Shown here: piece by piece, positions 1 to 64,000 of the stretch
Layout of the letters: every line of letters starts with the position of its first letter
Position numbering within the stretch: position 1 is the stretch's first letter
NCBI GenBank assembly: GCA_001724275.1
Contig: MEDZ01000003.1
Location: 219,230 to 283,229, forward strand
Length of the DNA: 64,000 nucleotides
From: Gemmatimonadetes bacterium SCN 70-22
Lineage (GTDB): Bacteria; Gemmatimonadota; Gemmatimonadetes; Gemmatimonadales; Gemmatimonadaceae
Reading direction: 5' to 3'
Program-made: the position numbers and the translations under genes
The notes under the pieces: model-generated
What the model saw: only the letters and a program-made list of their open reading frames with translations
Database searches by the model: none
Told to the model about the DNA's origin: nothing

Positions 1-532
1 CGTCGTACGATTGCCACTCGCCCGGCGGGCGCGACGCGTTGACGAGGGGTGGGTGCTGCCCGTACAGCGCCGCGGCCTGCCCGTCGGCGTAGGTCTGGTT
101 CCGGTACGAGTCCAGCACCTGCACTTCGTAGTTGTCCATGAAGTAGATGCCGCTGTTGCCGCGTCCCTGCCCTGTCCCCACGGCCGGCGACGGTGTGGAC
201 CATTCGACGTGCAGCTGCACGTCGCCGAACGCCCGCCTGGAGACGATGGCGCCGGCTCCGGGGACGGTCTGCATGTAGCCGTCCCCGACGACCCACCGGG
301 CGGGCGAACCGTCGCGTGCCGTCCACTCGTCGAGGGACCGCCCGTCGAACAGCACGACGGCGTCGCTCGGTGCGAGGCCCGGCTGCGCCCCGGGGGTGAC
401 GACGGGAGGCTTGGGTCGGTCGGGGTCGTGGACCTTCCAGCGATGCCCCGTATCCTGCGCCGCCGAGACGCTGGCGGAGAGCACCGTCAGGAGCAAGAGG
501 GGCGGGGCATGGCGGAGGAGGGGCGGGAACAT
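1..532 (-). CDS. DUF1080 (3-keto-disaccharide hydrolase-like) secreted protein, partial
   Basis: Only the N-terminal 177 codons lie in the window; the gene continues past base 1. Translating the minus strand from the ATG at 532 gives a signal peptide (hydrophobic [13 protein letters not shown], cut near AAQ). It then gives the hallmarks of the DUF1080 / 3-keto-disaccharide hydrolase fold: [11 protein letters not shown] near residue 50, RWVVGDGYM, and [20 protein letters not shown] near residue 125. The family is a concanavalin-like beta sandwich acting on sugars outside the cytoplasm; the exact substrate cannot be read. The start lies 12 bp after the dodecin stop on the same strand, so the two may be cotranscribed. 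Confidence 0.85.
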
Positions 533-544
533 GCAGCCGCGCGC

Positions 545-748
545 TCAGTCGGTGAGGATGAAGGTGACCTTCATGGTGACGCGGTAGGTCGTGATCTTCC
601 CGTTTTCGCAGTCCACCTTCATCTCCTTGACCCATGCGCCCCGGATGTTGCGCAATGTCTGGTTGGCGCGCTTGATGCCGGCGGCCATGGCGTCGTCGAA
701 GGACTTCTCCGACGAGGCGATGATCTCGGTGACCTTGGCGACGGACAT
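545..748 (-). CDS. Dodecin family flavin-binding protein
   Basis: A 67-residue protein, the usual dodecin length, beginning MSVAKVTEIIASS and ending RVTMKVTFILTD. The pattern of strand, one helix (SFDDAMAAGIKRANQTL) and two strands, with a tryptophan in GAWVKEMK, is that of dodecins. These form hollow dodecamers that store or buffer flavins in the cytosol. The open frame extends upstream to 859, but the ATG at 748 is chosen because GGGAGG lies 7 bp before it and family similarity starts there. It is followed closely by the DUF1080 gene. Confidence 0.88.
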   Translation of the reverse strand: MSVAKVTEIIASSEKSFDDAMAAGIKRANQTLRNIRGAWVKEMKVDCENGKITTYRVTMKVTFILTD

Positions 749-857
749 GACATCCTCCCGCGTGACAGGTTGGCGAGTTCCTCGGTGGGGCGGCCAGGGC
801 GATCGGCCGCTGCGCCACGTTTTCCAAGCAACCGCAGCGTGCAGGATGACGCAAGGC

Positions 858-895
858 ATCGCGGCCGCCGCCCCGGAGGGGGCAGCGGCCGCGAT
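858..895 (-). terminator. GC hairpin after the DUF5602 gene
   Basis: Arms 858-868 (ATCGCGGCCGC) and 885-895 are a perfect 11-bp inverted repeat with a 16-base loop. It sits 45 bp past the stop of the minus-strand gene ending at 940. No strong T tract follows, so termination is inferred from position and stem strength. Confidence 0.6.
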
Positions 896-939
896 GTCCC
901 TCTGTGGAGCGCCCGAGGGGCAGCCCCGCCGATGCGGGA

Positions 940-1842
940 TTACTGCGCCGCCTGCTTGGCCACGAGTCCGTCGAGGGCGATGCGGTACTCCTTGGCCGCC
1001 GCATCGTACTTGATGGAGTAGGCGTTCGGGTACATCCCCGTCGAGGTCACCTTGGCCGGCACGGCAAGCGGGAAGGTGATGCCCTCGGACTTGCCCTTGG
1101 CCGTGTCGATGAACGCCTTGGTGATCATCGGCTCGAGGAAGATGAAGCGCCCGTCGTAGGAGCCCCAGAGGAAGGTGCTGGTGAAGGTCTTGTTGTTCGG
1201 CGGCGGCTGCAGCTCGGGGGCCGAGGTGTCGAGCCAGTGCATGCCCATGAAGGGGACCGCAGCGGCTGCTGGCGGGATGTTGGCGAGGGTCGACATCGCC
1301 ATGTAGCCGCTCGGGACATACTCGGCTGCCGGGAAGACCCCCGTCTTGGCAGCGAAGTCCGGATTCGTGGGGAGCAGGGCGTTGCGCTGCGCCGGAGTGA
1401 TCTGGTAGAAGTGGAAGTCGAAGTGCGGGTGCGTGTAGACGTGCTCGGGTTCGTGTCCGGCGGGGTTCCAGTCGAGCATGACGTGGTTGAAGCCGGTGTA
1501 GGCGGCCTCCGCGGGGAGCGTGAGGGTGAGCATCGCCGCCGCGGGCAACCCCGGGATGGTGGCCTGCGGGAGAGTGGCCATCGCCGTCTCGGAGATCGCC
1601 ACACCTAACGATGCCGGCTTGCCGGCGTTGTCGAGGATGACGTAGCTGCGCGCCGTCCCCTGGCCCAGCGCCTGGGCGTCTCCATAGACGAGGCGCTGGT
1701 TCGGGCCGGTGGATTCGTTCTCGGAGCAGGCGGTGGTCCCGGTCGTCATCCCCACGAGCGTGGCGATCATGGCCGCACGGGCCAGGGGCCGCATGGCGGG
1801 GATGCGTGACTCGAGGAGCAACGAGGAAAGGAGCTGGAGCAT
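940..1842 (-). CDS. DUF5602 / TTHB210-like lipoprotein
   Basis: About 300 residues with a lipoprotein signal ending in the lipobox GTTAC, so it is probably anchored in the cell envelope. The body carries the family's conserved HPHFDFHFY segment and the GMHWLDTSAPEL segment with a His and a Trp. It ends KYDAAAKEYRIALDGL. The biochemical role of the family is not established. Start: the ATG at 1842 has a GAGG 9 bp upstream; the ATG at 1794 would give a more canonical short signal peptide but lacks a ribosome site. A CGTTAGGT motif (coding strand) at 1603-1610 encodes Leu-Gly. Confidence 0.75.
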   Translation of the reverse strand: MLQLLSSLLLESRIPAMRPLARAAMIATLVGMTTGTTACSENESTGPNQRLVYGDAQALGQGTARSYVILDNAGKPASLGVAISETAMATLPQATIPGLPAAAMLTLTLPAEAAYTGFNHVMLDWNPAGHEPEHVYTHPHFDFHFYQITPAQRNALLPTNPDFAAKTGVFPAAEYVPSGYMAMSTLANIPPAAAAVPFMGMHWLDTSAPELQPPPNNKTFTSTFLWGSYDGRFIFLEPMITKAFIDTAKGKSEGITFPLAVPAKVTSTGMYPNAYSIKYDAAAKEYRIALDGLVAKQAAQ

Positions 1843-2051
1843 TGGACTATACCTCACGAGGGGGGCTGGATCGGTCACTCACTTGGCGCACGCAGGGATG
1901 ATGATGCGGACGGGGATGACGCGAATGGGTGGAATTACCCCCCGGCAGGACGGGATTGCAGGCCGGCGCGACGTCCCGGTCGCGCCCCCTCGCCGGCGGG
2001 ACGGCGGCGAGCTTACTTCAACCGCTGACCCGCACCCGTGTCCCCTCTCCG

Positions 2052-3308
2052 ATGAACAAGCGCGATTTCCTGCGTACGCTCGGTGGCGCCTCGCTCGGCG
2101 TCTTCTTCGCTCCCGGACAACTGGCGCGATATGCGCGCCTCCCCGTCGACGCGCTCGCCCGGGACGAGGACTTCTGGGTCGGCATCCGCACGCGCTACCG
2201 CCTAACGCCTGACTACATCAACCTCGAGAACGGCTACTACTCGATGCAGGCGCAGGAGGTGCTCGAGCGCTTCATCGGGCACGTGCGCGACGTGAACCTG
2301 GAGGCGTCACACTACATGCGGACGCGCCAGTACCCGAACAAGGAGGCGGTGCGCACGCGCCTCGCCGCGCTGGCCGGCTGCGCCCCGGAGGAGCTCATCA
2401 TCACCCGCAACACCACCGAGTCGCTCGACACGGTGATCGGCGGGTTCGACTGGAAGGAGGGAGACGAGGCGGTGATGGCGGCGCAGGACTACGGCGCCAT
2501 GCTCGACATGTTCAAGCTGCAGGCGCGACGGTACGGGATGGTGAACCGCGTGGTGTCGCTTCCGATCGACCCGTCGAGCGACGACGAGATCGTGCAGCTG
2601 TACGCCAATGCGATCACGCCACGCACTCGGCTCCTGATGGTGTGCCACATGGTGAACATCACCGGACAGATCCTTCCCGTGCGGAAGATCGCGGACATGG
2701 CGCACGCGAGGGGGGTCCAGGTCATGGTCGACGGCGCGCATGCGCTGGCCCAGCTCGACTTCCGCATCCCCGACCTCGACGTGGATTACTACGGGGCATC
2801 GCTGCACAAGTGGCTGGGGACACCGCTGGGGGCGGGAATCCTCTACGTGCGCCGTGACCGCGTTTCCTCGCTGTGGCCGCTGTTCGGCGATTCGAGCTTC
2901 AAGGACGACGACATCCGGAAGCTGAACCACACCGGGACGCATCCCGTGCACACCGATCTCGCGATCGGCGACGCGATCGACTTCCACGAGGCCATCGGCA
3001 CGCCTCGCAAGGAGGCACGACTGCGATACCTGCAGAACTACTGGGTCTCGAAAGTACGCGGGATGCCGAACGTCATCCTAAACACACCGAGCGACCCGTT
3101 GCGCTCGTGCGCGATCGCCAACGTGGGCGTGGACGGGATGAAACCCGGTGACCTGGCGCGCACGCTGATGGAGAGACATCGCATCTGGACGGTGGCCATC
3201 GACGGTGCGGGCGTGCATGGTGTGCGGGTCACGCCTCACGTCTACACGACCGCAGCTGAGCTGGATGTCTTCGTGACGGCACTGCGCGAGATCGCGGCCC
3301 CCGGGTAG
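2052..3308 (+). CDS. Tat-exported class V aminotransferase (isopenicillin N epimerase-like)
   Basis: A 418-residue PLP enzyme of aminotransferase class V. The N-terminus MNKRDFLRTLGGASLGVFF is a Tat-type signal with Lys-Arg in place of Arg-Arg. The PLP lysine is Lys253 in SLHKWLGTPLGAG, and the PLP-binding Asp is in VMVDGAHALAQ. Family members include isopenicillin N epimerase-like and cysteine-desulfurase-like enzymes; the true substrate is unknown. Export of a PLP enzyme is unusual. The frame is open from 1929, but the first 41 codons are low-complexity and the ATG at 2052 begins the signal. The gene is divergent from the DUF5602 lipoprotein. Confidence 0.85.
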   Translation: MNKRDFLRTLGGASLGVFFAPGQLARYARLPVDALARDEDFWVGIRTRYRLTPDYINLENGYYSMQAQEVLERFIGHVRDVNLEASHYMRTRQYPNKEAVRTRLAALAGCAPEELIITRNTTESLDTVIGGFDWKEGDEAVMAAQDYGAMLDMFKLQARRYGMVNRVVSLPIDPSSDDEIVQLYANAITPRTRLLMVCHMVNITGQILPVRKIADMAHARGVQVMVDGAHALAQLDFRIPDLDVDYYGASLHKWLGTPLGAGILYVRRDRVSSLWPLFGDSSFKDDDIRKLNHTGTHPVHTDLAIGDAIDFHEAIGTPRKEARLRYLQNYWVSKVRGMPNVILNTPSDPLRSCAIANVGVDGMKPGDLARTLMERHRIWTVAIDGAGVHGVRVTPHVYTTAAELDVFVTALREIAAPG

Positions 3309-3387
3309 GGCCAGCCTCCCGGTGTGCCGGCAGGGCGAGTGCTGTTGGCAAGGGGGCGCCGTGCGGGAGTGAGTGCGCCGCCGGCCG

Positions 3388-3858
3388 CTACAGCGCCCGC
3401 ACCCGCTTCCAGTCCAGCCAGACCAGTACCGTGAAGAGCGTGATGGTCACCGCCGAGATGGCGCACCAGGGGCAGAACGTCTTCATGATGATGAACTCGG
3501 CGTACTTGAGCCGGAGCGTGAAGAGGAAGGCGGGATAGACGAGTGCCGCCAGCGCGATGGTGGGCCACCGGGCGGCGCTCCAGCGCTCCTGCGTCCCGAG
3601 AAGGCTGGTGACGAGGATGAGGGTGTAGCCCACGGCGCCGATGAAGGCGACATCCAGGCCGAGGAACCACCCCCACGAGGAGAGCTGCACCTGCTCGCAG
3701 CCGTGTCCCGCGCCGCAGCTCAGGGCGCCCATGAATCCCCGCTTCCAGAGGTGCAGGTAGGTCGCGACGCCGGCGTTCGCCAGTGCGAGGACGGCTATCA
3801 CCTGCCGAAGAATGGGGGACGGCGCGTCGGAGGTATCGGGCGCGTCGATGTCGCTCAT
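3388..3858 (-). CDS. Vitamin K epoxide reductase (VKOR) family membrane protein
   Basis: A 156-residue integral membrane protein with about four hydrophobic helices. It carries the VKOR signature: Cys48 and Cys54 in SCGAGHGCEQV, the conserved SSWGWFLGLDVAFIGAVGY loop and helix, and the quinone-site motif FCPWC (Cys129, Cys132). Bacterial VKORs reoxidise a DsbA-like thioredoxin and pass electrons to quinone, supporting disulfide formation in the envelope. No DsbA partner domain is fused or adjacent. The ATG at 3858 is chosen over the 3990 frame start because the extra 44 residues are not family-like. The gene is convergent with the aminotransferase. Confidence 0.88.
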   Translation of the reverse strand: MSDIDAPDTSDAPSPILRQVIAVLALANAGVATYLHLWKRGFMGALSCGAGHGCEQVQLSSWGWFLGLDVAFIGAVGYTLILVTSLLGTQERWSAARWPTIALAALVYPAFLFTLRLKYAEFIIMKTFCPWCAISAVTITLFTVLVWLDWKRVRAL

Positions 3859-3962
3859 GCGGGTGTCAATCTCGGTCGGGGCGTTCGCGGAGTGGTGCGG
3901 CGGGCCACCGGGGCGCGGCCATGAGACATCGAAGCCGAGCACCGCGGCGGGGCGCCGCGGAA

Positions 3963-3991
3963 GATGGTGCGTGCTGGCCGCACGCACCATC
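3963..3991 (-). terminator. Perfect 12-bp hairpin after the S9 peptidase
   Basis: Arms 3963-3974 (GATGGTGCGTGC) and 3980-3991 pair perfectly around a 5-base loop, 42 bp past the peptidase stop. In minus orientation TTCC follows. It is a likely intrinsic terminator, read from position and symmetry. Confidence 0.65.
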
Positions 3992-4032
3992 CCGTCCCCC
4001 CGCGAAGCCGCAGCGCCAACCCGGCGGCGCGA

Positions 4033-6273
4033 CTACGGGCTGGACGTCGTCGAAGCCTTCGTCTCCCGGGCCGACGCTTCGAGCGTCTGGAGCACGTCCT
4101 TCCACTGGAATTTCCCCTTGCCGAGAATCCAGTGATCCATCCACGCCTTCTCGGCGACGGACTTGAGGAGCTGGTTGCGGGGGTCGGGGATGCCGTGCGT
4201 ACTCCCGGGATACACGAAGAGTTCCGTCGGGACGCCGGCCTTGCGCAGTCCCATGTACAGCTCCTCGCTCTGGGGGCGCGGCACGCGCGGGTCGCCGTCG
4301 ACGACGTGGATCATGGTCGGCGTCTTCGCATTCTTGATGTAGCGAATGGGTGACTGCTTCCAGTATGCCTCGAAGTCGTCGTACGGCGGCTTGCCGCCCA
4401 GGTAGTTGGCCCGCACGTCCTGCATGTCGCTCTGGGCATACATCGAGATCCAGTTCGCCGTCCCGGCTCCCGAGGATGCCGCCTTGAAGCGCGTGGTATG
4501 GGTGATGATCCAGTTGGTCCAGTGGCCGCCAGCACTCCAACCCAGGACGCCCATCCGGTCACCGTCCACGAGGCCGTCGGCGATGAGCTTGTCGACGCCG
4601 GTCAGGATGTCCTCGTAGCCCTTGCGGAAGTAGTCGTTCACGATCCCCCACTTGTGCGCCTCACCGTAGTTGGTGGAGCCGCGGTAGTTGGGCTTGAGGA
4701 TCATGTAGCCGTCACCCGCATACGCTTGCGCGCCGTACCCGCCGTTGAAGGTGAGGATGTCGGCGGCCTGCGGACCGCCATGAATGGCGACGATGAGCGG
4801 ATACCGCTTGCCGGGGACGTAACCCACCGGCTTCACCAGGATGCCGCAGGCCGTCTTGCGGTCGACCGACTTCCAGCAGATCTCCTCCTCCTCGCCGAGG
4901 AGGATGTTCCCCACCTGTGGGTTGGCGTTGGTGACCTGCCGCCAGGCGCTGCGGTTGGCCACGTCTTCGGCGCGATCGACGACGAAGTGGACGGCAGGCG
5001 TCTTGGGGTCGCTGTACTGGAGCAGGATCCTTCCGCTGTCGTCGTCCTTCTGGGCGAACAGCGCGGCCCTGACGTCCGTCAGCTGCCGCACGGTGTTGGT
5101 GGTGACGTCGAGGGCGAGGAGCTGGCTGGTGGCCCTGACCCCATCGTTGAAATAGATCGTCCGCGAGTCGTCGGACCACCAGCCGATGGTCACGTCGCCG
5201 TCGTAGCCGGCGCCGAGCTTGGTGAAGGGGGTCCCCGCCGCTGAAATGGCGCGGGTGTAGACCTTGTTGGCGCGGAAGTACTTGAAGTCGTCGGAGGCCG
5301 AGAAGGCGATCGTCTTTCCGTCAGGCGCAAACGAGAGGCCGGACTCGGCGATGTTCGTGTTGTCGGTCAGGCGCTCGAGGGCGCCGCTGGAGAGGTCGAG
5401 CAGGTAGAGGTCGCTGTGGTTCCCTCCCTCGATCGTGGTGCGGGCGTAGCGGTCGTTGGGGAAGGCGCGGATCCCGGCCCACCTGCCGTCGTCCGACAGC
5501 GTGACCCCCTCCACCGAGAACTGGTCGCCTTGCGTGAGCCGCCGTTCGGCACCCGTGGCGACGTCGACGGTCCACAGGTGATTGAGCGGGATGTCCTGGT
5601 TGCGGATCCGGACATCGAACTTCCTTTCCATGCGCTCCTTGTTCGCCTGGTCGACCGAGTCGGCGGCGATGAAGTACAGTCGCTGCCCATCGTTCGAGAA
5701 GCGCCACCAGCCGACGGGTGTCGCGTGTCGCGTGAGCGGGCGCGCCTGTGCGGTGTCGATGCCGGCGAGCGGGAGCGCCATCACCTGCTGCTCGCCGTTC
5801 TTGCCGGCGGAGAAGGCGAGCCACTTGCCGTCCTTCGAGAAGGCAAACGCGCCGACGCCGTCCTTGATGTCGGTGACCCTGCGCGCCTCGCCGCCGTCGG
5901 GGCGCATCAGGTACAGTTGCTGCGTCGCCGCGCCCCCCGCGGCGTCGCGATTGCTGGCGAAGACGAAGAACGAGCCATCGGGCGCCCAGCGCGGCGACGT
6001 CTCGTTCTTGTCCTTCGTGAAGGTGAGCTGCCGGGTGCTGGCCAGCCCGTCGCGAGTGGAAACGACGTAGAGATCGGTGAAGCGCTTCGCCTCCTTCCAG
6101 TCGGGGACCGACAGGGCATAGAGGAGGCGGGTCCCGTCAGGGCTGAGCACCGGCGCGACGGCCTGCCGCAGCAACTGCTGGTCCATGAACGTCCAGGGAC
6201 GTGGCGCCTGCTGGGCACCACTCGTCGACGCGAGCACGGCAAGCGAGAGGATCGTGCAGCGAGAGCTGAGCAT
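4033..6273 (-). CDS. Secreted S9 family serine peptidase (prolyl oligopeptidase / acylaminoacyl-peptidase type)
   Basis: A 746-residue protein with a signal peptide (MLSSRCTILSLAVLASTSGAQQ). Residues about 30-450 are TolB/WD40-like propeller blades (repeated SPDG, WAPDG, SKDG, FAPDG turns). The C-terminal alpha/beta-hydrolase has the nucleophile Ser580 in GWSAGG, an Asp near 661 in DGDPRVP and a His near 693 in GSTHGIPDP. S9 enzymes cleave oligopeptides that can pass the propeller pore. With the neighbouring SusCD pair and D-aminoacylase it suggests periplasmic peptide breakdown. Length is normal for the family. A GGAG lies about 11 bp before the ATG. Confidence 0.92.
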   Translation of the reverse strand: MLSSRCTILSLAVLASTSGAQQAPRPWTFMDQQLLRQAVAPVLSPDGTRLLYALSVPDWKEAKRFTDLYVVSTRDGLASTRQLTFTKDKNETSPRWAPDGSFFVFASNRDAAGGAATQQLYLMRPDGGEARRVTDIKDGVGAFAFSKDGKWLAFSAGKNGEQQVMALPLAGIDTAQARPLTRHATPVGWWRFSNDGQRLYFIAADSVDQANKERMERKFDVRIRNQDIPLNHLWTVDVATGAERRLTQGDQFSVEGVTLSDDGRWAGIRAFPNDRYARTTIEGGNHSDLYLLDLSSGALERLTDNTNIAESGLSFAPDGKTIAFSASDDFKYFRANKVYTRAISAAGTPFTKLGAGYDGDVTIGWWSDDSRTIYFNDGVRATSQLLALDVTTNTVRQLTDVRAALFAQKDDDSGRILLQYSDPKTPAVHFVVDRAEDVANRSAWRQVTNANPQVGNILLGEEEEICWKSVDRKTACGILVKPVGYVPGKRYPLIVAIHGGPQAADILTFNGGYGAQAYAGDGYMILKPNYRGSTNYGEAHKWGIVNDYFRKGYEDILTGVDKLIADGLVDGDRMGVLGWSAGGHWTNWIITHTTRFKAASSGAGTANWISMYAQSDMQDVRANYLGGKPPYDDFEAYWKQSPIRYIKNAKTPTMIHVVDGDPRVPRPQSEELYMGLRKAGVPTELFVYPGSTHGIPDPRNQLLKSVAEKAWMDHWILGKGKFQWKDVLQTLEASARETKASTTSSP

Positions 6274-6411
6274 CTGGGGACACTCCGGGCGGGGGGCTTG
6301 TCAGGTTCCTCGAATCTTACGACGAAGCGAGGGGGGGCGCTGAAGGGAGCAGGCGAGATGGACCATCGCTCGCGCGGGGCACCCCGGCCCATGCGCCCGG
6401 GAAGACGGCAA

Positions 6412-6441
6412 CGCGGGGGCGGACGCATGTCCGCCCCCGCG
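6412..6441 (-). terminator. Perfect 13-bp GC hairpin
   Basis: Arms 6412-6424 (CGCGGGGGCGGAC) and 6429-6441 are a perfect inverted repeat with the 4-base loop GCAT. It lies 82 bp past the stop of the minus-strand gene ending at 6523 and before the S9 peptidase gene, so it should separate the two transcripts. Confidence 0.7.
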
Positions 6442-6522
6442 CTTGGGCGATGACGTCCAGGGGATTCGGCACCCAGCCCGACCGTCGCGTGCCGCTGGCC
6501 CCGGTGCGCAGCCGATGCGACC

Positions 6523-7206
6523 CTACTGGGCCGGAATCCGGAGCCCGAGGTGCTCACCCTTCCGGAGGTCGATGCGCGTGCTCTCCAGGTCCTCTCCCCG
6601 CGCCGGGTGTGCGAAGATCTCGATCGCCTGGTGGTCGTTCACGAGCCACTTGGGGAGGTTGAGCGTGTTGATCTCCCCAGCCGCGACCGTGCCGAGACGC
6701 ACGTCGAACTCCCCCTGCTCTGCATAGATCGTCACCTCCACCGACCGGTGGTTCTCGACGGTCAGCGTGGTGGCGCTCAGCTCATCGGGGGTGAGCACCG
6801 CGGTCATCCTCGCCGCCGCCGGCTGCATCGACCACGGGTAGCCGGACGCCGGGACGAGTACACCGAGCTGCACGTCGCGATGCACGATCAGCTCCTGTGA
6901 CTCCAGATCCTCTCCCCCTTCGGGCTGTACGAAGATGCGTATCGCCTCTCCATCACTCGCGACCCATGGGGGGAGTCGCAAGGTCGTCGTTTGCATGGGT
7001 CCGACGACGCCGATGCGAAGATCGAACGGACCTCCCTCGACGAAGACGGTGACCGGGACCTTCCTGTCGTTTTGCACCTGGACCGTCGACTGCCGTGACG
7101 ACGCGGTGCCCGTGTTGCCTTGCGCGAGCACCGACGACGCAAAGGCAGCCAGTACTCCCACCGTCGCCAGTGTGGCGACGATGCCGGAATTCATGCGTGC
7201 GCGCAT
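6523..7206 (-). CDS. Secreted protein made of two tandem copies of an unrecognised beta-rich domain
   Basis: 227 residues with a signal peptide (GIVATLATVGVLAAFASSVLAQ). I do not recognise the family. The mature part is an internal duplication of about 80 residues. Copy 1 (about 40-118) reads VQVQNDRKVPVTVF, FDLRIG, IRIFVQPEGGEDLES; copy 2 (about 147-227) reads LTVENHRSVEVTIY, FDVRLG, IEIFAHPARGEDLES. Both end LGVLVP / LGLRIP. The EDLES motif is identical in both. The alternating pattern suggests two small beta sandwiches in the periplasm or on the surface. The start ATG at 7206 follows GGGAGGGG closely. Confidence 0.75.
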   Translation of the reverse strand: MRARMNSGIVATLATVGVLAAFASSVLAQGNTGTASSRQSTVQVQNDRKVPVTVFVEGGPFDLRIGVVGPMQTTTLRLPPWVASDGEAIRIFVQPEGGEDLESQELIVHRDVQLGVLVPASGYPWSMQPAAARMTAVLTPDELSATTLTVENHRSVEVTIYAEQGEFDVRLGTVAAGEINTLNLPKWLVNDHQAIEIFAHPARGEDLESTRIDLRKGEHLGLRIPAQ

Positions 7207-7350
7207 GATGCCCCTCCCTGTTCCTGGGTTCGGACCGCTCGCTGCAGCATTCCTGGCGAGGGGGCCGCGCGATGATCGGGCGTTCCACTACGGAACGTGC
7301 TGCTTGTATGCCCAGGATAGACAAAGGCGCCTTGCAGGGTGATTACAGCG

Positions 7351-7389
7351 GACAGCGGGGGTGCCGATCCGGCCGGCCCCCCCGCTGTC
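7351..7389 (-). terminator. 11-bp hairpin after the susD-like gene
   Basis: Arms 7351-7361 (GACAGCGGGGG) and 7379-7389 pair perfectly around a 17-base loop. It lies 24 bp beyond the susD stop on the minus strand, where a terminator for the susCD transcript is expected. Confidence 0.65.
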
Positions 7390-7412
7390 GCCATCACCGC
7401 TCTCGGTCGGCG

Positions 7413-8786
7413 CTATGCCTTGCGATCGATGCAGCCGGTGTAGAGCTGGTTGTTGCGCTCGGCTTGGGGAACCGGGAGGTTGAGATCCGGTCCGTACTGC
7501 GCGTTCTTGCGCGGATTGAGTCCGCCTTCGCCCGGGAATACCTGGGCGGCCGTGAAGCCGTAGAGGCGGATCATGCGGCGCAGGTCACCCAGGCGCTGTC
7601 CGCGCCCGAACGTCCAGAAGGCGCGCTCCCGGAAGAGAAGCTGCTGGCGCGCCGTCGTGGAGCCCGGGTCGGTGAGGGGCGGCATCCCCGAGATCGTCAG
7701 TGCGCCGATGTTGCTTGGCCCGGCGCGCAGGGCGTTGAGCGTCGTGAGCCAGGCCGCGTTTCCGGCCGCCAGCTGCGACTCGGCCAGGATCAACTGCGCA
7801 TCCACGTAGTTGGCGACGGGGACGGGCGAGTTGAAGGCCGGGAAGACACCCTGCTGGTCGTAGGGCGTCACGCCGTCGAACCCGAAGGGGACGCCCGTGC
7901 GCTTGGAGACCGGAACGCGCGGGTCCTTGGCCGAGACGAACGGCATCGCGTTGACGATGCGCCCGCCCTGGGAATCGGCGGAGTCCTGCACCGTGTAGCG
8001 ACGCGCGGAGATCGAGAGTCCCCAGATGAGGTTGTCCTCGATGCCCTGCGAGCCTGGCCAGGTGAGGTTGAAGGTGAAGGTCGCCGGCACCTTGTCCACG
8101 GCCGCCCCGGCCTCGGGTAGCTTGCCTAACGCAAGCAGCGCGCGCCCCCGTCCCACCTGTGCCGCGTAGCGTACGCGAGTGCTGATGGAATCGGCCCCCG
8201 TTCCCACCGCGACGAGGGCGGAGTCGAACGAGGCGAGCGCGATGTTGAAGGCCGTGGGGCCGTCGATCGCTGCGGCGATGTCGGGCGTCCCGGTGGACAG
8301 GTTGGCGTACGGCTGTCCGTTGCAGAAGTCGAGTGCGGACTGCAGCTCGGCGTAACCCTTGACGAAGAACATCTCGCCAATCCTGGCCCTGGCATTCGGG
8401 CTGTACGTCTGCAGGGCCTTGGCGGCCGCGTAGGCCTGGATGCGCGTGCGATGGATCTGGCGATAGGCCACGGTCACGAGCGAGTTCTGCTCGGTCACGT
8501 TGCGCTGGTCGGTCTCGTCGCGCTGCGTGAAGGTGTCGGCCGACTTCCACTCGTCGACGAGAAGGCCGCCGTAGAACCACGAGCTCTCGTCGAGGGCGGT
8601 CATGTACTTGAAGACCTTGATGGCGCCCACGCGCATTCCCTCGGCGCCGTCGGCCGAGTTGAGGTTGTCCGGGGCGATGATGTCGGGATCGGTGACGCCG
8701 AGCAGCCGGTCGCGGGAGCACGCGGTGAGCGCGGCCACCGCGGCCGCCAGGGCGACCGCCCGATATGTCGCGATGTATCGGTTCAT
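7413..8786 (-). CDS. susD: SusD/RagB family outer-membrane nutrient-binding lipoprotein
   Basis: 457 residues. A lipoprotein signal ends in the lipobox ALTAC. The body is alpha-helical with SusD-type features: DEWKSADTFTQRDE, the YRQIHRTRIQAYAAAKAL helix, and the C-terminal FRERAFWTFGRGQRLGDLRRMIRLYG region that marks RagB/SusD proteins. These proteins cap the SusC TonB channel and bind glycan or peptide substrates at the cell surface. The ATG at 8786 is chosen because GAGGTGA lies 8 bp upstream; an in-frame GTG at 8798 is the alternative. It starts about 22 bp after the susC-like stop, so the two form one operon. A CGTTAGGC motif (8124-8131) encodes Leu-Gly here. Confidence 0.9.
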   Translation of the reverse strand: MNRYIATYRAVALAAAVAALTACSRDRLLGVTDPDIIAPDNLNSADGAEGMRVGAIKVFKYMTALDESSWFYGGLLVDEWKSADTFTQRDETDQRNVTEQNSLVTVAYRQIHRTRIQAYAAAKALQTYSPNARARIGEMFFVKGYAELQSALDFCNGQPYANLSTGTPDIAAAIDGPTAFNIALASFDSALVAVGTGADSISTRVRYAAQVGRGRALLALGKLPEAGAAVDKVPATFTFNLTWPGSQGIEDNLIWGLSISARRYTVQDSADSQGGRIVNAMPFVSAKDPRVPVSKRTGVPFGFDGVTPYDQQGVFPAFNSPVPVANYVDAQLILAESQLAAGNAAWLTTLNALRAGPSNIGALTISGMPPLTDPGSTTARQQLLFRERAFWTFGRGQRLGDLRRMIRLYGFTAAQVFPGEGGLNPRKNAQYGPDLNLPVPQAERNNQLYTGCIDRKA

Positions 8787-8808
8787 GAGAGTAGTCACCT
8801 CGCGCGGG

Positions 8809-11800
8809 TCAGAACGCGACGTTGAGTCGAAGGATGAAGTAGGTCGGGACGGGCATGGCCTGGAAGTCGCTCGGGAGCGACGACGTGGAGCCCACGTCGG
8901 AGTTGCTCTCGGGGTCGAGGCCGCTGTAGTCGGTCCAGAGCTTGAGGTTGCGGGCGGCGAAATTGAGGCTTACGTCCTTGGCCCCCCAGGCGCGCGACGT
9001 GAGCGACCGCGGAATCAGCCAGTTGGCCGATAGCTCGCGGAAGCGGACGAAGTCGGCCTTCTCCATGAAGCCCGCCTGGGTACGCGAGGCGTGCTCACGC
9101 ACCGCGACCGCGCGAGCCTGCTGCCAGAGTGGCGCCGTCCGGTCGTACGCGCCGTAGCAGTTGTTGCGGCTTCCGCAGCGGATGCGTTCGGTCCCGTTCA
9201 GCAGGTAATGCCCGCCCTTGTAGTCGAAGAGCGCCGTGACGCGGAGCTGCTTCTTGAACAGCTCGATGCTGTTGGTGAGGACGGCTTCGTAGCGAGGCAT
9301 CGAATAGCCGACGAAGGTGTTGGAGTCGTCGACCGTGATCTCGGAGAGGGTGAGGATGCCGTCGCCGTTGGCGTCGTTGTAGCCCGTGATCTTCCGTTGC
9401 CAATAGCCGAAGAGCGGGTAGCCGGGTTGGTTGCGAGTGGTGGTCCCGACTTGCGGTGCCAGCGGGCGCCCCTGCGCGTCCCTGCCGAGCGTCAGCAGTT
9501 CGTTGTCGTTGGTGGAACCGTTGATGGAGGCGTTCCAGGTGATGCGGCGGTTGTCGACGACCAGCGCATTGAGGAGCACCTCGAGCCCGCTGTTGCGTAC
9601 CGAGCCGAGGTTGGCGCGCTGGCTGGAGTTGCCGGTACCCAGTGAGGGCGGGACGACGGCGCCGACCAGGGCGTCCTTGGTGAGCTTGCGGTAGTAGGTC
9701 ACCTCGAGCGAGGCGCGGTCGTTGAAGAGGCGTGAATCGAAGCCTCCCTCGAACTCGGTCGCGCGCTCGGGCTTGAGAACGTCGTTTCCGAGCGAGGTGA
9801 ACGTGACACCGGGCTGGTCCAGGGCTGCGACGTTCGACGTGGTCGGCGAGTAGTAGCGCAGGGCGTCGTTCGGTCCTGGCTGCACCCCGGAGGCGCCATA
9901 GGCCGAGCGCAGGCGGAACTGGCTGAGCCACGAAGACCTGGGGAACCAGGGTTCATCCGAGATCACGTAGGACGCGCTGAACTTCGGGTAGTAGACGCGC
10001 TGGAAATCGGTGCCGAAGGCGCTGTTCTGGTCGGAGCGCACGGCGGCGGTGAGGAAGAGACGGTCGCGAAGGGCGACCTGCTCTTCGAGGAAGACGCCGA
10101 AGGTCTTGTTGCGGTCGAACGAGGCGTCGGCCGACTTGGTGGCGCCGCCGTCGATGGTCGTGGCGCCCGGCGTGAGGTTCGACGAGCCGGCGCCGTTGCG
10201 GTCGAAGGTGTTGTTCACCCACTGCGTCCCGACCGACGTGCGCGAGGTAACGGCGGTGAAGGGGGTGAAGGTGGCGGTGGCGATGCCGTTCAGCGTGATG
10301 GTGCGGAAGTTGGTGCGGTCGTCCTGGACGAAGCCCTGGCGCACGGTGCCGACGTCGGCGCACGTCCCGCGGCGGCAGAGCTCCTGGTCGATGCGCCCGA
10401 TGAAGTCGACGCCGGCGTCGGCGCGGACCGACAGCCAGCTCATGGGACGATAGTTGACGTTCGTCGAACCCATGTACCGATTGATGTACTGCGTGACCTC
10501 CATCTGGAACGACTCGGCCGGGGTGTTGGCCCGATAGCCGTGCAGGTCGAAGCCGAGCGTGCTGATGCGCCCCAGCTCGTAGCCCGGGCCGCCGAAGGCG
10601 TTGGAGAGAAGGCCGTAGGCGTTGTTGTCGTTCTGCGGGAGCCGGTTGGCGAGCGTGATGTAGCCCGAGGAGAACTGCGCGTCGAGCTTGGGACTGAGCG
10701 CGGCGTCGAGGTTGGCGCGGAAGGTCCCGCGCTTGAGCGCGTTCGGGGTGGCCCACTGGTCGAGGATCTTGATGTTCAGCGTGTCGAGACGCTGGCGGTC
10801 GAAGTCGGGGATCTTGAGGATCCCCTCCTCGTTCTCGTACTGCCCGCTGACGAAGTAGCGCAGCTGCTGCACGCCGCCCGACACCTGCAACCCGGCGACC
10901 TGACGGCTCCCGGTCCCCAGGGGGGTGGTGCGGTCGTTGTCGAAGAGATTGAACTTGCTGAGCGAATCGGCGAGGCAGAGGCCGCTCGAGACTTGCGTGA
11001 GCGACGTGTTCCGGCAGTTGCGTGTGGAGCCGGTGGGGGCGTGCCCCCAGAGGGTGTACGCCGTGGGCCAGGTATTGCGGTCCTGGATGAGTCCGGTCTC
11101 GCCGAAGACGTTGTAGCGCGTCGTCCCGGCGCGACCGCGCTTGGTGGTGATCACGATGACGCCGTTCGACGCGTCGGTGCCGTAGAGCGTCGCAGCTGAC
11201 GGCCCTTTCACGATTTCGATGCTCTCGATCTCGGAGGGATTGATGTCCTGGGCGCGGCTCTGGGCGGCGCCGCCCGTGAAGATGTTACCCGAGATGGAGC
11301 CGTTGTCGGAGCGCATGCGCACGCCGTCGATCACGTAGATCGGGTCGTTCACGAGCGAGATCGAGTTGACGCCGCGGATGCGGATGCGGGCGCCGACACC
11401 GGTCGCATTGCCGGGCATGACCTGCACGCCGGGCGATTGCGCCACGAGGAGCGAGGCCACGTCGGTGACGGGCGCCGTGGCCGTGCGCTGGGTGACGTCG
11501 ACGGAGGTGACGGAGTTGCCGAGCTCGACGCGCCGCTGCTCGCCCGTGGCCGTGGTGACCACCTCGGCGAGCTTGATGACCGCCTGCGCCATGTCGAAAT
11601 CGACCGTGACGTCTTGCCCGGCGGCAAGCGTCACCGACTTCTTCTGTTCGGTGTAGCCGACACGAAGCACACGCAGGTCGTACGTCCCCGCGGGGACGTT
11701 GCGCAACGTGTAGCGCCCGTCCGCACCGGTGGACGCGAAGAGCGCCGTGCCGACGACGATGACGCGCGACTCCGGGAGCGCTTCGCCGGTACCCTGCGCC

Positions 11801-11919
11801 ACCACGCGACCGGTGATCGTGCCGCCCTGGGCGACGGCGACGCTGCTCACCAGCGTGAGGAGTGCGGAGGCGGCGAGGAGAGCGCGCAATGACGCTCGAG
11901 CCTGACCGAGGACACCCAT
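8809..11919 (-). CDS. susC: SusC/RagA family TonB-linked outer-membrane receptor
   Basis: 1036 residues, normal for the family. Order: signal peptide (LLAASALLTLVSSVAVAQ), a carboxypeptidase-regulatory-like beta domain (about 33-115, GTITGRVVAQGTGEALPESRV), a plug domain with the SusC signature RIRGVNSISLVNDPIYVIDGVR (split around residue 190), then a 22-strand type barrel ending in FILRLNVAF with a C-terminal Phe. It imports large oligomers across the outer membrane with TonB energy, capped by the SusD protein encoded just downstream. A ribosome site GGAGAT precedes the ATG. The peptidases around it suggest peptides rather than glycans as substrate, but that is inference. Confidence 0.93.
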   Translation of the reverse strand: MGVLGQARASLRALLAASALLTLVSSVAVAQGGTITGRVVAQGTGEALPESRVIVVGTALFASTGADGRYTLRNVPAGTYDLRVLRVGYTEQKKSVTLAAGQDVTVDFDMAQAVIKLAEVVTTATGEQRRVELGNSVTSVDVTQRTATAPVTDVASLLVAQSPGVQVMPGNATGVGARIRIRGVNSISLVNDPIYVIDGVRMRSDNGSISGNIFTGGAAQSRAQDINPSEIESIEIVKGPSAATLYGTDASNGVIVITTKRGRAGTTRYNVFGETGLIQDRNTWPTAYTLWGHAPTGSTRNCRNTSLTQVSSGLCLADSLSKFNLFDNDRTTPLGTGSRQVAGLQVSGGVQQLRYFVSGQYENEEGILKIPDFDRQRLDTLNIKILDQWATPNALKRGTFRANLDAALSPKLDAQFSSGYITLANRLPQNDNNAYGLLSNAFGGPGYELGRISTLGFDLHGYRANTPAESFQMEVTQYINRYMGSTNVNYRPMSWLSVRADAGVDFIGRIDQELCRRGTCADVGTVRQGFVQDDRTNFRTITLNGIATATFTPFTAVTSRTSVGTQWVNNTFDRNGAGSSNLTPGATTIDGGATKSADASFDRNKTFGVFLEEQVALRDRLFLTAAVRSDQNSAFGTDFQRVYYPKFSASYVISDEPWFPRSSWLSQFRLRSAYGASGVQPGPNDALRYYSPTTSNVAALDQPGVTFTSLGNDVLKPERATEFEGGFDSRLFNDRASLEVTYYRKLTKDALVGAVVPPSLGTGNSSQRANLGSVRNSGLEVLLNALVVDNRRITWNASINGSTNDNELLTLGRDAQGRPLAPQVGTTTRNQPGYPLFGYWQRKITGYNDANGDGILTLSEITVDDSNTFVGYSMPRYEAVLTNSIELFKKQLRVTALFDYKGGHYLLNGTERIRCGSRNNCYGAYDRTAPLWQQARAVAVREHASRTQAGFMEKADFVRFRELSANWLIPRSLTSRAWGAKDVSLNFAARNLKLWTDYSGLDPESNSDVGSTSSLPSDFQAMPVPTYFILRLNVAF

Positions 11920-12193
11920 GGTGGATCTCCGAAGAAATGTGGATGACAGGCGACGACCGACTGGCCGCCCTGTCGGTTCCGCGCGCGTGGCGCCGAGGCG
12001 CCGCGCCGCGGCGTGCCGCCGCGTGCGGAAGAGGGCGGGCCAACATACGGCGGACGGCTGGTCGCGGGAAGCACTCGTCGTGCCGGGACCTCATCAATCG
12101 GAACACGAGTGCACCATGGGGTAGGAATGAGAGCATGCGGGCGCGGTCGGCGGGTCGTGGCTTCCCCCTTCTGCCCGACGGGCGCGTGCGCGC

Positions 12194-12235
12194 CGCGCGG
12201 GGTCGAACGTGAGTTCGGCCCCGCGCGTTCTTTCT
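12194..12235 (+). terminator. 15-bp hairpin with GTGA loop and T-rich tail, leader attenuator or end of a small RNA
   Basis: Arms 12194-12208 and 12213-12227 pair over 15 bp with one G-T wobble. The loop is GTGA, a GNRA-type tetraloop, and the stem is followed directly by TTCTTTCT on the plus strand. It is the best intrinsic-terminator shape in the window, yet no plus-strand gene lies upstream of it within the intergenic region. It could end a short leader transcript (attenuation of the gene at 12300) or a small RNA. Confidence 0.6.
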
Positions 12236-12267
12236 CACGGTGCTGTAGCTTCGCCCGTGCGCCCACC

Positions 12268-12291
12268 CCACTCCCGCTCCCACTCCCGCTC
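12268..12291. repeat. Two tandem copies of a 12-bp pyrimidine-rich unit
   Basis: The unit CCACTCCCGCTC occurs at 12268-12279 and 12280-12291, and a further CC follows. It lies 8 bp before the ATG of the amidohydrolase, where a purine-rich ribosome site would be expected, so that gene lacks a usual Shine-Dalgarno sequence. Confidence 0.7.
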
Positions 12292-12299
12292 CCGATCGC

Positions 12300-13883
12300 A
12301 TGCTTCGCCAGAATTGCCGGGCCATCTCGCTGGTTTTCCTCGCCCTCCTGTCACCGCCGGCCACGATCGACGCCCAGGCGCCGGGGCGCGCCGACCTGCT
12401 CATCCGTGGCGGAACGGTGATCGATGGGACCGGGAGCGCGGCTCGCGTCGCTGACGTCGCCATCACGGGCGATCGCATCACCTTCGTGGGCGATGCGCGC
12501 CGGCAGGGAGTGCAGGGAGGGCGCGAGATGGATGCGCGCGGGCTCATCGTCGCCCCCGGCTTCATCGACCCGCACACGCACACCTACGGAGACCTGCAGA
12601 GCGACCGGGCCGAGCGTCGGATGAACGCCCCCTACCTCATGCAGGGGGTGACGACCGTGGTCGCGGGAAGCGACGGGGGAGGCCCGGTGGACGTGGCCGA
12701 CCACTTCGCGCGGTGGGAGCAGCGCGGGATCGGCACCAATGCCGCGCTGTTCGTCGGCTTCGGGACGGTGCGCGGCAAGGTACTGGGGATGTCATCGGCG
12801 GCGCCCAACGTGGACCAGCTCTCGCTCATGAAGGCGATGGTCGGGAAGGGGGTCGACGAGGGGGCGCTGGGGCTGAGCACGGGGCTGTACTACGCACCAC
12901 AGAGCTACGCAACGACCGAGGAGGTCATCGCCGTCGCCCGCGAGGCCGCGTCGCGCGGCGGCCTGTACGATTCCCACATGCGCGACGAGAGCTCGTACAC
13001 GATCGGCCTGCTGGGGTCGATCCGCGAGATCCTCCGCATCGGCAAGGAGGCTGGCCTACCGGTCCACATCGCCCACATCAAGGCGTTAGGCATAGATGTC
13101 TGGGGGCAGAGCGACAGCGTGATCGCCCTGGTGAACCGCGCCCGCCGGGACGGGCAGCGGGTGACGGCGGACCAGTACCCGTACACCGCCAGCGGGACGG
13201 CGGTCGGGGCATCGCTGCTCCCCCGCTGGGCGGAGGCGGGGGGGCGCGACTCGCTGCGCGCGCGGATCACGAATCCGGAGTACCGCGATCGCCTGGTGGC
13301 GGAGATGCAGAACAACCTGCGCCGCCGTGGCGGGGCCAAGTCGCTCCTGATCACGGGGGGGCGCGACCGGTCGCTGGTGGGGAAGACGCTCGACGACATC
13401 GCCAGGGCGCGCAATGCGGACCCGATCCTCACCGCGCTGGAGATCATCATGAACGGCGATGCCGGCGTCGCGTCGTTCAACATGAACGAGGACGACATCG
13501 TCCGCTTCATGCGCGAGCCGTGGGTGTTCACGGGTTCGGATGGCTCCGACGGACATCCGCGCAAGTACGGGACCTATCCGCACAAGCTGCGGGAGTATGT
13601 CCTGGCACGGAAGGTCCTCACCATGGAGCAGATGGTGCAGCGGTCGAGTCGCGAGGTGGCGCTGGCGCTCGGGATGGGAGAGCGCGGGACCCTGGCGCCG
13701 GGGTACATGGCCGACGTGATCGTCTTCGACACGGCGAAGGTCGCCGACCGCGCCACGTACGAGCACCCCGAGTTGCTGGCCGAGGGGATGCAGTACGTGA
13801 TCGTCAACGGGAAGCTGGCGGTCAGCGAGGGGAAGCTGACCGGGGCGCTGGCGGGACGCCCGGTGCGGAGGGCGAAGCCGTAA
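12300..13883 (+). CDS. Secreted N-acyl-D-amino-acid deacylase-type amidohydrolase
   Basis: 527 residues with a signal peptide (AISLVFLALLSPPATIDAQ). It belongs to the amidohydrolase superfamily, D-aminoacylase branch. Seen: the entry strand ADLLIRGGTVIDGTG, the metal motif PGFIDPHTHTYGD, SHMRDESS, HIAHIKALG, and the late motif TGSDGSDGHPRKYGTYP carrying the catalytic Asp. The C-terminal beta part reads GTLAPGYMADVIVFD. Such enzymes release D-amino acids or dipeptides from N-acylated forms. The HIAHIKALG stretch uses a rare TTA codon inside a CGTTAGGC motif (13084-13091). The next gene starts 10 bp downstream, so the two probably form an operon. Confidence 0.88.
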   Translation: MLRQNCRAISLVFLALLSPPATIDAQAPGRADLLIRGGTVIDGTGSAARVADVAITGDRITFVGDARRQGVQGGREMDARGLIVAPGFIDPHTHTYGDLQSDRAERRMNAPYLMQGVTTVVAGSDGGGPVDVADHFARWEQRGIGTNAALFVGFGTVRGKVLGMSSAAPNVDQLSLMKAMVGKGVDEGALGLSTGLYYAPQSYATTEEVIAVAREAASRGGLYDSHMRDESSYTIGLLGSIREILRIGKEAGLPVHIAHIKALGIDVWGQSDSVIALVNRARRDGQRVTADQYPYTASGTAVGASLLPRWAEAGGRDSLRARITNPEYRDRLVAEMQNNLRRRGGAKSLLITGGRDRSLVGKTLDDIARARNADPILTALEIIMNGDAGVASFNMNEDDIVRFMREPWVFTGSDGSDGHPRKYGTYPHKLREYVLARKVLTMEQMVQRSSREVALALGMGERGTLAPGYMADVIVFDTAKVADRATYEHPELLAEGMQYVIVNGKLAVSEGKLTGALAGRPVRRAKP

Positions 13884-13893
13884 CTTCCGGGGC

Positions 13894-16809
13894 ATGACGC
13901 CTCGTTTCCGCGCGGCTCCCTTGCCTCGGTCGTCCCGTCGCACGCGCGTCGTGCGGGGGCGGCTCCTGACGGTACTGGCCCTCGTCACCGCGCTGGCTGT
14001 GGGGGCACGGAGCGCCCGGGCGCAGGTTCCGATCCTCTACGCGCTCTCCGCGCAGCAGAATCCTCCGGGGATCCACTGGCGGCGCATCGACACGCCGCAC
14101 TTCACCGTTGTCTTTCCGCAGGTGCTCGACCGCGAGGCGCAACGGGCGGCCACGCTGCTGGAGCGGGCGTACGAGCCGCTGACTCGGTCGCTCGCCAGCC
14201 GGCCCGAGCGGATCCCCGTCGTGCTCAACAGCAGCTCGATGATGTCCAATGGCTTCGTGGCGTGGGGGCCGCGCCGTTCGCAGTGGTATGCGATGCCCAA
14301 CACCACGGTGGACATGATGGGGCCGGTGGAGTGGTATTCGCTCCTTGCGGTGCACGAAGGGCGCCACATCGTGCAGGAACGCGCGGTCCGTACCGGGATC
14401 ATCGGCATTCTCTCGCGACTCTTCGGCGACAACACGACGGCGTTCTTCGGCGGGGCGTTGTACTTCCCGGCGTGGTTCTGGGAAGGGGATGCGGTGGGGA
14501 TGGAGACCGCGCTCACCGCCGACGGCCGCGGGCGGCAGCCCAGCTTCGGGCAACGCATCCGCGCGCTCACGCTCGATGGGCGTCGCTATCCGTACTACCC
14601 GGCGTGGCAGGGATCCTACCGCACGTACTACCCCGATTGGTACGAGCTCGGCTACGCCCTCACGACGCACGTCCGCCGCACCTACGGCGATTCGGCCTGG
14701 CGACGCGTCATCGAGCGGGCGGCACGGAACCCCATCGCTCCGCAGGCGCTGGGCAGGGCGCTGGAGCGCGAGACGGGGCGGACGCTGGTGGAGCTGCATG
14801 GCGACGCGGCCAGGACGCTCGATTCACTGTGGCGCATGCAGCAGGCCACGATCGTCGAAACGCCGGCGCGCGTCCAGAATCATTCCGCGGCCGACTACCG
14901 CGAGTTCACGCTGCCGCAGTACGCCGCCGACGGGAGCATCATCGCCCTGTACCAGGACCTCGCCACCACCAAGCGGCTGGTACGTATCCGCAACGGGTCG
15001 GTCGAGGTGCTGCACGCCACCATCGGTCTCTATGGCGAGCTGCAATTCCAGGTGCGGGGCAAGACCGTCGTCTGGAGCGAGTACGAGGTGTCGCCGCGCT
15101 GGGGAGAAGAGAGCTACCTGGTGGTCAAGACGCTCGACCTGGAGTCGCGCACCGTGCGGCGCCTTACCGACCGGTCGCGCTACTTCGCCCCCGCGTTGTC
15201 TCCCGACGGCGCGCGCATCGCGGCCGTGCACTTCTCGCCCTCGCGCGAGGCGCGGATCGCCGTGCTGGACGCCGTGACCGGCGCCGAGCTCCGCCGCTTG
15301 CCTAACGAAGCGGGGCACTTCCTGGTGACCCCGGCGTGGGCCCCCGATGGGCGGGCGCTGTATGTCGTCGCGGTCGACGCGTCGAGGGGCAACGCGCTGG
15401 TGCGCCTGCGGCTCGACGGGTCGCCGGCCGATACGCTCATCCCCTTCACCCACGCGACCATCTCTCGGCCGGTGGCGACGGCGACCCACGTCTACTTCGG
15501 GAGCACGCGATCCGGGGTGGACAACATTCATGCGCTCGACCTCGCGACGGGAGCCATTCTGCAGGTCACCTCGCGACGGTTGGGGGCCATGTGGCCGAGC
15601 GTCTCGCCCGGGGGCGACTCGCTCACCTTCAGCGACTACTCGGTTCACGGCTACGACGTGGCGACGATGGCGCTCGACTCCTCGCGTTTCACTCCCGTGA
15701 CGCTTGGCGCCGCCCCGACTCCACCGTTCGCCGCAGCACTGCAGGGGCAGGAGCGCGACGGCAACCTCCTCGACGCCCTCCCCGCAGGGGGATGGGCGTC
15801 GCGCCCCTTCACCGGCTGGTCGCGCCTGTTCGACTTCCACTCGCTCTCCCTTGCCCCCACGAGCGATGGGGTGAACACGGGGCTCGCCTTCGAGTCGCGC
15901 AACCTCTTGAACACGCTGGGCGTGATCATCGGCCCGACGTTCAACACGAACGAGGGCACGCTCGCCCTCGAGGGAGGGGTGAGCTACGCGGGGCTCCCCG
16001 TCATCGCCGACGTTTCCGGGCGGCTCGGGACGCGCGCCTCCACCTTCAGCGATACGCTCGGGGCGCAGCAGGTGTACACCTGGCGCGAGCGGTCCGCGGT
16101 CGCGAGGTTCCGCCTTCCCCTCACCCGCCTGCGCGGGCAGGTGCGCCAGTCGCTGGTGGCGAGCGCCGCCCTGGGACGCACGCACATCGGGGAGCAGCCG
16201 GTCGCCTTCCGATTCGAGAACGGGAATGGGGACTTCGGGACGGCCCGCTACACCCTTACCGCGTCGACCGTGCGCGCCGCGCCCCACCGGGCGCTGTATC
16301 CCGTCGGCGCGGTGCTCAACGCGGTGTACTCCCACACGCCGTTCGGCGGCGACTACAGTTCGCACCAGGTATCGCTCAGCGGGGCCGCGTACCTCCCCGG
16401 CCTTCGTCCCGAGCATGCCCTGGTGATCGACGCCGGTCGCGAGGACGAACGGCCGGGCAACTATCGCTTCTCGTCGTGGCTGCGATTCCCGCGCGGGTAC
16501 GAGACGCGATATCACGAGGCGCTCGTGCGGGGAGGGGCGACGTATCACCTGCCGCTCTTCTACCCGGATGCCGCGTTAGGCAACTGGCTCTACCTGCGGC
16601 GCGTGCAGGGCAACCTCTTCGGTGATGCCGGGGTGGGTGCGGCGCGTGATGGCACGCAGCGCGTGCGCTATCGCTCCGTCGGGAGCGAGGTCACGGTCGA
16701 CGTCTCGCCGTTCGGATTGCGTGCCACCGTGCGCCTCGGGGTGCGCGTGACGCGCACGCTGACGAATGGCGGGCGCACCGTGGCGGAGCCGGTCGTGATC
16801 GTACAGTGA
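13894..16809 (+). CDS. HExxH peptidase-like domain fused to a TolB-like propeller and a C-terminal beta-barrel
   Basis: 971 residues with a signal peptide ending ARAQ. Residues about 50-300 hold a gluzincin-like site: His154-Glu-Gly-Arg-His158 in LLAVHEGRHIVQ, and Glu197 in WFWEGDAVGME, 38 residues later, as the likely third zinc ligand. Residues about 320-620 are propeller blades (SPDGARIAAVHF, APDGRALYVV, SPGGDSLTFSD). The last 300 residues are alternating aromatic/glycine strands typical of an outer-membrane barrel (TGLAFESRNLL, NWLYLRRVQGNLFGDAG, RATVRLGVRV). A surface-anchored or barrel-tethered peptidase is the natural reading. I recognise no named family for the whole chain. A CGTTAGGC motif (16574-16581) again encodes Leu-Gly. 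Confidence 0.75.
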   Translation: MTPRFRAAPLPRSSRRTRVVRGRLLTVLALVTALAVGARSARAQVPILYALSAQQNPPGIHWRRIDTPHFTVVFPQVLDREAQRAATLLERAYEPLTRSLASRPERIPVVLNSSSMMSNGFVAWGPRRSQWYAMPNTTVDMMGPVEWYSLLAVHEGRHIVQERAVRTGIIGILSRLFGDNTTAFFGGALYFPAWFWEGDAVGMETALTADGRGRQPSFGQRIRALTLDGRRYPYYPAWQGSYRTYYPDWYELGYALTTHVRRTYGDSAWRRVIERAARNPIAPQALGRALERETGRTLVELHGDAARTLDSLWRMQQATIVETPARVQNHSAADYREFTLPQYAADGSIIALYQDLATTKRLVRIRNGSVEVLHATIGLYGELQFQVRGKTVVWSEYEVSPRWGEESYLVVKTLDLESRTVRRLTDRSRYFAPALSPDGARIAAVHFSPSREARIAVLDAVTGAELRRLPNEAGHFLVTPAWAPDGRALYVVAVDASRGNALVRLRLDGSPADTLIPFTHATISRPVATATHVYFGSTRSGVDNIHALDLATGAILQVTSRRLGAMWPSVSPGGDSLTFSDYSVHGYDVATMALDSSRFTPVTLGAAPTPPFAAALQGQERDGNLLDALPAGGWASRPFTGWSRLFDFHSLSLAPTSDGVNTGLAFESRNLLNTLGVIIGPTFNTNEGTLALEGGVSYAGLPVIADVSGRLGTRASTFSDTLGAQQVYTWRERSAVARFRLPLTRLRGQVRQSLVASAALGRTHIGEQPVAFRFENGNGDFGTARYTLTASTVRAAPHRALYPVGAVLNAVYSHTPFGGDYSSHQVSLSGAAYLPGLRPEHALVIDAGREDERPGNYRFSSWLRFPRGYETRYHEALVRGGATYHLPLFYPDAALGNWLYLRRVQGNLFGDAGVGAARDGTQRVRYRSVGSEVTVDVSPFGLRATVRLGVRVTRTLTNGGRTVAEPVVIVQ

Positions 16810-16841
16810 CCGAGAAGACGAGAAGACGAAGCGCGAGCGCG

Positions 16842-17972
16842 CTAGGGGGCGCGCGCCAGGCCGAACTGCCAGATGGTGCGGGAGTGGAATGAGCGGCCCG
16901 GGCGCAGGATCGTCTCCGGGAACTCCGGGTGATTGGGCGAGTCCGGGAAGTGCTGCGTCTCGAGGCAGAGGCCGGCGTGACGCCCGAAGCGACGCCCGTC
17001 GCGCCCCACGAGCGATCCGTCCAGGAAGTTGCCGGTGTACAGCTGCAAGCCCGGCTCGGTGGTGTGCACGTCGAGCGTGCGGCCGGTGAGCGGGTCGTGG
17101 AGGCGGGCCGCGTGCGCCAGGACGCCAGGACGCGCCGGACGATCCAACACGTAGTTGTGGTCGTACCCGCGCGCGATGGCCAGTTGCGGGTGGGCGTCGG
17201 CGATGCGCGCACCGACCGGTGTGGGCGACCGGAAATCGAAGGGCGTTCCAGCCACCGGCGCCAGTTCGCCGGTGGGAATGAGGGTCGCGTCGACCGGCGT
17301 ATAGCGGTCGGCGACGACGAGCAGCTCGTGCCCGAGCACGTCGCTGTGCCGAGCCCCCGCAAGGTTGAAGTAGGAATGCTGGGTGGGGTTGAATGGCGTG
17401 GCGCCGGACGACGTGGCGTAGTAGTCGATGACGACGCGATCGTCGTCATCCAGGAGGTAGCGCACGGCGAAGTGCACGTCGCCGGGGTAACCTTCCTCGC
17501 CGTCCGGGCTGGTCCGCGACAGGCGTACGCCTCGTCCTTCGCCCGTCGTGACCGCTCGCGCATCGTAGACGCGCTTGTCGAATCCGCGCACTCCGCCATG
17601 CAGGTGATTGGGCGGGTCATTGACGGCCAGCGTGCCGGTGGCACCCTCGACGATGAATTGCCCCCGTGCGATGCGGTTGGCGTACCGCCCCACCACGCAG
17701 CCGAGGTACGGCGACCGCTCGAGGTAGCCTTCCACATCCGCGAGCCCGAGGACGACGTCGTCGCGCACGCCGTCGCGGCCCGCCACCCGCAGCGACGTGA
17801 TCGTGGCCCCCAATGTGATGACGGTGAGAGCGGTCCCGCGCGCATTGACGATGTCGTAGGCGAAGACCACATCGCCGCCGGGCACGTGCCCCCACGGGTG
17901 GCGACGGACACCGGGAGAGCGGAGGTCGCGGGGAGCGAGCGTCGGAGGCACGTTCGTGCGTGGAGCGGACAA
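16842..17972 (-). CDS. galM: Aldose 1-epimerase
   Basis: 376 residues of the GalM family, which interconverts alpha and beta anomers of aldoses. Conserved segments are visible in order: GATITSLRV, the arginine-containing VGRYANRIA, NHLHGGVRGFDKRVYDA with the catalytic His, NPTQHSYFNLAG with the second His, and the catalytic Glu in GLCLETQHFPDSPNHPEFP. Length is normal and no signal peptide is seen, so it should act in the cytosol. It is divergent from a methyltransferase and convergent with the HExxH-barrel gene. Confidence 0.93.
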   Translation of the reverse strand: MSAPRTNVPPTLAPRDLRSPGVRRHPWGHVPGGDVVFAYDIVNARGTALTVITLGATITSLRVAGRDGVRDDVVLGLADVEGYLERSPYLGCVVGRYANRIARGQFIVEGATGTLAVNDPPNHLHGGVRGFDKRVYDARAVTTGEGRGVRLSRTSPDGEEGYPGDVHFAVRYLLDDDDRVVIDYYATSSGATPFNPTQHSYFNLAGARHSDVLGHELLVVADRYTPVDATLIPTGELAPVAGTPFDFRSPTPVGARIADAHPQLAIARGYDHNYVLDRPARPGVLAHAARLHDPLTGRTLDVHTTEPGLQLYTGNFLDGSLVGRDGRRFGRHAGLCLETQHFPDSPNHPEFPETILRPGRSFHSRTIWQFGLARAP

Positions 17973-18087
17973 GGTGGAGCAGGGAGGGGGGCGACGGCCT
18001 CTCCCAAGCTACCAGCACCTCCGTCGGGAAGCAGGAGGAGTCCCCTCGATCGCGTCACACGGAGCGGTGCAATTTCGTCGCTCCGCA

Positions 18088-18110
18088 CCCATGTTTCCCC
18101 CGAACATGGG
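18088..18110. promoter_or_regulatory. Perfect 8-bp inverted repeat, possible operator
   Basis: CCCATGTT (18088-18095) and AACATGGG (18103-18110) are perfect complements with a 7-base spacer. It lies between the divergent galM and methyltransferase genes, 31 bp before the methyltransferase start. A dimeric repressor site or a leader hairpin are both possible. Confidence 0.45.
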
Positions 18111-18140
18111 TCTTCACGCTCTCGTCTTCTCCAGGTATCC

Positions 18141-18755
18141 GTGTCCCTCGTCCGCCCGCCGTCCCACTACGACCGCACGTATTTCGACAAGTGGTATCGC
18201 CATCCCAGGCACCGGGTGAAGTCGCCGCTCGACATCGAACGACAGCTGCGCTTCGTCGTGGCGGCGACCGAGTACCTGTTCGAGCGCCCGGTGCGAAAGG
18301 TGCTCGACGTGGGAGCGGGGGAGGGACACTGGTCGTTGGCGCTCCGAAAGGTCCGGCCCGGCGCGCGCTACTACGGCGTCGACGCCAGTGAGTACGCCGT
18401 CGAACGCTTTGGCCGGAAGCGCAACATCCGCCTCGGGAGCTTCGGCACAGTGGGCACGCTCGGGCTCCCCGACGACTTCGACCTGGTGCTCTGCTGCGGG
18501 GTGCTCAACTACGTCGCCCCGCGGGAGCTGGCGGCGGGGCTGAAGGCACTCGGGGCACTGTGCGTCGGTGCTGCGTACTTCGAGGTGTTCACGAGCGCCG
18601 ACGATGCCACGGGGGACTTCACCAGGGCGCAGGCGCGCGCCCCCGGCTGGTGGCGCGCGCTCTTCAGGCGCAACGGGTGGAGCGCGCTCGGGATGCACCT
18701 GTACCTTCCCACGCCCATCGCGGGGGTCGCGGCGGCGCTCGAGCGAGCGCGCTGA
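18141..18755 (+). CDS. Class I SAM-dependent methyltransferase
   Basis: 204 residues from a GTG start. The SAM-binding motif I is VLDVGAGEGHWSLAL (about residue 54-68), followed by the acidic ARYYGVDAS strand and DFDLVLCCGVLNYV as motif IV. The N-terminal HYDRTYFDKWYR is common in small standalone methyltransferases. The substrate cannot be predicted. The frame is open far upstream (from 16929), but that part overlaps galM antisense and is a shadow. The GTG at 18141 is the first start beyond galM and has CAGG just before it. Confidence 0.82.
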   Translation: MSLVRPPSHYDRTYFDKWYRHPRHRVKSPLDIERQLRFVVAATEYLFERPVRKVLDVGAGEGHWSLALRKVRPGARYYGVDASEYAVERFGRKRNIRLGSFGTVGTLGLPDDFDLVLCCGVLNYVAPRELAAGLKALGALCVGAAYFEVFTSADDATGDFTRAQARAPGWWRALFRRNGWSALGMHLYLPTPIAGVAAALERAR

Positions 18756-18774
18756 CCGGGCCTCGCGGGGCATC

Positions 18775-18810
18775 GCCTAACGACTTGCCTAACGCCTTGC
18801 CTAACGCCTC
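18775..18810. repeat. Three tandem 12-bp units each carrying GCCTAACG
   Basis: GCCTAACG occurs at 18775-18782, 18787-18794 and 18799-18806, exactly 12 bp apart, with linkers ACTT, CCTT and CCTC. The array sits between the convergent methyltransferase and TPR genes. The third copy overlaps the TPR stop codon: TAG on the minus strand at 18803-18801. The same 8-mer is scattered through the window. Confidence 0.85.
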
Positions 18811-19613
18811 GCCTTCTCGAGGGCCGGCACCAGTTCATTGCGCACCCAGGCGTTGCCCGGTTCCAGCGCGAGGGCCCGGACGTATGCCGCCCTGGCCTGG
18901 TCCACCTTGCCTTGCCTGGCATAGAGGAGGCCGAGCCAGGCGTACGTCTCGGCGTGCCCCCACCAGGGTGCTGGTGGTGACGGGACGTCGCCGGCGAAGA
19001 GGGAGAGGGCGTGTTGCAGCTCTTGCTCGGCCCGGCCAAGCCCTCCCCCGAACAGCCGTGGCTTGAACATCGCGGAGACCCCGCGCAGCATCCACACCCG
19101 CGGGTTGTTGGGACCCATCGTCGTGGCCTCGTCGAGGAGCCGGGACGCCCGCGGGCCCAGCCGGAACGTCGCCGTCGCGCCGGACAGGCCGATGAGTTGG
19201 CCCAGGGCGGCCGACCGCAGGGCCCGAGTTTCGGGCCAGGGGAGCGCCGCATCGGAGCGCTCGAGGTCGCGCCCCGCCTCCTCGAACGACCGCTTCGCGA
19301 GCGCGCGGTCGCCACCGCTGGCGACCAGGATGGATGCCTTGCGGTACAGGACGAAGCCGCGGTAGTGCAGCGCCACCGGATCGTCAGGCGCCGTTGCCAG
19401 CTCTCGATCAAGAAAGGCAATCGCACCATCGTAGTCGGCCGGGCGGTTGCTCTGCAGCGCGCGGTCGATCAGGGTGCGCATCGAGTCAGCCACCACGGCG
19501 GGGAGCGACGCCGGCGGCTGCGACCAGGCCGCTCCCGTCCAGATGGCGAGGCTGGCGGCCAGGGCGACAAGGCGCATGAGGGGGTGTAGCCACCGAGCGC
19601 GTGCGGCGTGCAT
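18801..19613 (-). CDS. Exported tetratricopeptide-repeat protein
   Basis: 270 residues with a signal peptide (RLVALAASLAIWTGAAWSQ). The rest is helical with TPR-like pairs: DYDGAIAFLDRELATAPDDPVALHYRGFVLYRKA (split near residue 80), and near the C-terminus AWLGLLYARQGKVDQARAAYVRALALEPGNAWV. It probably acts as a periplasmic scaffold. The start at 19613 follows the glycosyltransferase stop by 8 bp; an ATG at 19577 would give a shorter signal. It is the last gene of the GH1-HAD-glycosyltransferase operon. Its TAG stop lies inside a GCCTAACG repeat. Confidence 0.78.
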   Translation of the reverse strand: MHAARARWLHPLMRLVALAASLAIWTGAAWSQPPASLPAVVADSMRTLIDRALQSNRPADYDGAIAFLDRELATAPDDPVALHYRGFVLYRKASILVASGGDRALAKRSFEEAGRDLERSDAALPWPETRALRSAALGQLIGLSGATATFRLGPRASRLLDEATTMGPNNPRVWMLRGVSAMFKPRLFGGGLGRAEQELQHALSLFAGDVPSPPAPWWGHAETYAWLGLLYARQGKVDQARAAYVRALALEPGNAWVRNELVPALEKARR

Positions 19614-19621
19614 CGCGCCGG

Positions 19622-20689
19622 CTATGCCCTCGCCAGACTCTTTCGCATCCAGCGCACCGCACGCGTGCGCCGGCTATCCCAGACGTCATCGCGATACTCG
19701 GCGATGCGTGACTCCGCGTGCTCCAGCACGCGGGTGACCTCCTCGCGCGTGAAGCGGTGGAACGGCATGAACGCGAACGGGTGCTGCCTGACGAGGTCGC
19801 GGAACGCCGCGATCGCGGGATACTCGGCGCTCAGCTTGGGGACGAGTCGGAGCGCGGAGCGCAGGATGTCACGCACCGACGCGTCCGCGCCGAAGGCATA
19901 CGCAAGGTAGCGCTGCTCGAGCAGCTCCCAGAACGGTTCCGTCTCCGCGCGAGCGTCGACGGCCTCGTATTCGAGCGCGGTGCACATCAAGCCCCAGAGG
20001 ACGTGGTCCTCTCGCCCCGCCATGTTGCGCGTGGGTGACTCCGGGGCCTTCTCCCAGTGGCGCAGGTAGGCGCCGTTCATGACGTAGGCGCTCGGGAAGC
20101 CGCTGCGCCACATGCGCAGGTTGAATTCCGTCCACTCGCCCCAGAACTCGCGTCGCGGGTTGAAGCCGCCGATGTCGAGGAAGAGCCGGCGATATCCGGC
20201 CACGAGCATTCCCTGGACCGGCATGAAGCGCAGGCCGTGCATCTCGATGCTTGGCGTGCTGCGCCGGGGCTTGAAGCGACGGTCGGTGTCTTCCGCGAGG
20301 GACTGCACGCCGAGGATCCCGACCGGGCGGGTGCGCATCTGCTCCTCGAGTACCCCGAGGAGGTCGCCGTGAACGGTGAGGTCGTCGTCGATGAAGGCGA
20401 TGAGCGGGGTCTTGCAGTGGTTGAGCTGTTGTGCACGTCCCCCGACGATGGTGGGGCGCTGCGTGTTGAAGTGCACGTTGACGGTCAGGCCACGACGCGT
20501 GCGCCGGAGGCGGCGCTCCACTTCGTGGGGGCGCTCACGTGTATCCCAGTTGTACACGACGTCGACGACCGTGCCGCGGGGGAGCTTCGCGTCGGCCAGC
20601 GACTCGAGCAGCTGGGCGAGGTAGGGCTCGCGCTTGGGGATGGTGAGGACGCTCAGCGTCCAGCGGGGGCGTGGAGCGCGAAGGGGCAT
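19622..20689 (-). CDS. GT-A type glycosyltransferase
   Basis: 355 residues. The N-terminal WTLSVLTIPKREPYLAQLLESL and the acidic motif FIDDDLTVHGDL (DxD, nucleotide-sugar/metal binding) are those of family-2-like GT-A enzymes. GEWTEFNLRMWRSGF looks like the acceptor-side conserved acidic region. Its donor and acceptor are unknown. Its ATG overlaps the TGA of the upstream HAD phosphatase gene (TGATG at 20691-20687) and GGAGG precedes it, so the two are translationally coupled. A link to the phosphatase product, a glycosylated glycerate, is possible but unproven. Confidence 0.78.
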   Translation of the reverse strand: MPLRAPRPRWTLSVLTIPKREPYLAQLLESLADAKLPRGTVVDVVYNWDTRERPHEVERRLRRTRRGLTVNVHFNTQRPTIVGGRAQQLNHCKTPLIAFIDDDLTVHGDLLGVLEEQMRTRPVGILGVQSLAEDTDRRFKPRRSTPSIEMHGLRFMPVQGMLVAGYRRLFLDIGGFNPRREFWGEWTEFNLRMWRSGFPSAYVMNGAYLRHWEKAPESPTRNMAGREDHVLWGLMCTALEYEAVDARAETEPFWELLEQRYLAYAFGADASVRDILRSALRLVPKLSAEYPAIAAFRDLVRQHPFAFMPFHRFTREEVTRVLEHAESRIAEYRDDVWDSRRTRAVRWMRKSLARA

Positions 20690-21471
20690 CAGACCTCCTG
20701 CGGTTCGGCCAGCTGGCGGATGACCTCTCGCCAGCCGGCGACCCCGGGGATGGGCACGCACTCCGCACGAGGGAGCACGCGCAGGGCAGGGTGCCACGTG
20801 CCGTCGTCGTGACCGATCACGAACCGACGTTCAGCGGCAAGGAGGAGGGGGACGTCGTTGTCGCCGTCTCCTGCGGCGGCGACGCGCCCGATGGGGCGTC
20901 CCAGCCGTCGCAGGCAATCTAACACCGTGCGGACGCCACGTCCCTTGTCGGCTCCGCCCGTGACGCAGAGCCACGTCCCTCCCGAGGCCACCGCCCGCCC
21001 GCCCCGGCGCAGGGTGTTGGCCAGCCGGTCCAGCGAATCCGCCGCCTGGCCCGGCGCCGGACGCAACGCGAGCGAGTAGCGTCGGCCGACGCCGGGCTCG
21101 GCGACATGCTGGTCGACGAAGGCGGTGCCTAACGATTCGGCCGCCGCCCGCGCCTCGGCGCGCAGCTCCTGCGCCGGCGCGCCCACGGCCACCACGCACC
21201 ATTCGCGGTCATCGATCAGCTCGTGCGCGCCGAGGTCACCCGTGGCCTCGTCCCACGGCAGGGCGATCACCGCGCCGTTCTCCGCCACCACCGGGCCATC
21301 GAGCCCGAGGTCGCGCTGGTTGCGCGACAACTCGAGGATGGTGCGACTCGAGGCGAGGATCACCGTGACGCGATCGCGGACCTGCGCCAGCTCCGTGGGG
21401 CGCATCGCGTAGCGCCCCTCCCGGTCGAGCAGCGTCCCGTCGACATCCGAGAACAGGAGGGTGGGAGGCAT
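20689..21471 (-). CDS. HAD-IIB phosphatase, mannosyl-3-phosphoglycerate phosphatase-like
   Basis: 260 residues. HAD motif I is FSDVDGTLLDREG at the N-terminus, the motif II region is ILASSRT, and motif IV is AAGDGDNDVPLL. The cap contains PVVAENGAVIALP, as in the mannosyl-3-phosphoglycerate phosphatase subgroup, which dephosphorylates mannosylphosphoglycerate to the compatible solute mannosylglycerate. The exact substrate remains inferred. Start ATG 21471 overlaps the stop of the GH1 gene (TGATG). ESLGTAF contains a TTA codon in a CGTTAGGC motif (21127-21134). Confidence 0.8.
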   Translation of the reverse strand: MPPTLLFSDVDGTLLDREGRYAMRPTELAQVRDRVTVILASSRTILELSRNQRDLGLDGPVVAENGAVIALPWDEATGDLGAHELIDDREWCVVAVGAPAQELRAEARAAAESLGTAFVDQHVAEPGVGRRYSLALRPAPGQAADSLDRLANTLRRGGRAVASGGTWLCVTGGADKGRGVRTVLDCLRRLGRPIGRVAAAGDGDNDVPLLLAAERRFVIGHDDGTWHPALRVLPRAECVPIPGVAGWREVIRQLAEPQEV

Positions 21472-22949
21472 CACCGCTCCGCGAGGCTGACGGCGCCGGC
21501 GCGTAGCCGCGCCGCGTGGCACACCTCACGATACCACCGGGCCGAGTCCTTCAGGGTACGCCGCTGCGTGGCGTAGTCCACGTGCACGATGCCGAAGCGC
21601 GGACGATAGCCCGACGCCCACTCGAAGTTGTCGTACAGGCTCCAGGCGTGGTAGCTCATCACATTGGCGCCCGCCTTCATGGCGTCGGCGACCGCCGCGA
21701 TGTGTGCGGCGTGATAAGCGCGGCGCGCATCGTCGTGGACGACGCCGTCGTCACCCGGAGACTCATCGAAGGCGCATCCGCTCTCGCAGACCTCGATGGG
21801 AATGGGGCCGTACAAGCCGGTGATCGAGAGCAGGACGTCGTGGAGGGCCCGCGGCCAGATCTCCCACCCCATCGCGGTGCGCTTCCCCTCGCTGCGCCCG
21901 AAGGCGTTCTCGATGCGCACGGCGGTGGGGTCGGGGCGCGAGAAGTCGGCGTGGCCACCGGTGGTGCGCTGGTCGGAGAGGATATCGAAGAGGAAATACG
22001 GCAGGTCGGGCCGGCTGTCCCCGCCCCCGCTCACGACGAGTCGATAGTACGTGTTGACCCCGATGAAATCGAGCGGGACGCGCATCCGCTCCGTGTCGCC
22101 GGGGAGCATGGCGAGCGCCTTGAGTGGGATGCTGTCGAGGAAGGGCTGCGGGTAGCGCCCCGTCATCAGCGGTCCAGCCGAGAGATGGTTGAAGACCGCG
22201 TCCGCGTAGGCCGTGGCGGCGCGGTCGGCGGGTGCGTCCGTCGCCGGCTCGCACGGTGCCATCGCGAACACCGAGCCGACCTTGGCATCCGGGCGCACCG
22301 CCTTGGCGGCGCGGAAACCGTCTGCGTGCGCCATCGTCACCACGTGGACGGCCTTCAGGTAGTCGGGAAGGCTCTGCCGCCCCGGGGCATAGCGCCCGAG
22401 CAGGTATCCCCGGGTGGTGAAGATGGAGGGTTCGTTGAACAGCGACCACTGCGCGACGCGGTCGCCAAGGGCCTGCATCACCAATGCGGTGTAGTCGGCA
22501 AAGTGCGCGGCGGTGTCGCGGGCGGCCCACCCTCCCTTGTCCTCGAGCGCCTGCGGGAGGTCCCAGTGGTACAGGGTGGGGAATGGCCGGATCCCTGCCT
22601 CGAGGAGCCCGTCGACCAGTCGCTCGTAGAAGGCGAGCCCGGCGCGATTGACGGGGCCGCTCCCGGTCGGCTGGATGCGCGGCCAGGCGATGGAGAACCG
22701 GTAGCTCCCCACGCCGAGGTCGCGGATGAGTGCCAGGTCTTCCCGGTAGCGGTGATAATGATCGCAGGCGACCGAGGCGTCCTCGCCGCGCTCGATGGCG
22801 CCGGGACGCTCGGCAAAGGTCTCCCAGATCGAGCGCCCGCGCCCATCGGCATCGAGCGCGCCCTCGATCTGGTAGGCCGACGTCGAGACACCCCAAAGGA
22901 ACCCGGGCGGAAAGTGCGCGGCGATCTCGCGCGCGTCGCTAGCCGTCAC
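21471..22949 (-). CDS. GH1 family beta-glucosidase
   Basis: 492 residues of glycoside hydrolase family 1. The start FPPGFLWGVSTSAYQIEGALDADGRG (split near residue 30) is the family's opening. The acid/base Glu is in QWSLFNEPSIFTTRGY. The nucleophile region reads PIEVCESGCAFDE, where most GH1 enzymes have I-T-E-N-G; the Glu is kept but Asn is Ser. YHAWSLYDNFEWASGYRPRFG is the C-terminal signature. There is no signal peptide, so it should hydrolyse imported beta-glucosides in the cytosol. It is the first gene of a TGATG-coupled operon. Confidence 0.92.
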   Translation of the reverse strand: MTASDAREIAAHFPPGFLWGVSTSAYQIEGALDADGRGRSIWETFAERPGAIERGEDASVACDHYHRYREDLALIRDLGVGSYRFSIAWPRIQPTGSGPVNRAGLAFYERLVDGLLEAGIRPFPTLYHWDLPQALEDKGGWAARDTAAHFADYTALVMQALGDRVAQWSLFNEPSIFTTRGYLLGRYAPGRQSLPDYLKAVHVVTMAHADGFRAAKAVRPDAKVGSVFAMAPCEPATDAPADRAATAYADAVFNHLSAGPLMTGRYPQPFLDSIPLKALAMLPGDTERMRVPLDFIGVNTYYRLVVSGGGDSRPDLPYFLFDILSDQRTTGGHADFSRPDPTAVRIENAFGRSEGKRTAMGWEIWPRALHDVLLSITGLYGPIPIEVCESGCAFDESPGDDGVVHDDARRAYHAAHIAAVADAMKAGANVMSYHAWSLYDNFEWASGYRPRFGIVHVDYATQRRTLKDSARWYREVCHAARLRAGAVSLAER

Positions 22950-23000
22950 ACGTGCAACCTACGGACCGGCCGCGCGCGACGAAACCCCCGCGCGGTCGTC

Positions 23001-23822
23001 CTAGTCGGCCCTCACCGCCGGCGGCAGGGGGAGCTTGAAGAGTTGCCGGGCATTCTCGTACATCATGGCGTGATACGCCTCGGGACTGAGCCCGAGTTGC
23101 TGCACGAAGTTCACGTAGGAGGGCATCGAACAGATCGGCCAGTCCGTGCCAAAGAGGAAGAAGCGCGGATCACCGGCGTACAGGATGACGTCCCTGATCT
23201 CCTCGGCCATGTAGTCCTCGAATGCCTCCGTGAACTCGCCGAGGACGAGCCCCGAGATGTCGGCGTACACGTTCGCGTTCTTGTAGACGACCTCCATGCA
23301 GTCCGTCAGCCACGGGTTGCCGAGGTGGCAGATGACGAACTTCACGTTGGGATGGTCGACCGCGACCTCGTCGATCTCGAGTGGGTGGGAGTACTTGAGC
23401 TTGCCCTTGGGGTTGTAGGTGTCGCCCGAGTGGATCATCACCGGGACGTCGAACTCCTCGGCAAGGTCGTAGACGACCCGCAGGCGCTTGTCGTGCGGAA
23501 AGAACGGTTCGTAGCCCGGGTACAGCTTGAGCCCCTTGACCAGGCCCTGCTGGAGGAAGTCGGCGAGTTCGCGCAGGTCACGCTGCCGGTAGTTGGAGTA
23601 GCTGATTCCTGCCACGACGCCGAGGTTCGGCACCTTCGCGATGGCCTCGACGACGGCGGCCGTGCTCGGGCGATGCGGCGTCACGAGGTAGCTCGTGAGG
23701 ACGAGCGCGTAGTCGATCGCGGCCTCGGCCATCGATTCCTGCAGCCGGGCCAGGCTGTCGGAGAGAGAGACCGAGAGCTGCTCGTGGTAGTTGTTGAGGT
23801 GGACGTGGCAGTCAACGATCAT
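23001..23822 (-). CDS. Amidohydrolase-2 family metal-dependent hydrolase
   Basis: 273 residues of the amidohydrolase_2 (PF04909-type) group: metal motif MIVDCHVHLNNYH at the very N-terminus, GLKLYPGY with Lys, PVMIHSGDT, FVICHLGNPW and the terminal Asp in FFLFGTDWP. Members are decarboxylases or hydrolases of aromatic and related acids. The start ATG at 23822 overlaps the upstream GNAT gene by 11 bp. The open frame extends to 24044, but that extension is antisense-like to the GNAT frame. Confidence 0.85.
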   Translation of the reverse strand: MIVDCHVHLNNYHEQLSVSLSDSLARLQESMAEAAIDYALVLTSYLVTPHRPSTAAVVEAIAKVPNLGVVAGISYSNYRQRDLRELADFLQQGLVKGLKLYPGYEPFFPHDKRLRVVYDLAEEFDVPVMIHSGDTYNPKGKLKYSHPLEIDEVAVDHPNVKFVICHLGNPWLTDCMEVVYKNANVYADISGLVLGEFTEAFEDYMAEEIRDVILYAGDPRFFLFGTDWPICSMPSYVNFVQQLGLSPEAYHAMMYENARQLFKLPLPPAVRAD

Positions 23823-24534
23823 GCTGATTCCCGGGGGTGGGCGCCCGTCGTCCGATCGAACGACGCCCTTCGAGTGAGCGGAGCATGGCCCGGAATTCGG
23901 GGCGCTCGAGCGGACGGGCGACCCGATAGACGCGTCGCCAGACCGTGTAGAGGATGCGCCGAATCTCGGTCTGTGGCAGTCGCGATCGACGCTTCCCCAG
24001 CGCTTCGTAGTAGAGGATGAACGGTGACGGCTCGTCGTCCTCATGAAGCCCGGGCTGGAAGTACGCGAAATCCAGGAGGAGGACCTCCGGGCGCGCCGCG
24101 AGTCGGCGGAGCCAGGGATTGTCCTCGCTCACCTCCCCGATCACCCCGGCGAGGGGGCGCTGCGCCAGTCGCTCGGCATCGCGAGCGAAGCATCGGCGGA
24201 GGCGGCTGCGCATTCGCGATCCCAGCCCTTGCGCCCGCAGCCCGGGGGCGATGGCGAGATAGCCGATGACGCCCAGGTTCACGTTGCCGAGGTACGTCCC
24301 GGACGAGAGGCCGATCACGCGGCCGCCGCGCTCGGCGACCAACAGGTGCCAGGCGAAGTCCAGTGGAAGGCCGCGCGATTTCTCCTGCAGGCTGCCGATC
24401 CACTCGCGCTTCGGAACGCGCTCGTCGCGATGAAATGCGCGCGTCAAGAGCGCGTACGCGTCGCGCAGGGCCGGATCTGCCGGATCCACGATCTCGCGGA
24501 TCGTCGTGCGGGACGTGCGCCGTTGCAGGGGCAT
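23812..24534 (-). CDS. GNAT family N-acetyltransferase
   Basis: 240 residues. RTTIREIVDPADPALRDAY is a common GNAT opening. VIGYLAIAPGLRAQGLGSRM contains the acetyl-CoA pyrophosphate loop (R/Q-x-x-G-x-G/A). The C-terminal third (YRVARPLERPEFRAMLRSLEG) is not typical. The start is uncertain: the ATG at 24534 gives a normal N-terminus, but the ATG at 24642 has AGGTG five bases upstream and would add 36 low-complexity residues. It overlaps the downstream amidohydrolase gene, so they are coupled. Confidence 0.72.
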   Translation of the reverse strand: MPLQRRTSRTTIREIVDPADPALRDAYALLTRAFHRDERVPKREWIGSLQEKSRGLPLDFAWHLLVAERGGRVIGLSSGTYLGNVNLGVIGYLAIAPGLRAQGLGSRMRSRLRRCFARDAERLAQRPLAGVIGEVSEDNPWLRRLAARPEVLLLDFAYFQPGLHEDDEPSPFILYYEALGKRRSRLPQTEIRRILYTVWRRVYRVARPLERPEFRAMLRSLEGRRSIGRRAPTPGNQHDR

Positions 24535-24724
24535 GGGCGAGGAGGAGGGGGAGCCTCGGGGTTCAGGCGTGAGACATGGCGAGGGGGGGACGGGTATCGC
24601 GACGGCGTGACGCTGCCGACGCCGCATCGTCCATTCCCGCATGTTGCACCTGGATTGTCAATGGGTGCGCTCGCGTGGACGCGGGACACGAATCGTTAGG
24701 TACCCCGCGCGGTCGCCTGCGCCC

Positions 24725-26140
24725 TCACACCGCGTCCGACAGCGACGTGAAGTTGAAGTCGCGCACCTTGAGCGCCGGCACGACGACGGCGCCCCCGGCC
24801 TCGGTCCCCGCGAGGCGCTCCGGCTTCCCGAGCATCTCGAGGTTGTTCAGCATGAACAGGGGCGAGTCGTTGAAGCGGAAGTTCTTGAGCGCCCTCGTCA
24901 CCCGCCCGTTCTCGACCAGGAACGTCCCGTCCCGGGTGAGGCCCGTGTAGAGGATGGTGCGCGGGTCGACCTCCCGCAGGTACCAGAGACGGGTGACCAG
25001 GATGCCGCGCTGGGTCGACCTGATCATCTCGTCGACCGAGGCGCTGCCGCCGCTCATCAGGAACGAGGTGGGGGCGCCGGTGGGCGGGACCCCCTTCTTC
25101 CGTGCCCAGAAGCGCGAGTAGTAGAGCGTCTTCAGCACGCCGTCCCTCACGAACTCCTGGCGCCCCAACGGGAGCCCGTCACCGTCGAAGGGTTGCGCGC
25201 GGACCATGGGGTCGGACGGGTCGGCGTAGATGCTCACCCGCCCGTCGAGGATCTTCTCCCCGATCTTCGTCCCGCCTCCCTGCTTCACGAACGGCGAGCG
25301 GCCCTCGTCGGTGGCGCGCGCGTCGAGATAGAAGCCGATGAGCTGGCACAGGTCGCCGACGGCTTGCGGCTCCATGATGACGGTGTAGCGCCCCGGCTCG
25401 ATCGCCACCGGGGTGCGCGACGCGCGCGCCTTCTCGATGGCGCGCCTGCTCACGCCCTCGTAGTCGACGAGGCGCGCATCGTTGTGCTCGGCCCCGGCCC
25501 ACCCCGACCCGGTGCCGTCGTTGGTGCGCACGGTGAGCGTGTAGTTGCTGCTGGTCCCGCGATGGTAGGCGAAGAGCCCCGAACTGCTGCCGAACGCGGT
25601 GAAGACGGTGCGGTTCTCCAGGTAGCCGGCGGCCGTCAGGTCCCCGGCGCCACGGCACGGTTCCAGCGCCGTGAGCGCGATCTTCGCCCGCTCCTCCGCG
25701 GTCATGTTGGCCACCGAGGGGAAATAGGCCTCGACCGGCTGGTACTGCTGCGGCGGGAGGAGCGGCATGGACTCGGGGTCGTCAGGCGCAAGCCGGGCCA
25801 GTCGTTCCGACTTCTCGACCATCGCCCTGAGGGCCTCGTCGGTCACCTCGTTGGTCGTGACGACGGCGTGCTTGGCGCCGAAGTAGCTCTGCACCCCGAC
25901 CTGGAAGTCGCTCACGCCCCCGGCGGTCGACATCTGGTTGTCGGCAAAGCGGACGTTGGTCGTGTTGCCCCCGAAGACCTGCACCTCCACGGCGTCGGCC
26001 TTCGAGAACTTCCGGATGCGCTCGATAAGCGCCTGCGCCTCGGCGCGATCCATGATCGCATCGTTCGGGAGCACGGTCCCGTCGTGGTGGTACAGGCGAG
26101 CGGGTGCCGTCACCACTTCGCTGAAGTCGCTGCGTCGCAT
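24725..26140 (-). CDS. pmbA: TldE/PmbA family protein, partner of TldD
   Basis: 471 residues. The PmbA_TldA fold is recognised by VQVFGGNTTNVRFADNQMSTAGG near the N-terminus, PGRYTVIMEPQAVGDLCQLIGFYLDARAT in the middle, and FDGDGLPLGRQEFVRDGVLKTLYYSRFWA before the C-terminal NFRFNDSPLFMLNNLEMLG. It lacks HExxxH, as TldE subunits do. TldD/TldE form a heterodimeric zinc protease degrading small unfolded peptides. No signal peptide is seen here although its TldD partner has one. It lies 33 bp after tldD. Confidence 0.88.
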   Translation of the reverse strand: MRRSDFSEVVTAPARLYHHDGTVLPNDAIMDRAEAQALIERIRKFSKADAVEVQVFGGNTTNVRFADNQMSTAGGVSDFQVGVQSYFGAKHAVVTTNEVTDEALRAMVEKSERLARLAPDDPESMPLLPPQQYQPVEAYFPSVANMTAEERAKIALTALEPCRGAGDLTAAGYLENRTVFTAFGSSSGLFAYHRGTSSNYTLTVRTNDGTGSGWAGAEHNDARLVDYEGVSRRAIEKARASRTPVAIEPGRYTVIMEPQAVGDLCQLIGFYLDARATDEGRSPFVKQGGGTKIGEKILDGRVSIYADPSDPMVRAQPFDGDGLPLGRQEFVRDGVLKTLYYSRFWARKKGVPPTGAPTSFLMSGGSASVDEMIRSTQRGILVTRLWYLREVDPRTILYTGLTRDGTFLVENGRVTRALKNFRFNDSPLFMLNNLEMLGKPERLAGTEAGGAVVVPALKVRDFNFTSLSDAV

Positions 26141-26173
26141 GATCGGTCTCGTGAGGTGGCGAGTGGGAAGGGG

Positions 26174-27799
26174 TCAGGCCTTTCGCCCGGTGTTGATGAC
26201 GTTGACGTTGCGGAAGCGCGCCGGGACGGAGCCGTGGCTCACCGCGTTGACCTGTCCCGGCTGCCCCTTGCCGTCGAAGAACGATCCCCACACCTCGTAG
26301 GACTGCTTGCCGCCGATCATGTCCATCGAGTTCCAGAAGTCGGGCGTCCGCATCTGGTACGCGACGTCCTTCAGCATTCCCGTGATCTTGCCGCCGCGGA
26401 TCTCGTAGAAGAGCTGGCCGCCGAACTGCGCGTTGTACCGTTGCTGGTCGATGGAGAACGACCCGTCGCCCACGATGGCGATGCCCCGGTCGGTCGCCGC
26501 GACGAGGTCCTCGAACGATTGCTCCTTCTCGCCCGGGAGGAGCGAGACGTTCGGCATCCGCTGGAACTGCACCGAGCTCCAGTTGTCGGCGTACGAGCAG
26601 CCATGCGAGCGCGTGGCGCGTCCCTGCGACTTGTACCACCAGTCCAGCCACGAGGCCTGCTCGCGCGTCGTCTGGTAGTCGTTGACCTTCCCGTCCTTGA
26701 TGATGAGGAACTCGTCGGGGGCCACTCCCTCGTCGTCGTAGCCCACGGTCGCGAGCGCGCCGGGTTGCGAGCGGTCGCCCTGGATGTTCATGAACTCCGG
26801 GCCGTACCGGAACTTCCCCAGGAAGTCGGCCGGCGGGGCGACGAACGACGTCCCCGCGTAATTGGCCTCGTAGCCCATCGCGCGATCGAGCTCCGTGGGG
26901 TGCGCGATCGACTCGTGGATCGTGAGCCACAGGTGCGAGGGGTGCAGGACCAGGTCGTAGCGCCCCACCTCCACCGGCTTGGCCTTGAGCTTCTGGCTTG
27001 CTTCCTCCCCCCAGCGCTCGGCGTTCGTCACCAGCTGCTTCTCGAGGACCCATTCCCAGCCACGCCCCACGGGCTGGATGGTGTTGCCACGGTTCTGGAA
27101 GTCGGTGAAGTCGGGGCTCACCGCGGTGAACTGCTGCTGGATGGCCGTCTGCACGAGCGTCTGCGCGATGACCGAGCCATCGGTATTGGCGTAGTTGCGT
27201 TCCTGTTTCCGGAAGAAGAGGGCACTGAAGACGTACTTCACGTTGGCCGCCTTCATCCCCGCGGCGTTGCTGCGAATCAGCAGGTCCGCCTTCTCCTCCA
27301 CCGGGATCGACCACGGATCAACCTGCCAGGCGTTCTTCCAGGCGGCGTTCGTGACCGCCGGCGCCGGCGCCAGCTCGACCATCCGGTCCCGGGCGATGCG
27401 ATTGGCCTTGGCGATGGCCGCTGCCTCGCGTGCCGCGGCCGCCACGCCCGCCTTGGTGAGGTCGCGCGACGCGGCAAAGCCCCACGTCCCGTCCACGAGT
27501 GCGCGTACGCCGATCCCGATGGAGTCCGTGTCGACGACATTGATGATCTGCTGCTCGCGCGTGACGACGAAGTTCTGCATGTACCGCCCGATGCGCGCAT
27601 CGGCATAGCCGGCGCCGGCCAGCTTGGCCGCATCCAGCGCCTCCATGAGCAGTTCTCGCACCGAGGGGTCCATCTCGGGCGCCGTGGCCGCGTGGCGCAC
27701 GCGGGGAATGGCGGCGTCGGCGGTTCGCAGGGCGCCCGAGAGTGCAAGCACTCCGGCCGCCGCGCCGCCGGTCTTCAGGAAGTCACGTCGTGAGGTCAT
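26174..27799 (-). CDS. tldD: Tat-exported TldD-type metalloprotease
   Basis: 541 residues. The start MTSRRDFLKTGGAAAG is a canonical twin-arginine signal. The TldD site HExxxH is His295-Glu296-Ser-Ile-Ala-His300 in WLTIHESIAHPTELD. EFLIIKDGKVNDYQTTREQA and SYADNWSSVQFQRMPNVSL are conserved TldD regions, followed by the C-terminal GSFSIDQ and SHGSVPARFRNVNVINTGRK. Usual TldD proteins are cytosolic; an exported form is notable. With the TldE gene behind it, the pair should degrade small peptides, here on the periplasmic side. Confidence 0.9.
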   Translation of the reverse strand: MTSRRDFLKTGGAAAGVLALSGALRTADAAIPRVRHAATAPEMDPSVRELLMEALDAAKLAGAGYADARIGRYMQNFVVTREQQIINVVDTDSIGIGVRALVDGTWGFAASRDLTKAGVAAAAREAAAIAKANRIARDRMVELAPAPAVTNAAWKNAWQVDPWSIPVEEKADLLIRSNAAGMKAANVKYVFSALFFRKQERNYANTDGSVIAQTLVQTAIQQQFTAVSPDFTDFQNRGNTIQPVGRGWEWVLEKQLVTNAERWGEEASQKLKAKPVEVGRYDLVLHPSHLWLTIHESIAHPTELDRAMGYEANYAGTSFVAPPADFLGKFRYGPEFMNIQGDRSQPGALATVGYDDEGVAPDEFLIIKDGKVNDYQTTREQASWLDWWYKSQGRATRSHGCSYADNWSSVQFQRMPNVSLLPGEKEQSFEDLVAATDRGIAIVGDGSFSIDQQRYNAQFGGQLFYEIRGGKITGMLKDVAYQMRTPDFWNSMDMIGGKQSYEVWGSFFDGKGQPGQVNAVSHGSVPARFRNVNVINTGRKA

Positions 27800-28015
27800 G
27801 TGCGAGGGACGGTGAAGGTACCGCCAGCGCCTGGTCCTTCCGCGGCCAGGGGGAGCATCGGATAGTACGGGGTCGCTCGGGTGGAGGTGCCACGCCCGTG
27901 TGACGAAGCGAGCCTACGGCAGGGCCGCGCGATGAGCAAGGATTCGGAGGGGATGGAGATGACGCGGGAATGGTGATCCCTGCTAAGTTTCAAGGTTCCC
28001 CACCCCCCACGCCGC
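27800..28015. promoter_or_regulatory. Divergent promoter region of tldD and the SNF2 gene
   Basis: 216 bp. It must hold promoters for both directions. I see no convincing -35/-10 pair, long inverted repeat or small gene. Confidence 0.35.
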
Positions 28016-31000
28016 TTGCCGATCTCCCGCAAAGTCGCCTCGCTCTTCACCCCCGCCCTGCGTGCCGCCGGGGAGGGCTATGTGCGCGAGGGGCGGGTGA
28101 CGCTGGTGCATCGCGACCCCTCCTACCTGACCGCCGCGGTCGAGGGGACGCAGACGTACAAGGTCGAGTTGCGCGCCTTTCCCGGCGATCGCCTCGACCT
28201 GCGTTGCAGCTGCCCGTATGCCCAGGAGTACGGGAACTGCAAGCACCTGTGGGCGGTCCTGGTGGTGGCCGACCGAGCGGGGGCCCTCCCGCATACCCCG
28301 GATGAGTCCTATCACGCCGAGGCGCGTGCGGCGCGGGAGGCGGAGCGCGAGGCCGAGCGAAAGCGCCGGGAAGAACGTGAGGCCGCCGAACGAGAGGCGA
28401 GGGAACGCGAGGCGGCCGCACGGGCGCTGGAGGCCGTCGAGCACGCGCCACTTCCTCCTCCCGTCGCGCGACCGGCGGAGGTGCGCAGCGACCCTCGCCC
28501 CTGGGTGCAGCGCCTGCGAGCCCTGGCCCCGGCCATGGCGCCGTCACCCGAGCCGCAGCGACGGGAGAGCGCCGGATTCCCGGAGGGGCGCCGGATCATC
28601 TACGTGGTCGACGTGCCCCACACGCACGAGCGCCCCGATGGCGTGTGGGTCGAGCTGGCCATGCAGACGACCCAGAAGGACGGCGCGTGGGGCCCACCAC
28701 GGCAGTTTCGGCTGACGAGGGGGCAGTGGTTCGCCGCCCCGGACCCGGTCGACCGCGACATCGCCCAGCTCCTGCTGGGGGCCCAACCCGAGTTCGGCGC
28801 GCCCCCGCAGTCGAGCAGCACCAGGCGCTACCTCCTGGCGACGGCGGCGCTCGACACGACGTTGCGCCGGATGTGCGAGTCGGGGCGCTGCTTCGTGCGG
28901 ACCGGACGGCGACATGGCGAACTGGAGCCCCTGGGGTGGGATGGGGGCCCTCCGTGGGAGTTGCGCCTGGCGGTTACCTCGGCGGGAGACACGGCGCCGT
29001 ACCGGCTGGAGGGGCGCCTCGAGCGCGAGGGGGACGTCATGTCGCTGGACGAGCCGCTCCTGATGATGCGCGGGGGGCTCCTCCTGGCCCGCGGCCGGGC
29101 GGGACGCTTCATCGACCACGGGGCCTTCGACCTGGTCCCGGCGCTCAGGGGCGACCTGGCGGCCGAGATTCCGCGCAGTGAAGGGATGGACCTCCTGGCA
29201 GAGCTGCACGCGCTGCCGCACCTCCCCCCGCTCGAGGTACCGCCGGAGTTGCAGCTGGACACGGTCGAGGCGGTGCCGCTCCCGCGCCTCTCCCTCCGCC
29301 TGGTGCCGCAAACGGCGTGGACGCCGGCCAAGTACGAAGCGACGCTGACCCTCGACTACGGCGGGACGATCATCGCGGCCGAGATGGAGTCGGCGGCGGT
29401 CTTCCAGGAGGGGGAACGCCGCATCGTCAGGCGCAACCGGGGCGCCGAGGAACGGCTCGCGCATCGGCTCGAGAAGCTGGGTTTCCGCTGGGAGTTCGAC
29501 TACGCCACCTCGCGCCACGTCCGCCGCATCGCCGAGGGGAAGGGAGAAGATGCGGCCCTCGTCCTGACCGACGAGGGGTGGTGGGTGGAGTTCGAGGGGC
29601 GGGCACTGCGCATGCCGGGCGACCTGTCGGTGGAGGTGCGCAGCGGGATCGACTGGTTCGACCTCGACGCCACGCTCGACTTCGGCGGGGTGAAGGCCGA
29701 CCTCCCCACGTTGCTCGCCGCGCTGCGCCGCGGGCAGCGGACCGTGAAGCTGAGCGACGACTCGCTCGGGCTGCTCTCCAGCGAGTGGCTGGAGCGGACC
29801 GGGCTCCTCGCCGCCACCGGGACGATGGTGGATGGCCACCTGCGGTTCTCCGCGCGGCAGCTGGGGATCCTCGACGTCCTCCTCAGCGCCCTCCCGCCGG
29901 CCGATACGGACGCCGTCTTCGAGCGTGCGCGGTCGCAACTGCTGCACTTCGAGGGGATCAAGCCGGCCCGTGCGCCGCGGAGCTTTCGCGGGACGCTGCG
30001 CCCGTACCAGGAGGAGGGGCTCGGCTGGCTGCATTTCCTGCGGCAGTTCGGCTTTGGCGGGTGCCTGGCCGATGACATGGGGCTGGGGAAGACGGTGCAG
30101 GTGCTGGCGCTCCTCGAGTCGCGTCGCGTGGAAAAGGCAGGGACCTCGCTCGTGGTCGTCCCGCGCTCGCTGGTCTTCAACTGGGAGCAGGAGGCTGCGC
30201 GCTTCACGCCGAAGCTGAAGGTGCTGGTGCATGGCGGGCCCGAGCGGCAGCGGGGAGCCGAGCACCTGGAGGACTACGACCTTGTCCTGACGACGTACGG
30301 GACGCTGCGCCGTGACGTGGCCGAGTGGCGCGACTTCGAGTTCGACTACGCGGTCCTCGACGAGGCGCAAGCGATCAAGAATGCGCGCACCGAGAGCGCG
30401 AAGGCCGCGCGGCTGCTGCGCGCGCGCCACCGGCTGGCGATGACCGGGACGCCGATCGAGAACCGGCTGGCCGAGCTGTGGAGCCTGCTCGAATTCCTGA
30501 ACCCCGGGCTGCTGGGGCGCATGTCGGTGTTCGGGGCGCTGGTGCAGCGGCTGGATGCGCCCGGGCACGGCGAGGAGCGGGAGGAGTCGCGCGCGCTGCT
30601 GTCGCGGGCCGTGCGCCCATACATCCTGCGCCGCACCAAGGCCCAGGTGGCCCCCGAGCTGCCGGAACGGCTGGAGCAGACGCTGGTGGTGGAGCTGACG
30701 GCGGAGGAGCGCGCGCTGTACGACGAGCTGCGCGACCACTACCGCCGGTCGCTGCTGGGGCGGATGGCGGACGACGAGGGGATCGGGAAGCATCGCATGC
30801 ACGTGCTGGAGGCGCTGTTGCGGCTGCGCCAGGCGGCGTGCCATCCCGGGCTGGTCGATCCCGCCAGGCGCAACATCTCGAGCAGCAAGATCGACATGCT
30901 CCTGACGCGCGTGGGCGAGGCGATCGCCGAGGATCACAAGGTGCTCGTCTTCTCGCAGTTCACCTCGCTCCTGTCGATCGTGAAGGCGCAGATGGATGCC

Positions 31001-31387
31001 AGCGGGATGACGTACGAGTACCTCGATGGCGACACCAAGGACCGGCAGCGCGTGGTGGAGCGCTTCCAGTCGGACCCGGCGTGCAAGGTCTTCCTGGTCT
31101 CGCTCAAGGCCGGCGGGCTCGGGCTCAACCTGACGGCGGCCGAGTACGTGTACCTGCTGGACCCGTGGTGGAACCCGGCCGTGGAGGCGCAAGCGATCGA
31201 CCGTGCCCACCGCATCGGGCAGACGCGCCGCGTCTTCGCCCAGCGGCTGATTGCCCGCGACACCGTGGAGGAGAAGGTGCTGGCGCTGCAGGAGAGCAAG
31301 CGTGACCTGGCCGACGCGATCATCCGGGCCGACAACTCGGTGGTGGCGAACCTGGGGAAGGAGGAGCTGGAGTTGCTGTTGAGCTGA
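28016..31387 (+). CDS. SWIM-domain SNF2 family helicase (RapA/HepA-like)
   Basis: 1123 residues from a TTG start; no in-frame ATG or GTG precedes the SWIM domain. Order: SWIM zinc finger (about 55-80, CSCPYAQEYGNCKHLW, the CxCx(n)CxH pattern); a charged coiled coil of Ala/Arg/Glu (about 100-145); a long N-terminal region; then the SNF2 ATPase with Walker A ADDMGLGKTVQ near 686 and DEAQ near 782 (DEAH variant); then the helicase C domain with LDGDTKDRQ and DRAHRIGQTRRV. Such proteins remodel nucleic-acid-protein complexes, for example recycling RNA polymerase. It is divergent from tldD and stands alone. Confidence 0.92.
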   Translation: MPISRKVASLFTPALRAAGEGYVREGRVTLVHRDPSYLTAAVEGTQTYKVELRAFPGDRLDLRCSCPYAQEYGNCKHLWAVLVVADRAGALPHTPDESYHAEARAAREAEREAERKRREEREAAEREAREREAAARALEAVEHAPLPPPVARPAEVRSDPRPWVQRLRALAPAMAPSPEPQRRESAGFPEGRRIIYVVDVPHTHERPDGVWVELAMQTTQKDGAWGPPRQFRLTRGQWFAAPDPVDRDIAQLLLGAQPEFGAPPQSSSTRRYLLATAALDTTLRRMCESGRCFVRTGRRHGELEPLGWDGGPPWELRLAVTSAGDTAPYRLEGRLEREGDVMSLDEPLLMMRGGLLLARGRAGRFIDHGAFDLVPALRGDLAAEIPRSEGMDLLAELHALPHLPPLEVPPELQLDTVEAVPLPRLSLRLVPQTAWTPAKYEATLTLDYGGTIIAAEMESAAVFQEGERRIVRRNRGAEERLAHRLEKLGFRWEFDYATSRHVRRIAEGKGEDAALVLTDEGWWVEFEGRALRMPGDLSVEVRSGIDWFDLDATLDFGGVKADLPTLLAALRRGQRTVKLSDDSLGLLSSEWLERTGLLAATGTMVDGHLRFSARQLGILDVLLSALPPADTDAVFERARSQLLHFEGIKPARAPRSFRGTLRPYQEEGLGWLHFLRQFGFGGCLADDMGLGKTVQVLALLESRRVEKAGTSLVVVPRSLVFNWEQEAARFTPKLKVLVHGGPERQRGAEHLEDYDLVLTTYGTLRRDVAEWRDFEFDYAVLDEAQAIKNARTESAKAARLLRARHRLAMTGTPIENRLAELWSLLEFLNPGLLGRMSVFGALVQRLDAPGHGEEREESRALLSRAVRPYILRRTKAQVAPELPERLEQTLVVELTAEERALYDELRDHYRRSLLGRMADDEGIGKHRMHVLEALLRLRQAACHPGLVDPARRNISSSKIDMLLTRVGEAIAEDHKVLVFSQFTSLLSIVKAQMDASGMTYEYLDGDTKDRQRVVERFQSDPACKVFLVSLKAGGLGLNLTAAEYVYLLDPWWNPAVEAQAIDRAHRIGQTRRVFAQRLIARDTVEEKVLALQESKRDLADAIIRADNSVVANLGKEELELLLS

Positions 31388-31408
31388 GGGGCCTGGCCTC
31401 CCGGCCGG

Positions 31409-32287
31409 CTATCCAAACGCCAGCTGCAAGCCTCCTTCCGGATCGTCGTGCACCCGCGGGCGAATCCCGAACGCCTCCTCCACCAGGCTGGCGGTGAGCA
31501 CGTTCCGCGGCGCCCCGTCGGCCAGGACGCGTCCCTGCTTCATCAGCACCAGGTGGTCGGCGAAGCGCGCGGCGAGGTTGAGGTCGTGGACCACGCCCAG
31601 CACGACCATGTCGCCCGGCGCCATGAGCTCGCGCACCTTGCGCATGAACTCGTACTGGTAGCGGATGTCGAGGAAGGTGAGTGGTTCGTCGAGGATGAGG
31701 TAGCGCTGTGCGCCGGCGACCGGATACCAGACCTGCGCCAGGACGCGCGCGAAGTGCACGCGCTGCCGCTCGCCGCCGCTGAGCGTGAGATAGTTGCGGT
31801 CGGCCCACTCCCACACGTCGAAGAAGCGCATCGCCTCCTCGCAGGCGCGCTCGTCGCGGGGCTCGGGGCGCCCCGAGAAGTGGGGGTAGCGTCCCATCAT
31901 GACGACCTCCCACGCGCGCAGCGGAAAGGCGAGTTCCACGCTCTGCGAGAGGACGGCCCGCCGCTGTGCCAGCTGCAACGCCGACCACTCGGACATGCTC
32001 CGCCCGGCATACCGCACGTCGCCGTGCAACGTCCCCGTGGTGCCGCGCCCGCCCAGCCGCCCGCCCAGCCGCCCGCCCAGCTGCCCGCACAGCGCGCGGA
32101 TCAGCGTGCTCTTCCCCGCGCCGTTGGCGCCGAGGATGAGCGACAGCCGCCCCACCGGGAAGGCGACCGAGACGCCATCGAGCAGGCGGGCGCCGTCGAT
32201 CTCGAAGGTGAGGTTGCGCCCGGCGAGCGTCGCGCGCGCGGCGGCATCGTCCGTTCGAGTCCCGGCCGCCATGTCCGTGCGAGGCAT
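31409..32287 (-). CDS. hmuV: Heme/iron-type ABC transporter ATPase
   Basis: 292 residues. Walker A GANGAGKST, the signature LSGGERQRV, Walker B YLILDEPLTFLD and the H-loop VVHDLN are intact. FecE/HmuV-type features include VVMMGRYPHFSG. Between Walker A and the Q-loop there is a run GQLGGRLGGRLGGRG encoded by a 12-bp tandem repeat (32051-32086), not usual for the family. The ATG overlaps the permease stop (TGATG at 32289-32285). The larger open frame running to 33379 is a chance extension antisense-like to the permease. Confidence 0.9.
   Translation of the reverse strand: MPRTDMAAGTRTDDAAARATLAGRNLTFEIDGARLLDGVSVAFPVGRLSLILGANGAGKSTLIRALCGQLGGRLGGRLGGRGTTGTLHGDVRYAGRSMSEWSALQLAQRRAVLSQSVELAFPLRAWEVVMMGRYPHFSGRPEPRDERACEEAMRFFDVWEWADRNYLTLSGGERQRVHFARVLAQVWYPVAGAQRYLILDEPLTFLDIRYQYEFMRKVRELMAPGDMVVLGVVHDLNLAARFADHLVLMKQGRVLADGAPRNVLTASLVEEAFGIRPRVHDDPEGGLQLAFG
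32051..32086. repeat. 12-bp tandem repeat inside the ABC ATPase gene
   Basis: The unit GCCCAGCCGCCC occurs three times (32051-32062, 32063-32074, and 32075-32086 with one change). It encodes repeated Gly-Gly-Arg-Leu on the minus strand. It keeps frame, so copy-number change would only lengthen or shorten a loop behind the Walker A helix. Confidence 0.85.
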
Positions 32288-33321
32288 CAGAAGTAGTAGC
32301 GCCGGGCGCGCAGCAGGAAGACGAAGACGGGGACGCCGACGACGGACGTGACGATCCCGATGGGGAGCTCGGCGGGGGCCAGGAGGAGCCGCGCCACCAG
32401 GTCGGCGGCGCCGAGGATCACTCCGCCCAGCAGCATCCCCCCCAGCATGAGGAAGCGCGTGTCGGCGCCGCGCATCAGGCGCAACAGGTGGGGAACGATG
32501 AGCCCCACGAAGGCGATGACCCCCGTGAAGGCGGTGGCGACGGCGACCATGACGACGTTGAGCACGAGCACGATCGCCTTGAGGCGCGCCACGTCGACCC
32601 CCAGGTAGCGTGCCTCGTCCTCGCCGATCATCAGGGCGTTGAGCTGGCGGGCGTAGCGCAGCCCGACGGCGAGGGCGCCGATGGTGGTGAGCGAGACGAT
32701 GGCCACGGCGCTCCAGCTGGCGCCGGACAGGGTGCCGAGGTTCCAGAAGGTGATGGAGCGGGCCTGCGGGTCGCGGGCGATGTACGACAGGAAGCCGACC
32801 CCGCTGAGGAAGAGGGCGTTGACGGCGATTCCCGTCAGGAGCAACGCCACGACCGAGCTGCGCGCGCTGTCGGCGGAGCGCGACAGGGCGAAGACCAGCC
32901 AGGTGGCGAGCATTCCGCCGGCGCAGGCCGCCAGCGGCAAGGTCCACGGGCCGGCGTGCACCCGGAAGGCGGCACCGAGCACGAAGTAGAGTGCCGCGCC
33001 GAACGCGGCCCCGCTCGACGTCCCCACCAACCCCGGCTCGACGATCGGGTTGCGGAACAGCCCCTGCATCAGGACCCCGCCGACCGCCAGCGCCCCGCCC
33101 ACCACCGCCGTCAGCAGCGCGCGCGGCAGGCGGATCTCGAGGAAGATGCGCTCGTTGAGGGTGCGCGACGCCGGGTCGCGCACCCCCCGGCCCAGCGCCG
33201 CCCCGATCTCGGCGAGCGAGATCGGGACCGCCCCCCAGCGGATGGAGGCCAGGGTGACGAGGACGAGGGCGACGGCGAGGAGCGGGAGGACCCCGGCGTA
33301 ATGCCGGTCGAGGCGCGTCAC
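32287..33321 (-). CDS. hmuU: FecCD/BtuC family ABC transporter permease
   Basis: 344 residues with about ten hydrophobic helices. FecCD signatures are present: IRLPRALLTAVVGGALAVGG, GLFRNPIVEPGLVGTSSGAAFGA, and FVGLIVPHLLRLM near the C-terminus, the loop that touches the ATPase. It moves heme, cobalamin or a siderophore complex across the inner membrane. The start is GTG at 33321, overlapping the binding-protein stop by GTGA (33321-33318), and its own stop overlaps the ATPase start. Substrate is not decided by sequence alone. Confidence 0.92.
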   Translation of the reverse strand: MTRLDRHYAGVLPLLAVALVLVTLASIRWGAVPISLAEIGAALGRGVRDPASRTLNERIFLEIRLPRALLTAVVGGALAVGGVLMQGLFRNPIVEPGLVGTSSGAAFGAALYFVLGAAFRVHAGPWTLPLAACAGGMLATWLVFALSRSADSARSSVVALLLTGIAVNALFLSGVGFLSYIARDPQARSITFWNLGTLSGASWSAVAIVSLTTIGALAVGLRYARQLNALMIGEDEARYLGVDVARLKAIVLVLNVVMVAVATAFTGVIAFVGLIVPHLLRLMRGADTRFLMLGGMLLGGVILGAADLVARLLLAPAELPIGIVTSVVGVPVFVFLLRARRYYF

Positions 33322-34343
33322 TCTGCCCCGGACATCGCGGGGGTGGCCGGCGCCGAGGCCGGCGCCGAGGCCGGCGCACCCGTCAGCGTCCCCGGCTGGC
33401 GGATGAGGGCGCGCAGCGCCAGCACGTTGCGCCCGGTGCGCGGGCCGATGTAGACCATGTCGTTCTCCTCGACGCGGAAGATGCGCCCCTCGCGCGCCGC
33501 CTTCGTGGCCCCGACACCGGGGAGCGCCAGGATGTCGTCGCGCCCCGCCAGCCGGTCGTAGCCGAAGTCGGTGAGCAGGATGACGTCGGGGTTGGACTTG
33601 GCGATGACCTCGGGCGACGTGAGCGGGAGCATGCCGCGCGCCGAGTCGTCGATGGCCATGCGCCCCCCGGCCCAGCGCACCATCCTGGCCGCCGTGCTGC
33701 GTCCCGTCATCACGAGGTAGGCGTTGTTCTGGCGCCCGTAGTGGATCACCGCCACGCTCGGCGTGTCCGCCTGTTGCGCGGCGGCGGCGAGGGCCCTGCC
33801 CATGTCGGCGTCGAGCTGGGCGCAGAGCGAGTCGGCCGCCTTCTCCTTGTGGAAGAAGGCCCCCATGTCGCGGAAGAGGACCTTGGCCCCCTCGATGTCG
33901 TCCGAGGGCATGTCGAAGTCCTTCATGGGGATGTCGAGCGCCTCGAGCTGCCGCACCACATGCTCGGGGGCCACGTTGGTCGGCCCGCCGCGCAGGATCA
34001 TCGTCGGCCTGGCCGCCAGCATCCCCTCGAGCGACAAGGCGCGATGATATCCCACCGTGGGGAGCTGCTTCGCCTCCGGCGGATACACCGACGAGATGTC
34101 GACCGCGACCAGGTCCTCCTGGGCGCCTAACGCGTAGATGATCTCGGTGTACTGCTTGGAGACCGAGACGAGGCGCTGGGCGTGGTCACCCCTGGCGTCG
34201 GCGTTGCCGAATCGCCCGCACGCGGCGGCGCCGGCGAGCAGCGCCAGCGCGGCAAGCGCGGCGCGCGCGCGCCGCCGCCCGCCGTGCCGGGGCCGGTGCG
34301 CCGCCGCTGCGCCGGGGCGAGGGCGCGTCGCGCCGGCGCTCAC
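33318..34343 (-). CDS. hmuT: Heme/cobalamin/siderophore-type substrate-binding lipoprotein
   Basis: 341 residues from a GTG start that overlaps the TonB-receptor stop (GTGA at 34343-34340). A lipobox AGAAAC closes the signal peptide. The body is a class III binding protein: RLVSVSKQYTEIIYALGA, DISSVYPPEAKQLPTVGYHRALSLEGMLAARPTMIL (split), and SNPDVILLTDFGYDRLAG. GYHRALSLE is typical of HmuT-like heme binders. The C-terminus is a Pro-Ala-Ser-Ala repeat (GAPASAPASAPATP) from a 12-bp tandem repeat. YALGAQ uses TTA within a CGTTAGGC motif (34125-34132). Confidence 0.87.
   Translation of the reverse strand: MSAGATRPRPGAAAAHRPRHGGRRRARAALAALALLAGAAACGRFGNADARGDHAQRLVSVSKQYTEIIYALGAQEDLVAVDISSVYPPEAKQLPTVGYHRALSLEGMLAARPTMILRGGPTNVAPEHVVRQLEALDIPMKDFDMPSDDIEGAKVLFRDMGAFFHKEKAADSLCAQLDADMGRALAAAAQQADTPSVAVIHYGRQNNAYLVMTGRSTAARMVRWAGGRMAIDDSARGMLPLTSPEVIAKSNPDVILLTDFGYDRLAGRDDILALPGVGATKAAREGRIFRVEENDMVYIGPRTGRNVLALRALIRQPGTLTGAPASAPASAPATPAMSGAE
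33345..33380. repeat. 12-bp tandem repeat at the 3' end of the binding-protein gene
   Basis: The unit GGCCGGCGCCGA occurs at 33345-33356 and 33357-33368, with a third copy at 33369-33380 changed in its last bases. It encodes the Ala/Ser/Pro tail of the binding protein in frame. Confidence 0.8.
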
Positions 34344-36778
34344 GGGCGCACCTTGAGGCGCAGCCCGCCGAAGTAGCGCGCCTTGTATGGGCCGGGGAGG
34401 TAGATGGCCGGCGGTGCGCCGCTGAACGATGCGTTGAGGAAGACCATCGTGTAGTACAGCTCGTTCGTCAGGTTCTGCGCGCCCACGTAGGCGTCGATCG
34501 CCAGGCGGGGAGTGAGCGCGCGCGTCACCCCGAGCTTGCCGTTGAGCAGCGAGTAGGCCGGCGCCTCGTGCACGTTGTCGTAGGTGATCGGCATCCGGCT
34601 GCGGTGCTCGAGCGTGGCGTTGAGGTAGACCCCGCCGGCGAACGCCGCATCGACGCCGTAGCCGGCCACCGTCCGTGGTACGCCCACCACGTCCTTGCCG
34701 CTGTAGTCCACCGTGCGCGCGTTGTCGTTGTTGTCGCTCCTGAAGTTCCGGTAGGTGAAGTCGGACAGCGACAGCGACAGGAAGGGGCGCAGCACGCGCA
34801 CCGCCCCCTGGGCGCGGTCCACCGCCGACCAGGCGGCAGTGGCCTCGAGCCCCTTGTTCGACTGGTCGCCGGCGTTGACCGTGTACGAGTAGAGCTGCGT
34901 CCCGGCGTTGTCGAAGACCCCCTGCGGGGTGAGCTTGTCCCGCACGCGCAGGTCGAAGAGCGCCACCTGCCAGGCCAGCCGCCGCGCGAGGAGGTTCCCC
35001 TTGGCGCCGATCTCGTACTGCGTGCCACGCTCCGGCTCGAGGCCGGTGTTGGCCTTGCCGGTGAAGGGGATCACCGCGTCGCTCGATGTCGCGGGCGTGT
35101 ATCCGGTGCTGATGCTCGCATACAGCGAGAGGTCGTTGCCGAAGCCCTTCCGGATCGCGAGGCGCGGGGTGACGACGGGGTCGTAGGTCTTGCGCCCCGT
35201 CAGGTCGCGATGCGTGGGGTTTCCCGTGTTGGTGAGGCGGTCGACGAGGGCGTACTCGATGAAGTTGGCGCTGGCGCCGGCCGTGACCGCCACGTCGTGG
35301 GCGAACGCCGCCTCCCACTGCGTGAACAGCGAGTATTGCATGGCGTGCGTCTCGAGGTCGGTGCTGGCCGGCCCCTGCACCTTGTTGTTGAGCGGATAGT
35401 TCTTCGTGAAGAGGTTCGTCTTCTCGAACTCGAGCCCGCTCGTTCCCGTCAGGCGCACCGCCGATGCGTCGACGTAGGTGTTGAGCACGGCCCGGGCGCC
35501 GAACGTCTGCCACGACTTCGGGGTCACGCCGACGGCGAAGATGTCCTCGCGCGTGGTGCCGCTGTAGAAGGCGGTGACCACGGGGAGGAGGTGGTCGTTC
35601 ACGCGATAGCTGTGCGTGACGCCGGCGCGCACGCTCTCCATGTCGACGTGGCCGTCGTTCTGGAGGTAGCGCAGCTCCCCCGCGTTCCGCTTGCCGAAGA
35701 ACTGGGCGCTGTCGAGCTGCCCCGCGCGCTCGTCGAACGAGTGCGACCAGGCGAGGTAGGTGCTGATGGTACGGCGCTCCGATGGACGGAAGTCACCGAC
35801 GAAGGACGCGTAGTCCCGCTGGCTGGCGCTGTGGACGCGGTAGCTGTCGTAATCCTGCTTGCCGTAGTTGAGCAGGAGCGACGAGGTGCTGCTGGCACTG
35901 GCGAAGCGCGTGTCGGAGCGCAGCAGGCCGTCGGCCCCCGACATCACCTCCTGGCTCAGGGTCGTCCCCGGCTGGTCCGGGCGGAGGGTGTAGAGGTTCA
36001 CGACGCCGCCGATCCCCGCGCCGTAGAGCGATGACGCCGGGCCGCGCACCACGTCCACCTTGCCCAGCGTCGCGAAGTCGACGTCGTCGAGCATCGTCAC
36101 CCCCTCGGCGTCGGTGAGGGGGATTCCGTTGAGGTACGCCTTGTAGCCCGAGCCGTCGAAGTTGGTCCGGTTGCCGTAGCCACGGATGGTGATCCGCTGC
36201 CCGCCGGACATCGTGCGGCGCTCCATGCGCACGCCCGGGACGAGGTTGAGCGCATCGTCCAGGAAGATGCCGGTTCCGCGCGTCAGCTCGCCGCGCGCGA
36301 GCGTGGTGACGGATTGCGGCTGCTGCAGGCTGGGCGCGTCGCGCGTCGCGATGACGCTGACCGCGTTGAGGTTCTGGGTGCCGGCGGTGAGCCCCACCTG
36401 GAGGTAGTCGGTGCAGGAGGTCAGCTCGAGCCGATAGGTCTCGTACCCCAGGCGACGAAAGGTGAGGGAGGTGGCCCCGCTGCAGGGGATGGTGAAGCGT
36501 CCGTCGGCCGCGGAGGTCGTCGCGCCGTCGCGCCGATTGTCGATCGAGACCGTCACATCGCCCAGCGGCGCGCGCGTGTACGTGTCGAACACCGTGCCCG
36601 AGATCGTTCCCGTCGTGGCCTGCGCCTGCAGGACGGCGTGCTCGAGGCCGTCTGATCGCTCGGCGGCCCGACCCGGGGGAATGACGGGTCCGACGATCGT
36701 GAGAGCTGTTGCGATGCAGAGGGTTAAGGCGGTCGTTGAAAACAAACGTTCCACGGTGGAGGCGAGGCGCAGCATCAT
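34340..36778 (-). CDS. TonB-dependent receptor, iron/heme-type
   Basis: About 812 residues. After a signal region comes a carboxypeptidase-regulatory-like domain (TTGTISGTVFDTYTRAPLGDV), then the plug (SVTTLARGELTRGTGIFLDDALNLVPGVRM, split; ITIRGYGNRTNFDGSGYKAYLNGIPLTDAEG, split; VDVVRGPASSLYGAGIGGVVNLYT), then a 22-strand-type barrel. It is the first gene of an operon with binding protein, permease and ATPase, which fixes it as the outer-membrane entry of that uptake system. The start is uncertain: ATG 36778 or 36775; the frame is open to 36841 through a GTG. Confidence 0.88.
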   Translation of the reverse strand: MMLRLASTVERLFSTTALTLCIATALTIVGPVIPPGRAAERSDGLEHAVLQAQATTGTISGTVFDTYTRAPLGDVTVSIDNRRDGATTSAADGRFTIPCSGATSLTFRRLGYETYRLELTSCTDYLQVGLTAGTQNLNAVSVIATRDAPSLQQPQSVTTLARGELTRGTGIFLDDALNLVPGVRMERRTMSGGQRITIRGYGNRTNFDGSGYKAYLNGIPLTDAEGVTMLDDVDFATLGKVDVVRGPASSLYGAGIGGVVNLYTLRPDQPGTTLSQEVMSGADGLLRSDTRFASASSTSSLLLNYGKQDYDSYRVHSASQRDYASFVGDFRPSERRTISTYLAWSHSFDERAGQLDSAQFFGKRNAGELRYLQNDGHVDMESVRAGVTHSYRVNDHLLPVVTAFYSGTTREDIFAVGVTPKSWQTFGARAVLNTYVDASAVRLTGTSGLEFEKTNLFTKNYPLNNKVQGPASTDLETHAMQYSLFTQWEAAFAHDVAVTAGASANFIEYALVDRLTNTGNPTHRDLTGRKTYDPVVTPRLAIRKGFGNDLSLYASISTGYTPATSSDAVIPFTGKANTGLEPERGTQYEIGAKGNLLARRLAWQVALFDLRVRDKLTPQGVFDNAGTQLYSYTVNAGDQSNKGLEATAAWSAVDRAQGAVRVLRPFLSLSLSDFTYRNFRSDNNDNARTVDYSGKDVVGVPRTVAGYGVDAAFAGGVYLNATLEHRSRMPITYDNVHEAPAYSLLNGKLGVTRALTPRLAIDAYVGAQNLTNELYYTMVFLNASFSGAPPAIYLPGPYKARYFGGLRLKVRP

Positions 36779-37112
36779 GGCTGGGAGGACGGTGGGTGCG
36801 GGTGGCGTGTCGCGATCATGAATTTTCCATGACTTGTGCACTCCAATTCACGTGCTGCCAAGCCCCGGCGCTGCGGCTTCCCCAACAAAAAAACCGCTAA
36901 CGCCGGCGGCTTGCGGCTGGTCGACGGCAACGGCAAACGGGGCATCCGGGGCATCCGGGGCATCCGCGCCCCGGGCATCGGGGGTGGCCCCCAGGGCACC
37001 GTCCCGTCCCCTCGCCGGCAGGAGCGACAGTCGCCACATTGCCCCCATCGCGGTCCGACGACCGCGTAGGCATCGCCCGGATGCCGCCCGTCCCGCCTTC
37101 GGGGAGCCCCGC
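36779..37112. promoter_or_regulatory. Divergent region between the TonB receptor and the IorA-like gene
   Basis: 334 bp. The part next to the receptor (36815-36860) is AT-rich for this genome and probably holds the receptor promoter; TGAATT and AAATTCA (minus strand) form a loose inverted repeat there, but I could not match a Fur box. A 9-bp triple repeat (36939-36965) and a run of seven A follow. Before the ATG at 37113 there is GGGGAG. Confidence 0.4.
36939..36965. repeat. 9-bp tandem repeat, three copies
   Basis: GGGGCATCC occurs at 36939-36947, 36948-36956 and 36957-36965, within the divergent intergenic region. No coding role is evident. Confidence 0.8.
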
Positions 37113-37580
37113 ATGCGCACCGCACCGATCACCCTCATGGTCAACGGGAGCCGCCGCACCTTCGACGGCGACCCCACCATGCCGCTCCTCTGGTACCTGC
37201 GCGACGAGTTGCAGTTGACGGGGGCCAAGTACGGGTGCGGCATCGCCGCGTGCGGCGCGTGCACGGTCCACGTCGATGGCCAGCCGGTGCGCGCCTGCAC
37301 CCGCCGGATGGAATCGCTCGCCGGGGCGAACGTGACCACGATCGAGGGATTGCACCCGACGGGGGAGCACCCCCTGCAGGTGGCATGGCGCGAGGTCGAC
37401 GTCCCGCAGTGCGGGTTCTGCCAGCCGGGCCAGATCATGCAGGCCGCCGGCCTGCTCCGGACCAACCCGAAGCCGTCCGACCAGGACATCGACACGGCGA
37501 TGAACAACATCATCTGCCGGTGCGGGACCTACCCGCGCATCCGGGCCGCGATCAAGGCGGCGGCGGAGCGGCAGTCATGA
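37113..37580 (+). CDS. 2Fe-2S subunit of a molybdenum hydroxylase (isoquinoline 1-oxidoreductase alpha type)
   Basis: 155 residues with both [2Fe-2S] cluster sets of the xanthine oxidase family: the plant-type [15 protein letters not shown] plus a later Cys (RACTRR), and the helical-domain set [10 protein letters not shown] and CRCGTYPRI. It transfers electrons from the molybdenum subunit encoded directly downstream, with which it overlaps by ATGA. The ATG at 37113 is chosen for the ribosome site GGGGAG seven bases upstream; the frame is open from 36834. No signal peptide. Confidence 0.9.
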
Positions 37581-39988
37581 GCCCGCGCGACATCCTCCCC
37601 TGGGTGCCGGAAAGCCACCCGCCGCTGACCGTCCCGGCCATGGAGGGCGGCGCGGCGGCAGGCCACGCCCCACGCAGCGAAGCCGACGGCGCGGTGACGG
37701 TGGACGCCCGGCGCCGAGCGCTCCTCAAGCTGCTCGGGATGGGGGGGCTCGTCGTCGCTGCCGGGCCACTCGGCGCGCGGCGGCTCGAGGCGGCCGATGC
37801 CTACCTCACGGCGCACGGCGAGGCCGACCCGTGGGAGGCGCATGCGTTCGTGCACATCGCCGACGACGGGATCGTCACCATCACCTGCCACCGGTCGGAG
37901 ATGGGACAGGGGATTCGCACGACGATGCCGATGATCATCGCCGACGAGATGGAGGCCGACTGGTCGAAGTGCCGGGTCGTGCAGGCGGACGGTGATGAGA
38001 AGAAGTACGGCTCGCAGAACACCGACGGCTCCACGAGCATCCGGGATTTCCTGTTCAAGTACCGCGAGGCGGGGGCCACGGTGCGCGCCCTGCTGGAGGA
38101 CGCGGCGGCGAAGGAGTGGGGGGTGAGCCCGCAGAGCGTGAGGGCACGCAACGGCGTCGTGGTGCACGAGGCGACGGGGCGCTCGAAGCCGTTCGGGGCC
38201 CTGGTCGCCACGGCGCGCGCGCTGGCGCTGCCGTCCGGGGCGCGCATCCGCGTCAAGGCGCCGGCCGAGCGCCGGTGGCAGGGGGGGAAGATGCCGTCGA
38301 TCGACCTCGTCCCGGTCACGACCGGCAGGGCGACGTACGGTGCGGACGTGATCCTCCCGGGAATGCGGACGGCGGTGATTGCCCGCCCGCCGGTGTGGGG
38401 GGGGAAGGTGGCGAGCGTGGACGACCGGGCCGCGCTCGCGGTGCCGGGGGTGGAGCGCGTGGTGCGGATTCCCGAGGCGCCGATGCCGGGGGCGTATCTC
38501 CCGTTAGGCGGGGTGGCGGTGGTGGCGCGCAACACGTGGGCCGCCATCAAGGGGCGCGACGCCCTGAAGGTCACCTGGGACGATGGGCCGAATGCCGGCT
38601 ACGACAGCGCAGCCTACAAGGCGACGCTCCTGGGGTCGGTGCGCGCGCCCGGCACGCCGGGGCGCACCAACGGCGCGGTCGGGCCGGCGCTCGCCTCCGC
38701 CAGCCGCAAGGTGAGCGCGGAGTATTACGTCCCGCACCTGTCGCATGCGCAGATGGAGCCGGTGGCGGCGGTGGCCAGGGTGGAGGGCGGGAAGGTGGAG
38801 GCGTGGGCGCCGACGCAGTCTCCCCAGGATGCCCGCAACACGATCGCCCAGTTCCTGCAGGTCGACGCCGCCAACGTCACCGTGCACGTGACGCTGCTGG
38901 GCGGGGCATTCGGCCGGAAGTCGAAGCCCGACTTCGTCTGCGAGGCGGCGTACCTGGCGCGCGCGGTGGGGGCGCCGGTGCGCGTGCAGTGGACGCGCGA
39001 AGACGACCTGCGGAATTCGTACCTGCATTCGGTGGCCGCGCACCACCTGGAGGCGGGACTCGACGCGAACGGGAAGGTGACCGCGTGGCTGCATCGCTCG
39101 GCCTATCCGTCGATCAGCGCGACGTTCGCCCCCAATGTCGCGGGGCCGGGCCCCGACGAGCTGACCAACGGCGCCAGCGACATCCCGTTCGACATCCCCA
39201 ACGTGAGCGTGGAGGTGTGTCCCGCGGCGGCGCATACGCGCATCGGGTGGTATCGGAGCGTCAACGCCATCCACCACGGCTTCGCCATCGGTTCCTTCGT
39301 GGACGAGCTGGCGCACGCGGCGGGGAAGGATCCCGTGGAGTTCCTCGTGGCCCTCCTGGGGGAGGACCGGCGCGTCGACCTCTCGCAGCACGGGCTGGTG
39401 GCACCGGCCAGCAACTACGGCGCCAGCTGGACCGACCACCCGCTGGACAGCGGACGCGCGCGTCGCGTGCTGCAGCTGGCGGCCGAGAAGGCGGGGTGGG
39501 GGTCGCCCCTGCCGCGCGGGCGCGGGCGCGGCGTGGCCGTGCACCGGAGCTTCCTGAGCTACATCGCGATGGTGGTGGAGGTCGAAGTGCTCCCCGATGG
39601 CACGGTCCTCGTCCCGCGTGCCACGGTCGGCGTCGACGCCGGCTTCGTCGCCAACCCCGATCGCGCCCGGGCGCAGATGGAGGGGGCGCTGGTGATGGCG
39701 ATGAGCAACACGCTCTACAGCGAGATCTCGTTCCGCGAGGGGCGGGTGGTGCAGGGGAACTACCGCGACTACCAGGTCACGCGGATGCGCGCCGCGCCGC
39801 GCGTGGTCGACGTGCACATCGTGCCGGGCGAGGGACTCCCGGGCGGGATCGGCGAACCGGGGGTCCCGCCGGCGGGGGCGGCGATTGCCAACGCGATCTT
39901 CGCCGCCAGCGGGGTGCGCGTGCGTGAGTTGCCGGTGGGGAGGCAGCTGGCGGGGTGGCAGTCGAGGGCCTCCGCCAGCGAGTTCTAG
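37577..39988 (+). CDS. Molybdopterin-binding subunit of an IorB-type aldehyde/N-heterocycle oxidoreductase
   Basis: 803 residues. A twin-arginine-like signal lies unusually deep, at about residues 45-75 ([20 protein letters not shown]). The molybdenum-subunit segments are present: [26 protein letters not shown] (split), [32 protein letters not shown], and the final [18 protein letters not shown] with the catalytic Glu. The IorB type is a single large subunit working with the small 2Fe-2S subunit and a membrane cytochrome. Substrates of the type are N-heteroaromatics or aldehydes. PLGGVAV uses TTA in a CGTTAGGC motif (38502-38509). Confidence 0.88.
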
Positions 39989-40027
39989 TTTCGAAGGCGA
40001 CTGACGGGTGCGGAGGGGCGGCGCTCA

Positions 40028-40053
40028 GTGGGGGGCCTCACCGGCACCCCCAC
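40028..40053. terminator. Weak hairpin between convergent genes
   Basis: GTGGGGG (40028-40034) and CCCCCAC (40047-40053) pair over 7 bp with a 12-base loop, between the molybdenum subunit stop and the DinB-gene stop. It is only a modest terminator candidate. Confidence 0.35.
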
Positions 40054-40093
40054 GCTGCACGGGCGGGCTCGACGACGTGACCGCGTCTCTGCA

Positions 40094-40849
40094 TCACCCG
40101 AAACCGGGCATCAGGGCCATGTATCGGTCGCGCAGCAACGCCTGGTGGTGGCGTTCGTGCCCCGCGATCAGGTACGCCAGGGCCCGTCCGGTGATCGATC
40201 CACTCCCCACGTTCAGGCGGAAGGCAAACGCCTCCACTGGCGCGCCGTTCACCAGTGCGACGGTCGCCTGACGAACTGCCGTGAGCTCGTCGACCACCGA
40301 GGCGAGGGCTCGCTCCTCGAAGTGCCCCGCCGGTACGTAGGCCACGTGGTCGAAGCCGGGGAGCGTCACCGTGTCGGCGCGCAGCGCACGCAGCAGCCGG
40401 TACGAGAGCACGCGCTCGCAGTCGCTCAGGTGTCCCATGACTTCACGGACCGTCCACTTGTCGGGTGCGTAGCGCAGCCCCGCGTGTTCCTCGCCGAATG
40501 TGGCGGCCAGGGCCCGCGTGACGTCGCCCTGGTCGCGCAGCATGCGTGCAAAGTCGTCGACATCGGGAACGAGGGCGATCTCAGCCGCGAACACCGAGGG
40601 GTGCTCGTCAGGGTCGGGTCGCCCGAGGCGAGGCCCCGCCTGCGAGAGGCCCGGGGGGAGCGCACCCGGATCGAGGCACGCGACCGGGCGTAGGGGGTCG
40701 TGTCGCGAGAGGTACGACTCGAGCCGATGGCGCAATGCGTCGACGGGGCCGGTGTCGTCGAGGGCGAGGATGGCGCAGGCGCGTCGCAGCTCGCCCTCGG
40801 TGGTGTCGGGATGCTCGATGTATCGAACGGCGTCTGCAAGGTGGGGCAT
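40094..40849 (-). CDS. DinB-family putative metalloenzyme with an N-terminal SAP-like segment
   Basis: 251 residues. The C-terminal 160 residues are a DinB/YfiT four-helix bundle: YAPDKWTVREVMGHLSDCERVLSYR, with His in GHLSD, and LIAGHERHHQALLRDRY, whose His residues complete the usual metal triad. The first 50 residues (TTEGELRRACAILALDDTGPVDALRHRLESYL, split) match the helix-extended loop-helix pattern of SAP DNA-binding motifs. DinB proteins often act as thiol transferases. The combination hints at DNA-associated action, which is inference. A ribosome site GGAGGA precedes the ATG. Confidence 0.8.
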   Translation of the reverse strand: MPHLADAVRYIEHPDTTEGELRRACAILALDDTGPVDALRHRLESYLSRHDPLRPVACLDPGALPPGLSQAGPRLGRPDPDEHPSVFAAEIALVPDVDDFARMLRDQGDVTRALAATFGEEHAGLRYAPDKWTVREVMGHLSDCERVLSYRLLRALRADTVTLPGFDHVAYVPAGHFEERALASVVDELTAVRQATVALVNGAPVEAFAFRLNVGSGSITGRALAYLIAGHERHHQALLRDRYMALMPGFG

Positions 40850-40958
40850 GGCCGATTCCTCCTGCTTGGGCGACGTGCGCGCGTTCGTGAGTTGCCTCAG
40901 GACCCGCGGATCACCTGCCTCTCCTGCGTCGCGTCCTGACCGGGGTCACGCTGCACCG

Positions 40959-42401
40959 TCAGGCGCTTCGCGCCCAGCGCGCGGCGTCGTACACACGCAC
41001 GTACCGCGCGGCCGCGTGCGTCCACGAGTTGTCCTCGCGCATCCCTCGCTCGCGCAGCAACGCCCAGCCGCCTGGGTCGCGATACGCCGCCAGTGCGCGC
41101 GCGATGGCGTCGGCGAAGTAGCGCGACTCGTACGGGTGGAAGCGGAATCCGTTCCCCTCGTACCCCTCCTGCACGGTGTCGTTGAGCCCACCGGTGGCGC
41201 GCACGATGGGGACGCTCCCGTAGCGCAGGGCAATCATCTGCCCCAGCCCGCAGGGCTCGAACCGCGACGGCATGAGGAAGGCGTCGCTCCCCGCATAGAT
41301 GCGCTGGGCGAGCGCGGCATCGAAGCCGATGCGGACCCCGACGCGCTCGCGATGCGCCTCGGCCAGCTGGCGGAAGAACCCCTCCCAGCGCGCCTCGCCC
41401 GAGCCGAGGAGGACGAACTGCGCGTCGGTCTCGCGCAGCAACCACGGCAGCACCGAGGCCACCAGGTCGAGTCCCTTCTGCCCGACGAGGCGCGAGACGA
41501 CGGCCAGCAGCGGGCGGTCGGGGCGCTCGGGGAGGAGAAGCTCGCGCTGCAGCGCCGCCTTGCACGCCGCCTTGCCCGCGGGATCGTCGGCGCTGTAGTT
41601 GGCGGTGATGTGGCGATCGGTGGCCGGGTCGTAGGTGTCGGCATCGATGCCGTTGAGGATCCCGACGACGCGGTCGCTCCTGGCGCGGAGCACGCCGTCG
41701 AGCCCCTCGCCGTACTCCGCGGTCATGATCTCCGCGGCGTAGGAGGGGCTGACGGTGGTCACGACATCGCTGTGCGCGATGCCCCGGGCCATGAAGTTGA
41801 AGGTCCCCGCGACGCGCGGCCCCATGCCGTTCTCCACCAGGCCGCGCTCCGAGAGCCCCGCCAGGGACAACGTTTCCGGTGGCGACGCCCCCTGATAGGC
41901 GAGGTTGTGGATGGTGAAGACGCTGGCGATGTGGCCGAACGTGTACGCGTAGTACGTCTTCAGGTAGTTGGGGACGAGCGCCGCGTGCCAGTCGTTGCCG
42001 TGCACCACGTCGGGCTGCCACCCCTCGACCTCGCGCAGGTGCTGCATGAGGTCCATCACGCCGCGCGAGAAGAGGACGAAGCGCCGGTGGTCGTCGCCCT
42101 CGCCGTAGATGGATGCACGCTCGAAGGCGGAGGGGATGTCGAGCAGGTAGGTCGGTGTGGCGGCGTGCCCCACGCGCCACACGCGCTGCTCTTCCGCCCA
42201 CTCGCCGACCGGGAGGAACGAGGCGGCGATGGGGCCCTGCATGGGGATCCCCCGTTCGCGCAGCACGCCGTAGCGCGGCATCACGACGCGCACGTCGTGC
42301 CCAGCGGCCCGGAGCGCCGCGGGGAGGGCTCCGGCCACGTCGGCCAGGCCGCCCGTCTTGACGAGCGGGGCAACCTCCGCGGCCACGAAGAGAACGTTCA
42401 T
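40959..42401 (-). CDS. glgA: Glycogen synthase
   Basis: 480 residues of the GT5 family. The ADP-glucose site motif KTGGLADVAGALP is at the N-terminus. HGNDWHAALVPNYL, TIHNLAYQG and the C-terminal PSRFEPCGLGQMIALRYGSVPIVRATGGL (split) are canonical. It extends alpha-1,4-glucan from ADP-glucose in the cytosol. It is divergent from glgC, which makes ADP-glucose, with 124 bp between the two starts that must hold both promoters. AAGG lies ahead of the ATG. Confidence 0.95.
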   Translation of the reverse strand: MNVLFVAAEVAPLVKTGGLADVAGALPAALRAAGHDVRVVMPRYGVLRERGIPMQGPIAASFLPVGEWAEEQRVWRVGHAATPTYLLDIPSAFERASIYGEGDDHRRFVLFSRGVMDLMQHLREVEGWQPDVVHGNDWHAALVPNYLKTYYAYTFGHIASVFTIHNLAYQGASPPETLSLAGLSERGLVENGMGPRVAGTFNFMARGIAHSDVVTTVSPSYAAEIMTAEYGEGLDGVLRARSDRVVGILNGIDADTYDPATDRHITANYSADDPAGKAACKAALQRELLLPERPDRPLLAVVSRLVGQKGLDLVASVLPWLLRETDAQFVLLGSGEARWEGFFRQLAEAHRERVGVRIGFDAALAQRIYAGSDAFLMPSRFEPCGLGQMIALRYGSVPIVRATGGLNDTVQEGYEGNGFRFHPYESRYFADAIARALAAYRDPGGWALLRERGMREDNSWTHAAARYVRVYDAARWARSA

Positions 42402-42525
42402 GCCACAACCTTACGCCGACGAGTGCAGAGGTGCAAAGTGAGGGGGAGCGGTGCGGTGGGCAGGAACGGGTGCGCCGCCCGCCCCGACGTCATGCGCATG
42501 TGAGGTGGATGTGAAGAGTGAGCCC

Positions 42526-43785
42526 ATGAACGCGTCGCACCGCCCTGCGACGATTGCCCGCAACGCCATGGCCTACGTCCTGGCCGGGGGGCGAGGGTCG
42601 CGGCTGCACGAACTCACCGATCGCCGGGCGAAGCCGGCGGTCTTCTTCGGGGGGAAGTCGCGCATCATCGACTTCGCGCTGTCCAACGCGCTCAACTCGG
42701 GGATCCGGCGCATCGGGGTGGCGACGCAGTACAAGGCCCACAGCCTCATCCGTCACCTGCAACGCGGGTGGAACTTCTTTCGCCCCGAGCGCAACGAGAG
42801 CTTCGACATCCTCCCGGCCAGCCAGCGCGTGAGCGAGACGTCGTGGTATTCGGGGACGGCGGACGCGGTGTACCAGAACCTCGACATCATCGAGGCCTAC
42901 CATCCCGATTACATGGTGGTACTGGCGGGCGACCACGTGTACAAGATGGACTACGAGCTGATGCTGGAGCAGCACGTGGACCAGGGGGCCGACGTCACCG
43001 TGGGGGTGCTCGAGGTGGCGCGGCGCGACGCTTCCGGCTTCGGCGTCATGCACGTGGACGCGAGCGACCGCATCATCGCCTTCTTCGAGAAGCCGGCCGA
43101 TCCCCCGGGCATCCCCGGCCACCCCGACATGGCGCTGGCGAGCATGGGGATCTACGTCTTCAAGACGACCTTCCTCTTCGAGTTGCTGCGCCGAGATGCG
43201 GCCGACGCCCACTCCAGCCACGACTTCGGCAAGGACATCATCCCGTACGTCGTCTCGAGCGGGAAGGCGGTGGCGCACCGCTTCAGCACGTCATGCGTGA
43301 AGGGCGACCGCGAGGCCGAAGCGTACTGGCGCGATGCCGGGACGATCGACGCCTACTGGGAGGCGAACATCGACCTCACTACAGTGGTCCCGGCACTCGA
43401 CCTGTACGACCAGGAATGGCCCATCTGGACGTACAGCGAGCTGACGCCGCCGGCGAAGTTCGTGCACGACGAGCGTGACCGGCGTGGCGAGGCGATCAAC
43501 TCGCTGGTGTCGGGCGGGTGCATCGTCTCGGGGGCGCACCTGGAGCGCAGCCTCCTCTTCACCGGGGTCCAGGTACACTCGTACTCGCGGCTCGAGGGGG
43601 CGGTGGTGCAGCCGTACGTCGACATCGGGCGCGGGGCGCGGTTGCGCAACGTGGTGGTCGATCGCGGGGTGCGCATTCCACCCGGGCTGGTGGTGGGCGA
43701 GGACCCCACGCTGGATGCCCAGCGCTTCCGCCGCTCGGAGCGGGGGACGGTGCTGATCACGCAGCCGATGATCGACCGGCTGTAG
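42526..43785 (+). CDS. glgC: Glucose-1-phosphate adenylyltransferase
   Basis: 419 residues. It makes ADP-glucose from ATP and glucose-1-phosphate. Seen: [29 protein letters not shown] (split; nucleotide-binding loop), [33 protein letters not shown] and the left-handed beta-helix C-terminus [17 protein letters not shown]. The start ATG 42526 fits the family; the frame is open upstream to 42451 without homology. Its stop codon lies in the first unit of a 16-bp tandem repeat (43770-43826). Confidence 0.95.
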
Positions 43786-43826
43786 GATCGGCCGGCTGTA
43801 GGATCGGCCGGCTGTAGGACCGGCCG
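43770..43826. repeat. 16-bp tandem repeat across the glgC stop codon
   Basis: The unit GATCGGCCGGCTGTAG occurs at 43770-43785 (one change; it contains the last codons and TAG stop of glgC), 43786-43801 and 43802-43817, then partially at 43818-43826. GCCGGC within each unit is self-complementary, so adjacent units can pair as hairpins and may act as a terminator between the convergent genes. Confidence 0.85.
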
Positions 43827-43850
43827 CGATGCGCGCGGCTCAGGGAGACG

Positions 43851-44507
43851 TCACACCCCGGCCGGCGCGTCTCCCACCTCGATTCTGAAACGGCACCGCG
43901 GGCGCTTGCCGTGTTCGCAGCACTGGCGTGCGCACTCGCCAGAGACGTCGGAGACGAGCGTCTCGACCGCGCGGCAGACCTCCGGGTGCTCGGATACGGC
44001 GAGCGACAGCGGGCAGCCGAAACCGCGAATGACGAGCGCCGTCCCCTCCTCGACGACTTCGACGTCGCCGCCGAGCGCGACGAGCACACGCGCGGCGGCA
44101 TCGATGCGCTCGCGCCGATCGCCCGCGGCGCGCCCCCCAACCGATCGGGCGAGGTCGTGTCCGACGACGCGGAGCAGGCGCTCGGCCTCGTCAGCCGGGA
44201 GCTCGCGGATGATCGCGTCGACCACCGCCATGAGGACGGGGGGATAGGCGCTCGAGATCTCCAACTCCGCCGCCGGGTGGAGGGCGTAGAGCACCGCCGG
44301 CTTGCCGGCCCCTGCTCCGCGGCGGACACCTTCCTGCTTCACCAGCCCGTCGCGTTCGAGCGACGCCAGGTGCGAACGCACCGAATTGTCCGTCGTCCCG
44401 ACCAATCCGGCGAGCTCGTCTACGGTCATCGACCCCCGCCGAAGGTGAGACAGGATCTGTCCGCGGGTCCCGGTGGGGATGCGAGGTCCCTGCAATGGCG
44501 CGGTCAC
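43851..44507 (-). CDS. SufR-like winged-helix regulator with C-terminal cysteines
   Basis: 218 residues. The N-terminal winged helix (about 12-75) reads TRGQILSHLRRGSMTVDELAGLVGTTDNSVRSHLASLERDGLV (split), an ArsR/DeoR-like fold. The C-terminal half has GFGCPLSLAVSEHPEVC and ECARQCCEHGKRPRC, a cysteine arrangement like the Fe-S-sensing SufR family. It probably senses iron, redox or Fe-S status and binds DNA. It is divergent from the DUF4142-cytochrome operon across an AT-rich region with inverted repeats, so it is a good candidate to control that operon and itself. Confidence 0.82.
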   Translation of the reverse strand: MTAPLQGPRIPTGTRGQILSHLRRGSMTVDELAGLVGTTDNSVRSHLASLERDGLVKQEGVRRGAGAGKPAVLYALHPAAELEISSAYPPVLMAVVDAIIRELPADEAERLLRVVGHDLARSVGGRAAGDRRERIDAAARVLVALGGDVEVVEEGTALVIRGFGCPLSLAVSEHPEVCRAVETLVSDVSGECARQCCEHGKRPRCRFRIEVGDAPAGV

Positions 44508-44747
44508 GGGTGTCCTCCTCCGATCATGGGGGCTGAGAGCCTAGGGGCCGAGATCCTGGCGCTGGGATCACGGGGTTGAGCGCTGGGGCTGAGATCTCGG
44601 GCTCAGGACAATGGAATAGTCCGTGGGCCCCGATGTGTCAAATATATCATATTACTCATTGACAAATAGCCATTATCTACGGAATTTGTTGGCAGCCAGC
44701 CGGGGGACGGCCCCGGGGGCTCATGCCAACCGACAAGGAGGAACTCC
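44508..44747. promoter_or_regulatory. AT-rich divergent promoter island with inverted repeats
   Basis: 240 bp between the SufR-like gene and the DUF4142 gene. 44636-44690 is strikingly AT-rich. It contains AATAT-ATC-ATATT (44642-44654, a perfect palindrome) inside TGTCAA (44637-44642) and TTGACA (44660-44665), which are themselves inverted. TTGACA can also serve as a -35 for the plus strand, with TTATCT (44674-44679) or GAATTT (44683-44688) as weak -10 candidates. Closer to the regulator, GGGGCTGAGA-like units recur at about 44529, 44544 and 44586. AAGGAGG precedes the DUF4142 ATG. Confidence 0.65.
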
Positions 44748-45344
44748 ATGCGTACGACCACTTACTTCATCGCCGCCCTGGTGGTAGGCCCCGCGCTCGG
44801 CTTCGCCGCATCCACCGTCGTCGCCCAGCGCCAGACCGTCTCTTCGGCCGTGGAAGGGCAGGCGGCAACCGCGACGAAGCGCGCCCTCGACGATCCCACC
44901 ATCGTCGCCATCTTCGACGCCGCCAATACGGCGGACATCGAGACCGGGAAGCTCGCCGCCGAGCGAGGAAATTCGGCCGAGGTCAAGGCGTTCGGTGCGA
45001 TGCTCGTCCATGACCATGAGCAGGTGCGCCAGATGGGGCGGGACCTGGCGGCAAAGCTGCACGTGACCCCGACCCCGCCGGCCGACGATGCCGGTGCTCG
45101 TGCGCACGCGCTGGCGATGAAGCAGCTCAAGGCCTTGTCGGGTGCCGATTTCGACCGTGCGTTCCTCAAGCATGAGGTCGCGTTTCACGCCAGTGTCATC
45201 GATGCCGTGAAGACGACGCTCCTTCCGGCCATCCAGAATGCCGAGCTCAAGGCCCTCGTGGTGAAGGTTGCCCCGGCATTCGAGGGACACCGGGCCGCGG
45301 CGGCGCAGATGGCGGAGAAGCTCGCGACGAAGGGTGGGCGATGA
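44748..45344 (+). CDS. DUF4142 exported helical protein
   Basis: 198 residues with a signal peptide (YFIAALVVGPALGFAASTVVAQ). The DUF4142 domain is a ferritin-like four-helix bundle: DDPTIVAIFDAANTADIETGKLAAERG (split), VKAFGAMLVHDHEQVRQMGRDLA, and DFDRAFLKHEVAFHASVIDAV. His and Glu residues sit where ferritin-like bundles could bind metal, but function is unknown. A strong AAGGAGGAA ribosome site precedes the ATG. Its stop overlaps the start of the cytochrome gene (ATGA at 45341-45344), so the two are coupled. Confidence 0.88.
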   Translation: MRTTTYFIAALVVGPALGFAASTVVAQRQTVSSAVEGQAATATKRALDDPTIVAIFDAANTADIETGKLAAERGNSAEVKAFGAMLVHDHEQVRQMGRDLAAKLHVTPTPPADDAGARAHALAMKQLKALSGADFDRAFLKHEVAFHASVIDAVKTTLLPAIQNAELKALVVKVAPAFEGHRAAAAQMAEKLATKGGR

Positions 45345-46549
45345 GGCGGCTCAGACGGTCAGCCCTTCTATGGACGATGGTCGCAGTCGGGTCCACTGCG
45401 ACTCTCGTCTCGTGCGGCGACGATGGGACGACGGGTCCCACGGTCCAGCCGCCAGATCCCACCCAGGTCGCGGAGGGGCGCGACATCTTCCGGCACGACA
45501 CCTTCGGGGATGAGAAGTACTGGACCGACACCCTGCGCATGCACGAGGTGATCCAGAAGGCGGTGACGCCTCGCGCCGCGCTCGGAGTCGGGCTGCAGGT
45601 CGACGTGGATGCATTGCCGCAGGGGGTGCGCGACGCGCTGGCAGTCGGGCAGGTCAACCTCGACGACCCTGCGATCACCGTGGCGCTGCTCAAGCTCAAC
45701 GCCGTGCTCGGACTCAAGGGGACGGTGCAGGAGGTGGCGGGGCGTGACTCGCTGGTTCGTGTCGGGATCACCTGCGCGCTGTGTCACTCCAAGGTCGATG
45801 ATTCGTTCGCCCCGGGCATCGGCAAGCGGATGGATGGGTGGGCCAACACGAAGCTGAATCCGGGTGCGATCGTCGCGCTCTCGCCCGCTGTGCCGGCGGC
45901 CACCAAGGCAGTGCTGAACAGTTGGGGGGCGGGGCGTTACGACCCGCGCATCAACTTCGACGGGCTCAGCACGCCGATCGTCCTCCCTCCCATCTACGGC
46001 TTACTGGGCGTGGACAAGGAGACGTACACCGCTGAGGGACCGGTGTCCTACTGGAACGCCTACGTGGCGGTGACGCAGATGCACGGGCAGGGGAATTTCG
46101 AGGATTCGCGTCTGGGGGTCAGGGTCGTGCAGTCGCCCGACCTGGTGACGCCGAAACTGGCCGCGCTTCGTGCGTATCAGTTGAGCCTCCAGGTACCGGC
46201 CGCGCCGGCTGGCAGCTTCGACGTGGCGGCGGCGGCGCGTGGGCGGGGCGTATTCGCAGGGGCGGGGAAGTGCGCCGTCTGCCACTCGGGGGCCAGGCTG
46301 ACCGACATCAACTCGGGGAAGCTGCACGCGGCGAGCGAGACGGGGATGAGCGACGCCTACGCCGCTCGCACGACGCAGAAGCGGTACCGCACGACGCCGC
46401 TTCGCGGGCTGTGGCAGCATGCGCCGTACTTCCACGACGGAAGCGCTCCGACGCTGGCGGCGGTGGTCGAGCACTACAACCGCGTGCGGTCGTTGAACCT
46501 GAGCGAGCAACAGAAGCGCGATCTCGTGGAGTACCTGAAGACGCTGTAG
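45341..46549 (+). CDS. Dihaem c-type cytochrome lipoprotein
   Basis: 402 residues. A lipobox VSCGDD marks it as an envelope lipoprotein. Two haem-c sites are seen: CALCH at residues 145-149 and CAVCH at 311-315. The opening EGRDIFRHDTFGDEKYWTDTLRMH is shared by a group of dihaem cytochromes of unknown partners. TTPLRGLWQHAPYFHDGSAPTLAAVVEHYN (split) is the distal-side region found in MauG/CcpA-like cytochromes, so peroxidase or electron-transfer activity is possible. It is cotranscribed with the DUF4142 gene. Confidence 0.85.
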   Translation: MRRLRRSALLWTMVAVGSTATLVSCGDDGTTGPTVQPPDPTQVAEGRDIFRHDTFGDEKYWTDTLRMHEVIQKAVTPRAALGVGLQVDVDALPQGVRDALAVGQVNLDDPAITVALLKLNAVLGLKGTVQEVAGRDSLVRVGITCALCHSKVDDSFAPGIGKRMDGWANTKLNPGAIVALSPAVPAATKAVLNSWGAGRYDPRINFDGLSTPIVLPPIYGLLGVDKETYTAEGPVSYWNAYVAVTQMHGQGNFEDSRLGVRVVQSPDLVTPKLAALRAYQLSLQVPAAPAGSFDVAAAARGRGVFAGAGKCAVCHSGARLTDINSGKLHAASETGMSDAYAARTTQKRYRTTPLRGLWQHAPYFHDGSAPTLAAVVEHYNRVRSLNLSEQQKRDLVEYLKTL

Positions 46550-46561
46550 GCGCGTTGCGCT

Positions 46562-46599
46562 GCGCGGGAGGGCCGGCGAGGATCCCGGCCGTCCCGCGC
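46562..46599. terminator. Strong hairpin between convergent genes
   Basis: Arms 46562-46576 and 46585-46599 pair over 15 bp with one mismatch and an 8-base loop. It lies between the cytochrome stop (46549) and the M20-gene stop (46615), so it can serve both directions. Confidence 0.65.
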
Positions 46600-46614
46600 C
46601 ATGCGGCGCCCGCC

Positions 46615-48174
46615 TCAGGCCGAGGCCAGCGCGTACAACAGGTCCACGTACGACCGCGTCGCACCGTCGATGCCCGACACCTTGGGATTCGCCGACTCGA
46701 TGACGAAGTACTCGTCAGGCGCGTGCGCCCCTCCGCCGTGCCCGAGGCCGAAGATCCCGGCCGGGAGGTTGAGCGGCGCGCTGGTGAAGGTCGATCCCGG
46801 CCACGATCCGGCCAGTCGTGGCCAGAGGATCGGGTCGATTCCCGCCTTGCGGTAGGCGGCGAGCATCCCCTTCACCAGACGCGAGTCGGCGGGGGTCTCG
46901 GTGGGGTCGTATCCCCCGGTCATGTTCACCTCGATGTCGCCGAAGCCGCGCTGCTGCAGGTGCCGCTCGAGCAGCGCGAGGGTTCCCTTGGCGGTCATGT
47001 CGGGGACCAGCCGCATGTCGATCTTGGCCACGGCGCGGTGGGGGAGGATCGTCTTCCCGCCAGGACCGGTGTAGCCCCCCACCAGTCCCTCGATGTTGAT
47101 GGTGGGCTGCGAGACGAGGCGCTCCAGCGACCTGGCCCACGGCTCGTCCGCGATCCAGCGTTGCACACCCAACGCCTTCTTCGTCGCCTCCTCGTTCTTG
47201 CGCGGGATGGCTGCCTCGAGGATGCGGCGCTGCTCGGCGCTGAGCGGGCGGACCTTGTCGAAGAAGCCCTCGACCGCCGGGGTATGGCCGTCGGGCTCGA
47301 TGAGGGTGTTGAGCGCCTGCACGAGGTGCCAGGCCGGGCTGTCGATGTGGGCGGCCAGCGACGAGTGGACATCCAGCCTGGGGCCGCGTCCCCACTTCTC
47401 CCCGGTGGCGACCAGCTCGAGCTCGCAGATCCCCTTGGCGCCGAGGTTCACCTCCACCGTCCCGTCGAGTCCCTGGCTGCCTAACGGGATGATGATGCCG
47501 ACGCTGCGGCGCAACGCGGCCTCGACCTCCGGCTTGAAGACGACCTGCGAGAAGTTGGGCGAGCCGATCTCCTCCTCGCCCTCGCAGACGAGGACGATGT
47601 TGACCGGCGGCTTGCGTCCGGCGGCCCGGAAGGCGCGGAGCGCGGCGAGGAAGGCGACCTGTGGTCCCTTGGTGTTCGTCGCCCCGCGCCCGATCATCAC
47701 CTTGCCCACGCCGGGCCGGTCGACGATGCGTCCCTCGAGCGGGGGCGAACTCCACTCCCTGGGATCGAACTGCTTCACGTCGTACATGAAATACACGGCG
47801 AGCGTCGTGGGCGCCCCGGCGTCGAGGGTGGCGAAGACGCCGGCCTTGCCCGTGGTGGGGACGAGCTGGACGTGCTCGAAGCCGGCGTCGCGCGCCAGCC
47901 TGGCCATGTACTCCGGTCCCTGGGGGTAATTCAGGTTCTCGGCGGCGATGGACGGGAGCGCGATCCACTCGCGCAGCATCCTGACCGTCGCGTCGTGCTG
48001 CGCGGCGATCTGCGCAACGACGATGTCCTGCTCGATCGCCCGCGAGAATGGAATGAGCGGGATGCCGTCCTTGCCCATCGCGAGGACCGCCGCCCCCGTC
48101 ATGGCGCCGTGCAGGAACTCCCGTCGGTTGACCCCTGCCGGGGATGGCGTCCCGCTCTCGAACTTCGAATCCAC
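46615..48174 (-). CDS. Tat-exported M20 family peptidase-like protein with altered metal ligands
   Basis: 519 residues from a GTG preceded by GGAGG. The Tat signal is NRREFLHGAMTGAAVLAMG at about 16-34. The M20 fold is clear: EGEEEIGSPN near 198-206, the RLVPDM and dimerisation region, and HGGGAHAPDEY near the end. But the first metal motif, normally G-H-x-D, reads FMYDVKQ (Met130, Asp132), and the bridging Asp of GRGATDxKG is Asn167 (GRGATNTKG). Two of the usual zinc ligands are therefore replaced. It could be a mononuclear, differently metallated or non-catalytic relative. Confidence 0.83.
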   Translation of the reverse strand: MDSKFESGTPSPAGVNRREFLHGAMTGAAVLAMGKDGIPLIPFSRAIEQDIVVAQIAAQHDATVRMLREWIALPSIAAENLNYPQGPEYMARLARDAGFEHVQLVPTTGKAGVFATLDAGAPTTLAVYFMYDVKQFDPREWSSPPLEGRIVDRPGVGKVMIGRGATNTKGPQVAFLAALRAFRAAGRKPPVNIVLVCEGEEEIGSPNFSQVVFKPEVEAALRRSVGIIIPLGSQGLDGTVEVNLGAKGICELELVATGEKWGRGPRLDVHSSLAAHIDSPAWHLVQALNTLIEPDGHTPAVEGFFDKVRPLSAEQRRILEAAIPRKNEEATKKALGVQRWIADEPWARSLERLVSQPTINIEGLVGGYTGPGGKTILPHRAVAKIDMRLVPDMTAKGTLALLERHLQQRGFGDIEVNMTGGYDPTETPADSRLVKGMLAAYRKAGIDPILWPRLAGSWPGSTFTSAPLNLPAGIFGLGHGGGAHAPDEYFVIESANPKVSGIDGATRSYVDLLYALASA

Positions 48175-48219
48175 GTCTTCCTCCGTCGATGGGTGTCGCG
48201 GGGTGATGGCGGCGTCGTC

Positions 48220-49818
48220 TTACGCTTCCCTGGCAATGGCCGCCGAGGTCCTCAGGCCGACCGCCACGAAGGTGAGCGTCCCGTTGCAGCACGAGGCGCT
48301 CGGTTGGGCCGGGGCGCCTGCCACCCACAGGTTCTCGTGGTCGTGGGCGCGTCCCCAGCCGTCCACCACGCTGGTGGCGGGGTCGTGGCCCATGCGGCAG
48401 CCGCCGGTGGGGTGTTCCTGCCCGAGGTCACCGGGGTTGTTGCGCATCGCGAGGATGTCGCCGCCGCCGGCCCGGGCCATGCGGCGGAAGAGTTCACGGA
48501 TCTGTTCTTCCTGCCAGTCGCGGAGCGCGGCGCTCTCGGGGGCATCGCGGAAGGTCACGTTAGGCATCGGGTCGCCGAAGCGGTTCCGGTGCGCGTCGTC
48601 GAGGACGAGCTTGCTCTCGCGATCGGGGAGGACGTCGTAGTAGGCGCGCACGCGGGCCGTCGCCCCCTTCGCCCGCTGGCGCCAATCGGCGAGCATGGCA
48701 TCGCCAAGGAGCGGCGCCCCGCGGTCGTCGCGCAGGCGCGGCTCGCGCCCGACGCTCGACTCCCAGATGCGCAGGTCATGGCGGAGGTAGCGCCCGCGGT
48801 AGCTCGCGCGCATGAATTGCCTGGAGACGAGCGAGTGTTGCACGTTGACGCCGGGGTAGAGTTCCATGGGGAGCGTGAGCTGTGCCCCGATGTTGCGGTG
48901 CCCCGCCAGGTATTTCCCGACCAGGCCGCTGCGATTGGCGAGCCCGTTGGGGTAGGTGCCATCGCGCGAGAGGAGTAGGAGGTGCGGTGACCAGACGAAG
49001 CCAGCCGCCAGGACGAAGGTCTTCGCCTCGATCGACACCTCCTCGCCGGGGGCGTCGGTGCGATTTCCCGTGGCCCGGACGATGCGTCCGGTGGCGGGAT
49101 CGGCGACCAGGCGCCTGACGAGTGTTTCCGTGACGAGGGTGACCTTCTTGGCGGCCACGAGGGTGTCCCAGGTGAAGTCGGGGGAGTACTTGGCGCCGCT
49201 GGGACAGATGGGGTAGCAGGTGTCGCAGCGCTGGCACTGCGCGCGCCCGTCGAAGGGGATCGAGTTCTTGGCCGACGGCGTGCTCCAGGTCGCGACGCCG
49301 GCCCGGGTCGCCCAGCCTTGCAGCTGGGCGAGGTTGTAGTTGATGGGGAGGGGTGGAAGCGGATACGGCTTGCCGCGCGGGTCGAGCGCCGGGGGGCCCT
49401 GCTCGCCGGCGACCCCCATTCGCTCCTCGGCTTCCTGGTAGAAGGGGTCGAGGTCGTCGTAGGTGAAGGGCCAGTCGTCGCCGACGCCGTACAGCGAGCG
49501 GGTAGTGAAGTCCTCGGGAGCGTAGCGTGGGGTCACGGCGCCCCAGTGCATCGCCAGGCCGCCGACGTGCATGCTGGGGGAGAAGCCCCACGTGGTGCCG
49601 TAGGCGTTCTGGTCGTCGAGGTGGTCGTCCTTCCACGGCCCCTCGCCGTAGGCCATGTAGCGTTCGCGGGCTCGGACGCGCTCGTCGCGCGGTGTCGTCG
49701 CGCGCCCGGCCTCGACCACGGTGATGGTCCGCTTCGTGGTCTCGGCCAGGCGGGCCGCCATCAGGGCGGCGGTGATCCCGCTACCGACGATGAGGATGTC
49801 GGTCTCGATGCGCCTCAT
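48220..49818 (-). CDS. GMC family oxidoreductase with cysteine-rich insert
   Basis: 532 residues. The FAD-binding start is ETDILIVGSGITAALMAARLAE. GMC features follow: HVGGLAMHWGAVTPRYAPEDF, VLAAGFVWSPHLLLLS, and the C-terminal catalytic region QEHPTGGCRMGHDP and NLWVAGAPAQPSASCCNGTLTFVAVGLRTS (split). A cluster CQRCDTCYPICPSGAKYSPDF suggests Fe-S or structural metal binding, as in gluconate 2-dehydrogenase-like flavoproteins. The start overlaps the stop of the subunit-3 gene (ATGA), which carries the Tat signal, so both are probably exported together. The polyol or sugar-acid substrate is unknown. Confidence 0.87.
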   Translation of the reverse strand: MRRIETDILIVGSGITAALMAARLAETTKRTITVVEAGRATTPRDERVRARERYMAYGEGPWKDDHLDDQNAYGTTWGFSPSMHVGGLAMHWGAVTPRYAPEDFTTRSLYGVGDDWPFTYDDLDPFYQEAEERMGVAGEQGPPALDPRGKPYPLPPLPINYNLAQLQGWATRAGVATWSTPSAKNSIPFDGRAQCQRCDTCYPICPSGAKYSPDFTWDTLVAAKKVTLVTETLVRRLVADPATGRIVRATGNRTDAPGEEVSIEAKTFVLAAGFVWSPHLLLLSRDGTYPNGLANRSGLVGKYLAGHRNIGAQLTLPMELYPGVNVQHSLVSRQFMRASYRGRYLRHDLRIWESSVGREPRLRDDRGAPLLGDAMLADWRQRAKGATARVRAYYDVLPDRESKLVLDDAHRNRFGDPMPNVTFRDAPESAALRDWQEEQIRELFRRMARAGGGDILAMRNNPGDLGQEHPTGGCRMGHDPATSVVDGWGRAHDHENLWVAGAPAQPSASCCNGTLTFVAVGLRTSAAIAREA

Positions 49819-50486
49819 GCGGTGACTCCCGCGATCGGGAGCGGCTTGGCGCCGACGCCGTCGAGCGTGCGGCAGGTCCCGGTGCCGACTTGCGCCCCCA
49901 GGGCGAGGTCCCATGCGGCGGGCGAGGCGGCCCAGTGCGCCATCAGGGCGACGGCGACGTGCGAGGCGCCTAACGGGTCCGGGAGGCGTTCGCCGGGGAC
50001 CGCGTCCAGCGCGGCGGTGACCAGCTCGCGGCGTGCCGCGAGGTCGAGTTGCGCGAACGGCTTCCGCCGCTTCTTCTGGGCGAGGAGGTCGAGCCCCTCC
50101 AGCTGCGCCTGCCATGCCGGTGCCGGGTCTGGGGGGAGGTAGCGGATGTCGGAGTAGCCGTAGCCGTGCATCTCTTCGGCGACCGGATCGTAACCATTCA
50201 CCCAGGCGACGAAGGCCGTGACGGCGGCGGCGCGCCCGGCGGCCCCCAACGATTCCGGGAGGACCGCCTCGCCGAGGGCGGCGAGCGTCTCGCGATCGAA
50301 GCCGGCGTTGCGTGACGGGCGCCGCTCCCCGGCCTCACCGCGTCCTCCCGCGGAGGATGGGTTGCAGCCGACGGTGGTGGCGGCGGCGCCGGCGGCGATG
50401 GCGCCCGCGACCTTGAGGAAGCCGCGGCGTGACGGCGAGGGACCCGGGAGGTGCGTGGGGTCGGGCGGGGCGGGTTGGTCGGGCAC
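49815..50486 (-). CDS. Gluconate 2-dehydrogenase subunit 3 family Tat lipoprotein
   Basis: 223 residues. SRRGFLKVAGAIAAGAAATTVGC is a twin-arginine signal that ends in a lipobox Cys. The rest matches the small subunit-3 family: FDRETLAALGEAVLPESLG, YDPVAEEMHGYGYSDIRYLPPDPAP (split). These subunits chaperone and export the flavoprotein subunit, here encoded directly downstream with a 4-bp overlap. DPLGAS uses a TTA codon within a CGTTAGGC motif (49968-49975). Confidence 0.87.
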   Translation of the reverse strand: MPDQPAPPDPTHLPGPSPSRRGFLKVAGAIAAGAAATTVGCNPSSAGGRGEAGERRPSRNAGFDRETLAALGEAVLPESLGAAGRAAAVTAFVAWVNGYDPVAEEMHGYGYSDIRYLPPDPAPAWQAQLEGLDLLAQKKRRKPFAQLDLAARRELVTAALDAVPGERLPDPLGASHVAVALMAHWAASPAAWDLALGAQVGTGTCRTLDGVGAKPLPIAGVTA

Positions 50487-50592
50487 GGCGGGGGCACGAA
50501 GGGGTGGAGGTGGAGCGCCGGGTTCGTGTGCAGGCCCAACATTGCGCCGTGGAGCGCCGCCGTCGAGTGGCGGTCGCCGCTCCCGCTGGCCA

Positions 50593-52059
50593 TCACCCGC
50601 CGTCGAGGATGGCGGCTGCTTCGGTGGCGATGTCGTCGACGCAGGCGCGCATGCGGTCCTCGTGCGTGCGGAACGAGAGGACGCAGACGCGCGCGAGGTG
50701 CCGCTCGCCGATCGTGCAGCCGGTGAGCATCACGCGTCCGCGGGCCGTCACCCGTTCCATGAGCCGGCGGGTGGCCTCGTTACGGGCCGCCTGGTTCGTT
50801 AGGCGCGGTCCCTCGAGGTGGAAGGCGAACAGGGAGAGCTGGGGCCACGCATCCATCACGATGCCGGGGATGCGCGCGACCTGCTCCGCCCCCCACACGG
50901 CCAGCGCGCGCTTCTCGGCGATGGCGGCGCGGTAGCGCGCGGCGCCGAGCATCTTGACCGCCATCCAGACGCGCAGGCCGGGGAAGCCGCGCGACAGCTC
51001 GGGGCCGTACTGGGCGGGGTCGTAGAACTCGCCCTGATTCTCCGGGAGGTAGCCGGCGGTCGCGGAGTGGACCTCGCGAAGGGCGTTGCCGTCCCGCACG
51101 AGGAGGGCCCCGGTGCCGTAGGGGAGGAACATCCCCTTGTGGGGGTCGAGCGTGAGCGAATCGCCGCGCGGAAGCCCTTCCAGCAGCGGGCGCAGTTCGG
51201 GGCAGGCATGGAAGAAGGCGCCGTAGGCGCCATCTATATGATGCCAGAGCCCCTCGCGCTGGCAGAGGTCGGCGATGTCGTGCAGGGGGTCGACGGCGCC
51301 CGTGTTGGTGGTCCCGGCGGACGAGGCGACCATGAACGGTCGCATCCCTCGCGCCCGGTCCTCGGCGATGGCGTCGGCGAGGGCGTCGACTCGCATCCGG
51401 AAGTCGTGGTCGGTGGGGATGAGTCGGACGCGATCGTGGAAGATGCCGGCGAGTTTGGCGGCCTTGACGATGCTGTGGTGCGCTTGATCCGACGTGTACA
51501 GGGTGCCTGCGCGGATATTGGCGCCCAGGTGGCGCTCTCGTGCGCAGAGGATGGCGTTGAAAGTCGCCATCGATCCGCCTGCCGTGAAGAGCCCGGCCGT
51601 CCCAAGCGGGAACTGCATCCACTCCCGGAGCCAGTCCAGGGCGTTGGCTTCCAGCTGAACGAGCGCGGGGGCGGCGGCCCAGACGCCCGTGTAGCGATTG
51701 GTGGCGTCGGCGATGAAGTCGGCGAGGGCGGCGGGGTACACGCCCCCGCCGGGGATGTAGGCCAGGTACCCGGGTCCCGGGGTCGTGAACGATCGCGGGA
51801 TCAGCTCCTCGAACAGGAGGTCGAGGAGTGGTGGGAGGGGAGACGGCTCGTCGGGGGCGGGCTCGCGAAGCGAGCGACACAGCTCGGCGGCGTCGGTGTC
51901 TCCGCAGCTCGGGGCGTGGGCGATCGCGGCGAGGTGCGTCACGCTGCGATCCACCACCGCGCGCCCCATCTCGCGCATCGCTTCGGGGGAGAACTCGAGG
52001 TCGGCCATGGGGAGCGCCGAGGGGAGGGGGGCGATGGATGGGGGGGGAGTTCGGCTCAT
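50593..52059 (-). CDS. PLP-dependent group II decarboxylase (aromatic-L-amino-acid type)
   Basis: 488 residues. The PLP lysine is Lys308 in TLDPHKGMFLPYGTGALLV. LFTAGGSMATFNAIL and WHHIDGAYGAFFHACPEL are the cofactor-binding regions, and SGTTNTGAVDPLHDIADLC-like sequence completes the fold. The family decarboxylates aromatic or related L-amino acids; the specific substrate is unclear. The start is either 52059 or the internal ATG at 52008; neither has a good ribosome site. It is divergent from the korAB operon. Confidence 0.87.
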   Translation of the reverse strand: MSRTPPPSIAPLPSALPMADLEFSPEAMREMGRAVVDRSVTHLAAIAHAPSCGDTDAAELCRSLREPAPDEPSPLPPLLDLLFEELIPRSFTTPGPGYLAYIPGGGVYPAALADFIADATNRYTGVWAAAPALVQLEANALDWLREWMQFPLGTAGLFTAGGSMATFNAILCARERHLGANIRAGTLYTSDQAHHSIVKAAKLAGIFHDRVRLIPTDHDFRMRVDALADAIAEDRARGMRPFMVASSAGTTNTGAVDPLHDIADLCQREGLWHHIDGAYGAFFHACPELRPLLEGLPRGDSLTLDPHKGMFLPYGTGALLVRDGNALREVHSATAGYLPENQGEFYDPAQYGPELSRGFPGLRVWMAVKMLGAARYRAAIAEKRALAVWGAEQVARIPGIVMDAWPQLSLFAFHLEGPRLTNQAARNEATRRLMERVTARGRVMLTGCTIGERHLARVCVLSFRTHEDRMRACVDDIATEAAAILDGG

Positions 52060-52189
52060 GCCGCAAACTACACACGGTACCGAGTCCCCCGCGCCGCGCC
52101 GCCCTTACCCCGTGTCCTCCCAATCCCTCCTTGCCGCCCCTCGCGCCTTGCGTCACACTTGCGCGAACCACACCAATGGTCATCCCGTC

Positions 52190-53971
52190 ATGGGTCCTAC
52201 CGACGTTTCGAATCCCCGCTACTACCATAAAGTCGTGGACTGCCAGTGGGCCTGTCCGGCTCACACGAATGTCCCCGGTTACCTGCGCCTCATCGCGCAG
52301 GGGCGCTACGACGACTCGTACCTCGTCAACCGCCAATCGAACGTCTTCCCGGGCATCCTGGGCCGGACGTGCGACCGCCCGTGCGAGCCGGCGTGCCGTC
52401 GTGGGCGGGTGGAGGAGAAGCCGGTCGCGATCTGCCGCTTGAAGCGGGTGGCGGCCGACAACCGCGGCGACATTCGCGACCGCCTTCCCAAGGCGCCGGA
52501 GCGGAAGAACGGCAAGCGTGTCGCGCTGGTGGGGGCGGGGCCGGCGTCGCTGACCGTGGCCAACGATCTCCTGCCGCTCGGCTATGACGTCACCATCTAC
52601 GAGAAGAATGCGCAGCCCGGCGGCTTGATGCGGGTGAACATCCCCGCCTTCCGCCTTCCGGCGAGCGTCCTCGACGAGGAGTGCGGCTACATCATCGACA
52701 TGGGGGCGAACATGCGGTACGGCACCCCGGTCGAGAGCATGCAGTCGCTCCTGGCCGAGGGGTATGACGCGATCTTCGTCGGGAGCGGGGCGCCCAAGGG
52801 GAAGGAGCTCGACGTCCCCGGGCGTTGGGATGCCCCGAGCCAGGTGCACATCGGGATCGAGTGGCTCGCGAACGTGCACTTCGGGCACATCGACCGGATC
52901 GGCGAGCGGGTGCTGATCATCGGTGTGGGGAACACGGCGATGGACTGCTGCCGCACGGCCAAGCGCGTCGGGGCCACGGACGTGAAGGTCATCGCGCGCC
53001 GCGGCCGCAAGTACTTCAAGGCGTCGCCGTGGGAGCTGGAGGACGCCGAGGAGGAGCACGTCCAGATCGTCGAGAACCATGCGCCGAAGCGCTTCGTGGT
53101 CGAGAACGGCACGCTGGTCGGGCTGGAATTCGAGCAGCTGCAATGGACCGAGGACGCGGCGGGGAGGCAGGTGAGCACGGTGATCGGCACGGTGGTGATG
53201 CCGTGCGACGCGGTCATCCTGGCCATCGGGCAGGACAACGCCTTCCCCTGGATCGAGCGTGACATCGGGATCGAGTTCGATGCCAAGGGGATGCCGGTGG
53301 TGGACCGGACGACGCACGCGAGCACGAAGCCGGGGGTCTTCTTCGGCGGGGATGCGGCCTGGGGGCCGGAGAACATCATCTGGGCCGTGGCGCACGGGCA
53401 TGCGGCGGCGATCTCGATGGACCTGCACTGCCAGGGGATGCCGGTCGGCGAGCGTCCGGCCGAGGGGATGACGCTGGTGAGCGCCAAGATGGGGATGCAC
53501 AGCTGGGCCTACGAGAACGACTATGACCCGGCCCGGCGGGCCAAGATGCAGCACGAGGCGTTGGAGAAGCGCTTCGCCGACATCGGGGTGGAGGTGGAGC
53601 TGGGCTACACGCCCGAGCAGGCGGCCCGCGAGGTGCAGCGCTGCCTCAATTGCGACATCCAGACGCACTTCACGGCGCCGCTCTGCATCGAGTGCGATGC
53701 GTGCGTCGACATCTGTCCCACGAACTGCCTGACGATCACGACGAACAGCAGCCCGGTCGACGAGCTGCGCGCGCGCCTCTCGGCGCCGGCGCTCAACCTG
53801 GCCCAGGAGCTCCTCGTCTCGCCCGCGCTGCCGCAGACGAAGCGCGTGATGGTGAAGGACGAGGACGTCTGCCTGCACTGCGGTCTCTGCGCGGAGCGGT
53901 GCCCGACGGCGGCGTGGGACATGCGCATCTTCGACCTCCAACTTCCGTATGCCGGTCAGGTGGCCCGATGA
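52190..53971 (+). CDS. GltD-like FAD oxidoreductase fused to a two-cluster ferredoxin
   Basis: 593 residues. The N-terminal Cys-rich domain (DCQWACPAHTNVPGYL, RTCDRPCEPACRRG) is the GltD/DpdA-type Fe-S region. Two Rossmann folds follow: GKRVALVGAGPASLTVANDL and RVLIIGVGNTAMDCCRTAKR. The C-terminal 100 residues hold ferredoxin clusters: CIECDACVDICPTNC and CLHCGLCAERCPTAAW. It should move electrons between NAD(P)H and ferredoxin-type centres. It heads an operon with korA and korB by ATGA overlap, so it is the likely electron partner of the 2-oxoacid oxidoreductase. Confidence 0.9.
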   Translation: MGPTDVSNPRYYHKVVDCQWACPAHTNVPGYLRLIAQGRYDDSYLVNRQSNVFPGILGRTCDRPCEPACRRGRVEEKPVAICRLKRVAADNRGDIRDRLPKAPERKNGKRVALVGAGPASLTVANDLLPLGYDVTIYEKNAQPGGLMRVNIPAFRLPASVLDEECGYIIDMGANMRYGTPVESMQSLLAEGYDAIFVGSGAPKGKELDVPGRWDAPSQVHIGIEWLANVHFGHIDRIGERVLIIGVGNTAMDCCRTAKRVGATDVKVIARRGRKYFKASPWELEDAEEEHVQIVENHAPKRFVVENGTLVGLEFEQLQWTEDAAGRQVSTVIGTVVMPCDAVILAIGQDNAFPWIERDIGIEFDAKGMPVVDRTTHASTKPGVFFGGDAAWGPENIIWAVAHGHAAAISMDLHCQGMPVGERPAEGMTLVSAKMGMHSWAYENDYDPARRAKMQHEALEKRFADIGVEVELGYTPEQAAREVQRCLNCDIQTHFTAPLCIECDACVDICPTNCLTITTNSSPVDELRARLSAPALNLAQELLVSPALPQTKRVMVKDEDVCLHCGLCAERCPTAAWDMRIFDLQLPYAGQVAR

Positions 53972-55767
53972 GCGGGATCAACGACTTTGCGTTCAAGATA
54001 GGGACGGTCAACGGCACGGGGTCGGCGAGTGCCAACAGCCTCCTCATGCAGGCCATCTTCCGCATGGGCATCCCCGTCACGGGGAAGAACATCTTTCCGT
54101 CGAACATCCAGGGGTTGCCCACCTGGTACGAGATCCGGGTGAGCAAGGACGGCTACACCGCGCGTCCCTCGGAGGTGGACCTCGTGGTGGCCCTGAATCC
54201 GGCGACCCATGCGCGCGACGTGGCGTCCGTGCGTCCGGGGGGCTACCTGCTGTACGACTCGTCGTGGCCGATGGAGCCCGACCTGGTGCGCGAGGGGATC
54301 ACCGTCCTCGGGGTGCCGTTCGGGAAGATGTGCGTGGAGGCCTTCGAGCGGGACCGCGACCGGACGCTGCTGCGCAACATCGCGTATGCGGGCGCGCTGG
54401 CCGCCCTCCTCGACATCGACATGGGCGTCGTGGGGCAGATGCTCACCGAGAAGTTCGCGAAGAAGCCGCGCCTGCTCGATGCGAACCACACGGCGATCCA
54501 CCTCGGCTACGACTACGCCAAGGCCAACTTCGAATGCCCGCTGCCGTTCCACCTCCAGAAAATGGATGCGACCGGTGACGCGATCCTGATCGACGGGAAC
54601 ACGGCGTGCGCACTGGGCGCGGTGTATGCCGGGGCGACGGTCGGGGCGTGGTACCCGATCACCCCGGCCACCGCGCTGATGGAGGCGTTCAAGGGCTTCT
54701 GCGAGAAGTTCCGCGTGGACAAGGAGACGGGGCTCCACACCTACGCCATCCTGCAGGCCGAGGACGAGCTGGCGGCCGCGGGGATCGTGATCGGGGCGGG
54801 GTGGGCCGGCGCGCGCGCCTTCACGAACACGTCGGGGCCGGGGATCTCGCTGATGCAGGAGTTCATCGGGCTGGCGTACTACACGGACATTCCCGCCGTC
54901 TTCTTCGACGTGCAGCGGTGTGGCCCGGCGACGGGGATGCCGACGCGGACGCAGCAGGCGGACCTGATCTCGCTGGCCTATGCCTCGCACGGCGACACGA
55001 AGCACCTGGTCCTCTTCCCGGCCAACCCGCGCGAGTGCTTCGAGATGGCGGTGGAGTCGTTCGACCTGGCCGAGCGGTTCCAGACGCCGGTGTTCGTGGC
55101 GTCGGACCTCGACATCGGGATGAACGACTGGATGGTGAAGCGGCTGGACTGGGATGATTCGTATCGTCCCGACCGCGGGAAGGTGCTGGACGCGGAGGCC
55201 TTGGCGAAGGTGCAGAAGTTCTCGCGGTACCTCGACGTGGATGGCGACGGCATCGCGGCGCGCACGCTCCCCGGCGTGGGAGGGAAGGGGGCGTACTTCG
55301 TGCGCGGCTCCGGGCACGACAAGCATGCGGCGTACACCGAGGATTCGGATGCGTACCAGGAAGTGGTCGACCGCCTCAAGCGCAAGTTCGCGCATGCGGC
55401 GACGGTGATGCCGGGGCCGGCGCTTCACCGTCGGCCGGGGGCCGAGGTGGGGCTGGTGACCATCGGCGGGTGCGACGCCGCCGTGCGCGAGGCGGGAGAC
55501 ATCCTGGCGGCGCAGGGGATTGCCGCCGACGTGATGCGCATCAAGGCCTTCCCGTTCGGCGAGGAGGTTCGCCAGTTCCTTGGCACGCACGAGCACACCT
55601 TCGTGATCGAGCAGAACCGGGACGCGCAGCTGCGGTCGCTGCTGGCGATCGAGCTCGGCATCCCGCGCGACGACATGGTTCCGATCCTCGACTACGGCGG
55701 CATGCCGCTCACCGCGAAGGTCGTGGTGGACGCCGTCGCCGCCCATCTTGCCGGAGTACCCGCATGA
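53968..55767 (+). CDS. korA: 2-oxoacid:ferredoxin oxidoreductase, fused gamma-alpha subunit
   Basis: 599 residues. The first 190 are the gamma domain (FKIGTVNGTGSASANSLLMQAI, split; VDLVVALNPATHARDV). The rest is the alpha domain with GAWYPITPATALMEAF, the classical YPITP site, and NTSGPGISLMQEFIGLAYYTDIP (split). The C-terminal EVGLVTIGGCDAAVREAGDIL is the transketolase-C-like part. Together with KorB it oxidatively decarboxylates 2-oxoacids such as 2-oxoglutarate to acyl-CoA and reduces ferredoxin. It overlaps both neighbours by ATGA. Confidence 0.92.
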   Translation: MSGINDFAFKIGTVNGTGSASANSLLMQAIFRMGIPVTGKNIFPSNIQGLPTWYEIRVSKDGYTARPSEVDLVVALNPATHARDVASVRPGGYLLYDSSWPMEPDLVREGITVLGVPFGKMCVEAFERDRDRTLLRNIAYAGALAALLDIDMGVVGQMLTEKFAKKPRLLDANHTAIHLGYDYAKANFECPLPFHLQKMDATGDAILIDGNTACALGAVYAGATVGAWYPITPATALMEAFKGFCEKFRVDKETGLHTYAILQAEDELAAAGIVIGAGWAGARAFTNTSGPGISLMQEFIGLAYYTDIPAVFFDVQRCGPATGMPTRTQQADLISLAYASHGDTKHLVLFPANPRECFEMAVESFDLAERFQTPVFVASDLDIGMNDWMVKRLDWDDSYRPDRGKVLDAEALAKVQKFSRYLDVDGDGIAARTLPGVGGKGAYFVRGSGHDKHAAYTEDSDAYQEVVDRLKRKFAHAATVMPGPALHRRPGAEVGLVTIGGCDAAVREAGDILAAQGIAADVMRIKAFPFGEEVRQFLGTHEHTFVIEQNRDAQLRSLLAIELGIPRDDMVPILDYGGMPLTAKVVVDAVAAHLAGVPA

Positions 55768-56819
55768 CCTCGATCGCGAAGCCTCCCGTCAGGCACCCCA
55801 GCTCGCGCACCAACGGGCTTGGCCTCACCCTGCGCGATTACGAGGGGGCGATGTCGACGCTGTGCGCCGGGTGCGGGCACGACTCGGTCACGGCGGCGCT
55901 CGTGCAGGCGGCGTGGGAACTCGAGCTGGCGCCGCATCGCGCGGCGAAGATGAGCGGGATCGGGTGTTCGTCGAAGACGACCGCCTACTTCATGCGCCAG
56001 TCGCACGGCTTCAATGCCGTGCACGGGCGCATGCCGTCGGTGACGAGCGGGGCGGCGGCCGCCAACCGCGACCTGACGTACATCGGCATCTCGGGCGATG
56101 GCGACTCGCTGTCGATCGGGCTCGGGCAGCTGTCGCACGCGATCCGCCGCAACGTGAACATGCTGTACGTGCTCGAGAACAACGGCGTCTATGGGCTCAC
56201 GAAGGGGCAGTTCTCGGCCTCCGCGGACATCGGCTCGACGTCGAAGAAGGGCGAGGCCAACGAGCAGGCGCCCATCGACCCGGTGCTGCTGGCGCTCACG
56301 TTAGGCGCCACCTTCGTGGCGCGCTCGTTCTCGGGCGACAAGAAGCAGCTGGTGCCGATCCTCAAGGCGGGGATCGCCCACAAGGGGTTCGCCCTCGTCG
56401 ACGTGATCTCGCCGTGCGTCTCGTTCAACGACCACGAGGGGTCGACCAAGAGCTACGCCTACACGCGCGAGCACGAGGTGGAGGTGGTGCACGCCGATTT
56501 CGTCCCCCTGCGGCGCGAGATCACGCTGCCCGACACCAGCGAGGAGGTGGCGGTGGTGCAGCTGCACGACGGGGGGAGCGTGCGGCTGCGGGCGACGGCG
56601 CCGGACCACGACCCGACCGACCGCGACTCGGCCTACGCGCACGTCCGCGCCTGCCAGGCGCGGAACGAGATCGCCACCGGGCTCCTGTTCGTCGATGAAT
56701 CGGGGCGTGACATGCACGACATGTTGCGCACGGTACCGACCCCCCTGATCGACGTCCCGTTCGAGCGCCTGTGTCCCGGCAAGGCGGCGCTCGACGCGCT
56801 GATGGAGCGGTATCGGTAG
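55764..56819 (+). CDS. korB: 2-oxoacid:ferredoxin oxidoreductase beta subunit
   Basis: 351 residues, the thiamine-diphosphate subunit. LCAGCGHDSVTAALVQAAW and GIGCSSKTTAYF hold Fe-S cysteines. The ThDP motif is IGISGDGDSLSIGLGQLSHAIRRNVNMLYVLENNGVYGLTKGQ (split; GDG...NN). SPCVSFNDH supplies a late Cys. TLGAT near residue 182 uses TTA in a CGTTAGGC motif (56309-56316). It is the last gene of the korAB operon. Confidence 0.93.
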   Translation: MTSIAKPPVRHPSSRTNGLGLTLRDYEGAMSTLCAGCGHDSVTAALVQAAWELELAPHRAAKMSGIGCSSKTTAYFMRQSHGFNAVHGRMPSVTSGAAAANRDLTYIGISGDGDSLSIGLGQLSHAIRRNVNMLYVLENNGVYGLTKGQFSASADIGSTSKKGEANEQAPIDPVLLALTLGATFVARSFSGDKKQLVPILKAGIAHKGFALVDVISPCVSFNDHEGSTKSYAYTREHEVEVVHADFVPLRREITLPDTSEEVAVVQLHDGGSVRLRATAPDHDPTDRDSAYAHVRACQARNEIATGLLFVDESGRDMHDMLRTVPTPLIDVPFERLCPGKAALDALMERYR

Positions 56820-56826
56820 GCGCGCG

Positions 56827-56865
56827 GTGGGGGTCGCGCCCGGCGGGTGCGGCGCCCGCCCCCAC
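56827..56865 (+). terminator. GC hairpin after korB
   Basis: GTGGGGG (56827-56833) and CCCCCAC (56859-56865) enclose further self-complementary GC sequence, directly after the korB stop. A probable but T-poor terminator. Confidence 0.45.
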
Positions 56866-56927
56866 GTCGGGCGGGTCCGGGGGCGGATCGCTGGCGCCTG
56901 GGGGTGACCGGAGGTAATCTCGGTACC

Positions 56928-59537
56928 GTGTCCGCCCCCCCGCCCGGCGCGCGGCCGCCCCTGCGCCGCGCCCGCTCGATCCGCATCCATCTCGCGCTCC
57001 TTGCCGTCGTCTCGGCCGTGCCGCTGGCGGTGCTGGCCGTGCGCGCCGGGCTCGAGGCGTACCGGCTCGAGCAGCGGCAAGGCGAGCTTGCGGCGTTGCG
57101 CCTGGCGGAAGTCACCTCGGCGGCATCGGTGCAGCTCCTGACCAGCACGCGCCACGTGCTGGAGGGAATCGCGCGGCAGGACACCGCGCTGCTGTTCGAC
57201 CCCGCGCGCTGCGCGGCCTTGCTGCGCTCGGCGCAGGCGCTCGCCCCGCAGATCGCCAACCTGGTCAACGTCGACACGACGGGGCGCCTCCGCTGCTCGG
57301 CGCGGCCCTACCAGGACAGCGCGTTCCTGGACCTGTCCAAGCGACACTGGTTCCGCGAGGTGCAGGCGCGACGCACCTTCGTGGTCGGCGCCCCCCAGAT
57401 CGGGCTCATCACCGCCGGCTGGGTCATCGCGATGGCCGCCCCCGTCATCGGGGAGGACGGCCACTTCGTCGGTGCGATCGGCGCCAGCATTCCCGCGGTG
57501 CAGTTCCAGGAACTCCTGGCGGGGGCCCCGGCGGCGCCCGACGAGCTCATCACGATCGATGACGGCAACGGGATCGTGCTCGCGCGCTCGGCCGAGCCGG
57601 GCGTGTGGGTGGGGAAGCGGCTCCCGCCCGCGACGCGTCCCGGAATCCCGATCGGCCCGGGTCGTCAGTTGATCCGCGGGAACGACGCCGACGGCACGCA
57701 GCGCCTCTTTGCGAGCGTTCGCGTGCCAAGCGTGGGCTGGACGGTGTATGCCGGCGTGCCGATCGAGCGGGTGGTCGGGCCGGCGCGGGCCAAGCTGGCG
57801 AGCGGGATCGCGATCGGCGGCATCGTCCTCCTGCTGGTGGGGACGCTGGCGCGCGGGATCGAACGCCAGATCTCGGGATCGCTGCGACGCCTGGTCGAGA
57901 CGGCGCGCGAGGCGAGCGAAGGGGCGGCACGTTGGCCCCCGCTGCAAGGGCCGGCGGAGGTGCAGGCGCTCGGACGCCAGTTGCGGGAGAGCTTCGAGTC
58001 GCGTGACGCCGCACAGGCGGCGGAGCGCCAGACGCGCGAACGCTACCAGGCGATCGTGGAGCAGTCGGTGTTCGGGATCGCCGAGATCGACGGCGAGGGG
58101 CGCTTCTGGAGCGCGAACCCGGCGCTGGCGGCGATGCTGGGGCATGACACGGCCGACCGGCTGGTTGGGACGAGCGTGCGCGAGGTGTTCACCGTCGGCG
58201 AGCGGTTCGACGAGCTGCAGGCGCGCCTGCGGCACGAGTCGCTCGTTCGCGACGTCGAGGCGGAGTGGCGCAGGCGGAACGGGGCGCCGATCACCGTGCG
58301 CCTGAACGGACGGATCGCGACCGAGGAGGGGGGCGGGACGGTGACGAAGCTGTTCGTCGAGGACATCACCACCCAGCGAGCGCTCGAAGCGGCGTTGCAC
58401 CAGAGCCAGAAGATGGAGGCGGTGGGACGCCTGGCCGGCGGGGTGGCGCACGACTTCAACAACCTGCTCACCGTCATCGGGGGAAACGCGGCGCTGCTGA
58501 TGCACGACTATCCGCCGGCGCGCGAGCGTGTCGAGATCCGCGAGATCGCCGATGCGGCCAAGCGCGCCCGGGTGCTGACGAAGCAGCTGCTCGACTTCAG
58601 CCGGCGCATGCCGCCGGAGCCGCAACTCGTGGACCTGAACGCGCTGCTGGCGGAGATCGAGCAGCTGTTGCTGCGGTTGCTGGGGGAGCACATCGAGGTG
58701 CGCGTCACGCTGGCGCCGGACCTGCCGCGCGTGCGCGCGGACCGGGGGCAGCTGGAGCAGGTGGTGGTGAACCTCGTCGTGAACGCACGCGACGCGATGC
58801 CGAGCGGCGGGGTATTGCACCTGACGACGTCCTGGACGCGGGAGGCGCCGGCCGAGCTGGCGCGGCGGCGCCACGTGGAGGGATGGGTCCGCCTGTCGGT
58901 CTCCGACACGGGGCACGGGATCGCCCCGGCGGTGAAGGCCAAGATGTTCGAGCCGTTCTTCACCACGAAGCCGCGCGGCGAGGGGACGGGGTTGGGGCTG
59001 GCGACGTCGTACGCGAACGTGGTGGCGGCGGGAGGGGTCATCACCGTGACGTCGCGCCCCGGTGAGGGGGCGCAGTTCGACATCTGGCTCCCCGCGCTGC
59101 CGGCCGCGACGACGGCGACCCCCGTCGCGCCCGAGCGCGAGGAGGTGGCGGCCGGCGGGACCGAGACCGTCCTGGTCGTGGAAGACGAAGCCTCGGTGCG
59201 CCGCCTGGCCCAGCGCGTGCTGGAGACGGCGGGCTATACCGTCTTGCTGGCGAACGACGGCGAGGAGGCGATCACGCGTCTCGGCGATCGGTCGTTGGCG
59301 ATCGACCTCATCCTGACCGACGTCGTGATGCCACGCCGCGGCGGCACCGACGTGGCGATGGCCGCGCGCGAGCGCGACCCGCAGCTGCCGGTGCTGTTCA
59401 TGTCGGGCTATCCGGCCGACTTCCCGCTGCAGGAGGCGCTTGCCGGCGACCGCGAGCGGCTGCTCCAGAAGCCGTTCACGCCGACGCAATTGCTGGCCCG
59501 AGTCCGCACCGTGCTGGACCGGGGGCGCCGCTCGTAG
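56928..59537 (+). CDS. Hybrid sensor histidine kinase with Cache, PAS and receiver domains
   Basis: About 869 residues from a GTG preceded by GGAGGT. Two membrane helices (about 18-42 and 285-305) flank an extracytoplasmic Cache-like domain. Then come a PAS domain (YQAIVEQSVFGIAEIDGEGRF, split), the HisKA box with His508 in GGVAHDFNNLLTVI, the ATPase N/G boxes (NLVVNARDAM; DTGHGIAP; GTGLGLA), and a receiver domain with Asp798 in LILTDVVMP. It senses an external ligand and phosphorelays internally. No separate regulator gene adjoins it; its targets are unknown. Confidence 0.9.
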   Translation: MSAPPPGARPPLRRARSIRIHLALLAVVSAVPLAVLAVRAGLEAYRLEQRQGELAALRLAEVTSAASVQLLTSTRHVLEGIARQDTALLFDPARCAALLRSAQALAPQIANLVNVDTTGRLRCSARPYQDSAFLDLSKRHWFREVQARRTFVVGAPQIGLITAGWVIAMAAPVIGEDGHFVGAIGASIPAVQFQELLAGAPAAPDELITIDDGNGIVLARSAEPGVWVGKRLPPATRPGIPIGPGRQLIRGNDADGTQRLFASVRVPSVGWTVYAGVPIERVVGPARAKLASGIAIGGIVLLLVGTLARGIERQISGSLRRLVETAREASEGAARWPPLQGPAEVQALGRQLRESFESRDAAQAAERQTRERYQAIVEQSVFGIAEIDGEGRFWSANPALAAMLGHDTADRLVGTSVREVFTVGERFDELQARLRHESLVRDVEAEWRRRNGAPITVRLNGRIATEEGGGTVTKLFVEDITTQRALEAALHQSQKMEAVGRLAGGVAHDFNNLLTVIGGNAALLMHDYPPARERVEIREIADAAKRARVLTKQLLDFSRRMPPEPQLVDLNALLAEIEQLLLRLLGEHIEVRVTLAPDLPRVRADRGQLEQVVVNLVVNARDAMPSGGVLHLTTSWTREAPAELARRRHVEGWVRLSVSDTGHGIAPAVKAKMFEPFFTTKPRGEGTGLGLATSYANVVAAGGVITVTSRPGEGAQFDIWLPALPAATTATPVAPEREEVAAGGTETVLVVEDEASVRRLAQRVLETAGYTVLLANDGEEAITRLGDRSLAIDLILTDVVMPRRGGTDVAMAARERDPQLPVLFMSGYPADFPLQEALAGDRERLLQKPFTPTQLLARVRTVLDRGRRS

Positions 59538-59617
59538 CCCCGGCCATTGCCCATCCCGTGCGGCCTGCGCATGATGACGAGGCCGCCGCAGCGCACGCTC
59601 CATCCCGCGCCCCCCTC

Positions 59618-60511
59618 ATGTTCGACACCATCGAGCAGACCCTCGTGGCCCTTGCCGCCGAGGACTACATCGCGGACGCAGGGCTCGCGACGAGTCTCTT
59701 CCTGTCGATCCGCATGGGGAAGGCGCTCTTCCTCGAGGGAGAGCCGGGCGTGGGGAAGACCGAGGTCGCGAAAGTCACCGCCCGCATCCTTGCCGCTCCC
59801 CTGATCCGGCTGCAGTGCTACGAGGGGCTGGACGTGAACCACGCCCTCTACGAGTGGAACTACGCGAAGCAGCTGCTCGAGATCCAGGGGAAGCGTGGTG
59901 ATGCGGGGAGCGGGCACGCGTCGGCGGGGGTCTTCACCGAGGAGTTCCTGATCCGCCGACCGCTGCTGCAGGCGATCGACGCAAGCCACGCGCGCTCGCC
60001 GGTCCTGCTGATCGATGAGCTCGACCGTGCCGACGAGGAGTTCGAGTCGTTCCTGCTCGAGCTGCTGTCCGACTTCCAGGTGACCATCCCCGAGATCGGG
60101 ACGCTCACGGCCGAGCACCGCCCGATCGTCTTCATCACGTCCAACCGGACGCGCGAGGTGCACGACGCGCTGAAGCGGCGTTGCGTCTACCACTGGATCG
60201 AGTATCCCTCGCGGGAGGTGGAGCTCGAGATCGTGCGGCGCAAGGTTGGGCGGGCATCGGCGCAGCTTGCGCGCCAGGTGGTGCTCTTCGTGCAATCGCT
60301 GCGGGAGGAGGAGCTGTTCAAGCGCCCCGGGGTGGCGGAGACGCTGGATTGGGCGGAGGCGCTGACGCACCTGGGGGCCCGGGTGCTCGACGAGGCCACC
60401 GTCAGCGCATCGTTGGGGCTCCTGCTCAAGTACCAGGACGACGTGGAGACGGTGCGCGGCCCGGTGCTGCGCCGCCTCATCGAGCACGCGGCGAGCGCCG
60501 CCGACGGGTGA
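59618..60511 (+). CDS. coxD: MoxR-family AAA+ ATPase (CoxD-like)
   Basis: 297 residues. Walker A is EGEPGVGKTEVAK, Walker B VLLIDELDRAD, and the sensor SNRTREVHDALKRRC is typical of the MoxR/CoxD group. In carbon monoxide dehydrogenase clusters CoxD helps build the Mo-Cu active site together with CoxE. Its GTGA overlap with the next gene (a VWA CoxE-like protein) supports that pairing. The ATG at 59618 is chosen; the frame is open from 59558 without homology. Confidence 0.88.
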   Translation: MFDTIEQTLVALAAEDYIADAGLATSLFLSIRMGKALFLEGEPGVGKTEVAKVTARILAAPLIRLQCYEGLDVNHALYEWNYAKQLLEIQGKRGDAGSGHASAGVFTEEFLIRRPLLQAIDASHARSPVLLIDELDRADEEFESFLLELLSDFQVTIPEIGTLTAEHRPIVFITSNRTREVHDALKRRCVYHWIEYPSREVELEIVRRKVGRASAQLARQVVLFVQSLREEELFKRPGVAETLDWAEALTHLGARVLDEATVSASLGLLLKYQDDVETVRGPVLRRLIEHAASAADG

Positions 60512-61725
60512 ACGAGACGATGGATGTCGCCTCGTTGACGCCGAACATCGTCCTGTTCGGGCGGCTGCTGCGCGAGGCGGGACTCCCGGTGTCGACCGGG
60601 CAGGTGCTCGCGCTCCTGGATGCGCTCGGGCTGGTGGATGTCGGAGCGCGCGAACAGGTGTATCACGCGGCGCGGTCGCTCCTCGTGACGCGTCGCGACG
60701 ACCTCGCGGTGTTCGACCTGGTCTTCCACCGCTTCTGGCGCGCGGGGATCGGGACCACGCTGGTGCCGGCACGACGCGCGCGCGGGGTGAGCGAGGCGGA
60801 GCGGGCGGTACAGGGGAGCTTCACGATCGCGACCTACGATGCGTTCCGCGCGCGCGAGCTCGAGCGTGAGGTGGACATCGAGGATCGCAGCGGGGCGTGG
60901 AGTGCGACCGAGCTCCTGCGCCAGCGGCGCTTCGCCGAGATGTCGCCGGGTGAGCTGAAGGCCCTTCGCCGGCTGATGCGGAGCATGAGCTGGTCGGCGG
61001 CGCTGCGCCGGACGCGCCGGCTGCAGCGTTCCCCGAGCGGGGGCGTGCCCGACATGCGGGCGGCCCTGCGGGGTGCGCTGCGCACGGGGGGAATGGTCAT
61101 GGCGCTTCCCAGGCGCGAGCGACGCCTGGCGGAGCGGCCGGTGGTGTTCCTCGCCGATATCTCGGGGTCGATGGAGCGATACGCGCGCATCTTCCTGCAG
61201 TTCCTGCATGCGGCGGTGCGACAGCGTCGGCAGGTGGAGGTCTTCGTGTTCGGGACGCGGCTGACGCGGCTCACGCAGCCGCTGCGGTTGCGAAACGTGG
61301 ACCGGGCGATCGCGTCGGCGGCGGCGGATGTCGTGGACTGGGCCGGCGGGACGCGCATCGGCGCGTCGTTGCACGAGTTCAACCACCGGTGGGGGCGGCG
61401 AGTGCTGCGGCGGGGAGCGGTGACGGTGATCCTGAGTGACGGGCTCGACCGGGGGGAGCCATCGCTCCTGCGTCGCGAGATGCGCTTCCTGCGCGACCGA
61501 TCGCATCGGGTGATCTGGTTGAACCCGCTAGCCGGGAGCGCCGACTACGCGCCGGTGGCGAGCGGCATGGCGGCGGCCCGGGAGTTCGTCGACGACCTGC
61601 TGGCGGCGCACACGCTGGATGCCCTGGAGTCGTTCGTGCAGCTCCTGCAGCGGGTCCCGTCGCGGCGTGCGCCACGGCGGCCGGATCCCGCACGCGGGCG
61701 GGGCGCGGGAACGCGCGCACATTAG
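60508..61725 (+). CDS. coxE: VWA-domain CoxE-like protein
   Basis: 405 residues from a GTG overlapping the MoxR stop (an ATG at 60520 is the alternative). The VWA domain begins PVVFLADISGSMERYARIF, with the MIDAS DxSxS pattern (Asp-Ile-Ser-Gly-Ser). GGTRIGASLHEF and VILSDGLDRGEPSLLRREM complete the metal site. CoxE/VWA plus MoxR pairs act as metal-insertion or activation chaperones for carbon monoxide dehydrogenase. The C-terminal tail is Arg/Pro rich. Confidence 0.88.
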   Translation: MNETMDVASLTPNIVLFGRLLREAGLPVSTGQVLALLDALGLVDVGAREQVYHAARSLLVTRRDDLAVFDLVFHRFWRAGIGTTLVPARRARGVSEAERAVQGSFTIATYDAFRARELEREVDIEDRSGAWSATELLRQRRFAEMSPGELKALRRLMRSMSWSAALRRTRRLQRSPSGGVPDMRAALRGALRTGGMVMALPRRERRLAERPVVFLADISGSMERYARIFLQFLHAAVRQRRQVEVFVFGTRLTRLTQPLRLRNVDRAIASAAADVVDWAGGTRIGASLHEFNHRWGRRVLRRGAVTVILSDGLDRGEPSLLRREMRFLRDRSHRVIWLNPLAGSADYAPVASGMAAAREFVDDLLAAHTLDALESFVQLLQRVPSRRAPRRPDPARGRGAGTRAH

Positions 61726-61830
61726 CGCACGTTCACCTGTCGCGTGCTTGCTGCGGGCAGGGCCGACGGCCAGAATAGGGACCCGCCCGTCGTTGGCGCC
61801 CACTCGTCCCCAGAGCCCGGGTGACCCTAC

Positions 61831-62502
61831 ATGAAGATTGCCGGCGAATACTCGTTCGCGGCGCCCCGTGCGGTCGTGTGGGAGGCCTTGCAGGATCCCA
61901 AGGTGCTGGCAGCGGTGCTCCCCGGGGCGGAGCGGCTCGACCTGGTGGCGCCTGACGAGTACGAGGGAAAGCTCAAGATCAAGGTGGGGCCGGTGCAGGG
62001 CGACTTCACCGGGAAGGTGAAGCTGCAGGACCTGCAGCCTCCCGCCAGCTACAATATGACGATCGACGGGCAGGGGGCGCAGGGTTTCGTGAAGGCGACG
62101 GCGTCGATCGCGCTCGCCGAGGACGGCCCGTCGGCGACGCGCATGCGCTACGACAGCGAGGCCCAGGTGGGGGGGCGCATCGCCAGCGTGGGCCAACGCC
62201 TGGTGGAGAGCTCGGCGCGCGCCATCGTGAAGCAGAGCCTGGAGGGACTCGACGCGGCGATACGCGCGCGGGCGGCGGCGGCGCAGACGGTGGCCGCGGC
62301 GGGTGGAAGTGTGGCCGAGGCGTCGGCCGCGGCCGAGGCGGCGCTGGCGCCCATCGAGGCGGCCAAGCCGTCCCAGGCGGCGTTCGCCGCCGGCGTCGCC
62401 AGGGAAGTGGCGAAGGAAGTGATACCGCCCGGAGTGCGACGCGTGATCATCGCGGTCGTCGCGATCGTGGTGATCCTGTGGATCCTTCGGCAGGTGCTGT
62501 AG
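61831..62502 (+). CDS. coxG: CoxG / carbon monoxide dehydrogenase subunit G family protein
   Basis: 223 residues. The START/SRPBCC-like CoxG domain: MKIAGEYSFAAPRAVVWEALQDPKVLAAVLPGAE (split), YEGKLKIKVGPVQGDFTGKVKL, GQGAQGFVKATASIAL. An Ala-rich linker leads to a C-terminal membrane anchor RRVIIAVVAIVVILWILRQVL, consistent with CoxG recruiting the dehydrogenase to the inner membrane. It lies between coxE and coxM. Confidence 0.9.
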   Translation: MKIAGEYSFAAPRAVVWEALQDPKVLAAVLPGAERLDLVAPDEYEGKLKIKVGPVQGDFTGKVKLQDLQPPASYNMTIDGQGAQGFVKATASIALAEDGPSATRMRYDSEAQVGGRIASVGQRLVESSARAIVKQSLEGLDAAIRARAAAAQTVAAAGGSVAEASAAAEAALAPIEAAKPSQAAFAAGVAREVAKEVIPPGVRRVIIAVVAIVVILWILRQVL

Positions 62503-62540
62503 GGCAGTCGTCCAATCACCCGCAACCCCCGAGAGCCAAC

Positions 62541-63413
62541 GTGATACCCGCCGCCTTCGACTACCATGCGCCGTCGACGCTGGATGAAGCGCTCCAGTTG
62601 CTGGCGCGACACGGCGATGCCGCCAAGCTCCTGGCCGGGGGGCATTCCCTCATCCCGGCGATGCGCTTCCGTCTGGCGCAACCCGAGGTGCTCATCGACC
62701 TCAACAAGCTCGACACCCTGCGCTACGTCCGCGAGGAGGGTGGGGCGCTCGTGATCGGGGCGATGACCCCGGAGGCGTGGCTCGAGGAGTCGGCCGTGGT
62801 GCAGCAGCGCTTTCCCCTGCTGGCCGATGCCGTCGCGGTGATCGCCGACCCGCTGGTGCGCAATCGCGGAACCGTCGGCGGGAACCTCGCGCACGCGGAC
62901 CCGGCCAACGACCAGCCGGCGGTGATGCTGGCTCATGGCGCGACGATCGTGGCCCACGGTGCGCACGGACGCCGCACCATCGCGATCGACGACTTCTTCG
63001 TGAGCCTGTTCGAGAGCGCGCTCCAGCCGGGGGAGATCATGGTCGAGATCCGCGTCCCCGCGCCGGCCCCGTCGTCCGGGGGCGCGTACGTGAAGATGGA
63101 GCGCAAGGTGGGGGACTACGCCACCTCGGCGGTGGCGGTACAGCTGACGATGAGCGGCCAGACGATCGCCAGCGCGCGCGTGGCGCTCACGAACGTGAAC
63201 CCGGTCCCGATGCGATCGGCGGGGGCGGAGGCGGCGCTCGTCGGGAAGGCGGCCACCGAGGAGGTGTTCGAGGCGGCGGGGAAGGCCGCCGCGGCCGAGT
63301 GCGACCCCTCGAGCGACCTGCGCGGCACGGCGGAGTTCAAGCGCGACATCACGCGCGTACTGGCCAAGCGCGCGATCCGGCGTGCGGTGGCGCGCGCCCA
63401 GGGGAGGAGCTGA
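62541..63413 (+). CDS. coxM: FAD-binding subunit of a CO dehydrogenase-type molybdenum hydroxylase
   Basis: 290 residues from a GTG (GAGAG upstream). The FAD motifs of the CoxM/XdhB family are clear: [26 protein letters not shown] (split) and [23 protein letters not shown] (split), then [17 protein letters not shown]. It relays electrons from the Fe-S subunit to quinone or another acceptor. The next gene, coxS, starts three bases after its stop region. Confidence 0.92.
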
Positions 63414-63415
63414 GC

Positions 63416-63907
63416 ATGAGCACGCACAAGGTCACGGTGGACGTGAACGGGACGTCGCACGCCGGGGAGGTGGATGCGCGCATGCTCCTGGTCCACTTCC
63501 TTCGCGAGGAATTGCGCCTGACGGGGACGCACATCGGCTGCGACACGACCAGTTGCGGCGCCTGCACCGTCATCCTCAACGGACGCGCGGTGAAGAGCTG
63601 CACCGTGTTCGCCGTGCAGGCCGACGGCGGCGCCGTGGAAACGGTGGAGGGGCTGGAGCAGGGCGGCACGCTCCATCCGCTCCAGGAAGGCTTCTGGGAG
63701 AAGCACGGGCTGCAGTGCGGCTACTGCACCCCGGGGATGCTGATGTGTGCGAAGTACCTGCTGTCGAAGAATCCCGATCCCAGCGAGGCGGAGATCCGCG
63801 CCGGCATCTCGGGCAACCTGTGCCGCTGCACCGGCTACAACAACATCGTCGAGGCGATTCGCTACGCGGCCGAGAAGATGGCTGCGACGCAGGAGGTGGC
63901 ACGATGA
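63416..63907 (+). CDS. coxS: 2Fe-2S subunit of a CO dehydrogenase-type enzyme
   Basis: 163 residues with both [2Fe-2S] sites: [21 protein letters not shown], a plant-type set, and [10 protein letters not shown] with [41 protein letters not shown] (split) is the family's N-terminus. GGGGAGGAG lies before the ATG. Its stop overlaps the start of coxL by ATGA. Confidence 0.93.
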
Positions 63908-64000
63908 CGACCCACGTCGCTGATCGCTTCGAGAAGCACTCGCCCAAGCCCGAGGGGTCGTCGGCCCACGTGGCGACGACCGACGAGCTGCGCATCACCA
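63904..64000 (+). CDS. coxL: Start of the large molybdenum subunit of the CO dehydrogenase-type enzyme, partial
   Basis: Only 32 codons lie in the window ([15 protein letters not shown]... ending DELRIT). It starts at the ATG overlapping the coxS stop. Placement after coxM and coxS, plus coxDEG upstream, identifies it as coxL; the active-site loop that distinguishes true (form I) from form II enzymes is outside the window. Confidence 0.7.

Follow-up and report, generated by a model that had tools for sequence, protein, structure and literature searches.

Omp85 barrels orient their N-terminal POTRA domains into the periplasm and carry the loop-6 motif (V/I)RG(F/Y) (PMC8292188). A number of Omp85 subfamilies whose N-terminal domains are unusual are still uncharacterised; in PlpD, the patatin domain was long believed to be delivered to the surface, but it is periplasmic (PMC11116518). 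In 2014, Heinz and Lithgow gave the name WD40-Omp85 to the subfamily of chains that join a propeller to an Omp85 barrel, and their survey also admits subfamilies lacking POTRA domains (PMC4104836). The survey describes a 'metalloprotease' ('Metallo') Omp85 subfamily defined by PF00149, which is Metallophos, a different family. Because of this definition, the members of that subfamily are suggested to be phosphoesterases rather than proteases.

The window, which is the whole stretch of 64,000 nucleotides analysed, encodes a 971-aa protein in which a propeller lies immediately before an Omp85 barrel, as in the WD40-Omp85 chains. Sequence profiles, models and fold searches confirm that it consists of a signal peptide, an HExxH...E zinc-peptidase domain, a TolB-like propeller and a 16-strand barrel. 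The proposal of an earlier note, that one chain combines a peptidase, a propeller and its own outer-membrane barrel, is thereby borne out. The features of the gene are the following:

13894..16809, + strand: peptidase-propeller-Omp85 protein of 971 aa, ORF P0001 (ORF, homologue search, alignment)
13894..14025, + strand: predicted signal peptide, residues 1-44 (hydrophobic segment, then SARAQ)
14032..14868, + strand: gluzincin-type peptidase domain, residues 47-325 (alignment; hhalign of the family profile against soluble Peptidase_MA_2)
14353..14367, + strand: predicted zinc-binding motif HEGRH, residues 154-158 (H, E and H invariant in 24/24 homologues)
14482..14484, + strand: Glu197 in WEGDA, candidate third zinc ligand (invariant in 24/24)
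14854..15687, + strand: TolB-like beta-propeller, residues about 321-598 (profile, PDB and structure-model matches)
15838..16803, + strand: 16-strand Omp85-type outer-membrane barrel, residues 649-970 (models, fold search, profiles)
16492..16500, + strand: RGY (residues 867-869) from the loop-6 motif of Omp85, located in the loop that joins strand 11 to strand 12 (alignment, barrel model; motif per PMC8292188)

Domains of the chain

The protein starts with a likely Sec signal, with cleavage at SARA|Q at about residue 44. PD40, which describes the propeller repeats, is the sole Pfam family above cut-off, and the peptidase and the barrel of the window protein are therefore dark to the curated families.

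The pattern HExxH...W-x-x-E-G is characteristic of the gluzincin zinc peptidases. The combination that defines this group (Peptidase MA), an HExxH motif with a downstream Glu ligand, is present in the window protein as His154, Glu155, His158 and Glu197, exactly where the earlier note had placed the site. All four residues are invariant in the 24 homologues of the conservation alignment, together with Trp194, Gly198, Glu204 and Tyr250. Such invariance, in an alignment reaching down to about 20% overall identity, is not due to chance, and in other families of Gemmatimonadota the loci also retain HExxH and WxxEG. Against soluble Peptidase_MA_2 proteins from these bacteria, the peptidase profile of the family reaches 98.2% (hhalign), the barrel-bearing members having been taken out of the target before the comparison. 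The profile of the window clade itself reaches 99.8% against the distant core family and 97.8% against a second peptidase-propeller-Omp85 family, but only 5% against the soluble set. In the Pfam scan, the window protein stays below the PF13485 cut-off, which a relative in genome G036 passes with 34.7 bits in the genome search. PDB sequence searches with the family peptidase profile returned nothing significant. The earlier note had named structure prediction as its check, and the outcome was divided: the models contain the 16-strand barrel, but the peptidase region did not fold confidently (pLDDT about 25-45 near the active site and mostly below 50 over the region). For this reason, the assignment and the geometry of the predicted zinc site rest on the sequence profiles.

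The propeller matches TIGR02800 (E=2e-14) and TolB in the PDB (E=6e-13), and residues about 321-598 of the model align to TolB at Z 24-25, in agreement with the TolB-like propeller read earlier from the sequence. The fold search with the full-length model gave matches to the propeller alone, and the barrel was therefore folded separately.

Two models, one of the whole chain and one of residues 612-971 alone, were both built from five sequences, and both contain 16 long strands, although the confidence of the barrel model is low (pLDDT 54). The membrane beta-barrel of about 300 residues that had been suspected is thus found. The 20 best Foldseek PDB matches of the barrel model all belong to the Omp85 superfamily (E 8e-5 to 2e-3) and include BamA, Sam50, TamA, FhaC and CdiB, and structural alignment (VIA) gives a Z of 17.2 to BamA compared with 14.7 to the best unrelated porin. 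The family barrel profile matches BamA/TamA-type barrels at 95.8%, with 0.1% for the SusC control. The barrel of the window clade taken directly matches Omp85 at 5%, so that the profile link runs via the wider family: the clade matches the wider family at 96.8%, which in turn matches Omp85 at 94.1%. PDB sequence searches with the family barrel profile gave nothing significant. Among related chains, those of G000 C6 and G008 lie above the curated Omp85 cut-off, and a 957-aa frame in G036 exceeds the cut-offs of both Peptidase_MA_2 and Omp85.

The residues invariant in the barrel of the 24 homologues are Arg867-Gly868, Asp911, Gly930, Glu932 and Gly949. The first two belong to the loop-6 motif, which appears as PRGY at residues 866-869 in the 24-residue loop joining strands 11 and 12; its R and G are kept in 24/24, and the preceding residue, P in the window protein, is mostly V or L in the relatives. 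The C-terminal Phe of the relatives is mostly absent from the window clade. Pfam scans of the window protein detected no POTRA domain, the N-terminal region being occupied by the peptidase and the propeller. The strand number, the loop-6 motif, the PDB matches and the profile link through the wider family together assign the barrel to the Omp85 (BamA/TamA/FhaC) class.

Distribution, evolution and gene neighbourhood

A search of 60 related genomes found close orthologues with 50-79% identity, two more at 33-36%, and many distant relatives in open frames of about 1000 aa. A match to the peptidase domain is present in 296/298 sampled Gemmatimonadota genomes (255/256 of those of good quality), and the weaker of these matches may be other gluzincins. 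From other families of the phylum, 18 distant core-family loci were chosen by their N-terminal match alone, and all 18 carry the family barrel in the same frame, with E below 1e-55 and 3e-17 for one locus cut by the contig end. They usually have V/L-RG-Y/F and the terminal Phe. In another two loci, the chain is of the second family and has the barrel of that family. The three-part build, the spread of which the earlier note had proposed to follow, is therefore near-universal in Gemmatimonadota, and it is not rare. Outside the phylum, the plasmid search returned a Salinibacter homologue only, and a scan of IMG/VR found no relative.

The core version of the gene often has the same neighbours. 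In 16 loci, a gene for Amidase_3 (N-acetylmuramoyl-L-alanine amidase) lies directly upstream on the same strand, with possible start codons of the core gene at -4, -1 or +1 nt from the amidase in 8 of them, and a ribonucleotide reductase gene is commonly found 3' of the core gene. A PP2C phosphatase, a Ser/Thr protein kinase and a zinc-ribbon protein adjoin the gene pair (L042:369-4342 and similar loci), and given the kinase and phosphatase, phosphorylation may control envelope remodelling.

The core version tracks the species tree. In the window's genome, its slot between amidase and reductase is empty (L185, G000:C35:20000-33000, positions 5924-6418), the two genes being separated by about 500 bp, too short for the 3 kb core gene. 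The slot is likewise empty in G002 and G013, which carry the window-type gene, and also in G008 and G032, which do not. A core copy was found in none of the six well-covered carriers of the window-type gene. Among the 23 other genomes in the family, 17 have one (Fisher p=0.002, shared ancestry ignored). In the tree, from which the badly cut row G076/L171 was disregarded, the window-type genes form a separate, fast-evolving clade on a stem of 1.5 changes per site. The description of the window protein as a plain orthologue of the core gene was rejected on account of this long separate stem. Replacement of the core gene by a divergent lineage would be the better description, with long-branch effects being possible.

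The window's genome also encodes two more peptidase-propeller-Omp85 paralogues, L153:1502-4660 (- strand, C6) and L154:1126-4551 (+ strand, C15). Both are members of the second family; they have the motif HELVH...EGMAEYLS and match Omp85 more clearly: the C6 paralogue exceeds the curated Omp85 cut-off with E=1e-8, and the C15 paralogue matches the BamA model TIGR03303 at 1e-6. A 1014-aa relative in the same genome (G000 C22, L152:1107-4148, - strand) has a HEYGH peptidase and a PD40 propeller, and no Omp85 barrel was detected in it; its orthologues are in G013 and G030, and G002 and G020 contain similar frames.

The window-type gene has different neighbours:

12300..13883, + strand: secreted amidohydrolase (D-aminoacylase-like, Amidohydro_3), 10 nt upstream (conserved neighbour)
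8809..11919, - strand: SusC/TonB-dependent receptor (neighbour conserved within the genus only)
7413..8798, - strand: SusD-like lipoprotein, as assigned in the earlier note (no Pfam match)

The D-aminoacylase-like gene and SusC, both named earlier as neighbours, are thus present, while the SusD-like gene is without any Pfam match; the adjoining SusC is typical. The D-aminoacylase-like gene lies directly upstream in all orthologue loci (at least 50% identity) whose contig extends there, at a spacing of about 10 nt or less in several. Since the downstream genes are syntenic too, this pairing may in part be general synteny. The linkage to SusCD is not conserved in this way; beyond the three species of the genus, the pair was not found beside the gene.

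Topology and proposed function

The loops of the barrel model differ between the two sides. Those connecting odd to even strands have a mean length of 9.8 residues and include loops of 18, 11 and 24, whereas the even-to-odd turns have a mean of 6.7, and the loop-6 RGY lies on the long-loop side. Such an arrangement fits a periplasmic N-terminus. As an Omp85-type barrel keeps its N-terminal domains in the periplasm, the peptidase and the propeller are probably located there, on an outer-membrane-anchored peptidase.

The explanation that best covers the whole, and which is considered likely, is a zinc peptidase that is anchored in the outer membrane and faces the periplasm. The chain would be exported via Sec, and its C-terminal 16-strand barrel of the Omp85 type would insert in the outer membrane with the N-terminus inside. 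His154, His158 and Glu197 would serve as zinc ligands and Glu155 as the general base, and the HExxH...E domain would cleave periplasmic substrates, either peptides or envelope polymers that contain peptides. The TolB-like propeller, placed between the enzyme and the barrel, would be a module for docking or for the gating of substrates. The core version would most likely work with the murein amidase encoded upstream in remodelling of the peptidoglycan and the outer membrane. The diverged version of the window would most likely have assumed the role of the core version, or have specialised on peptides containing D-amino acids jointly with the secreted D-aminoacylase-like enzyme whose gene lies 10 nt upstream. 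More tentatively, the near-universal Gemmatimonadota protein could couple an Omp85 barrel to proteolysis and, through the neighbouring murein amidase, to peptidoglycan cutting, and so be a peptidase machine that is tethered to the outer membrane and remodels the envelope. These bacteria may thus have a physical coupling between outer-membrane barrels, proteolysis and the cutting of the wall.

The main rival is an assembly factor of outer-membrane proteins with built-in quality control, in which the barrel inserts or holds clients and the peptidase clears the failures, as BamA and BepA in one chain. The conserved loop-6 motif would suit this role, BAM-bound LptD is a target of the periplasmic Zn-peptidase BepA in E. 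coli (PMC8423444), and Heinz and Lithgow liken WD40-Omp85 to a BamA-BamB fusion (PMC4104836). However, typical BamA-like Omp85 proteins (about 750-880 aa) are encoded in the same genomes, and the core version adjoins a murein amidase rather than an assembly gene, and this explanation is considered unlikely.

Clearly less probable is the 'surface digestive machine' of the earlier note, with the enzyme held on the outside by the barrel and peptides fed to the adjoining SusCD importer. The SusCD and amidohydrolase genes do adjoin the gene, and Omp85 relatives of the TpsB type transport proteins outward (PMC4104836). Against it stand the periplasmic placement implied by an Omp85-type barrel with N-terminal domains, as proved for PlpD (PMC11116518), the pairing of the core relatives with a murein amidase, whose peptidoglycan substrate is periplasmic, and the restriction of SusCD to the genus while the aminoacylase pairing is kept more widely. 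The surface-digestion reading, which the sequence alone invites, is therefore probably wrong and is corrected here. Still slightly less probable is a pseudo-enzyme scaffold whose peptidase fold binds partners and has lost cutting, for although the window clade evolves fast (the long stem described above), HExxH and Glu197 are invariant in all 24 homologues, this clade included.

Comparison with known systems

The proposed periplasmic peptidase shares features with several described proteins. PlpD, the patatin-Omp85 protein (PMC11116518), likewise carries a hydrolase ahead of its Omp85 barrel and keeps it in the periplasm, but it combines a patatin lipase with POTRA where the window protein has a predicted zinc peptidase and a propeller. 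BepA, the M48 Zn-peptidase at the BAM complex (PMC8423444), is similar as a periplasmic zinc peptidase at an Omp85 barrel, yet it is a separate protein, unfused to a propeller or barrel. The soluble Pfam Peptidase_MA_2 (PF13485) proteins share the HExxH...W-x-x-E core, as expressed in the family profile match given above, and those compared are devoid of the Omp85 barrel. WP_118831798 from a Salinibacter ruber plasmid ('basic secretory protein-like') has a HELVH...EG peptidase and a TolB propeller, but is 633 aa long and without a barrel.

With WD40-Omp85 (PMC4104836), the window protein shares both the TolB-like propeller directly N-terminal to the Omp85 barrel and the absence of POTRA. No mention of an HExxH peptidase domain on such chains was found in the accessible part of the survey or in a search of other open literature. 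If the proposed function is true, an Omp85 subfamily so far without any such role gains a concrete enzymatic one, and the invariant predicted zinc-peptidase site on propeller-Omp85 chains throughout the phylum turns the subfamily into a testable enzyme. Judged from sequence, the closest known kind thus appears to be the uncharacterised WD40-Omp85 subfamily, and what seems new here is the HExxH peptidase domain on such chains.

Follow-up and report, generated by a model that had tools for sequence, protein, structure and literature searches.

Why should one 8-bp word, GCCTAACG, stand three times in a row where two genes of Gemmatimonadetes bacterium SCN 70-22 converge, with one of the copies serving as a stop codon? 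The array lies in a 64,000-nt stretch of that genome, the whole of which we analysed (hereafter, the window), and a sequence-only reading had taken it for a phased binding site built from a dispersed motif. The three copies follow one another at exact 12-bp steps, as that reading had stated (18775–18782, 18787–18794 and 18799–18806, all on the plus strand), and the third indeed provides the TAG stop codon (18803–18801, minus strand) of a gene for a 270-aa TPR-repeat protein (18801–19613, minus strand; Pfam TPR_14, 1.6e-12). The convergent gene on the plus strand (18177–18755) encodes a methyltransferase-domain protein (Methyltransf_23, 1.9e-11); its 5′ limit is not a called start, and its stop codon is the TGA at 18753–18755. 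The gap between the two genes comprises 45 bp (18756–18800), of which the array, said to fill it, occupies only the right-hand part. Because 12 is a multiple of three, copies 1 and 2 contribute two further TAGs in frame with the TPR gene on the minus strand.

The array has the features of a simple tandem repeat. TRF delimits it at 18775–18814, with a period of 12, 3.3 copies, 92% matches and the consensus GCCTAACGCCTT; the spacers ACTT, CCTT and CCTC belong to the 12-bp repeat unit, as tandem duplication would give. Twelve is also the commonest period that TRF reports for the window, with 8 of its 20 rows, and seven of those eight repeats do not contain GCCTAACG. The sequence-only reading had proposed looking for arrays elsewhere: similar 12-bp arrays exist in G079, which we take to be Gemmatirosa kalamazoonensis, at other places (C3:1005369–1005436 and C4:108118–108149), but the exact spacing pattern, GCCTAACGNNNNGCCTAACG, has no second occurrence in the window's own genome (G000). 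At the aligned position we compared two relatives. G089, a member of the same genus with 73% DNA identity at the locus, has a single copy, the stop-codon one, which aligns to 18799 and also provides the TAG with which the gene of G089 stops, whereas array copy 1 has no match in the alignment; at the corresponding gene end of G395 (78% identity), GCCTAACG was not found. The array as such is lost in both relatives, an outcome that the earlier reading had named as speaking against a bound site, but one copy has kept its position in G089.

Close pairs of the word were counted in ten genomes and set against uniform random placement with rounded genome sizes. The own genome has 2 same-strand pairs with a gap of up to 30, both of them in the array, against 4.0 expected; such pairs number 13 against 11.1 in G089 and 17 against 16.1 in G244; they are in excess in G079 (84 against 41.3), where several are plain tandem units, and depleted in all six genomes of genera g23 and g27 (9 against 50.8 in G199; 24 against 46.5, 8 against 30.7, 8 against 30.1, 5 against 28.5 and 7 against 17.9 in the others). 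In none of these ten genomes do convergent pairs within 30 bp outnumber chance expectation (11 against 20.6 expected in G079, 0 against 5.5 in G089), and with no such excess a role as a hairpin terminator is unsupported. Copies of the word at stop codons are common: they make up 13 of the 87 sites in G000, 18 of the 163 in G089 and 23 of the 263 on contig C2 of G079. All gene and stop-codon counts are approximate and differ slightly from one tally to another, since the gene calls come from a simple script using ORFs and GC3. In G000, 9 of 24 TAA stops and 6 of 124 TAG stops lie inside GCCTAACG. Stop codons are a favoured seat because the word itself contains TAA or TAG.

We conclude that the array is very probably an ordinary 12-bp tandem triplication, made in this lineage, of an iterated 8-mer that was seated at the TPR stop codon; it would be harmless, because the repeat length is divisible by three and every copy brings an in-frame TAG of its own. 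The other reading, a regulator-binding array with helical phasing at a gene end, could point to the three copies where convergent genes end and to the frequency of stop-codon copies elsewhere, but the latter is explained by the TAA or TAG within the word, and the single copy in G089, the empty gene end of G395 and the lack of an excess of either close pairs in the own genome or convergent, hairpin-like pairs make it extremely unlikely. Nor does the proposed placement of the copies on one face of the DNA hold other than loosely, since a 12-bp step is about 51 degrees off the 10.5-bp turn of B-DNA. As a functional unit, the phased array is rejected in view of the period-12 TRF rows, the relatives and the pair counts. 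What stands of the bound-site idea is the dispersed word, which is enriched and kept above background.

This dispersed word is the main finding of our analysis; it is real and lineage-specific. In the window, GCCTAACG has 16 matches against 1.19 expected, far above chance, which bears out the dispersed motif of the earlier reading; none of 100 shuffles reaches 16, and all 16 GCCTAA hexamers of the window fall within the word. Outside the array it occurs on the plus strand at 2200–2207, 8124–8131, 15300–15307, 21127–21134, 34125–34132, 47479–47486 and 49968–49975, and on the minus strand at 13084–13091, 16574–16581, 38502–38509 (conserved in L172, with 83.5% DNA identity), 48558–48565, 50797–50804 and 56299–56306. 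The whole genome (4.70 Mb) contains 1100 copies (582 and 518 by strand), as compared with 173 (88 and 85) of the reversed control pattern. The word is non-palindromic, its complement being CGTTAGGC, and no description of it was found among the papers listed in searches of open-licence full texts, covered mostly by their titles and the beginnings of their abstracts.

Among 395 Gemmatimonadota genomes, 24, picked by eye from the 395 rows, have a high count (more than 1.5 times that of the reversed control); 17 of them belong to the window's family (f1), six to family f2 and one to family f3. The 17 high genomes of the window's family represent nine genera and carry 709 to 4469 copies, whereas the remaining genomes of the family carry 1 to 68, against 26 to 638 of the control. 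The count reaches 4469 in the 7.5 Mb of G079 and 3754 in the 4.3 Mb of G199, and the density ranges from one copy per 1.1 kb (G199) to one per 4.3 kb (G000). G228, assigned to genus g23, has three copies, the other three sampled members of that genus having 2745–3754; this reflects either a recent loss or a misplaced genome. Comparison of the GlgA protein as a test of relatedness failed to tell high genomes from low ones, because good matches were patchy. Within G079, the density differs little between C2 (5.3 Mb; 263 copies in 460 kb) and the two contigs of 1 Mb, C3 and C4 (113 in 160 kb). Counts for this genome come from an early tally that included the content-overlapping stretches L027 and L028 and from later ones in which L027 was excluded and L028 was used for strand and GC skew only. 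The two stretches reflect content that contig C1 (20952 bp) has in common with the start of C2, and C1 additionally contains a 66-bp stretch, with a hairpin-like core between GCCTAACG/CGTTAGGC ends, that is repeated 15 kb apart.

The prominence of the word is also evident when all 8-mers are ranked. By z-score, GCCTAACG is the top 8-mer in the samples of G000, G089, G079 C2, G199, G241 and G244, and on C3 and C4 of G079 it is second (80 versus 85) to the overlapping GTTAGGCA; the top z-scores of high samples range from 29 to 114. The scan listed words with at least 12 copies, and three small samples fall below that threshold: G101, with 7 copies of GCCTAACG in 60 kb, and G029 and G108, with 9 and 6 copies, respectively, in 40 kb each. 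No alternative iterated 8-mer of like strength was found in four low genomes sampled at 100 kb each, where the top z-scores are only 8–18, and these four samples therefore give no sign of dialects. After masking of the word itself, variants with a changed end base stay enriched (GCCTAACA, 41 against 0.8 expected in G079; ACCTAACGA, 10 against 0.2 in G000; CCCTAACGA, 12 against 0.3 in G089), so recognition looks graded, with a CCTAAC core and G preferred at both ends.

Two side observations concern other repeated sequence. Samples of G089 contain further iterated words, ACTCTGACC/TCAGAGTCA (25–27 copies) and AATTTGGTT (11 copies), which are perhaps a small dispersed repeat family. In genus g41 of family f2 (L140–L144), copies of GCCTAACG lie upstream of a gene for a 297-aa sigma-factor-like protein and in the end of aroB, both genes of L140 being named by eye from their translations; the copies of L140 recur at similar positions in other g41 genomes, and the stretch between them contains TGTGGAT words, which we take to resemble DnaA boxes. 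An operator was considered here and, for the motif pair within aroB of L140, rejected, as that pair is coding; another pair lies upstream of the sigma-factor gene.

On C2 of G079, the one replicon examined in this way, its strand is unrelated to GC skew over 24 stretches (Spearman −0.13, p 0.55), the skew being small and serving as a proxy for an unmapped origin. Most copies lie within genes, where the orientation opposite to the gene outnumbers the same orientation (41 to 19, 88 to 30 and 151 to 114) and no bias towards gene termini was found (KS p 0.44–0.90). In G000 and G089 (both of genus g1) and G079, the in-gene registers are mostly nCG-TTA-GGC and CCT-AAC, and in this way the word accounts for a large part of the rare TTA codons in called genes (132 of the 181 in G079, 80 of 136 in G089 and 38 of 78 in G000). 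The share is smaller in G199 (16 of 55), G241 (11 of 35) and G244 (8 of 22), and it is zero in the low genomes G019, presumably Gemmatimonas aurantiaca (0 of 18), and G004 (0 of 4).

The word is also kept between relatives more often than words in general. Over 168 kb aligned between G000 and G089 (76.2% identity; 3 of 97 alignments were left out as overlapping), it is kept at 15 of 30 sites, compared with a mean of 0.171–0.172 for all 4205 8-mers (P 3.6e-5); with 103 of the 4205 kept at a rate of at least 0.45, this conservation is high and not unique. Taken together, an abundance far above chance and retention above background suggest that some factor recognises the word. Short-range avoidance is seen in some genomes: at thresholds of our choosing, stretches of G199 contain no interval below 100 bp against 7.3 expected, and those of G241 one interval below 300 bp against 10.5. 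Little or no such avoidance is seen in G000, G089, G244 and G079, a genome in which the word is about as dense as in genus g27.

A further clue to the word's origin may come from integrons, whose attC sites have parts named the R box and the L box. The word satisfies the attC R box pattern RYYYAAC, and in 14 of the 24 attC candidates from the window's family it is the R″ box, with 8/8 identity, making it the commonest R box; G occupies position 8 in 23 of the 24. These candidates come from 8 of the 20 IntI regions scanned; some are doubtful, and many contigs end near IntI. In G158, ten candidates form a run beside IntI (L165, 11550–18370), and in G079 five do so on contig C3 (L153, 1900–5960). 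The portion of PMC9024848 cited here describes a 1.1-Mb integron-bearing replicon in Gemmatirosa kalamazoonensis. Among low genomes of family f2, L145 (G137:C5) and L146 (G113:C2) carry GCCTAACG nearly all on one strand, every 0.4–2 kb, with ends such as GCCTAACGGATCGCGCTTAAGC, in the manner of integron cassette arrays; L147 (G002:C43) and L148 (G255:C14), also of f2, look like cassette arrays by spacing, with copies nearly all on one strand every 0.3–2 kb. In the window's family, IntI scores over the curated cut-off in all 11 high genomes tested and also in 11 of the 15 low genomes tested (G228 included); in the high f2 genomes G108, G132 and G040, it does not.

The dispersed copies themselves are a different matter. 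On G000 C3 and G089 C9 no inverted second R box was found within about 40–150 bp of the dispersed sites, the nearest convergent pairs being 829 bp and 159 bp apart, respectively, and we therefore rule out that the dispersed sites of these two contigs are attC sites or integron scars. In G079, some pairs are 58–139 bp apart.

The window's genus has a second word, TTGCAGCTG (degenerate form TTGC[AG][GC]CTG), which is found 43 times in 459 kb of G000 and 80 times in 395 kb of G089 and no more than 0–2 times in each of 11 other samples; its variants TTGCGGCTG and TTGCACCTG are also raised. It is kept at 9 of 16 sites aligned between the two genomes. As an L box, TTGCAGCTG is present in 9 of 10 attC candidates of G158 and 4 of 5 of G079, whereas the sole candidate of G089 has TTGCAGTTG in its place. 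The two words are unlinked along the genome, with median distances between them of 3.2 and 1.4 kb. Of the copies, 29 of 43 and 48 of 80 lie in an L-Q-L/Q-L-Q register, and given this share and the degeneracy of the word, codon effects may contribute to its abundance. Two other accounts of the second word were discarded: an origin in PstI-type avoidance, as CTGCAG falls little short of expectation (0.86 of the expected number in each of the two g1 genomes), and a palindrome, as the 12-mer in question (TTGCAGCTGCAA) does not occur in the samples.

What, then, is the dispersed word for? To our knowledge, the only families with established DNA uptake sequences are Neisseriaceae and Pasteurellaceae, and it is these sequences that GCCTAACG most calls to mind: it is not a palindrome, occurs densely and without strand bias where tested, is tolerated in genes, looks graded and is present or absent between sister genera. 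We tentatively propose, at a little under an even chance, that it works like an uptake sequence accumulated by biased recombination, and that it may serve DNA exchange as a tag of self-recognition. On this view, natural transformation would include a component with a preference for DNA fragments that carry the word, alleles with it would displace alleles without it, and it would build up on every replicon at places where protein coding leaves room for it. Here we infer recognition by a protein, uptake as the process and biased recombination as the drive. We do not file the word as an uptake sequence, because inverted pairs are not in excess, gene ends are not preferred and no receptor emerged from the survey of GspH-type pilins. 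ComEC was found in 32 of 33 genomes, without separating high from low; being nearly universal, it does not decide the matter. Of the genomes examined for GspH-type pilins, 11 of the 14 high ones and 12 of the 17 low ones have them. None of ComEC, IntI and GspH-type pilins separates high from low genomes, and each was rejected as the determining gene as it occurs in both groups. If the word is uptake-like, the phylum offers a natural experiment, in an environmental lineage with sister genera on and off, on how such words arise, spread and vanish.

Three other processes could fill a genome with an 8-mer. Methylation-dependent repair or conversion inside the cell, without any uptake, might make and keep an iterated word, as proposed for sequences like HIP1. 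The genomic look is similar, as HIP1 is likewise abundant and lineage-variable with deviations biased to its first and last nucleotides (PMC4390886, in the part cited), and the near-variants GCCTAACA, ACCTAACGA and CCCTAACGA also differ at their ends. Yet HIP sites are palindromic and tied to a methyltransferase, whereas GCCTAACG is not palindromic, and the short-range avoidance is not an obvious product of repair acting on each site autonomously; we consider such an origin unlikely. A Chi- or KOPS-like word for recombination or segregation, suggested by an iterated 8-mer at one per 1.1 to 4.3 kb, is very unlikely: near-absence from sister genera would be unusual for words of this kind, the strands are close to balanced genome-wide (582 and 518, over contigs of unknown orientation), and the expected leading-strand bias is not seen in G079 with its small GC skew standing in for the unmapped origin.

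The link to integrons could be read more literally. The dispersed copies might be attC R boxes that IntI binds as double-stranded DNA, akin to 'attG', the term for genomic cassette landing places, or uptake might have been selected for cassette ends and have filled the genome as a by-product. The R″-box identity and the nearly invariant G at position 8 favour this link, as do the cassette ends headed by GCCTAACG in L145 and L146, the occurrence of IntI in every high genome tested of the window's family and the presence of TTGCAGCTG in most attC candidates of G158 and G079. Set against them, the dispersed sites of G000 and G089 are not attC sites, the two words are unlinked, IntI is found in most low genomes tested of the family and does not reach the cut-off in the high f2 genomes G108, G132 and G040, the abundance of TTGCAGCTG may owe something to codon effects and the only attC candidate of G089 has TTGCAGTTG instead; on this balance, we regard either form of the link as unlikely. 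The identity with the R box may be a coincidence, or the tag may have been borrowed from integron cassettes. Were it borrowed, Gemmatimonadota might be an independent third lineage with uptake sequences, whose word would channel cassettes into the cell for capture: cells would prefer DNA with attC R boxes (in the window's genus, also with the L-box word), and the genome would be filled with the same words through biased recombination. This fuller scenario, drawn from the pattern of words and boxes, is decidedly unlikely as it stands. The word being identical with the integron core, whether DNA uptake and the capture of cassettes are connected can be put to a direct test.

Earlier reports allow a closer comparison of our preferred reading, that of an uptake-like word, with the known cases. 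Uptake sequences number hundreds to thousands per genome (PMC2346458), with up to 5918 copies of kingDUS in 2.4 Mb (PMC3630211), a range into which the counts of GCCTAACG fall. They are described as lying within ORFs, as non-palindromic and as free of orientation bias (PMC1939737), with one orientation prevailing in reading frames (PMC2346458). Convergent close pairs reportedly abound in every genome that has a DUS dialect (PMC3630211) and make up ~10% of uptake-sequence sites (PMC1939737). Even spacing, which we count in favour of the uptake-like reading for genera g23 and g27, is disputed for uptake sequences, being cited in one place and played down in another (PMC1939737).

Comparisons with known systems thus place the array and the word differently. 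The array resembles slippage-type short tandem repeats in its 12-bp unit, which includes the spacer, in its 92% matches and in having the commonest period of the window; unlike them, it carries a word that is iterated across the genome, together with three in-frame stop codons. With the integron attC core, the word shares its sequence, as the commonest R box of the family's attC candidates, but its dispersed sites in G000 and G089 stand without a nearby second R box and within genes, at registers that coding tolerates, and a high count does not track the presence of IntI. With HIP1 and the alternate HIPs of cyanobacteria, it has in common an iterated, genome-wide 8-mer that varies among lineages and deviates at its ends (PMC4390886, as far as the cited part goes), but it is not a palindrome. 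Compared with the DUS of Neisseriaceae and the USS of Pasteurellaceae, the candidate word GCCTAACG belongs to a different phylum and has an 8-bp core; its inverted pairs are not in excess, it lacks the gene-terminus bias of the Pasteurellaceae USS and, in contrast to DUS, it shows no dialect in the samples of four low genomes. In other respects the likeness is close: these are short, non-palindromic words present in hundreds to thousands of copies, equal on both strands, tolerated in genes with one orientation favoured in reading frames, restricted to particular lineages and, as in Simonsiella muelleri, which has two uptake words in one genome according to the cited part of PMC3630211, sometimes accompanied by a second word.
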